From Syntrophaceae bacterium UBA2210 (GTDB taxonomy: Bacteria > Desulfobacterota > Syntrophia > Syntrophales > UBA2210), in contig DCUQ01000010.1 of the NCBI GenBank assembly GCA_002327865.1, positions 65,659 through 96,993 of the forward strand: a stretch of DNA of 31,335 nt, given 5' to 3'. Below, in pieces: positions 1 to 31,335 of this stretch (positions are counted from its first letter, which is position 1; each line of letters begins with the position of its first letter). A program made the translations under genes and the position numbers. Under the pieces are notes generated by a model, which did no database searches, was not told where the DNA came from, and was given only the letters and a program-made list of their open reading frames with translations.

Positions 1-96
1 TCTGTCGTGATATTCATGGTGGGGCTTGTATCGGAGCAGGTGGCACAGTTGAGATTTGACAGAGCAGAGATTTACGATGACAGGAACAGAGAATAA
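1..96 (+). CDS. C-terminal fragment of a probable family-2 glycosyltransferase (truncated by window edge)
   Basis: An open frame runs from the first base to a TAA at 94-96 and encodes the last 31 residues of a protein whose start lies outside the window. The fragment begins with a hydrophobic stretch (VVIFMVGLV) and continues as a polar tail rich in charged residues and ending DDRNRE. A hydrophobic helix followed by a short charged tail is how membrane-anchored GT2 (GtrB/DPM-like) enzymes end. The neighbouring GT4 and methyltransferase genes on the same strand fit a glycan operon. The family call is inference from a short tail; that the frame is coding is more secure than what it encodes. Confidence 0.45.
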   Translation, partial: SVVIFMVGLVSEQVAQLRFDRAEIYDDRNRE

Positions 97-210
97 AAGG
101 ATACTTATACAAAAGCATTAAGGATCATACCAATATAAAAGATCCTGTTACACTCACTTAATCTATAAACATAAACCTCAAAGCGCCCGGTCAGGTTTAA
201 ATTAAAAACT

Positions 211-1278
211 ATGCAAAGGCTAAATATTCTTTTTATTTCTAGAGCTTACCCTCCAATTATTGGTGGCATTGAACGGCAGAATTATGAAATATCAAAAAGT
301 CTTTCAACGGAAAATAATGTTGGGCTAATTGCAAATACCAAAGGAAAGAAAATGCTGCCAATATTTGTCATTGTTGCCTTAATAAAGCTGCTTCTCATAC
401 TTCGCAAATACGATATTGTGCTATTGGGTGATGGGGTTTTAGGAGTTATTGGATGGATCATAAAATTCTTCTCTCGAAAGCCTGTAGTCTGTATCGTCCA
501 CGGACTGGATTTGACTTACCCAAATGTTATTTATCAAAAGTTGTGGGTTAATATATTCCTCAGAAAAATGGATAAACTAATTGCTGTTGGGAATGAAACT
601 ATTAACCAAGCGGTTTCACGTCGCATACCAAAGTCAAATTTATTTTTTATCCCAAATGGTGTATCGATAAAAAAGACCTTGCCACCCTATTCAAGAAAAG
701 ATTTAGAAAAGATTCTTGGCAGAGAAATTCACGGCAAAGTTTTGCTCACACTTGGCCGGCTGGTTAAAAGAAAGGGTGTCGCATGGTTTATTGAAGAAGT
801 AGTAAATAAGTCATGTGATAGCTATATATATATCATCGCGGGGGATGGAGCAGAAAAATCGAATATTATCACAATTATCAAAAAAAATGGCCTTCAAGAT
901 CGCATATTTTATATTGGTACCGTTTCTGATAAAGAAAAGGAGGTTTTATATTCTACTGCGGATTTGTTTATTCAGCCCAATATAAAAGTACCGGGGGATA
1001 TAGAGGGATTTGGTCTTGTCGTATTGGAGGCTGCCTCCTATGGTTTACCTGTTGTCGCATCGGATATTGAAGGGTTAAGAGATGCCATTAACAGTGGTGT
1101 AAACGGAGTTTTAGTGCAGGAACGTAATGTAGCGCAATATAAAAAGACGATAGCGATTTTCTTGGAAAATGAAGAAAATAGGAAACAATTCGGGTCAAAA
1201 GCCAGAGAATACGTAATGAATTATTATTCTTGGGAAAATATTGCTAAAAGGTATCTAAATATTCTTAAACAATTATAG
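211..1278 (+). CDS. GT4-family glycosyltransferase
   Basis: The 355-residue protein has the two-domain GT-B layout of retaining GT4 enzymes that transfer a sugar from a nucleotide donor onto a lipid-linked or surface glycan at the inner face of the membrane. The N-terminus has the typical acceptor-domain start (residues 5-20, ILFISRAYPPIIGGIE). The donor domain begins near residue 176 (LLTLGRLVKRKG), and the E-x7-E signature is EGFGLVVLE at residues 265-273. A hydrophobic stretch at 50-64 may contact the membrane. The Shine-Dalgarno is weak. The gene is much richer in A+T than the pilus genes, like the next gene, which suggests the block was acquired together. Sugar and acceptor cannot be read from sequence. 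Confidence 0.88.
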   Translation: MQRLNILFISRAYPPIIGGIERQNYEISKSLSTENNVGLIANTKGKKMLPIFVIVALIKLLLILRKYDIVLLGDGVLGVIGWIIKFFSRKPVVCIVHGLDLTYPNVIYQKLWVNIFLRKMDKLIAVGNETINQAVSRRIPKSNLFFIPNGVSIKKTLPPYSRKDLEKILGREIHGKVLLTLGRLVKRKGVAWFIEEVVNKSCDSYIYIIAGDGAEKSNIITIIKKNGLQDRIFYIGTVSDKEKEVLYSTADLFIQPNIKVPGDIEGFGLVVLEAASYGLPVVASDIEGLRDAINSGVNGVLVQERNVAQYKKTIAIFLENEENRKQFGSKAREYVMNYYSWENIAKRYLNILKQL

Positions 1279-1354
1279 CAACTCCTAATTCTTTAGTAAT
1301 CAATTTTAGCCAAGAAAACTTAATGCTCAACTTATCAGTACTGTAAGATACAAT

Positions 1355-2182
1355 ATGGAAAATGATATTACAAAAACAGGGGAACGAATAATTCCTGAAG
1401 ATATTGAAACTTGTGCAGAGTATCTTCTTTACTTGCGGCATTTGTTCGCTTATGAATTTGCAAGAAACATCTTGCCAAAGAACAGCCTTGTATTGGAGGT
1501 AGGGTGTGGAGAAGGATATGGATCGAATCTTTTGTCTCAATATGTAGAAAAAGTTGTCGGGCTGGATATAGATGACAAAACAATCAAACACGCATCGAAT
1601 AAATATTCCTCAGAAAATTGTATATTCAAAACCTACAACGGGATTAAAATCCCATACAAAGATAACACTTTTGATGCAGTTGTTTCGTTTCAGGTAATTG
1701 AGCATATTCAAGATGATGAAAATTATGTTTCAGAGATACTTAGGGTATTGAAACAAGCATCTCCGTTTATCCTTACCACGCCAAACAGAGAATATCGATT
1801 AGATCCAGGACAGCGTCCTTGGAACAGGTTTCATGTAAGAGAATATTCTGCAAGTTCATTAGAAGACCTCTTAAGCAGTACATTTTCTGATGTTACGATT
1901 TGGGGAATTCGTGGAAACGATGGAATACAAAGAATTGAGAGAGAACGAGTTGAACAGATTTTAAGGATTAACTCTCTTGATCCTTTATATCTTAGAAATT
2001 TAATACCGGAACAGTTTAAACCAAAAATTATCGCTCTCCTGAAAAAAATTGTTGTCCGGAACCGTAATAATCAAAATAAAAAGGGTTTTCTACAACAATA
2101 TACCTTGAAGGATTTCTATATTACCAAAAATGATGTTGAAAATAGCATGGATTTGTTGGCTGTTTGCACAAAACAAACCTAA
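1355..2182 (+). CDS. SAM-dependent methyltransferase (class I)
   Basis: A 275-residue class I methyltransferase. Motif I is VLEVGCGEGYGS near residues 46-57, the acidic residue ending strand 2 is in VVGLDID, and the post-II region is DAVVSFQVIEHI. This matches the Methyltransf_11/25 type often found in O-antigen and exopolysaccharide clusters, where it may methylate a sugar and cap chain growth. The C-terminal third (about 180-275) is unlike the core fold and probably recognises substrate. It lies 76 bp after the glycosyltransferase, on the same strand and with similarly low G+C. The small-molecule target is not identifiable. Confidence 0.85.
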   Translation: MENDITKTGERIIPEDIETCAEYLLYLRHLFAYEFARNILPKNSLVLEVGCGEGYGSNLLSQYVEKVVGLDIDDKTIKHASNKYSSENCIFKTYNGIKIPYKDNTFDAVVSFQVIEHIQDDENYVSEILRVLKQASPFILTTPNREYRLDPGQRPWNRFHVREYSASSLEDLLSSTFSDVTIWGIRGNDGIQRIERERVEQILRINSLDPLYLRNLIPEQFKPKIIALLKKIVVRNRNNQNKKGFLQQYTLKDFYITKNDVENSMDLLAVCTKQT

Positions 2183-2352
2183 ACACGCATTCTCTTAGTT
2201 TACTGCAGTGAACTTTAATATTTTTTGTCATGATCACGGGTGACATGGATGGTTGGCACAAGACAGGAAACGCAAGAAAATATTATCTGAAAGATGTATA
2301 GGGCTGAAGATCGTTGTAATTATCGACAAAAGTTGCACAAAAAGGACTATCT

Positions 2353-3315
2353 ATGATAAAGAGTCGTGTATGTTCTATTGCTGTTGTAATAATCGTGGCT
2401 TTTGCAATATCAACATATATTTATTATCAACCTTATTCTCTCAAATTTCTAAAAAATGTTAATCTCGTAAATCTCATTTTTCTAATTATGATAAGAATTC
2501 TATTTCAGGTAGTCAATGGACTGTTACTTCGTGAATTTGCTTCCAAGTTTGAAACGTTTCTAAAACCAAAAGAGTGGTTCGGCCTTTCTATTGTTACGAC
2601 AATGGGAAATTACATATCCCCTTTTTCTGGCGGAATGCTTGCCCGCGCTGCTTACTTGAAACATCGCCACGCTTTTCCTTATACACAATTCGCCTCACTT
2701 CTGGCGGCAAGCTACCTGATATATTTCGGAGCCATTGGTGTGGTGGGTTTTATTACTGTAATAATATCTGGAGAAGCTTTAGCGTTTTATTGGCAGATGG
2801 TTTCGTTTTGGGTTGGGGTTATTCTAATAATTTCAACATTTATTATACTTCCAACAAAAAGATTTCCATGGAACAATCGCCTAACAAATATTATTAACAG
2901 TTCAATGAACGGGTGGGCTTTTATACAGGCGGACAAGGCTCTCCTCTTTAAAGTGGCGATATATACTCTGATAGGTATTTTTTTAAATGGACTCTCTTTC
3001 TGGATAGCATTCATGGCCTTAGCGGACTTTCCTATCTCTTTTGGAGCAGTTTTTCTCATAAGCTTGATTTCAGTTTTTTCCATTCTGTTCAATCTGACAC
3101 CCAGCAATTTCGGAATCCAAGAGATCATTATAAGCTTAACTTCTGGAATATTTGGCATTGGAACCGGCATAGGACTGATGGCATCTTTGCTAATTAGGAT
3201 AGCGTCCCTTATCCCAGCCTTTACCCTGGGTCCGATTTTCAGCTTTGTCCTTACCAGCGAACTAACAAATAATACAAGAAGGAATAACAATGATAATAAA
3301 AGACAACGGATTTGA
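2353..3315 (+). CDS. UPF0104/LPG-synthase-type integral membrane protein
   Basis: A 320-residue protein made almost entirely of hydrophobic helices (about eight), with the family's conserved region near the C-terminus, TPSNFGIQEIIISL. This matches the lysylphosphatidylglycerol synthase TM region/UPF0104 superfamily, members of which occur in glycan operons and are thought to move or use lipid-linked intermediates. The catalytic LPG-synthase domain (soluble GNAT-like C-terminus) is absent, so lysyl transfer is unlikely. AAGGA stands 6-8 bases before the ATG. The 3' end overlaps the next gene by 26 bp, so the two are probably co-translated. A transport role in the local glycan pathway is inference. 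Confidence 0.75.
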   Translation: MIKSRVCSIAVVIIVAFAISTYIYYQPYSLKFLKNVNLVNLIFLIMIRILFQVVNGLLLREFASKFETFLKPKEWFGLSIVTTMGNYISPFSGGMLARAAYLKHRHAFPYTQFASLLAASYLIYFGAIGVVGFITVIISGEALAFYWQMVSFWVGVILIISTFIILPTKRFPWNNRLTNIINSSMNGWAFIQADKALLFKVAIYTLIGIFLNGLSFWIAFMALADFPISFGAVFLISLISVFSILFNLTPSNFGIQEIIISLTSGIFGIGTGIGLMASLLIRIASLIPAFTLGPIFSFVLTSELTNNTRRNNNDNKRQRI

Positions 3316-5383
3316 TCTGAATATCAAGTGGCGGTTCCCCGACGGGAGAAAATACGCGTTTGCTTTTATTGCCCTCTTTGTATTCCTGATTATCATTTAC
3401 GCAAACAGTTTTCACTGCACGTGGCAATTTGACGATAAGCCCAATATCGTTGAGAATAATCATATTTTTCTAAAAACGCTAGACTGGACTGAGATCAAAA
3501 AAACATTCTATGCTCCAATGATAGATAAGATCTCACGTCCACTGTCATATTTCAGTTTTGCCCTGAATTACTATTTCGACGAACTTAATGTCTTTGGTTA
3601 TCATCTTGTCAATTTTATTATCCATTATCTATCGTCAGTCTTTCTATTCCTTTTCATATATAACACACTGAAGCTTCCAGTTCTCAGGGAGCGATACGAA
3701 CCAGTATCGTACGCTGTAGCGCTTATGGCCACATTTTTATGGGCCACCAGCCCGGTACAGGTTACCGCCGTTGCTTATATTGTACAGCGAATGGCCAGTA
3801 TGGGGGGACTCTTCTATATTATGGCCATGTACTTCTACCTTAAAGGAAGAACCACGAACCGGCCGTGGAAATGCGCTCTTTTCTGGGTACTTTGTATCCT
3901 TTCAGCAACATCCGGTTTTCTCACCAAAGAAAATGTCATTATGTTGCCGATAAGCATATGGTTATACGACTTGCTGCTGATCCAAGGTGCGACACGTGAG
4001 AATATCAGAAAAAATGTGAAGTTTGCCGTCCCTGTGATTTTACTCGTAGTTGTCATCGGTCTTTTTTATACGGACATTTCATCACTCTTAGCCGGCTATA
4101 AAAACAGGCCATTTACGCTAACTGAAAGGCTCCTGACTGAACCCAGGATCATCATCTTTTACATAACTCTTCTTCTCTACCCAATCAGTTCGCGACTGAC
4201 TCTTATCCATGATATTGAAGTATCAAGCTCATTTCTGGCACCATGGATTACTCTTCCGGCTATTGCTATTATAATTATACTTATCACCATCGCAGTATAT
4301 ATCTCCCGAAAAAGACCGCTCATATCTTTTTGCATTCTTTTCTTTTTTTTAAATCACGTCATTGAAAGCTCATTCCTCCCGCTTGAGTTGATTTATGAAC
4401 ACAGAAACTATACACCTTCCATGTTTTTCTTTGTTCCGATAGTTATTTTAATGATTTATGTAATAAATTATTTCTCTTACAAGAAGACAATCCAATTTAC
4501 AATGGTAGCCGTCTTTACTTTTCTGCTGGCGGCACAGGGACACACTGTCTTTGTACGTAATGATATCTTTAAGCATCCATTGCTTTTGTGGTCCGACAAT
4601 GTGGAAAAGACTCCCACACTAAGTCGCCCATATAATAATCTGGGAGCCGCTTATTGGAATCTTGGCTTTTATGACGAGGCTTATAAAGCTTATTCCAAGG
4701 CATTGGACTTAAACAGACACTCAAATCTTCTAAACCTGGGGGTAACTCAATGCAACCTTGGGATTCACCATCTCTATGTAACAAGACAATATGACAAGGC
4801 AGTAGAGTATTTTACATTGGCACTTAAGGCTTATCCAGGATACAGCCCAGCCAGTCAGGGACTCGCCATAAGTTTTATACATAAAGGCGAAACTCAAAAA
4901 GCCAGAGAAGTCCTCATGGATGCCTTATTATCATGGCCTGATAGCGCCGATCTGCATCATACCATGGGCTTTGCCCTTCTGAAGGAGGGGAAATATGATC
5001 AGGCTAGAGAGGAGGCCTTACATGCACTCTCTATAAAACCAGACCTGACAAATGCTCTGAGTGTTATCGCGGAAGTCCACCGAAGAAAAGGTAACTACCA
5101 GTTGGCAACTATCTATTGGAAGGGATATCTCAAAAAGAAGCCGGAAGATATTGAGGGTAATCTCGCATTGATCGAGCTTTACTTCCGGCAGAATGATTAT
5201 GATTCCCTTTCCGGGACCATAGGAAAACTAATGAGTATCAAGGGATCAAAAAACTGGTACGAGTTTATCGAGCAGCACTTGAACGATACTAATACTCAAG
5301 CCTATACACCTGATCCGGAAGAGATTATTTCCATCATTGCCGATAACCTGGATGATCAGCTATATAACTGCCGTAAGAAATAA
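3290..5383 (+). CDS. TMTC-like GT-C membrane glycosyltransferase with C-terminal TPR repeats
   Basis: This 697-residue protein has a multi-span membrane half (about residues 23-430, roughly ten helices) followed by tetratricopeptide repeats from about 445 to 650; the first reads PYNNLGAAYWNLGFYDEAY. In the first extracytoplasmic loop, just after TM1, there is an Asp-Asp pair (D48-D49, in QFDDKPNIVENN), the placement used by GT-C enzymes such as eukaryotic TMTC O-mannosyltransferases. The segments VTAVAYIVQRMASM and YEHRNYTPSMF are typical of the bacterial TPR-DUF1736-like relatives. Likely role: transfer of a sugar from a polyprenyl-phosphate donor to a protein or glycan outside the inner membrane. 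An AGAAGGA ribosome site precedes the ATG inside the upstream gene. The gene converges on the pilins, making pilin glycosylation an attractive but unproven job. Confidence 0.72.
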   Translation: MIIKDNGFDLNIKWRFPDGRKYAFAFIALFVFLIIIYANSFHCTWQFDDKPNIVENNHIFLKTLDWTEIKKTFYAPMIDKISRPLSYFSFALNYYFDELNVFGYHLVNFIIHYLSSVFLFLFIYNTLKLPVLRERYEPVSYAVALMATFLWATSPVQVTAVAYIVQRMASMGGLFYIMAMYFYLKGRTTNRPWKCALFWVLCILSATSGFLTKENVIMLPISIWLYDLLLIQGATRENIRKNVKFAVPVILLVVVIGLFYTDISSLLAGYKNRPFTLTERLLTEPRIIIFYITLLLYPISSRLTLIHDIEVSSSFLAPWITLPAIAIIIILITIAVYISRKRPLISFCILFFFLNHVIESSFLPLELIYEHRNYTPSMFFFVPIVILMIYVINYFSYKKTIQFTMVAVFTFLLAAQGHTVFVRNDIFKHPLLLWSDNVEKTPTLSRPYNNLGAAYWNLGFYDEAYKAYSKALDLNRHSNLLNLGVTQCNLGIHHLYVTRQYDKAVEYFTLALKAYPGYSPASQGLAISFIHKGETQKAREVLMDALLSWPDSADLHHTMGFALLKEGKYDQAREEALHALSIKPDLTNALSVIAEVHRRKGNYQLATIYWKGYLKKKPEDIEGNLALIELYFRQNDYDSLSGTIGKLMSIKGSKNWYEFIEQHLNDTNTQAYTPDPEEIISIIADNLDDQLYNCRKK

Positions 5384-5439
5384 TAAGAGTAGACCTAACA
5401 GATAAAAAACAAGATATCTCAATAATAGGATTGAGAGAA

Positions 5440-5480
5440 AAGAGGTGATGTCGATTTGATTTTCACTCCGTTTTAAACTC
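5440..5480 (-). terminator. Probable imperfect terminator of the distal pilin gene
   Basis: On the minus strand, just past the pilin stop, GGAGTGA pairs with TCACCTC across a 14-base loop with one mismatch and one G-U pair, followed by TTTTCTCTC. It looks like a decayed relative of the perfect hairpin after the other pilin (6011-6045). The flanks of both share the motif CCGTTTT followed by a variant of ACTCC, consistent with an old tandem duplication. Confidence 0.45.
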
Positions 5481-5500
5481 CGCGATATATATATCAAACA

Positions 5501-5890
5501 CTACGGTTTTTCCCAATCTTTGGTAACAGCAGTCGCAGCGGCAAAGTCCGAACCGGCCTTGCCGCCAACCGTCACCGTAGCTGCACTGGTATTAGTTCTG
5601 GCAAATGTGTATGAGAACTCGTCACTGGCAGGCTTATTTGCATTAGCCATGGCAACAATAGCCGTCATGGTAGCCGAACCGTTTGCCATCATCTCTTTCG
5701 CGTAAGCCAAACTCATGGTTGCACTCCCTTCAGCAAGGGCACCTTTCATGGCTTTTCCCCTGGCATCGGCTGTTATGTCCATAAGCTTCGGCACTGCCAC
5801 GGCCGCCAAAATTCCCAGAATAACCAGAACCACTATGAGTTCAATTAAAGTAAAACCTGCCTGGTTCTCATCAGAAGAAATTTTTCTCAT
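5501..5890 (-). CDS. MshA-like type IV pilin, distal copy
   Basis: A 129-residue prepilin. The leader of 12 residues (MRKISSDENQAG) ends at the Gly before FTLIE, the prepilin-peptidase site with Phe at +1 and Glu at +5. The hydrophobic assembly helix follows (FTLIELIVVLVILGILAAVAVPK). The PK-x4-x3-DAR pattern and following short domain resemble MSHA pilins. The mature form would be 117 residues with no cysteine, so it lacks the usual disulfide-bonded D-region. AAGGAG stands 11 bases before the ATG. From Tyr63 to Lys124 the coding DNA is identical to the neighbouring pilin. No convincing promoter was found in the 188 bases upstream, so expression may depend on read-through from the proximal pilin. 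Confidence 0.93.
   Translation of the reverse strand: MRKISSDENQAGFTLIELIVVLVILGILAAVAVPKLMDITADARGKAMKGALAEGSATMSLAYAKEMMANGSATMTAIVAMANANKPASDEFSYTFARTNTSAATVTVGGKAGSDFAAATAVTKDWEKP
5520..5704. repeat. 185-bp perfect direct repeat, copy A (3' half of distal pilin)
   Basis: Every base of 5520-5704 matches 6098-6282 (offset 578). Identity breaks at both edges: 5519 T against 6097 C, and 5705 A against 6283 G. Beyond the upstream edge the codons for MSLA still encode the same residues with synonymous changes. The repeat covers codons Tyr63 to Lys124 of the pilin. Confidence 0.97.
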
Positions 5891-6010
5891 TATTTCTATT
5901 GCTCCTTAATTAAGAACACGAGAACCCACTCATCTTTCCGCACCTTTTCAAGAAAACAATTAGTCTTTCGGAACAAGAGAAAGGCAAGAAGAACAATTGC
6001 TTACGGTCAA

Positions 6011-6045
6011 AGAAAGAACGGGGTGAAAATCGATCTCACCCCGTT
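6011..6045 (-). terminator. Intrinsic terminator between the two pilin genes
   Basis: On the minus strand AACGGGGTGA pairs perfectly with TCACCCCGTT (10 bp, plus coordinates 6036-6045 and 6017-6026) across a 9-base loop, followed by CTTTCTTTG. It lies 34 bases past the stop of the proximal pilin and before the distal pilin, so it could make the second pilin a minor transcript. The pyrimidine tail is interrupted by C, so partial read-through is plausible. Confidence 0.72.
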
Positions 6046-6078
6046 TTGACTCCCCTATATACATCTCAAAGACTGCGG

Positions 6079-6462
6079 CTATGGCTTTTGCCACGACTTG
6101 GTAACAGCAGTCGCAGCGGCAAAGTCCGAACCGGCCTTGCCGCCAACCGTCACCGTAGCTGCACTGGTATTAGTTCTGGCAAATGTGTATGAGAACTCGT
6201 CACTGGCAGGCTTATTTGCATTAGCCATGGCAACAATAGCCGTCATGGTAGCCGAACCGTTTGCCATCATCTCTTTCGCGTAGGCTAAGCTCATAGTCGA
6301 CATCCCCTCAGCAACAGCTCCTTCTAGAGCCTGCTTCTTGGCATCATCCATCATATCCATATACTTAGGCACCGCTATTGCCGCAAGGATACCCAGTATG
6401 ATCAGGACCGCGATGATCTCGATCAACGTAAAACCTTTTTGATTCTTAAGCTTTCTTTTCAT
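6079..6462 (-). CDS. MshA-like type IV pilin, proximal copy
   Basis: A 127-residue prepilin with a 10-residue basic leader (MKRKLKNQKG) cleaved before FTLIE, then a hydrophobic helix (FTLIEIIAVLIILGILAAIAVPK) and a small head domain. The mature protein is 117 residues, the same as its neighbour, and also lacks cysteines. GGGAGG stands 8 bases before the ATG. It is first in transcription order, has its own sigma-54 promoter about 55 bases upstream and is followed by a strong hairpin, all fitting the major subunit. The N-terminal 62 codons differ clearly from the distal copy, whereas the remaining head-domain codons are identical DNA. The head ends AVTKSWQKP against AVTKDWEKP in the other copy. 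Confidence 0.94.
   Translation of the reverse strand: MKRKLKNQKGFTLIEIIAVLIILGILAAIAVPKYMDMMDDAKKQALEGAVAEGMSTMSLAYAKEMMANGSATMTAIVAMANANKPASDEFSYTFARTNTSAATVTVGGKAGSDFAAATAVTKSWQKP
6098..6282. repeat. 185-bp perfect direct repeat, copy B (3' half of proximal pilin)
   Basis: Base-for-base identical to 5520-5704, same orientation. The sequence between the copies (5705-6097) contains the divergent 5' half of the distal pilin and the terminator region, so the identity is confined to the head-domain codons. Confidence 0.97.
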
Positions 6463-6528
6463 TTTTCAAACCTCCCTTTTTAAAAATAGTTTACATTAAT
6501 ATTCTTTCAATAGGATTTCTTTTTATAT

Positions 6529-6544
6529 AGCACTTTTCATGCCA
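6529..6544 (-). promoter_or_regulatory. Sigma-54 (-24/-12) promoter of the proximal pilin
   Basis: Read on the minus strand the element is TGGCATGAAAAGTGCT. Against the RpoN consensus (TGGCACG-N4-TTGCW) it keeps the GG and GC pairs with the required 10-base spacing and matches at most fixed positions; the C at position 6 and the first T of TTGC differ. The GC falls at 6530-6531, putting the transcript start near 6518 and a leader of about 55 bases before the pilin ATG, which has its own GGGAGG. A sigma-54 activator gene lies directly upstream. Confidence 0.78.
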
Positions 6545-6601
6545 CATCCTCCGATTCTTTAATATCTACCCCCTTTCTTCCTCGCCATAAAAGCGACAAT
6601 C

Positions 6602-6699
6602 TCAGGATAAGATTATTTTCCGCTATCGATCCTAACATATTCGCATGATTTACCATTAATTACGGATTCAGGATGTATCCGCAATAACGATCTAACATA
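6602..6699. repeat. Degenerate direct repeat upstream of the sigma-54 promoter (candidate activator sites)
   Basis: Four word matches recur in the same order: TCAGGAT (6602, 6668), CCGC (6620, 6679), CGATC (6627, 6688) and TAACATA (6633, 6693). The TAACATA words are 60 bases apart. The second copy also contains GGAT-GT-ATCC, a small inverted repeat. The repeats start about 60 bases upstream of the sigma-54 element, the distance at which enhancer-binding proteins usually bind. Assignment as operator is inference. Confidence 0.4.
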
Positions 6700-6866
6700 A
6701 TTAAACTTTTTATATTATTACCTTCTTACATTCCTTAATTTACCGGTATTAGCGACAGCCTTATAACCGATAATCAAACAAAAATGAATTACTGGCATAT
6801 TAGATTTTCGATCCTTGTTATAAGCAATTATTCCCGCATACAATACTCCAAATATTGTTGTTTTGT

Positions 6867-8228
6867 CTACAAATTTTGTTGTTTTTTAAGCGAGGGCACA
6901 TCGATTTTGTGTTTCCTGATACGGTGCCAGAGACTGCGCTCCTTTATGCCAAGGAGTTTTGCCGCTTTTACCTGTTTGCCATCCGCCTTGACGAGGGCTT
7001 TGATTATCATGTTCTTTTCCAACTCTTTTAGCCGGTCGTCTATAGATATTCCTTCTTCAGCCGGGTCGTGATCGAATACTTCGTCATTATTCTCTCTCCG
7101 TATATTCCCCGGCAGATGCGAAAGCTCGATAATACCCGATTCCGTCATCAGGGCGGCGCGTTCTATCACATTTCTAAGCTCTCTAACATTGCCAGGCCAT
7201 GAATATTTCTCCAGTTGTTCCAGGGCATCCCGGGAGATCGTCACCGGTCCCGGTGCATCTTTCAAGAAATAATCGGTCAGGACGGCAATGTCTTCCCGCT
7301 CTCTTAGCGGAGGCAATACCAGGGGGAAAACATTGAGACGGTAAAACAGATCTTCTCTGAAGTTCCCCTCCTTCACCATTTTGAAAAGATCCTTGTTTGT
7401 GGCGGTAATAAGGCGGACATCCACTTTTATGGGGTTACTGCCGCCGAGACGGTCGAATTCCCTCTCCTGCAACACGCGAAGCAGCTTTGCCTGGATCGCC
7501 GGAGACATATCTCCTATCTCGTCTAGAAATATAGTGCCGCCGTCGGCAAGCTCGAATTTACCATTCTTCCGCGCGGTTGCTCCCGTAAAAGCGCCTTTTT
7601 CATAACCGAACAGCTCGCTTTCAAGAAGGGTTTCCGGTATTGCGACACAACTGATCTTTATAAAGGGTTTGTTCTCTCGGCGGCTGTGCTTATGGATGCT
7701 CGTGGCTACCAGTTCCTTACCCGTGCCGCTTTCGCCCATGATGAGAACTGTTGTATCGGTCGGTGCCACCTTAAGGATCTGGTTGAATACACCGCGCATA
7801 ACCCTGCTCTGGCCGATTATTTCCGGAAAAAGTTTCTCCGCCTCGACCTTTCCCAATATATCGGTAACATCCCGGAATACCTGTTCGTAATATCCGATAT
7901 CATCATTGGGTCTTTCCCTTTTCTCGGCACTAATCTCCTGGAATACCGACAATTTTTCCGTTTCTTTCACAAATTGTTTGACCGGTTTCAACACGATCCA
8001 TACTACCAAGAAACCGCACAGGAAAGTCAGTATGCTTATTACACCCCCCCATAAGATATGCCTTATCATAAAATGGTATGAATCGGCCGTATTAAGGGCG
8101 ATGATAAAAGACAGGATCGATATCCCGGAGAAAATACCGGGAACAATAACATAAAGACTTATACGGCAACCGGAACCTGTTGTAAAGGATCTTCTTCCGG
8201 CAGTTTTATTATCTGTCTGCTGGAACAT
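6867..8228 (-). CDS. Membrane-anchored sigma-54 activator (AAA+ enhancer-binding protein)
   Basis: A 453-residue protein from the ATG at 8228, 7 bases after the mshG stop; the longer frame would overlap mshG and start with a non-conserved segment. It has no receiver domain. Instead two transmembrane helices (about 24-46 and 57-80) are followed by a HAMP-like linker (about 80-125). Then comes the full AAA+ core: Walker A GESGTGKE (165-172), GAFTGA (212-217), Walker [10 protein letters not shown] and an arginine-rich sensor region. A Fis-type helix-turn-helix forms the C-terminus ([20 protein letters not shown]). Intact GAFTGA implies real sigma-54 contact. Likely target is the pilin promoter just downstream. 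The short loop between the helices leaves little periplasmic sensor, so the signal may come from membrane partners such as pilin, as PilS senses PilA. Confidence 0.9.
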
Positions 8229-8235
8229 TTTTAGA

Positions 8236-9453
8236 TTAAACCATCTTTGTGATATCCCACATGGGAAGGAATATGGCCAGGGCAAAGAAACCGACCACCG
8301 CGGCAAGGGATACAATCAGGATCGGACCTATGGCATCAGACAATCCTTTCACGGCATATTCGACTTCATCGTCATAATGAACGGAAACTACGCGGAGCAT
8401 CTCTTCAAGTTGACCCGATTCTTCTCCAACCGCCACCATATCCACTATCATGGGTGTAAAATATTTCGCCGAACGCAGGGGGGCGGATATCCCCCTTCCC
8501 TCTTCGATTTTATCTTTCAGATTGGAGAATTCCCTGCTTATAGCCGCGTTACCGATAACCCCTGAAAGGATTTCAAACGCGTTCAGAACGCTGACTCCGC
8601 TCGCCTGCAGGATGGAAAAGATGCTCGCGAAACGGGACATCGCCGCCTTGACAAAGAGATTTCCTATAAGTGGAAGTCCTAAAATAAACCTGTCCCGCAC
8701 ATATCGTCCCGGCTCCGTTTTGAACCAGTAGCTCAGCCCCACAATAACGAGTACAAGTCCTCCCAGCAGCAGGTACCAGTAATCATGAAGAAACCGGTAA
8801 AGATAAAGGCAAATACGGGTGGGCAGGGGAAGATCCAGTCCCACCTTGTTGAATATGTTTACGAATTTGGGGATAACAAATGTAAGAAGGACCAAAAAGG
8901 CTCCTGCAAGGGCAACCACGACAATAGCGGGATATTGCAGTGCCGACTTTATATTCGATTTTACCTTATACTCATGATCGAGAATGTAAATCAGCCGCTC
9001 GAGGACATTGGTAAGAGTACCGCTGGACTCACCTGCTTTTATCATGCTGACATACAGGGGAGGGAATATGTTGGGGTGTTTACCGAAAACTTCATGGAGA
9101 GCAAACCCTTCCTTTATCTCGAGAGACATGGAAGCTATAACACTCTTTAATTTCAGGTTTTGCGTCTGGTTCTCGAGCACCTCCAGCGCCTTGAGTATCG
9201 ATAATCCGGCGATAAGCATGGTCCTGATCTGCTTGGTAAACAGTATCAGCTCATCCATTTTGACGGTTGTCAGTTTCGTCTGCAACCTGTGTAGAAATCC
9301 GCCGGACATGGCCGATTTCTGTTCCGTAACATCGGATGGAATAAATCCCTGTTCGTTCAGCAGGTTCTGTACAGCTTCCACCGATTCAGCTTCAATAACG
9401 CCGGTAACGGAAGCTCCTTTTTGATTGATCGCTCTGTAAGAAAAGCCTGGCAT
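8236..9453 (-). CDS. mshG: Type IV pilus/MSHA inner-membrane platform protein (PilC/GspF family)
   Basis: A 405-residue polytopic protein with the duplicated T2SSF domain: first copy about 65-190 ([20 protein letters not shown]), second about 270-395 ([25 protein letters not shown]). Membrane helices lie near 170-192, 215-240 and 375-398. The N-terminal 60 residues ([18 protein letters not shown]) are the family's cytoplasmic lead. It couples rotation or pulling by the ATPase to pilin extraction from the membrane. Length and motifs are typical and nothing is missing. It follows the ATPase by 16 bp. Confidence 0.95.
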
Positions 9454-9469
9454 TCGGATATGTCCTTCC

Positions 9470-11182
9470 CTATACCATCATGACAGTCAAAATCGCTTCT
9501 TCGAGTGTTGTTATACCCCGGATTACCTTATCAGCGGCATCGTCTTTTAGGGTTTGAAGTGTCCCCGCCCTTTTCGCTGCCCTGGTAATATCTTGCGCCG
9601 TCTTACCTCTCAAAATCATATGCTGGATCATATCATCGATCTGCAAGACCTCGAAAACACCTGTGCGTCCTCTATATCCGGTATTCATGCACTGGATACA
9701 TCCCCTGCCGCGCTGAAAATCGGCACCTTCAACCTGGTCCAGTCCCCACGCTTTCAGGGCATCCATAGGGGGGGTATACGGTTCTTTGCAATAAGGACAG
9801 ACCGTTCTTACAAGTCGTTGCGCGAAAGAAACCAGGAGAACGGAAGATATGAGAAAGGGCTCTATCCCCATTTCGGCAAGTCTTGTTACCGCGCCCGCCG
9901 CGTCATTTGTATGAAGCGTGCTCAAGACCCGGTGTCCCGTAAGGGCCGCCTGCGTAGCAAGACCCGCCGTTTCGCTGTCTCTGATCTCCCCTACCAGCAT
10001 GACATCCGGGTCCTGGCGGAGAATCGACCTGAGTCCGCTGGCAAAAGTCATACCCGCCTTACGGTTAAGCTGTACCTGGCGTATATGTTCCACTCTGTAT
10101 TCAACAGGATCTTCCAGGGTAATGATATTTATATCGGGTTTGTTGAGTTCCTTCAGAATCGCGTAGAGACTTGTACTTTTTCCGCTGCCCGTCGGCCCGG
10201 TGCTTAGTATCATGCCATAAGGTTTGACTATGGCCGACTCTATCTTTTCCCTGTCTTCCTCGGACATCCCGAGTTGCTTGAGAGAGTAAACTCCCGAGCT
10301 CATGTCGAGAAGCCGCAACACGATATTCTCTCCATGGATAGTGGGAAGTGCCGATGCCCTGATGTTAATCTCCTTTTTCTCCATTCTGACCGTAAACCGA
10401 CCATCCTGCGGGATCCGTGATATGGATATATCCATATTCGAGAGAATCTTCACACGCGATACTATAGGCAGCAGGAGAGATTTGGGAGGTGATGGAACTT
10501 CCCGAAGTTTACCATCGACACGAAACCTGAGCTGAGCTCTATCCGCCTCGGGGCTGATATGAATATCACTCGCGCCTTCGCGAACGGCCTGTGCGATGAT
10601 GGAGTTTACAATACGGACAACCGGCGCCTCTTCGGCCATATCCTGGAGAGAACTTACACGAACGTCTGTTTCTCTCGCCGCGGTTATTTCCTCTTCGACA
10701 TCAACCTCTACGTCCCCCATCCCCTTAAGTACCTGTTGCAAGTCTCCGGACTGAGTACCATATGTAAGGGTAAGAAGCTGATTTATCTCCTTATCCGAGC
10801 AAACCACGGGAGTTACTTCCATATCAGTGATCATCTCTGCATAATCAATGGAATCAATGTCCATGGGATCAGCCATCGCCACGGTAAGAAGTTTCCTCTT
10901 TTTCTGCAAGGGAACCACCTGGTGTTTCTGAGCAATATCGAACGGGATCAGATCTGACAGGTCCTGATTTATCGGGTATTTTTGGGGATCATATTTTTCG
11001 ATATTCAGTTGCTCGCTGATCTGGTCTATGATCTGATCCTCTCTGACCCAACCTTCCTGGATCAGATATTGCCCCAACTTCAGCCCTGCTTTTTTCTGGC
11101 CGATCAAAGCCTGTTTCAACTGATCTTCAGTCAGCACCCCGGCGCTTGTCAGCATTTCTCCTAATTTCTTTTTTACTCTCAA
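9470..11182 (-). CDS. mshE: Pilus assembly ATPase (PilB/MshE/GspE family) with tandem MshEN c-di-GMP-type motif
   Basis: A 570-residue hexameric assembly ATPase. Residues 6-29 and 35-58 are two 24-residue motifs of the form KLGxxLxxxG-x6-L/I-xxx-L/I-xxQ separated by exactly five residues (30-34). This 24-5-24 layout is the one by which the MshEN domain of MshE and related ATPases binds c-di-GMP. The usual Arg opening the motif is Lys in both copies, so affinity may differ. Further on are Walker A GPTGSGKST (329-337), Asp box (ITLEDPVEYR), Walker B (DPDVMLVGEIRD, 391-402), His box (TLHTNDA) and zinc-type cysteines at 462, 465, 495 and 498. It energises pilus extension from the cytoplasm. No retraction ATPase (PilT) is present in the window. 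Confidence 0.95.
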   Translation of the reverse strand: MRVKKKLGEMLTSAGVLTEDQLKQALIGQKKAGLKLGQYLIQEGWVREDQIIDQISEQLNIEKYDPQKYPINQDLSDLIPFDIAQKHQVVPLQKKRKLLTVAMADPMDIDSIDYAEMITDMEVTPVVCSDKEINQLLTLTYGTQSGDLQQVLKGMGDVEVDVEEEITAARETDVRVSSLQDMAEEAPVVRIVNSIIAQAVREGASDIHISPEADRAQLRFRVDGKLREVPSPPKSLLLPIVSRVKILSNMDISISRIPQDGRFTVRMEKKEINIRASALPTIHGENIVLRLLDMSSGVYSLKQLGMSEEDREKIESAIVKPYGMILSTGPTGSGKSTSLYAILKELNKPDINIITLEDPVEYRVEHIRQVQLNRKAGMTFASGLRSILRQDPDVMLVGEIRDSETAGLATQAALTGHRVLSTLHTNDAAGAVTRLAEMGIEPFLISSVLLVSFAQRLVRTVCPYCKEPYTPPMDALKAWGLDQVEGADFQRGRGCIQCMNTGYRGRTGVFEVLQIDDMIQHMILRGKTAQDITRAAKRAGTLQTLKDDAADKVIRGITTLEEAILTVMMV

Positions 11183-11215
11183 CGTCCGGTCCTTTCTTCT
11201 TTCAACGGGGGACTA

Positions 11216-12859
11216 TTAATGAGATGCCACACTGGAAAAGAAAACCGTGTTTTCATCCCAATGTGTGATAATTTTTGCACCCGAAGAAATAATTCGGGGC
11301 AATTCCGCAATAGCATTCTGAGCGGATTCTTCATCGGCAAAGCTCTTTTTTAAAATAACCTCAAACTTCAGACCTTCTCGATCATTCCAGTAGGGAAATA
11401 TCTGAATCGGAAATGACCGTTTCGGATAATTTTTATATAATCTGTAAATATCTTCCAGACTGTCTTTCTGTGCCACCGATACCCAGCAGACCCATTCCGA
11501 TGCGGGACAAAAATCGGAGGGAAATGCCGGAAGGTTAACTGTTTCCCCCGGTATGACCCAGTCTAGATTTTTTATATGGGGATTAGCTACCCCTATCAAA
11601 GCGATCTTATCCGGAGTACAATCTCTGCCGTATACAATCTGGGCTATTTTACAAACGGTTTCATCCTTTTCTATTTGCAATCGTCCCAGTACCTCCGGAC
11701 AATGTTTCGCGGGTAAAAGCTCTTTTACGGGAAGCGAAGGTCCAGATTCTGCCGAATGATTCTCCATGGATAAAGATTCTTTCACGGCAAGCAGTGGTTC
11801 CATGGAAACTTTCTCGGGAACGGCGAGCGTGTCAGGCGGTTTGACTGCGATCCCGTTCTCCGATTCCTTCAACATTCCACCTTCATCAGGACTGAACGTC
11901 GACTTCGCCTCATGCGATGACAGATATTCAACTGCTGTAATAAAACGCTCATACCCGAACTCAAAGCCAAAGAACATAACGACTGTCATGATTGCAATGC
12001 CGGTAACCCATGCGGCTCTAACCGGCCGTTCACCTGTTTTACTCCTGCGAATACATGAGCGGACCAGCGTCCATCCCGCCCTCGAACGATTCTGAATAAT
12101 CAGCGCGAGAATAACCTGGTGGCAAAGCCCGACTATTTTTCTCGGATATCCTCCAGTGGCCCTATATATCGCCCAGAGCGCGGGAAATGTGAAATGAACT
12201 GATCTGTTATCACCATATTCACTGGCGATATTAAGGCGATACTGTATCATCGCCCTCGCGTCGGTAAAGGTCATCGGTTGAAGATTATAAGAAAAATTAA
12301 CCCGGTCCGCGAAACCGGGGTTTTCTTTGAGTATCCGATAAAACTCTTTCTGGGCGAAGATAATTATCTGTAAAAGTTTATACTCATTCGTCTCATAGTT
12401 GAGGAACTCCCGTAACATTTCCAGACAGAAATCCGGCAATTTCTGTCCCTCGTCTATGATCAAAACCAGCAGCTTGTTATCGGTAATCCCTTTTTTAAAG
12501 AGATAATTTTTTATTTCTTCCCTCAACTGCCACTCGGTAATGTCCGGCTTCTCCGTATCAAGGCCCAGCATTTCACTGACAGCACGTAAAAACTCGATCG
12601 GCTTGCTGAAATAGGGGTCAAGCAAAAGATACGTTTTAACATCTTCATCTTCGGAAAATTTTCGTATTATCTGCCTGCAGAGCGTGGTCTTTCCGGCTCC
12701 CACATCCCCTATAACGACATTAAGCCCCCGGCGCAAGCGTACAGCCAGTTCCAGGTTCTGTAAGCACTTTATATGCTGTGCTGATTCATAAAAACAGTCC
12801 GGGTCCGGGGAATTGGAAAAAGGCTCACTGGTAAAATTCAAGATCCCGTAATATTCCAC
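11216..12859 (-). CDS. mshM: ExeA/MshM-type AAA ATPase fused to LysM-like and SPOR-like periplasmic domains
   Basis: The start taken is the GTG at 12859, 8 bases after AAGGGG and giving VEYYGILNFTSEPF, the usual ExeA-like beginning; an ATG at 12865 is also possible. Numbering below counts from the upstream GTG at 12868. The cytoplasmic ATPase has Walker A GDVGAGKT (54-61) and Walker B LLVLIIDE (133-140). A single membrane helix lies at about 286-303. A low-complexity linker (about 320-390) precedes a LysM-like fold (about 396-450, ETVCKIAQIVYGRD to PGETVNLP) and a SPOR-like domain (about 457-545). ExeA/GspA proteins bind peptidoglycan and help place the secretin in the cell wall. Here both wall-binding modules share one chain, combining roles usually split between MshM/GspA and MshN/GspB-type proteins. 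Confidence 0.88.
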   Translation of the reverse strand: MEYYGILNFTSEPFSNSPDPDCFYESAQHIKCLQNLELAVRLRRGLNVVIGDVGAGKTTLCRQIIRKFSEDEDVKTYLLLDPYFSKPIEFLRAVSEMLGLDTEKPDITEWQLREEIKNYLFKKGITDNKLLVLIIDEGQKLPDFCLEMLREFLNYETNEYKLLQIIIFAQKEFYRILKENPGFADRVNFSYNLQPMTFTDARAMIQYRLNIASEYGDNRSVHFTFPALWAIYRATGGYPRKIVGLCHQVILALIIQNRSRAGWTLVRSCIRRSKTGERPVRAAWVTGIAIMTVVMFFGFEFGYERFITAVEYLSSHEAKSTFSPDEGGMLKESENGIAVKPPDTLAVPEKVSMEPLLAVKESLSMENHSAESGPSLPVKELLPAKHCPEVLGRLQIEKDETVCKIAQIVYGRDCTPDKIALIGVANPHIKNLDWVIPGETVNLPAFPSDFCPASEWVCWVSVAQKDSLEDIYRLYKNYPKRSFPIQIFPYWNDREGLKFEVILKKSFADEESAQNAIAELPRIISSGAKIITHWDENTVFFSSVASH

Positions 12860-12894
12860 ACACATCACCCCTTAAACAATCTTAAGGTGCTGGA

Positions 12895-14766
12895 TCAACC
12901 GGCGCTTTTTATGACAATGCATTTAAGATCCCGGATATCTCTTTCCAGTAAAGCTGAAACTGCCGCGGCTTCGCTATGAGTATGATACCCTTTCAAAAGA
13001 ACAACAAACCACTCCTGATTTGAAGAATCCATTGTTTCAGCCAGGGTCGGAGAGTATCCCATATCCGACAGTCTTTGTGTTACATTATCCGCGTTGATTT
13101 TTTCTTTAAAAGACGCGACTTGAATTACATACTCGCCGTCAGCTTCTTTTGCTTCCTTCGGGATCACCGTTTTTGCTTCCGGAAGATCCGGCTTATTCAA
13201 TCCACCGGTCGAAGGTTCTTTCTCAATCCCGCCCTGTTCTCCCTTTTCACCGACCATATCAGGTTTCAATATGTGAGGCGTGATAAAGATAAGCACCTTT
13301 TCCAGTTTTTTACCTTTGCTTTCACCCTTGAACAGATAACCCAGGCCCGGGATATCCTTCAACAGCGGCACGCCGGCGTCTCCTCCAGTATCTCTCTGTT
13401 TGCTGAGCCCCGATATAACGATCGTCTCGCCATCCCTTACTATCAACGTCGTATCCGTCTGTTTTTTAATGATATATGGATTTCCCTGGACATCACGCGA
13501 CTCATCGACCTCATCTTTCTTGACGAGTATCTTCATTTTCAATTTTTCATCGTCGATAACATGCGGCGTAATTTCCAGGCGGAGAACCGCGTCTTCCCAT
13601 TTAACTTCCTGATCACCGTCTTCATAAGAAACAAAAGGTACTCTTTCACCATTTTCGGTAAACGCCATCTGATTGTCGAGTGTGGTTATAGAAGGACTGG
13701 ACAGGATATTCACCTTGCCTTCAGACTCCAGCGCGCTCAATTGCATCTGGAGAATATTCCCCCCTATCGTTCCGAATGTAAGAGCAAGCGAGGACAATCC
13801 GCCGGCTGTTGCTATCGCACCCTCGCCGACAGGAAAGTCAACCACCATATCTCCGGTTCCGCTACCGGCAGCGGAACTGTTTCCTGTAGCGGAATAAGGA
13901 TAAGCTCCCGCCATTCCACCGTATGACCCACCCCACTGGATCCCCAGCTCCCGGGCGGTTTCTTTGGTTGTCTCGACAATGTTTGCCTCTATCCGGATCT
14001 GGGGAGTAGGTTTATCGATCTTGCTGACCATGGGAATGATTTTTTCAAGATCGCTCCTGGTCGCCTGGACAACCAGCGAATTCGTATGCTTGTCTATCAT
14101 CACCGATCCGTAAGGCTCACCCTTTTCATTCTTGGTCAGAAAGCCCCCAATCGTCTCCTTCAGCTTATCAGGGTCCGCGTAATCAATGGGAACGACCATA
14201 GTCAGCAAAGGAGACAACCTGTTACGGAGAATCTGCTGCTCACGTTGTTCTCTTTGAATCTTTTTTAATTCAAGATCATTTTTCAGGTCTGCGACTGTAG
14301 TTATCCTTATGATATCTCCATCCCATACATATGTAAGCATTCTGGAATGCATAATGCTGAGAAACGCCTCATCCCAGGGGACCTGTTTGAAATCCACGCT
14401 TACCTTGCCCATCACCTCGGAGTTGATTATTATATTCTGATCGGCCGCCCTGGACAATGTACGAAGGACAACATTTATATCCGCGTCACGCATTACAAGT
14501 GTTACTTTTACGGTTGGAAGAACCTTTTCCTCCTTTTTCACCTCACCTGCCATGCCGGGCTCATCGGGTATTTCCAGCGAGCGAACCCTGGAAACAGGTG
14601 ATGTACCCACGGATTCCTTTGCTGCGAGATTCCATTTATCAAAAAACGAATCTTCCTTTACTTCCTTCGTACCGGCACAGCCCATAACAAACATTCCGGT
14701 TATAACCAGCAAAAACAGCCGCGCCATTTTTCTCTCTACGATTACCCTCACCGCCATATCCTCCAT
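12895..14766 (-). CDS. mshL: Outer-membrane pilus secretin (MshL-like) lipoprotein with C-terminal SPOR domain
   Basis: The protein is 623 residues from the first ATG; a GTG at 14751 sits 8 bases after GGAGG and may be the true start. A lipoprotein signal ends at VMGC (Cys30), so the ring subunit is lipid-anchored and may not need a pilotin. Residues about 85-155 form an STN/N0-like domain (VTLVMRDADINVVLRTLSRAA), 190-260 an N1/secretin-N domain, and about 265-500 the secretin core with the signature VPLLKDIPGLGYLF. A Gly/Ser/Ala-rich insertion (about 275-325) lies in the gate region. After a charged linker, residues 543-623 form a SPOR domain (DGEYVIQVASFKEKINADN), a fold that binds denuded peptidoglycan. 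Pilus secretins usually carry N-terminal AMIN domains for this, so a C-terminal SPOR is unusual. Confidence 0.93.
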   Translation of the reverse strand: MEDMAVRVIVERKMARLFLLVITGMFVMGCAGTKEVKEDSFFDKWNLAAKESVGTSPVSRVRSLEIPDEPGMAGEVKKEEKVLPTVKVTLVMRDADINVVLRTLSRAADQNIIINSEVMGKVSVDFKQVPWDEAFLSIMHSRMLTYVWDGDIIRITTVADLKNDLELKKIQREQREQQILRNRLSPLLTMVVPIDYADPDKLKETIGGFLTKNEKGEPYGSVMIDKHTNSLVVQATRSDLEKIIPMVSKIDKPTPQIRIEANIVETTKETARELGIQWGGSYGGMAGAYPYSATGNSSAAGSGTGDMVVDFPVGEGAIATAGGLSSLALTFGTIGGNILQMQLSALESEGKVNILSSPSITTLDNQMAFTENGERVPFVSYEDGDQEVKWEDAVLRLEITPHVIDDEKLKMKILVKKDEVDESRDVQGNPYIIKKQTDTTLIVRDGETIVISGLSKQRDTGGDAGVPLLKDIPGLGYLFKGESKGKKLEKVLIFITPHILKPDMVGEKGEQGGIEKEPSTGGLNKPDLPEAKTVIPKEAKEADGEYVIQVASFKEKINADNVTQRLSDMGYSPTLAETMDSSNQEWFVVLLKGYHTHSEAAAVSALLERDIRDLKCIVIKSAG

Positions 14767-14772
14767 GAAAGG

Positions 14773-15252
14773 TTATTCCTCTGATAACGGGATGGTAACT
14801 CTCATCCCTTTTATTTCCCCTTCAACGACTACTGCAGAGGGGCTTATATGTCTGACAATATATTCGGCGATTTCCAGTTTATCACCGATTTCGTAACTGA
14901 CGTTGTTTATAATCGCTATTCTTTTCCTGCCGATCTCCAGATAACCGTTGTATTTCAGCCCCAGATCCCCGACAGTCACCGAAGCAGCTTTCTGTTCATA
15001 GAAGGGATCCCTGTCCCAACTACCCTCGGCACTACTTACAATAGCGGCATAAACCGGGTAAGAACCGCGGATTTTCAAAACCTCGGAAGCATCCTTTATG
15101 AGATTGTCTGTTCCGGTCACACTTTTAAGGGATACGGACTTTTCCGGCTTCGATGACGGAGCAATAAAGAAGCTGTAGAACCCGTACAGGACGGCGATCA
15201 GCATTATACCTATGATCACTATCTCCCTTGTCGATACCTTAACCCTTTTCAT
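14773..15252 (-). CDS. PilP/GspC-like pilus alignment protein (MshK position)
   Basis: A 159-residue bitopic protein: short cytoplasmic basic lead, one membrane helix (about 11-31, VIIGIMLIAVLYGFYSFFIA), a linker, then a small beta domain from about 90 (LGLKYNGYLEIGRKRIAIINN to VVVEGEIKGMRVTIPL). That domain has the short-strand pattern of the homology region of GspC/PilP, which links the inner-membrane PilM-N-O complex to the secretin N0 domain. It is not a lipoprotein, unlike classical PilP, and is closer to GspC/MshK in topology. Its stop lies 6 bases before the secretin frame, so the partners are probably made together. Confidence 0.75.
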   Translation of the reverse strand: MKRVKVSTREIVIIGIMLIAVLYGFYSFFIAPSSKPEKSVSLKSVTGTDNLIKDASEVLKIRGSYPVYAAIVSSAEGSWDRDPFYEQKAASVTVGDLGLKYNGYLEIGRKRIAIINNVSYEIGDKLEIAEYIVRHISPSAVVVEGEIKGMRVTIPLSEE

Positions 15253-15303
15253 AATTCCCTTATAATCCCACTTAGCCGTTATGTATGGTACGACTCGATT
15301 TTT

Positions 15304-15846
15304 CTAAGCGATTGCCAGCCGTACCGTAAGAAAAAACTGCTTGTATACGGATTCCTGCTTTATTTCTATCGATTCTACACGTTCCAGAAAGGGCGTTTTC
15401 CCCAATTCCACCAGAAACGTTCTGAAGTCGAGAAACTTGCCCTTCAACTGAATGTCAACCATTATATTGCTGGATTTCTCCGTAAAAGCTAACGCATCCG
15501 GCCTCACTGATACAACCTGCATGTTGCATTCATCAGCCATTTTCTCAAATAATTGGGCAATTGTATCTATATCATTCCTTGAGAGTCCCTCCGTATCGGG
15601 TACAGGTAGACTTGAGTGAACCTCGCCCTGGCTTTCCTTCACCAGTTCGTTATAAAGGGGAAATAGAGTTTTCTGCTTTTCCAAATGCTCGGAAACCTGA
15701 GCAACTCTCAGATCCATATCTTTTATCGACTTCTGACACGGATAAATAGCAACAAAGTAAAAAATAACTGCGATAACAAGACATATCAGAAGGTAGATCA
15801 CGCTGCGGCCTGGAATCTTGTCAACATGTATCTTGTTTTTCTTCAT
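15304..15846 (-). CDS. pilO: PilO-like pilus alignment protein (MshJ position)
   Basis: A 180-residue bitopic protein with a membrane helix at about 14-34 (VIYLLICLVIAVIFYFVAIYP), a coiled coil at about 35-75 and a ferredoxin-like periplasmic domain with the PilO pattern (MADECNMQVVSVRP, DIQLKGKFLDFRTFLVELGKTPFL). It dimerises with the PilN-like part of the upstream protein to form the inner-membrane alignment complex. Its ATG overlaps the upstream stop as ATGA, so translation is coupled and stoichiometry with the PilM-PilN fusion is probably fixed. Confidence 0.9.
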   Translation of the reverse strand: MKKNKIHVDKIPGRSVIYLLICLVIAVIFYFVAIYPCQKSIKDMDLRVAQVSEHLEKQKTLFPLYNELVKESQGEVHSSLPVPDTEGLSRNDIDTIAQLFEKMADECNMQVVSVRPDALAFTEKSSNIMVDIQLKGKFLDFRTFLVELGKTPFLERVESIEIKQESVYKQFFLTVRLAIA

Positions 15847-17678
15847 TTCAATTCCTCAGCAAAATCAACAAAAAGAGTGAAGTGAAGCGCTTCGCTCGCA
15901 TGAAAAGGCCCCACGCTACTTTTATCGATTGAGACTTTGTTAAACATGGGAGACTTGCTCAGTGCCAATACATATTTTGCCAGGACAGGTTCAAAAGAAC
16001 CGGGAGCACCTTCAACGATTCCCTGTATAATCATTCCTTTTGCGGGTTTTTCCCCTTCTTTTTTAACGGCCATTTCTTCGCCGGCTTTAACAGACAGGAG
16101 ACTTAATTTTTCCGGGGTCAGCTTCGAAAGTTCTCCTATAATCGCCAGGCCGAAGTACCTGTCTTTGAATTTCTTTAGGGTAAGCCGGTTTCCGGTAATT
16201 TCAGTAACAAGGTTACGGGCGGGGGTTTCAATTGCCTGGATTCCCTTGTCCATCTGCTGTTCAAGGCCTGCCAGCTTAACCTCTTTCTTATCGACAACAC
16301 CCCCCAGCCAGAAGAAAATCCCGAAGAGAAGCAACATGACTACTGCAAAAGTTGAAATGATTACCCTGTTAAATGTTTTGATATTCTTAAGCTTTTCCTT
16401 GTCACTAAACGGAAAGATAAGATTGGGGGTATAGGCTGTATCAGACAACGCCAGGCCGAGTGTAGACACAAGGGAGACCCGATGGGAAACGGATGCATCC
16501 GATGCGGCGTTACCGGAGTATGGATTTTCCGGAGACAGAGGATCCAGCACCTCACTCCCGATTCTCAGCTCATTACCGACATAGTCGATAAAGGGCCTGC
16601 AAATATCCATGTCACAGAAAACATATATGAAACTTACGCGATCACTGCCAAGAGTAACCGCATAATGTTCAAAGGTTCTTTCAACCTGCCCTACAAGCCG
16701 CTTCAGAGCGGGACTTATCATCTCAAATATTTTTTCTTTATCAAGACCGAAACGGGCACTCTCTTCAACAGGTTGAGCATCGTAACCGAGAGTGTAAATC
16801 AATCTCTTCGCGTTATCCAGGGTCATCATGTCCGATGAGGAAGCGGCATATTCTTCCATAAGAGAATCCGCCATACTCTCGACCCCCGCTTTTATAACGC
16901 GCGACATCGTAAGGTTCCCGTCGGAAAAAATGTCTATACGCGATGAATCGTTTCCGATGTACAGCGTAGCCACTGTCTGATCAACGGAAGATATCCAGTC
17001 GGTCCTGAAAAGATTTTGCAGCGCAAAGGGGATAAGTGTGATGCCGGTCAATGGAAAACCGATCTCGTTAAAGAGATCTTCCATCTCCTCGATTTCACGT
17101 TTCGGGGCTATGCATGCCAGAACCGACAGCTTTCTGACGCCGCTTTCAATCACTTCGCCCTGAATTTCAAAATCGAGAACCGTCTTTTCTTCGCTGAATG
17201 GCGTGTTCTTCTTAACCGTCCATGAAACAGCGTTTTCAAGTTGTTTTTTACCAACTTTGGGTATTCGGATATTTTGTACGTCTACCTTTTCCGACTGTAT
17301 CAGACCCCACAAATCAACAGCTTTCCCCGAACCGCAGAAGAGATCAAGTTCTGATCTCAAGAACCCGGCAAAAGCGGGGCTGTTGCTTGACATGCCGGCT
17401 TTTATCGGAACTTTTTTATAATCGAGCAATTCCCGCTGACTGCCGGAAAGTCGTCCTACTTTGACCAGTTTCAGTTCATCTCGCCCGATATCTACGCCGA
17501 CGGATACATTTTTACCTGTGAGCAGGCCCGGCACATTATTTTTCTTTGTCTTTCTGGATTGAGATGTAGTCGGAGTGTCAGGCAATTTACCCTGCTGATC
17601 GTCATTCCGGATAAGATCAAGCAATTTTTCTGTAGAAGAAATTTCCTTTGAAGAAGACAAAACCAAGCACCCCCCCAT
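15843..17678 (-). CDS. pilM: PilM-PilN fusion protein (MshI/GspL-like inner-membrane pilus component)
   Basis: About 611 residues from the ATG at 17678; a TTG at 17660 lies 9 bases after a run of G and would also serve. A disordered lead (about 1-55) precedes an actin-like PilM domain beginning VSVGVDIGRDELKLVKV (about 59-75) and running to about 410. Then comes TPNLIFPFSDKEKLKN, the counterpart of the INLLP segment by which free PilN plugs into PilM. A membrane helix (about 441-463) and a PilN-like periplasmic domain (about 464-612) follow. PilM and PilN are separate in most type IV pilus systems; fusion gives a GspL-like architecture with a complete actin-like domain. It anchors the assembly ATPase side to PilO and PilP. 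Confidence 0.87.
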   Translation of the reverse strand: MGGCLVLSSSKEISSTEKLLDLIRNDDQQGKLPDTPTTSQSRKTKKNNVPGLLTGKNVSVGVDIGRDELKLVKVGRLSGSQRELLDYKKVPIKAGMSSNSPAFAGFLRSELDLFCGSGKAVDLWGLIQSEKVDVQNIRIPKVGKKQLENAVSWTVKKNTPFSEEKTVLDFEIQGEVIESGVRKLSVLACIAPKREIEEMEDLFNEIGFPLTGITLIPFALQNLFRTDWISSVDQTVATLYIGNDSSRIDIFSDGNLTMSRVIKAGVESMADSLMEEYAASSSDMMTLDNAKRLIYTLGYDAQPVEESARFGLDKEKIFEMISPALKRLVGQVERTFEHYAVTLGSDRVSFIYVFCDMDICRPFIDYVGNELRIGSEVLDPLSPENPYSGNAASDASVSHRVSLVSTLGLALSDTAYTPNLIFPFSDKEKLKNIKTFNRVIISTFAVVMLLLFGIFFWLGGVVDKKEVKLAGLEQQMDKGIQAIETPARNLVTEITGNRLTLKKFKDRYFGLAIIGELSKLTPEKLSLLSVKAGEEMAVKKEGEKPAKGMIIQGIVEGAPGSFEPVLAKYVLALSKSPMFNKVSIDKSSVGPFHASEALHFTLFVDFAEELK

Positions 17679-17774
17679 CACTGAAAACTACGGAAACCAT
17701 AAAATCAATTTTTAAATAATAGAACGATTCTTCACAATAAAAATGGCTTCCCGCCTGTTCTTGAAAACACTCTT

Positions 17775-17999
17775 TTACAATGGCAGCTTTAGAAGTCGTT
17801 TGGCCTTTTCGATATAATCAAGAGGGAAATGATTCAACAGACGCAATCCATAGCGTATCTCCGGAGGCTGTGGAATAATCCCTCTTTTTATGTAACTCCT
17901 CACCGTCTTTGGAGAAACTCCAAGAGCTTTTGCTGCATCCGCTGTTGTATAATATGTTTTTCCTTTTATGATAATCACAGCTACTATTCCCAAAAACAT
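17775..17999 (-). CDS. Small MerR/excisionase-type helix-turn-helix protein
   Basis: A 74-residue protein with one winged-HTH motif: YYTTADAAKALGVSPKTVRSYIKRGIIPQP (about residues 16-45). This is the DNA-binding half of MerR-family and excisionase-like proteins, with no effector domain. No strong ribosome site precedes the ATG at 17999; a GTG at 17978 would trim the hydrophobic MFLGIVA lead and put the start next to the HTH. It lies 96 bases before the pilM start on the same strand and has a promoter of its own, so it may head the pilus operon. Xis-like function is possible, but no integrase or attachment site is seen. Target unknown. Confidence 0.72.
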   Translation of the reverse strand: MFLGIVAVIIIKGKTYYTTADAAKALGVSPKTVRSYIKRGIIPQPPEIRYGLRLLNHFPLDYIEKAKRLLKLPL

Positions 18000-18064
18000 G
18001 ATACACTACCGTTTTTTAGTGGAGCAAAAATGATAATCATATTCCGATTGTTAAGTAGGGTGTC

Positions 18065-18094
18065 AATGTACCTTACCTTCCGAACCTCTGTCAA
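18065..18094 (-). promoter_or_regulatory. Sigma-70-type promoter for the HTH gene and possibly the pilus operon
   Basis: Minus strand: TTGACA (18094-18089), 18-base spacer, TACATT (18070-18065). The -35 box is flanked by an inverted repeat, CCGAAC at 18080-18085 and GTTCGG at 18105-18110, which could be an operator. The leader to the HTH start would be about 58 bases. Confidence 0.55.
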
Positions 18095-18371
18095 GCATTT
18101 TTTTGTTCGGTTTTATTAAAAATTACCCGCATATGAGCAATTGTTCAGACATACACAAAAAGAGCGGCGATGTGCCAAAACCGGTAGAAACCCCGTACTG
18201 AAAAATCGTTATAGATACAAAGGGATACAATGTCTTCCAAAGTCACATTCCACTATGCAAGCCTAGCCGCTTCTTCGCCGCTAAAAAAGGCAACCCGCTT
18301 TCTTTTACTCCCACTTTAACCTCCGATCGGGACAGCCTCATCCAGATAAAGTGAATAGTTACAATATTGTA

Positions 18372-18400
18372 TTGACAAAAAAATATTAAAACAATATATG
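18372..18400 (+). promoter_or_regulatory. Upstream sigma-70-type promoter for acyl-CoA dehydrogenase
   Basis: TTGACA at 18372-18377, a 17-base A-rich spacer, and TATATG at 18395-18400 (four of six -10 positions). It lies 83 bases upstream of a second, better promoter. Confidence 0.45.
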
Positions 18401-18454
18401 AAAACCGCGCACGAAGTATTCATAAAAATCTGTCGACACCCTAATTATATATAT

Positions 18455-18483
18455 TTGACACTGCCGACCGGCAGAGATATAAA
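18455..18483 (+). promoter_or_regulatory. Near-consensus promoter with a palindromic operator-like spacer, for acyl-CoA dehydrogenase
   Basis: TTGACA at 18455-18460, a 17-base spacer, and TATAAA at 18478-18483. The spacer begins with the inverted repeat CTGCC-GACC-GGCAG (18461-18474), placed where a repressor would block RNA polymerase. The transcript would start near 18490, about 25 bases before the dehydrogenase ATG and just upstream of its GGAGGGGG ribosome site, which supports the short start chosen for that gene. Confidence 0.68.
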
Positions 18484-18514
18484 CTCACATGCAATAGATA
18501 CGGAGGGGGAAAAT

Positions 18515-19654
18515 ATGGATTTTGGGCTTTCCGAAGAGATGAAAATGCTGCAGGACATGACCTACAGATTTGCCCAGACGGAAATAGCTCCCATTTCCGA
18601 AGAGTGTGACCGGGAAGAAAGATATACACCCGAACTTAGAAAAAAAGGCGCGGAAAACGGTCTTGTATGTGCGTGGATCCCGGAACAATACGGCGGATCA
18701 GGTGTCGGGCTTCTCGGCAATTCTCTGGTAACGGAGCAGCTCTCCAGAATCGACATGGGTATAGGCCTCAACATAACGGCAGCCGGGTTCGGATGCGAGG
18801 CGGTCTACTATTTCGGTACAGAAGAACAAAAACAACGGCATCTGCCTCCGGTGTGCAGAGGAGAGCAAGTCAGTGCCGGAGCTTTTACGGAGCCTAACGC
18901 GGGGACGGATGTAGCCGGATACGGAACAAGGGCCGTAAAGGATGGCAACGATTATATAATCAATGGAAACAAGATGTTCATTACAAATGGAACTGTCTGT
19001 GACTGGATGGTATGCCAGTGCATAACAAACCCCGATGCCAGGACCCATCACAAATTCAGTCAGATCATTGTTCCCGCCGACGCACCCGGCGTTACGAAAA
19101 CCAAAATCCACGGAAAAATGGGAATCCGGGCAAGCGATACCGCGGAGATATCACTGGAAGATGTCAGGGTACCGCAGGAAAATTTGATTGGCGAAGAGGG
19201 AAAAGGGTTCTACCAATTGATGCACTTCTTTGATATAACCCGCATCCTGGTGTCTGCACAGGCACTTGGTCTCTCTCAGGGTTGTCTGGATGAGGCTGTC
19301 AAATACGCCCGGGAAAGAACCGCTTTCGGCAAACCCCTCGGTGCCTTCCAGATCACCATGCAGAAATTGACAAAAATGGCTATCCGTATAGAGGCCTTGA
19401 GAAATCTGGTATATAAAGCCTCCTGGTCGGCTGATTCCGGAAGTCCGGATTACCACGTAGGGGCCATGGCCAAATATTACGGAGGTGAAACCGCTGTATT
19501 TTGTGCCAATGCCGCTGTTGAAATACACGGAGGCTACGGGTATATAGAAGAATACAAAGTGCAGAAATGGTACAGGGACGCGAAAATACTCGAACTCTAT
19601 GAAGGAACTAAAGAGGCGGAGATAATGACTATCGGCAAGATATTGCAGACATAG
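18515..19654 (+). CDS. Acyl-CoA dehydrogenase
   Basis: A 379-residue FAD flavoenzyme starting at the ATG at 18515, which has GGAGGGGG five bases upstream and gives the usual family start (MDFGLSEEMKMLQDMTYRFA). The longer frame would begin at a promoter -10 box. It introduces the alpha,beta double bond in an acyl-CoA and passes electrons to electron-transfer flavoprotein. Visible family features include GAFTEPNAGTD with the FAD-contacting stretch, the ARERTAFGKPLGAFQ signature, and the C-terminal LYEGTKEAE with the catalytic-type Glu. No ETF or thiolase genes are nearby, so the substrate (fatty, branched or aromatic acyl) cannot be set by context. Confidence 0.94.
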   Translation: MDFGLSEEMKMLQDMTYRFAQTEIAPISEECDREERYTPELRKKGAENGLVCAWIPEQYGGSGVGLLGNSLVTEQLSRIDMGIGLNITAAGFGCEAVYYFGTEEQKQRHLPPVCRGEQVSAGAFTEPNAGTDVAGYGTRAVKDGNDYIINGNKMFITNGTVCDWMVCQCITNPDARTHHKFSQIIVPADAPGVTKTKIHGKMGIRASDTAEISLEDVRVPQENLIGEEGKGFYQLMHFFDITRILVSAQALGLSQGCLDEAVKYARERTAFGKPLGAFQITMQKLTKMAIRIEALRNLVYKASWSADSGSPDYHVGAMAKYYGGETAVFCANAAVEIHGGYGYIEEYKVQKWYRDAKILELYEGTKEAEIMTIGKILQT

Positions 19655-19671
19655 TAAAACAGGGCAAAACC

Positions 19672-19708
19672 GTCCTTTACCAGCCCCTCGGCCGGGGATG
19701 ATAAGGAC
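19672..19708 (+). other. Stem-loop between acyl-CoA dehydrogenase and the IHF/HU gene
   Basis: GTCCTT (19672-19677) pairs with AAGGAC (19703-19708), enclosing CCCC (19684-19687) and GGGG (19694-19697). It is not followed by a T run, so it is a weak terminator at best and may be a stabilising or leader structure for the next transcript. Confidence 0.35.
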
Positions 19709-19746
19709 CACTTCAAATAAGAAAAAATCAGAAAGGTATGACAGTT

Positions 19747-20025
19747 ATGACTATTACAAAAGCAGAGCTGGTAAAAATCCTGCACTCCGGTACAGATATT
19801 CCGAAAGAAAAGTGCGGCAAGGTAGTAGAAGATGTGTTTGAGCTGATGAAAGAAGAACTGGAACGGGGAAATGCTGTTCTCATATCCGGTTTCGGGAAGT
19901 GGTCGGTTAATCCGAAAAATCCAAGAAGAGGACGAAATCCTCAGACAGGTGATGCGCTGATGCTGAATGCCCGCAAGGTAGTCACCTTTAAATGTTCTAA
20001 AAAACTGAAAGAATCCATAAACTGA
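19747..20025 (+). CDS. IHF/HU-family DNA-binding protein
   Basis: A 92-residue protein from the second ATG (19747), which gives MTITKAELVKIL, the typical family start, 10 bases after AAGG; an ATG at 19738 is the alternative. It has the dimerisation helices (residues 4-40) and the beta-arm region FGKWSVNPKNPRRGRNPQTGD, including the RxGRNPxTG signature and the conserved Pro that intercalates into and bends DNA. The arm is closest to IHF alpha. IHF commonly bends DNA between enhancer and sigma-54 promoter, so it could serve the pilin promoter in trans, although the gene itself is probably a general nucleoid protein. Confidence 0.93.
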   Translation: MTITKAELVKILHSGTDIPKEKCGKVVEDVFELMKEELERGNAVLISGFGKWSVNPKNPRRGRNPQTGDALMLNARKVVTFKCSKKLKESIN

Positions 20026-20273
20026 TATAGTAAGATTTGTGTAGCATTGCACCCGATTGCTTACGGTACCGGGAAATCGTTCCGGATAGATGTAATTTCG
20101 TATCAGTATAACGCATGTTATCCGGTAAAGATAAGTAACTCCTGTATTAAAATCTTGCGAATATTAATTACGACTAATGGATAGGCTGTAACAAGCACCA
20201 GCGTGATGAGATCCGAAAGCTTGGGTTTTCTACTATCTGCAATAAGAGACAGGAGCAAGAAGGGCCTGGCAAA

Positions 20274-22391
20274 ATGCTCATAAAAAAAGATCCGATGGCC
20301 GGTAACGGGGAAATAACTGAAAGCACGGAAAGGGAGTCCCATATCCTTTTCAGGCATCAGGATCTGGTTAAATTTCTTAAATCCGCAAACAAAATAAACA
20401 GGAAAAATCTTACAAATACCATAAATCACATCCATTTTACCGGCGGCCGATTGTGGGTTCACCTAAAGGATCCTCAATATGAAGAGGATATCCTTGTAAA
20501 GGTATATCCTGAACCATGCACCGGAGAAACGATAACCTGTAAATGGTCTGAAGAAAACAAAACAAGTTTCGGACACTATCGTTTTCTGAACCTGCTGATT
20601 GACGACGGTATGACAGCAATACTGGTTCCGGTAAAATCGTTACGTATTGATGGAAATTATTTCTCGATTAATTTGCCCGAAGCAGGCCAAGCCCTCAAGA
20701 ACCGGCAGGCCAGGCGCTATACATCCCAGGGGGTTACTGCCGAAATTACTCAAAGCGGCTTTCTCGCCAGTGGCTGTCTGCTGAATTTCAGCCCGTTTTC
20801 TTTCCGTGTCAGGGTTGCACCCGGCCACGGCGGTACCTTTCATTGGCTGAACGTAGACGAACCACTTGTCCTCAGGTTATACCGGGATGAAAAGATAATC
20901 TTTTCCGAATCCTGCAGGTTTATTAATCAGACAGGCAGTATGTCAGTGAAAGAAATCGTAGTTGCTCCCATTATCGATCAAATCAAGCGTTTCAGGAGCA
21001 GAAAAATACGAAGTCCCCGGACACGACTGGCTCCATCGTCCAGTATAACTTTCGAACACCCCTTTTCCGGCAAGCCGATGCAACTCGATCTGCATGACAT
21101 ATCCGTTACAGGATTTTCCATACATGAAAGAGAAGATGAATGCGCTTTGGTTCCGGGAATGATTATCAACAGCATCAACATTAACTATTCAGGCATATTG
21201 GCAATGCCGTGTACCGCCCAGGTTATATATCGCCGAAAAGAAAAAGGGGGAGTGTTCCGTTGCGGCATGGCGATACTGGACATGGGTATTGTAACTTACG
21301 GAAAACTGAACAACATACTTGGTAACATTCTGGATTCTAAAATCCATGTTTCAGAACGAATAAATATGGACGTCCTTTGGAATTTTCTTTTCGATTCCGG
21401 CTTCATCTATCCAAAGAAATATCATTTCATCCAACCTTACAAGGACAGCATCAAGGAAACGTACCGCAAGCTCTATCAGGAAATGCCTGAAATTGCTGCT
21501 CACATGACCTATCAGGAAAACGGCTGTATATACGGACATGTCTCCATGGTAAAGGCATATGAACGTTCATGGATGGTTCACCACCTGGCCGCTAAACCGG
21601 TACCGGGAGCCAGAACGCGTACCGGCATATCTTTGCTGAAACAAATAATCCACTATTTCGAGGGATTCTATCGCTTACCGGCCTACAAGATGGATTACTG
21701 GATATGCTATTACCGCCCCAGCACCAGATTTATGGATCTGTTTTTCGGAGATTTCGCGCGGCATTTCAGAAATCCCAGGGCTTGTTCGCTCGATCTTTTC
21801 GCGTACAAGGATTGTTCGACAGCGTCTTCACAGGAAAACCTGCCCGACGGGTGGTCGCTGCGGGAATATTCGAACTCGGACTTCCGGGAACTCGACAGGT
21901 TTTACAGGAACCGTTCCGGCGGTCTTTTGCCGGACATTTTATATCCGCAATATAGTCATTCAAACGATGAAACACTTGAAGAAACATACAAACGCTACGG
22001 CCTTGTCAGGAAAATGAAAATATATTCCCTGGTTCACGGTGAGAAGCTGAAAGCGGTACTCGTTGCCAATCAGTCGGACCTGGGACTGAACATGTCCGAA
22101 CTTTTGAACGGCATCAAGATTATAATAACCGATCCGGAATACCTTCCCTGGGACATATTGTCAAGCGCAGTCGGAAACCTGACGGATATATATGAGCTTG
22201 AAAAAATCCCTCTTCTGGTATACCCCCATTCGTATCTGGAAAATAAAAATATACCGTATGAAAAACAGTACATACTGTTTATCATGGATATGCAGTACGG
22301 GAAGGAACTTCTGGACTATCTTAAGGGACGATTGAAAACAAAGATCAGATTTTTTATTAGATTTCTCATCAAAAGGTATTTTAATAAATGA
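20274..22391 (+). CDS. PilZ-domain protein with C-terminal GNAT-like modules
   Basis: A 705-residue soluble protein. Residues 143-225 contain a degenerate PilZ-like copy (NRQARRYTSQG to NFSPFSF). Residues 246-345 contain a better one with an Arg-rich lead (RSPRTR) and DISVTG (275-280), the D-x-S-x-x-G motif that binds c-di-GMP. The N-terminal 140 residues may be a YcgR-N-like partner fold. The C-terminal half (about 365-700) has no obvious motif but looks like two GNAT-type acyltransferase folds in tandem; the second starts LREYSNSDFRELDRFY (about 529-544). AAGGG stands 9 bases before the ATG. The stop overlaps the next start as ATGA, so it is co-translated with an HD-GYP phosphodiesterase. 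Catalytic role and substrate are not known. Confidence 0.7.
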   Translation: MLIKKDPMAGNGEITESTERESHILFRHQDLVKFLKSANKINRKNLTNTINHIHFTGGRLWVHLKDPQYEEDILVKVYPEPCTGETITCKWSEENKTSFGHYRFLNLLIDDGMTAILVPVKSLRIDGNYFSINLPEAGQALKNRQARRYTSQGVTAEITQSGFLASGCLLNFSPFSFRVRVAPGHGGTFHWLNVDEPLVLRLYRDEKIIFSESCRFINQTGSMSVKEIVVAPIIDQIKRFRSRKIRSPRTRLAPSSSITFEHPFSGKPMQLDLHDISVTGFSIHEREDECALVPGMIINSININYSGILAMPCTAQVIYRRKEKGGVFRCGMAILDMGIVTYGKLNNILGNILDSKIHVSERINMDVLWNFLFDSGFIYPKKYHFIQPYKDSIKETYRKLYQEMPEIAAHMTYQENGCIYGHVSMVKAYERSWMVHHLAAKPVPGARTRTGISLLKQIIHYFEGFYRLPAYKMDYWICYYRPSTRFMDLFFGDFARHFRNPRACSLDLFAYKDCSTASSQENLPDGWSLREYSNSDFRELDRFYRNRSGGLLPDILYPQYSHSNDETLEETYKRYGLVRKMKIYSLVHGEKLKAVLVANQSDLGLNMSELLNGIKIIITDPEYLPWDILSSAVGNLTDIYELEKIPLLVYPHSYLENKNIPYEKQYILFIMDMQYGKELLDYLKGRLKTKIRFFIRFLIKRYFNK

Positions 22392-24685
22392 ACGACAGCT
22401 CGCTTTACAGCACAAGGATTCTGAAGATCTATCTTGAATACCTTAAAAAAAATTACCCTGAAATAGATGTGGAACCTATTCTTGAGCACGCCGGAATCAC
22501 CACCCATCAGATGCAGGATGAGGGGCATTGGCTGACGCAGGACCAGGTAGACCGTTTTCATGAGGCCCTGACTGAAAAAACAAATAACCCTCACATCGCC
22601 CGTTTAGTGGGACGTTATTCCATCCTCTCCAAAGCGGGCCGGCCGGTGCAGCAGTATGCCATGGGATTTATCACTCCCGCAACAGCCTACGGGGTGATAG
22701 AAAAACTGTACCATCAAGTGAGTCGCGCCATTAAAGTAACTGCGAAACGCCTTGGCAGCAACAAGATCGAAATAACGGTAACCCCGAATGAAGGTGTGGC
22801 TGAAAAGCCCTACCAGTGCGAAAACAGGATGGGAACATTCGAGGGAGTAGCCAAGATGTTCACAAACGAATTCGCGAAGATTGAACATCCTACCTGTATA
22901 CACAAGGGAGACAACGCCTGCACCTACATTATTTCCTGGAAGCAGAACCCTTCCATGGTGTGGAGGCGTATTGCCCGTTATTCTTTCTTCCTGAGCATCA
23001 TAATCTGCATTGTGTTTTTCTTTATGCTGCCGCTGGAATCATGGATAATTACGGCGATGGGATGTTCCCTTTTCACAACAGGCATTTTCGCTTACGCGGA
23101 ATATCTTGAGAAGCAGGAAGCCCGTTCAAAGCTCAAGATTGACAGTGAGATGGCCAGCGAATTGCTGGAACAAACTAATACCCGGTATAACAACTCCCTA
23201 CTGATTCAGGAGATTGGACAAGGGACTTCCAGCATCCTGGATACCAAACAACTGCTCGATTTTATCATGGAAACCCTGGAAAAGCGCCTTGCTTTCGACA
23301 GGGGCACTATCATGCTGGCCAACGAGGACAAAACTCGACTGACCTATGCGGCCGGTTACGGCTATAAACCGGATCTGGAAGATTTTGTAAAACAGGCGAC
23401 TTTCCATCTCGACAAACCGGGTTCGCTCGGACCTTTCGTTATAACCTTCAAGGAACAGAAGCCTTTTCTGATAGACGACGTCAAAAAAATAAGCAAGAAA
23501 GTCACCCAGAAAACGTTTGAATTCATTAAAATGCTCGATATTAAAGCTTTCATCTGCGTCCCGATAATATATGAAGGAAACTCGGAAGGGGTTCTAGCGG
23601 TAGAAAGCTTCCAGGAAAACAAAGAGTTCAGCCAGAGTGATATAAATCTCCTGATGGGAATTGCGCCCCAGATAGGGATCAGTATTAACAATGCAAAAAC
23701 CTACCAGCAGATCAGGGACAGCGAAGAAAGGTTCAGGGCTCTCGGAGAAAACGCTCCGGACATTATCTATACATTAAATGCCGACGGAGCCTTCAACTAT
23801 ATTAACCCGGCGTGGGAGAAAATCCTCGGGCATAAGAAGAAAGAGGTTATAGGAAGGTATTTTATAGACTTCGCGAAAAAAGAAGACATACGAAAATATA
23901 TGCGCTTCTTTAAACAGGCAAAAGAAGGCAAAGAAACAGGCAGAGTAATCACCGGCACACTTTTAACCAGCAAAGGAACAGAGCGTCTTTTCAATATAAG
24001 CAGTTCCCCGAATTTCGATTCAAAATTGAACAAGACGGGTTTGATAGGTACCATAAAAGATATCACAGACCTCGAGAAAAACGTTGAAATGCTCAGATCC
24101 GCTCTGCAAAGCACAGTCGACGCCATGGCTGTCATTGTTGAATCTAAAGATCCTTATACCGCCGGCCATCAGAAGAGAGTAACGGACATAGCCGTGGCTA
24201 TCGCCGAAGAAATGAACCTGCCTGAAGATAAGATAAGTGGCATCCGCATGGCAGCGATAATACACGATATCGGGAAGATAAATGTTCCTGCCGAAATCCT
24301 CAGTAAGCCCGGAGAACTTACGGATATTGAATTCAACATGATAAAAACCCACCCCGAAGCAGGGTATAACGCTTTGAAAAATATCGAATTCATGTACCCT
24401 GTTGCTCAGATAGTATACCAGCATCATGAAAAATTAAACGGTTCGGGCTACCCCAGGGGGCTTTCCGGTGATGATATTCTGATAGAAGCAAGAGTGATAG
24501 CGGTCGCGGATGTGATAGAGGCCATGGCAACGGACAGACCGTACAGACCGGCCCTGGGTATCGCTGCAGCACTGGAAGACATACAGCAGGGAAGAGGCAC
24601 TTCTTACGACTCGAAAGTCGTGGACGCCTGCCTGAGAATTTTCGAGGAAAAGGGATTTCACCTCAAGCAGGTGCAACGGTTTTAA
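22388..24685 (+). CDS. Multi-sensor HD-GYP c-di-GMP phosphodiesterase (V4R-like, TM, GAF, PAS, HD-GYP)
   Basis: A 765-residue membrane protein. Residues about 1-185 look like a ligand-sensing lead with the pattern ending C170-IHKGDNA-C178, as in V4R/XylR-N folds that bind small molecules. Two hydrophobic helices (about 199-237) anchor it. A coiled coil (about 238-270), a GAF domain (about 270-440) and a PAS domain (about 445-565) precede the HD-GYP domain (about 578-760). The output is intact: H594, HD at 626-627, HH at 679-680 and GSGYP at 685-689. It should degrade c-di-GMP to GMP or pGpG. Start and upstream stop overlap (ATGA). With both sensors fused to one output it can link metabolic or redox state to pilus activity and the adjacent PilZ protein. 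Confidence 0.9.
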   Translation: MNDSSLYSTRILKIYLEYLKKNYPEIDVEPILEHAGITTHQMQDEGHWLTQDQVDRFHEALTEKTNNPHIARLVGRYSILSKAGRPVQQYAMGFITPATAYGVIEKLYHQVSRAIKVTAKRLGSNKIEITVTPNEGVAEKPYQCENRMGTFEGVAKMFTNEFAKIEHPTCIHKGDNACTYIISWKQNPSMVWRRIARYSFFLSIIICIVFFFMLPLESWIITAMGCSLFTTGIFAYAEYLEKQEARSKLKIDSEMASELLEQTNTRYNNSLLIQEIGQGTSSILDTKQLLDFIMETLEKRLAFDRGTIMLANEDKTRLTYAAGYGYKPDLEDFVKQATFHLDKPGSLGPFVITFKEQKPFLIDDVKKISKKVTQKTFEFIKMLDIKAFICVPIIYEGNSEGVLAVESFQENKEFSQSDINLLMGIAPQIGISINNAKTYQQIRDSEERFRALGENAPDIIYTLNADGAFNYINPAWEKILGHKKKEVIGRYFIDFAKKEDIRKYMRFFKQAKEGKETGRVITGTLLTSKGTERLFNISSSPNFDSKLNKTGLIGTIKDITDLEKNVEMLRSALQSTVDAMAVIVESKDPYTAGHQKRVTDIAVAIAEEMNLPEDKISGIRMAAIIHDIGKINVPAEILSKPGELTDIEFNMIKTHPEAGYNALKNIEFMYPVAQIVYQHHEKLNGSGYPRGLSGDDILIEARVIAVADVIEAMATDRPYRPALGIAAALEDIQQGRGTSYDSKVVDACLRIFEEKGFHLKQVQRF

Positions 24686-24699
24686 AAAGTCACGCCCCA

Positions 24700-24745
24700 A
24701 CATGTCACCGATTTAACGAAAATCCCCCGGCTAATCTTTATTTAA
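24700..24745. terminator. Weak terminator-like hairpin between convergent genes
   Basis: AGCCGG and CCGGCT arms enclose an AT loop at the end of the minus-strand methyltransferase gene, followed on that strand by GGGGATTTTCG. The hairpin overlaps the methyltransferase stop codon. The pairing is short and the T run has only four bases. Confidence 0.3.
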
Positions 24746-25562
24746 GCCGGCTGAACGGTTTTCTCCCTTTGCAAAGCATCATCGTGGTATAGGTAAACCT
24801 CCTCGGATCATAAAGAAATCTGTTGAACTCTTCAGAAAAAGCCTTGCTGCCGCCCGGATAATCATCGAAAAGGTCACCAAGTCTCGATGCCGCCATTTCC
24901 GCCTTCTTGGTCCAGTTGAAAACGTCCTTATCTTCAATACTTCCATAAAATAAATGGTGAGCAAAAAGATCCATCCGGATATCTTCCAAATCGGCATCGT
25001 ATACATATGAATACAGTTTTCTGCCCGCATAGGTATCGAAATTATATTCCCTGTCCAGTCTCTCCATAAGCCTGTGAAGCAACCGATCCATTTGGGGCGG
25101 CAATTCATAGTGGTTGAGGCAATTGTAATCCAGATCAAGGAGACACAAATATCCGCCGGGTTTTAGAAGCTCCGCCAGTTTTTTTACAATATCAGGGCTT
25201 TCAACACGATTATATTCCAGCACAAAACGGATCCATATAATATCGAACTGCCCCAGATCACCAAGATCTCTCCTGAGGTCACGAATATGGAATTGCGTTT
25301 TGCCGTCCCTGCCGTAATTCTCGACAGCATATTTTATGCGGTCTTTTGAATAATCCACACCCACCACAGTTCCTCCCGGCTGAACCATGTCAGTCAGGAT
25401 TGCCGTAGTTATTCCGGCGCCGCACCCCGCATCAAGCACACGCATCCCAGGCCTGATCCCGCACCACTGTGCCTGTGTTCTGACGGCTTCAGGATCGGTC
25501 TTTATATCCAGTCTAATATTCTCTTCCTCATTATCCATAAGATAGCCGGCTTTATCTTCCAC
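24738..25562 (-). CDS. SAM-dependent methyltransferase (class I)
   Basis: A 274-residue enzyme starting at the GTG at 25562, which lies six bases after AAGGGGGG; upstream codons overlap the gene's own promoter, so a longer start is unlikely. Motif I is VLDAGCGAGITTA, the strand-2 acid is in VVGVDYSKDRI, and FDIIWIRFVLEY and LKPGGYLCLLDLDYN complete the fold. The Asp-rich helical C-terminus (YNCLNHYELPPQMDRLLHRL onward) is typical of the large group of unassigned methyltransferases acting on small molecules or quinone-like substrates. It has its own promoter and terminator, so it is a single-gene unit. Substrate unknown. Confidence 0.82.
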   Translation of the reverse strand: MEDKAGYLMDNEEENIRLDIKTDPEAVRTQAQWCGIRPGMRVLDAGCGAGITTAILTDMVQPGGTVVGVDYSKDRIKYAVENYGRDGKTQFHIRDLRRDLGDLGQFDIIWIRFVLEYNRVESPDIVKKLAELLKPGGYLCLLDLDYNCLNHYELPPQMDRLLHRLMERLDREYNFDTYAGRKLYSYVYDADLEDIRMDLFAHHLFYGSIEDKDVFNWTKKAEMAASRLGDLFDDYPGGSKAFSEEFNRFLYDPRRFTYTTMMLCKGRKPFSRLK

Positions 25563-25649
25563 TGGTTCCCCCCTTCCACCTATCTTGTTTATGGGATGCG
25601 CACAACCCCACATACCAGACCGGTAGAGAATATCTCTTGAGTTTTGGGG

Positions 25650-25679
25650 AGTATAGATATAACTTAACTTGTATGTCAA
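25650..25679 (-). promoter_or_regulatory. Sigma-70-type promoter of the methyltransferase gene
   Basis: Minus strand: TTGACA (25679-25674), 18-base spacer, TATACT (25655-25650). The start near 25643 leaves a leader of about 80 bases to the GTG start at 25562. Confidence 0.62.
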
Positions 25680-25683
25680 GCAG

Positions 25684-25706
25684 AAAACACCACAAGATAT
25701 TGTGGT
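25684..25706 (-). terminator. Terminator of the purB-lipoprotein unit
   Basis: Minus strand: ACCACAA pairs perfectly with TTGTGGT across the four-base loop TATC, followed by GTTTTC. It lies 34 bases past the lipoprotein stop and directly upstream of the methyltransferase promoter. The T run is short, so efficiency may be modest. Confidence 0.6.
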
Positions 25707-25739
25707 TACGAATTGTTACGGGATTAATTTAAACCGTTA

Positions 25740-26369
25740 TCAGCGGCCCTCGCCGCTGTCCCATCGCAACGCAAGTTTTCCGAGCACACCTGTGAAGACG
25801 AGTTCAGGTCCGTCATGTTGATTCGTATCGTTCTTGCCGGGATGTATCGAGTTGGAGAATTTTACACTGTAGAATTTCCCGTAGGGTTTGACGTAAGGGA
25901 AAAATTTTGTAACAAGGGGGGTTACTTTTATCTCTCTTATGTCGATCGGCTCGAGTCTCTCTGCTCCCTCGCCGTAAGAGAACACCCTCCATATCGAATC
26001 CGGTTTTGAAAAATCATTAGATTCTTTGTCGGGCATATACGCGTAAAACAGGATTTCCATGAGATCGGATGATGTATCGGAGAGTACATCTCTTCTTTGT
26101 TCCTTATCAGCATCGGTCAGGAGATAAAGCCTGGAGTATTCCGAAAGGTATGTATCCATAAATTCGCTGTTTTTCCATGTAGCGACAACATGAATACGTG
26201 TCTCGAACTCGGAATATAAAGTCTTTTCTTCCGTGTACTTGTTTAGCACATTGAAATATTTCTCTGAGACGGCACCATCTTCCGCAATTTCAATATACTC
26301 CTTAACGTGGCTGCATCCGAGAACTCCCGCCATGAAAAAAATAATCAGGACTATCCTAAGCGTTTTCAT
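25740..26369 (-). CDS. Small predicted lipoprotein of unknown function
   Basis: A 209-residue protein from the ATG at 26369, preceded by GGGGGAG and giving a normal signal (MKTLRIVLIIFFMAGVLGC) with lipobox VLGC and acylated Cys19. The mature protein is alpha/beta-like with many charged residues and no recognisable catalytic motif (YSEFETRIHVVATWKNSEF, later VTPLVTKFFPYVKPYGKFY). The start lies inside the 3' end of purB (14-bp overlap), so it is co-translated with purB, although no functional link between the two is known to me. Probably a periplasmic-facing or surface lipoprotein. Confidence 0.75.
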   Translation of the reverse strand: MKTLRIVLIIFFMAGVLGCSHVKEYIEIAEDGAVSEKYFNVLNKYTEEKTLYSEFETRIHVVATWKNSEFMDTYLSEYSRLYLLTDADKEQRRDVLSDTSSDLMEILFYAYMPDKESNDFSKPDSIWRVFSYGEGAERLEPIDIREIKVTPLVTKFFPYVKPYGKFYSVKFSNSIHPGKNDTNQHDGPELVFTGVLGKLALRWDSGEGR

Positions 26370-27666
26370 CTTCTCCCCCGAATACCCTGTCAAATATAAA
26401 ATTCACATTGCCAAGGAAATTTTCAAGTCTGAACACGTTATCGATATCTTTCTCGCTGAGATATGCCATTACCTCTTCGTCATCGAGAAGCAACTGCTTG
26501 AAATCAATATTTTCACTCCACGATTTCATGGCATTTCTCTGGACAATCGCATAGGAACCTTCTCTCGATATTCCCTTTTCAATAAGCTTCAACAATACCA
26601 TCTGCGAAAACACCAATCCTCTGGTCATATTCAGGTTAGCTATCATCCTTTCCTGATAAACAAGAAGATTCTTAACGATGCCGGTAAATCTGCTCAGCAT
26701 GAAATCGAGGAGTATCGTTGCGTCGGGAGCTATAACCCGTTCTACGGAAGAGTGGCTGATATCACGTTCGTGCCAGAGAGTCACATCTTCCATGGAAGCA
26801 AGAGCGTAAGATCTCACCAGTCTAGCAAGTCCGGAGAGATTCTCCGAAAGTACGGGATTTCTTTTATGAGGCATAGCAGACGATCCCTTCTGTCCCGGAG
26901 AAAAGAATTCCTCCGCCTCTCTGACTTCCGTTCTCTGCAGGTGTCGTATCTCCGTTGAAAATTTTTCAATAGAAGAGGCTGTTATTGCAAGAGCCGAAAA
27001 ATATTCGGCATGCCTGTCTCGCTGTACGATTTGCGTGGATATGGGCGCGGGCTCCAGTCCCAGCCGTTTGCATACATATTCTTCGACCCCGGGATCGATA
27101 AAGGAAAAAGTGCCGACAGCACCCGCTATCTTCCCGCAACTGATCGCTTTACGGGCGCTGATCAAACGTACTCTGTTTCTCTTCATCTCCTGATACCAGA
27201 GAGCCATCTTGAGGCCGAAGGTGACAGGTTCCGCGTGAATTCCGTGCGATCTTCCGATCATAACGGTATCTTTATATTCAAAAGCTTTGTCCTTTAAAAC
27301 AGTCAGGAGTTTATCCACATCAGCGATGATCAGGTCCGATGCCTCTTTTAAGAGAACGGCAAGTGAGGTATCAAGAATATCTGAAGAAGTAAGACCCATG
27401 TGTATGTATCTTGCGTCTTCCCCTACTTTCTCAGAGACAGATGTAAGAAAAGCTATCACATCGTGTTTTACCGTTTTTTCGATTTCATCGATTCTCTGTA
27501 CATCAAAACCGGCCTTTTCCTTAATATTATTCAACGATTCAACCGGTATCTTCCCTCTCGCCGCGAGAGCTTCACATGCGAGAATCTCTATATCCAGCCA
27601 TTTTTTGAACCGGTTCTCAGGGGTCCATATATATGTCATCTCGTCTCTTGAATATCTTGGAATCAA
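26356..27666 (-). CDS. purB: Adenylosuccinate lyase
   Basis: A 436-residue member of the fumarase/aspartase superfamily. It cleaves SAICAR to AICAR and adenylosuccinate to AMP in purine synthesis. The signature GSSAMPHKRNP with the mobile-loop Ser is complete. Also visible are the N-terminal RYSRDEMTYIWTPENRFKKWLDIE, MGLTSSDILDT with the Thr-Ser-Ser type motif, and GRSHGIHAEPVTFG with the catalytic-type His. The start is a TTG at 27666, with GGAGGA eight bases upstream; no in-frame ATG precedes conserved residues as well. A candidate -35 box lies about 245 bases upstream, implying a leader of more than 200 bases. Confidence 0.96.
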   Translation of the reverse strand: MIPRYSRDEMTYIWTPENRFKKWLDIEILACEALAARGKIPVESLNNIKEKAGFDVQRIDEIEKTVKHDVIAFLTSVSEKVGEDARYIHMGLTSSDILDTSLAVLLKEASDLIIADVDKLLTVLKDKAFEYKDTVMIGRSHGIHAEPVTFGLKMALWYQEMKRNRVRLISARKAISCGKIAGAVGTFSFIDPGVEEYVCKRLGLEPAPISTQIVQRDRHAEYFSALAITASSIEKFSTEIRHLQRTEVREAEEFFSPGQKGSSAMPHKRNPVLSENLSGLARLVRSYALASMEDVTLWHERDISHSSVERVIAPDATILLDFMLSRFTGIVKNLLVYQERMIANLNMTRGLVFSQMVLLKLIEKGISREGSYAIVQRNAMKSWSENIDFKQLLLDDEEVMAYLSEKDIDNVFRLENFLGNVNFIFDRVFGGEDENA

Positions 27667-28389
27667 TTTCGTTCTCCTCCAGTTAATCGTCTAGAAATTG
27701 TGTGAGAAAGATTTATTAAAGCAATCGGCCCGAAGATGTTTCAGCCGGAAACCGAGAGATTTTTAAAACTCCATTGCTTCACTTCAACTAAAAACAGAAA
27801 ATCGCCGCGCAAGACTTAACTTCAAAATAAACCGTGTTTCTGTTTTCCCCTGACATTCTCTACTTTATCTATTCGAATAATTGCTTTTATTATTACGAGC
27901 AATAAGGGATAGTCAAGTTTTTTAGAATATATAATAACCGGATGGCTTTTACGGATGAATACCTGCAACTTCCCAATACCAGTGAAACACTTCAGGAAAC
28001 TGTTTACCGCTCTTACCAGCAAAGCGCCGATTCCCAAAGTTAAAAAAAGCCGTGACTGTGGGCCATAAACAGGTCCATGATGTGTCCATGGATCGGTTGA
28101 AGGGCAAGAATCTGATAAGGGATAATCAACCCTTGAAGATTCGGGAGGGTAATGAAATTCATCTATTCCCTTCCCTCCATATCATCAGCATCCCGCTTTT
28201 TTACTGATCGACCTTCCGAATCGGGTGTATCCATTCGAATCGTTAACAAAGATATATTTTTTTTGAAGAGACATACCGCCACCCGGTTTTCGCAGATACA
28301 TCGAACGCTTTCATCTTTTTTTGTACAAACATACCCACTGTATTTTCGGTATATTCTTCCCCTGATACCAAATTACAAAAAAAATCCTC
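27667..28389. other. Long intergenic region upstream of purB and nrdD
   Basis: About 720 bases between two divergent genes. On the minus strand TTGACT (27916-27911) with an AT-rich -10 some 17-18 bases on could drive purB with a leader of over 200 bases. A 33-codon plus-strand frame with protein-like composition occupies 27942-28043. Stem-forming words lie at 28109-28141 (AATCT, AAGGG, then ACCCTT, AGATT). The remaining frames in both directions have poor composition. I recognise no known riboswitch or RNA. Confidence 0.5.
27942..28043 (+). CDS. Possible small protein of 33 residues
   Basis: The ATG at 27942 opens a 33-codon frame beginning MAFTDEYLQLPNTSE and ending with TAA at 28041-28043. 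Its composition is protein-like (acidic, rich in Gln, Ser and Thr, no membrane segment), unlike the other frames of the region. TATAAT stands 7-12 bases upstream, but there is no clear ribosome site. It could be a genuine small gene, the remnant of a larger decayed gene, or chance. Confidence 0.22.
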   Translation: MAFTDEYLQLPNTSETLQETVYRSYQQSADSQS

Positions 28390-28418
28390 TTGACGACATA
28401 TAGTATTAATACTATCAT
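28390..28418 (+). promoter_or_regulatory. Promoter of nrdDG
   Basis: TTGACG (28390-28395), 17-base spacer, TATCAT (28413-28418). The spacer and -10 contain the perfect 16-base palindrome ATAGTATTAATACTAT (28400-28415). The transcript start near 28425 leaves about 43 bases to the nrdD ATG. Confidence 0.65.
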
Positions 28419-28438
28419 GCGACCACAATATGTTGCGT
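28391..28438 (+). promoter_or_regulatory. Tandem candidate NrdR boxes
   Basis: Compared with the 16-base NrdR box (acaCwAtATaTwGtgt), 28423-28438 (CCACAATATGTTGCGT) matches at 13 positions and 28391-28406 (TGACGACATATAGTAT) at 11. The start-to-start distance is 32 bases, about three helical turns, as is usual for NrdR pairs. The first box covers the -35 region and the second the transcript start, so binding would repress nrdDG when dATP is high. The nrdR gene is not in the window. Confidence 0.58.
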
Positions 28439-28467
28439 TAATATAACCGAGAGCGGAGGGATGAATT

Positions 28468-30558
28468 ATGCCCAACAAAATAAAAAAGAGGGATGGACGA
28501 CTTGCCCGGTTCGATGCGTCAAAGATTACGAACGCGATAGCAAAGGCGGGAGCCGCGACCGGTGAATTCGATGAAAAGGACGCTCAAAGGCTCACGATAA
28601 AAGTATTGAACGTGGCCGAAAAACTCTTCGACAACACAATTATGACCGTCGAAGAGATACAGGATATTGTCGAGGAGGTACTTCTCGGTTCCTCATATCG
28701 CAAGACCGCCAAGGCATATATCATATACAGAGATCAACATGCAAGATTGAGGGAGATCGCTAACAAGATGGAGGTTGATCTCGTAGATCAGTACCTCAAA
28801 AAGATAGACTGGAAAATAAACGAAAACAGCAATATGGACTATTCTCTTCAGGGACTTAACAATTATCTCTCATCTGAAGTGAGTAAAGTCTACTGGCTGA
28901 ACAAGATATATCCCGATGAAATCCGGGCCGCCCAGATAAACGGGGATTTTCATATCCATGACCTCAGTATCCTCTCCGTTTACTGCGTCGGATGGGACTT
29001 ATATGATCTTCTGATAGAAGGTTTCAAGGGGGCATCAGGAAAAGTGGAGAGCAAACCCGCAAAACATCTGCGCAGCGCTCTGGGACAAATTGTCAATTTC
29101 TTCTATACGCTTCAGGGGGAAGCGGCAGGCGCGCAAGCTTTCTCGAACTTTGATACCCTCCTGGCACCCTTCATACGGTACGATAATCTCGGCTTCAAAG
29201 AAGTGAAGCAGGCCCTCCAGGAATTTATTTTTAATATAAATGTTCCGACCCGTGTTGGATTCCAGACACCTTTCACCAACGTAACGCTGGATGTAAAGGT
29301 CCCTAAATACTACGCCGATCAAGGTGTCATTATAGGAGGGGAGCCACAAAACGAAACATATAAAGAGTTCCAGGAGGAAATGGTTACTTTTAATAAAGCC
29401 TTCCTCCAGGTAATGTCCGAGGGTGACGCCAAAGGGCGCGTATTTACCTTCCCGATCCCCACTTACAACATCACCGCCGATTTCGACTGGGATAATCCCG
29501 ATCTCGAATACCTGTGGGAAATGACGGCAAAATACGGAGTCCCCTACTTCTCTAATTTCGTTAATTCCGACATGAATCCGGAAGACGCGAGAAGTATGTG
29601 CTGCAGGCTCAGAATAGACAACAGGGAACTCGAGAAAAGAGGGGGCGGTCTTTTCGGTTCCAACCCTCTGACGGGGTCCATCGGCGTCATAACCATCAAT
29701 ATGCCGAGGTTAGGTTATCTTTCAACGACAGAAGACGAATTTATCGAGAGGGTGGACCACCTGATGGTTATGGCGAGGGAAAGCCTTGAAACAAAAAGGA
29801 AGGTCCTCGAAAATTTTACGGATAAGGATCTTTACCCCTATACAAAATATTATCTCCGCAAGGTAAAGGATCGTTTCGGCGAGTACTGGAAAAATCATTT
29901 TTCCACGATAGGTCTCGTGGGGATGAACGAGGCGTGCCTCAACCTCATGGGGAAAAATATCGCCACCCCTGAGGGACAGAATTTCACAAAGAGAATACTC
30001 GATTTTATGAGGAACCGGCTGGTTCAATTCCAGGAGGAAACCGGCAACAATTATAATCTTGAAGCGACTCCGGCCGAGGGGACTTCTTACAGTCTGGCGA
30101 AAAAAGATAAAGGGAGATACCCCGGTATCATATGTGCTCCGGGAAACGGTTCGGAAGGGAAAGGAGCAGAGGTTTTCTATACCAACTCCACACAGCTTCC
30201 CGTCAACTTTACCGATGACATCTTCGAGGCACTGGATCTTCAGGATGAGATCCAGACCAGATATACAGGCGGAACGGTATTCCACATCTACGCCGGTGAG
30301 CGTATCGAGAATCCTTCCGCTGTAAAGCTGCTGGTACGCAGGGTTTGCGATAAATACCACCTGCCCTATTTCACCTTTTCCCCCACTTTCAGTGTATGCC
30401 CCAATCATGGGTATATTAACGGAGAACATCACACGTGCCCGGTTTGCTCGGTATCCTGCGAGGTTTTCTCCCGCGTGGTCGGTTATCTACGCCCGGTGAA
30501 ACAATGGAACAAGGGAAAGCAGGAAGAGTTCAGAAACAGAAAGGTATTCCGGGTGTAG
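28468..30558 (+). CDS. nrdD: Anaerobic (class III) ribonucleoside-triphosphate reductase
   Basis: A 696-residue glycyl-radical enzyme reducing ribonucleoside triphosphates to dNTPs without oxygen. An N-terminal ATP-cone (about 1-90, KIKKRDGRLARFDASKI) gives allosteric activity control. The catalytic-barrel cysteine region is SMCCRLRIDN. The C-terminus has the zinc-site cysteines (CPNHGYINGEHHTCPVC) and the radical glycine in RVVGYL, followed by KGKQEEFRNRKVF. GGAGGG lies seven bases before the ATG. It is followed four bases on by its activase. The presence of this enzyme means the cell can make DNA anaerobically. No aerobic reductase is in the window. Confidence 0.97.
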   Translation: MPNKIKKRDGRLARFDASKITNAIAKAGAATGEFDEKDAQRLTIKVLNVAEKLFDNTIMTVEEIQDIVEEVLLGSSYRKTAKAYIIYRDQHARLREIANKMEVDLVDQYLKKIDWKINENSNMDYSLQGLNNYLSSEVSKVYWLNKIYPDEIRAAQINGDFHIHDLSILSVYCVGWDLYDLLIEGFKGASGKVESKPAKHLRSALGQIVNFFYTLQGEAAGAQAFSNFDTLLAPFIRYDNLGFKEVKQALQEFIFNINVPTRVGFQTPFTNVTLDVKVPKYYADQGVIIGGEPQNETYKEFQEEMVTFNKAFLQVMSEGDAKGRVFTFPIPTYNITADFDWDNPDLEYLWEMTAKYGVPYFSNFVNSDMNPEDARSMCCRLRIDNRELEKRGGGLFGSNPLTGSIGVITINMPRLGYLSTTEDEFIERVDHLMVMARESLETKRKVLENFTDKDLYPYTKYYLRKVKDRFGEYWKNHFSTIGLVGMNEACLNLMGKNIATPEGQNFTKRILDFMRNRLVQFQEETGNNYNLEATPAEGTSYSLAKKDKGRYPGIICAPGNGSEGKGAEVFYTNSTQLPVNFTDDIFEALDLQDEIQTRYTGGTVFHIYAGERIENPSAVKLLVRRVCDKYHLPYFTFSPTFSVCPNHGYINGEHHTCPVCSVSCEVFSRVVGYLRPVKQWNKGKQEEFRNRKVFRV

Positions 30559-30562
30559 TCCG

Positions 30563-31252
30563 GTGAAGATCGGAGACATACAGAAATTTTCCCTGATCGA
30601 TTATCCCGGTAAGATATGCGCCATTATATTCACCCGGGGATGCAATTTCAGATGCCCTTACTGCCATAACCCGGAGCTCGTGGATTCTTCCCTGTTCGGG
30701 GAAACCATAACGGACGATGAAGTATTTGCCTTTCTTGAAAAAAGGAGAGGAAAGTTAGACGCTGTAAATATCACCGGCGGAGAGCCCACGCTGCAAACCG
30801 ATCTTATTGAATTTGCAGAAAGAATAAGATCACTGGGTTATATGATCAAAATCGATACGAACGGGTCGTTTCCGGCGGTATTAGATAAGTTGATCGGCAG
30901 AGGGCTCCTGGACTACATCGCCATGGATGTAAAGGCACCGCTTGAAAAATACGAAGAAATCGCCAAGACTCCCGTAACTCCCGAAGATATAGTGAAGAGT
31001 ATAAAACTGATAATGAACTCCGGGATCGATTATGAATTCAGGACGACGATTACCGAATTTCTTTTGACGGAAAACGACATAGAAAAAATAGGGATTCTTA
31101 TACGCGGGGCCAGGCTCCATGTATTGCAGAAATTCGTACCTTCAAAAACCCTCGACCCTGCCTTAATGAATGAAAATCCACCCACAGATGGGGTAATCCG
31201 CTCCATGAAAGAAAAATTGGAACGGTTGGTGAAATCCGTTATTGTACGCTAG
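30563..31252 (+). CDS. nrdG: Anaerobic ribonucleotide reductase activating protein (radical SAM)
   Basis: A 229-residue radical-SAM activase that installs the glycyl radical on NrdD. The iron-sulfur motif is CNFRCPYC (C-x3-C-x2-C), preceded by IIFTRGCNF. The SAM-binding stretch NITGGEPTL follows, and the longer C-terminal half resembles NrdG-like and PFL-activase-like proteins rather than the short enterobacterial NrdG. The start is a GTG at 30563, four bases after the nrdD stop, so translation is probably coupled. The rest of the window past the stop is non-coding and shows no clear terminator. Confidence 0.92.
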   Translation: MKIGDIQKFSLIDYPGKICAIIFTRGCNFRCPYCHNPELVDSSLFGETITDDEVFAFLEKRRGKLDAVNITGGEPTLQTDLIEFAERIRSLGYMIKIDTNGSFPAVLDKLIGRGLLDYIAMDVKAPLEKYEEIAKTPVTPEDIVKSIKLIMNSGIDYEFRTTITEFLLTENDIEKIGILIRGARLHVLQKFVPSKTLDPALMNENPPTDGVIRSMKEKLERLVKSVIVR

Positions 31253-31335
31253 GCCTGTAAAAATATCCTACGGCTTGTGATTGTTTACCTGTTGATATAT
31301 ATACTACGAGAAGCAAAGAGCTGATTTTCAGTTCA

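Follow-up and report, generated by a model that had tools for sequence, protein, structure and literature searches.

Probable head-limited gene conversion between two tandem type IV pilin genes of a Syntrophaceae bacterium

Two tandem genes encoding MSHA-like type IV pilins, the upstream gene A and the downstream gene B, carried an identical head-coding tract behind clearly different stems. The most probable explanation (about 78% in our estimate, from sequence comparison) was head-limited gene conversion with two complete pilin genes as partners. It would be recent in this lineage and independent in the lineage of a second genome (G109), with the stems being older paralogues. The genes lie in a stretch of 31,335 nt, referred to here as the window.

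The pilin pair and its pilus cluster

Re-comparison of the two tracts confirmed the initial annotation, with exactly 185 bp and zero differences. The copies were 578 bp apart and belonged to the sole repeat family of the window at a minimum length of 30. In A, the tract covered nucleotides 151–335 of the 354 mature nucleotides, starting at mature codon 51 and ending inside codon 112; it stopped within both genes, and the last five codons before the stop differed between A and B. The mature proteins were of equal length (117 aa each), as had been noted. The number of differing N-terminal codons, given before as 62, was correct for B, where 62 prepilin codons precede the tract, and was 60 for A. 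The flanks had been described as widely different; this held for the leader-region flank (0.47), while the first 60 bases of the 3′ flank aligned at 0.68, random 60-mers having a mean of 0.48 and a 95th percentile of 0.57. The mature N halves (codons 1–50) of A and B matched at 100 of 150 bases (67%). At this identity the chance of a given 185-base identical run was near 3e-33; it was 8e-5 at 95% identity and 0.16 at 99%.

Both proteins matched PF07963 (E 5.6e-9 for A, 2.2e-9 for B) and had a class III signal peptide, with TIGR02532 and PF07963 above cut-off, Gly before the mature Phe1, and Glu5 and a hydrophobic stretch in the sequence. The best PDB profile match of A was the MSHA pilin MshA (9lab, E 2.3e-15), limited to the stem (residues 6–68). 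AlphaFold2 modelled A with a mean pLDDT of 91.2 (61-sequence alignment), placing helices at 13–68 and 73–82 and strands at 90–96, 101–108 and 120–125, so that a small beta-sheet head comes after a long N-terminal helix. As alpha1 ended at prepilin residue 68 in the model, with the head coming after it, the tract was predicted to span roughly eight residues at the end of alpha1 together with all but the last five residues of the head; the earlier reading of a homogenised surface half and a diverged 5′ half was upheld. Foldseek comparison of the A model with the PDB gave no match at E ≤ 0.001, and the top row was the pilin PilA4 (E 0.2).

Table 1. Features of the pilin pair and the pilus cluster in the window
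Feature	Position	Strand	Evidence or remark
Pilin gene B	5501-5890	-	129-aa prepilin, stem type FTLIELIVVL; ORF and translation
185-bp tract in B	5520-5704	-	identical to tract in A
Terminator-like hairpin between A and B	6017-6045	-	weak; one found, 1.2 expected in shuffles
Pilin gene A	6079-6462	-	127-aa prepilin, stem type FTLIEIIAVL; ORF and translation
185-bp tract in A	6098-6282	-	alpha1 tip and head; exact match to 5520-5704
Sigma-54-like -24/-12 element TGGCATGAAAAGTGCT	6529-6544	-	upstream of A, 67 bases before its start codon
Sigma-54-dependent activator	6867-8315	-	adjoins pilin genes; PF00158 E 3.1e-74
PilC/GspF-type platform protein	8236-9453	-	PF00482 E 8e-55; under NCBIfam cut-offs
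PilB/MshE-like assembly ATPase, c-di-GMP-binding N domain	9470-11182	-	PF00437, PF05157 (MshEN)
AAA ATPase of pilus cluster	11216-12868	-	PF13401 E 3.8e-19
Secretin with SPOR domain	12895-14766	-	PF00263, PF05036
Small pilus-cluster protein, weakly GspB-like	14773-15252	-	PF16537 E 0.0012, under cut-off
PilO/GspM-like protein, weak	15304-15846	-	PF04350 E 0.031, GspM E 0.0034, both under cut-off
PilM-like protein	15843-17681	-	PF11104 E 1.8e-11

A and B closed a type IV pilus cluster that lay entirely on the minus strand (Table 1). The AAA ATPase of the cluster is presumably ExeA/MshM-like. The cluster resembled the Vibrio-type MSHA pilus in the MshE-related c-di-GMP-binding motif of its assembly ATPase, which passed NF053729 (56.8 bits, cut-off 38), and some relatives are named MshA by a source. 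It differed from the MSHA pilus in other family scores: the assembly ATPase was below the cut-off of the PilB equivalog, and the secretin passed the PilQ subfamily (321.6 bits, cut-off 284.35) and did not reach the cut-off of the MshL-type model TIGR02519 (114.7 bits, cut-off 250.2).

The element TGGCATGAAAAGTGCT was the sole exact match to the sigma-54-like pattern in the window; with one mismatch allowed, 12 were found against 9.5 expected. Across the 35 tandem pilin pairs described below, a strict element of this kind stood upstream of A in 13, where shuffles gave an expectation of 0.01; the stretches separating A from B, which are shorter, had it in none of the 35. Because the element recurs upstream of A and is absent between A and B, A is probably the sigma-54-driven gene.

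Three further loci were recorded. A 697-aa TPR protein (3290–5383) converged on the pilin genes, and a 707-aa ORF was found in the same place in L001 (6977–9100), the two being compared by position only. A 705-aa protein with a weak PilZ match (20274–22391; E 0.0012, under cut-off) lay beside a GAF/PAS/HD protein. An anaerobic ribonucleotide reductase with an adjoining radical SAM protein (28468–31252) was present, as in an anaerobe.

Histories of stems and heads

The nearest named relatives were MAG proteins and one MAG contig labelled Syntrophaceae, Syntrophales or Syntrophobacterales. The stem of window A was 0.92, 0.92 and 0.94 identical to those of P0003, P0004 and P0005, and only 0.68 identical to the stem of B. 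In the stem tree (50 residues, 19 pilins), the B types split from the rest with weak support (79/68). AU tests on the stems rejected A and B as sisters in the window (4.2e-5) and in G109 (0.009); A and B of c18735 as sisters were not rejected (0.30), nor, at 5%, were the six window-lineage stems as one clade (0.061). These stem comparisons indicate that the A and B stem types are a paralogue split older than the window lineage.

In the head tree, the six window-lineage heads grouped with A and B mixed (99/97), and A of G109 grouped with B of G109 (94/87). AU tests on the heads rejected a clade of the four B heads (3.9e-53), one of the three window-lineage A heads (0.002), and window B with the sister B alone (0.027). 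Strict sisterhood of the window A and B heads was also rejected (p 0.0445), probably because the tested piece extended beyond the tract into the last five codons, where each gene has its own letters.

P0004 (A stem) and P0006 (B stem), taken as one genome because of their common longest contig of 2586994 bases, formed the nearest sister pair. Their heads were only 0.78 identical, so the identity of the window heads arose after the split from this pair. A search with P0004 through 155 genomes from the class and a draw of 395 from the phylum did not recover the DNA of P0004/P0006. P0005 had an A stem with a head end like that of the sister B, which points to another exchange. At the four tract sites where both sister A proteins agreed and the sister B differed, the window had the residue of B at one, that of A at two and neither at one, so that its head was a mosaic at these diagnostic sites.

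The order of A then B was also found in G109. Between window A and G109 A, protein identity was 0.82 in the stem and 0.56 in the head. Synonymous differences were counted in stem and head at codons for the same residue in both genes. Within genomes, A and B differed at 22/32 such codons in the stem and 3/60 in the head in the window (p 1e-10), and at 16/30 and 6/53, respectively, in G109 (p 6e-5). Between the two genomes, the counts were 8/38 (stem) and 16/33 (head) for the B genes, and 15/37 and 17/32 for the A genes. Compared within and between genomes, these counts showed that stems follow the gene type and heads follow the genome. For the heads of the window lineage and of G109, paralogues within a genome were more alike than orthologues between genomes, which is the pattern of concerted evolution.

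The comparison was extended to 35 tandem pairs, consisting of the window and 34 pairs from 32 genomes. The search covered 155 genomes of the order; 77 had a match and DNA was taken from 58, the other 19 having no two close same-strand hits among those listed. Pairs with a stem identity below 0.5 or a spacing above 1500 bases were left out, as were genes that contain N or fall outside 81–219 aa, and so was the G112 pair (L051), in which the upstream pilin changes frame after the stem, from about position 4816, by a frameshift or a sequencing error. The pilin pattern used for the pair counts admits Ser at position 8. The cut between stem and head at codon 50 was prompted by the window and applied to all pairs; cuts at 45 and 58 gave the same pooled picture.

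The 3′ half had significantly fewer synonymous differences in 8 of the 35 pairs (window, L007, L025, L008, L014, L013, L038 and L053) and significantly more in 2 (L047 and L056), and 25 pairs showed no significant contrast. After Bonferroni correction, two pairs remained on the lower side (the window and L007, which is G109) and none on the higher. The direction of the contrast, 8 against 2, was borderline (p 0.11). Exact matches of at least 30 bp occurred in nine pairs; the midpoint lay in the 3′ half in eight of these (p 0.055, borderline), and no such match was centred before mature nucleotide 143 in any of the 35 pairs. By count, a bias of tracts towards the head was therefore borderline. 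L008 was odd among the eight, as its head proteins were 0.57 alike and its exact match was mid-gene (nt 124–164). In L014, L025, L013 and L038 the stem proteins were 0.94–0.98 identical, and the contrast was seen at silent sites only.

Pooled over all 35 within-genome pairs, the synonymous difference was 0.519 in stems and 0.398 in heads. In the nine of these pairs whose aa identity was 75% or higher it was 0.375 and 0.136, a choice by overall identity that favours converted pairs. The 36 best between-genome comparisons, used as a control, gave 0.459 in stems and 0.500 in heads, so that heads have no intrinsic shortage of silent changes. Taken together, the same copying of heads has probably occurred in a few other tandem pairs.

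Two further observations were made. Compared between their genomes at silent sites, the A genes of L059 and L066 differed at 20/47 stem codons and 11/74 head codons, as though a head had passed from one species to another. P0025 and P0065 (both with a longest contig of 2794 bases) had the mid-gene block STCSIAFGKLMLSNSG in common and different heads, possibly through a shorter conversion tract.

Conversion and its alternatives

The identical tract, the trees, the silent sites and the differing sister heads gave good support to gene conversion between A and B. The initial annotation had proposed a recent, tract-limited conversion between tandem duplicates. This core stood and was amended in two respects: the difference between the stems is an old paralogue split, and homogenisation of heads is not unique to the window, G109 being the clear second case. 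Identity without any conversion, whether from a head under strong constraint or from partial duplication in the recent past, was scarcely credible. The 3′ flanks do align, as after tandem duplication; however, constraint on the protein leaves synonymous differences in place, the head is the faster-changing half between genomes, and no unusually low synonymous rate of the head was seen between orthologues in the between-genome comparisons. A partial duplication would need to have landed in frame inside an old paralogue that kept its last codons. It was also highly improbable that an assembler had merged two similar heads and made the identity exaggerated or false. The source contig of the window (181350 bp) is environmental or MAG-like, and near-identical repeats can be merged in assembly; however, both proteins were found on two contigs, perhaps not independent assemblies, merging heads a few bases apart would still leave near-identity to be explained, and G109 had a comparable contrast with heads that are not perfectly identical (differences at 6/53 codons).

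Antigenic variation of the Neisseria kind, with partial copies elsewhere feeding both genes, was judged improbable. In its favour, P0152 is an N-truncated pilin (a 78-aa head without a stem), and it has a longest contig of 20510 bases like P0050, which has an A-like start followed by a B-like stem; these two may derive from a tandem pair that broke or recombined, or from faulty assembly. On the other side, no third copy of the head was present within the 31,335 nt, searches of G109 and G034 with their own heads returned only the two tandem genes, and the lone G4-like match in the window, at 13927, was far from the pilins. What remains in closer contention is whether the conversion was neutral, with tracts falling anywhere in both genes, the head location due to chance and the matching heads unselected. 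This was quite possible, if short of an even chance: the counts of position were borderline, only two pairs survived correction, and several converted pairs have near-identical stem proteins. Against it, the stem was the more conserved half in 29–31 of the 35 pairs (amino acid identity higher in the N part in 29) and should for this reason be the better substrate for recombination, yet none of the long exact matches was centred before mature nucleotide 143. Gene conversion confined to the head remained the preferred reading, and we infer selection for matching heads. A diversity-generating retroelement was considered as well and rejected, as no reverse transcriptase was found by Pfam among the 22 window proteins and the two copies are identical.

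According to the preferred reading, A and B are old tandem pilin paralogues that close an MSHA-like pilus cluster. The two would have undergone homologous recombination, perhaps by a RecA-type process, in which the part encoding the head was copied from one of them into its partner and the stems, the last codons and the flanks were spared; the G109 lineage would have gone through the same independently. A, behind the sigma-54-like promoter, may be the main subunit. Head conversions may persist because a fast-changing head on two subunits must match in the fibre, or because an altered pilus surface, for instance as a defence against phages that bind pili, requires both genes to take on the new head. 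The near-identical stems of L013, L014, L025 and L038 argue against different stems with one surface as a general rule, and the copying of often-changing heads fits these four pairs better.

Relation to known systems and meaning

In Neisseria, silent partial copies (pilS) feed one expressed gene (pilE) and create variety, by gene conversion in its 3′ part, the break lying close to where the constant helix ends. The window pair is similar in the 3′ position of the conversion and the break near the helix end. It differs in that two full genes are made alike, with no cassette in the window, G109 or G034.

According to passages of PMC10628169, the fitted alpha1 portion of the two major pilins PilE1 and PilE2 of Streptococcus sanguinis is identical, and an exposed loop and the tail differ; the two co-occur in the same fibres, as stated in part of PMC6497953. 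Both cases have two pilins of one system with class III signal peptides. The arrangement is the opposite, with a common stem and differing head parts in S. sanguinis, and differing stems and an identical head in the window.

The tandem flagellin genes flaA and flaB of Campylobacter jejuni have different promoters and recombine within the genome, and their proteins, 95% identical overall, differ mainly in the terminal regions and at few residues of the exposed centre (passages of PMC5126078). As far as this text goes, the likeness lies in tandem filament-subunit genes under concerted evolution; unlike those flagellins, the window genes are type IV pilins with stems of 67% identity and the head alone identical. 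Exact-term searches of open-licence texts turned up no report of tandem type IV pilins whose concerted evolution is limited to the head. Concerted evolution of tandem filament genes is thus already known, and its confinement to the pilin head is what differs here.

A more far-reaching reading, that the pair is a two-gene device, was considered rather unlikely. In such a device B, on its own stem and probably less expressed, would acquire or evolve a different head, and conversion limited to the head would hand it to A, the main gene driven by sigma-54, or work in the reverse direction, and so let the heads match. The mosaic head of the window, P0005 and the likeness of heads between L059 and L066 fit this reading without proving it. 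If it were true, heads would evolve as modules that move between fixed stems, the opposite of variation by silent cassettes.

In known pilin recombination the head varies and the stem is constant; here, two different old stems appear to have received one head. If the pattern is wider, it would offer a natural test of which parts of a pilin must match in a mixed fibre. It would also be a warning that trees of whole pilin genes blend two histories.
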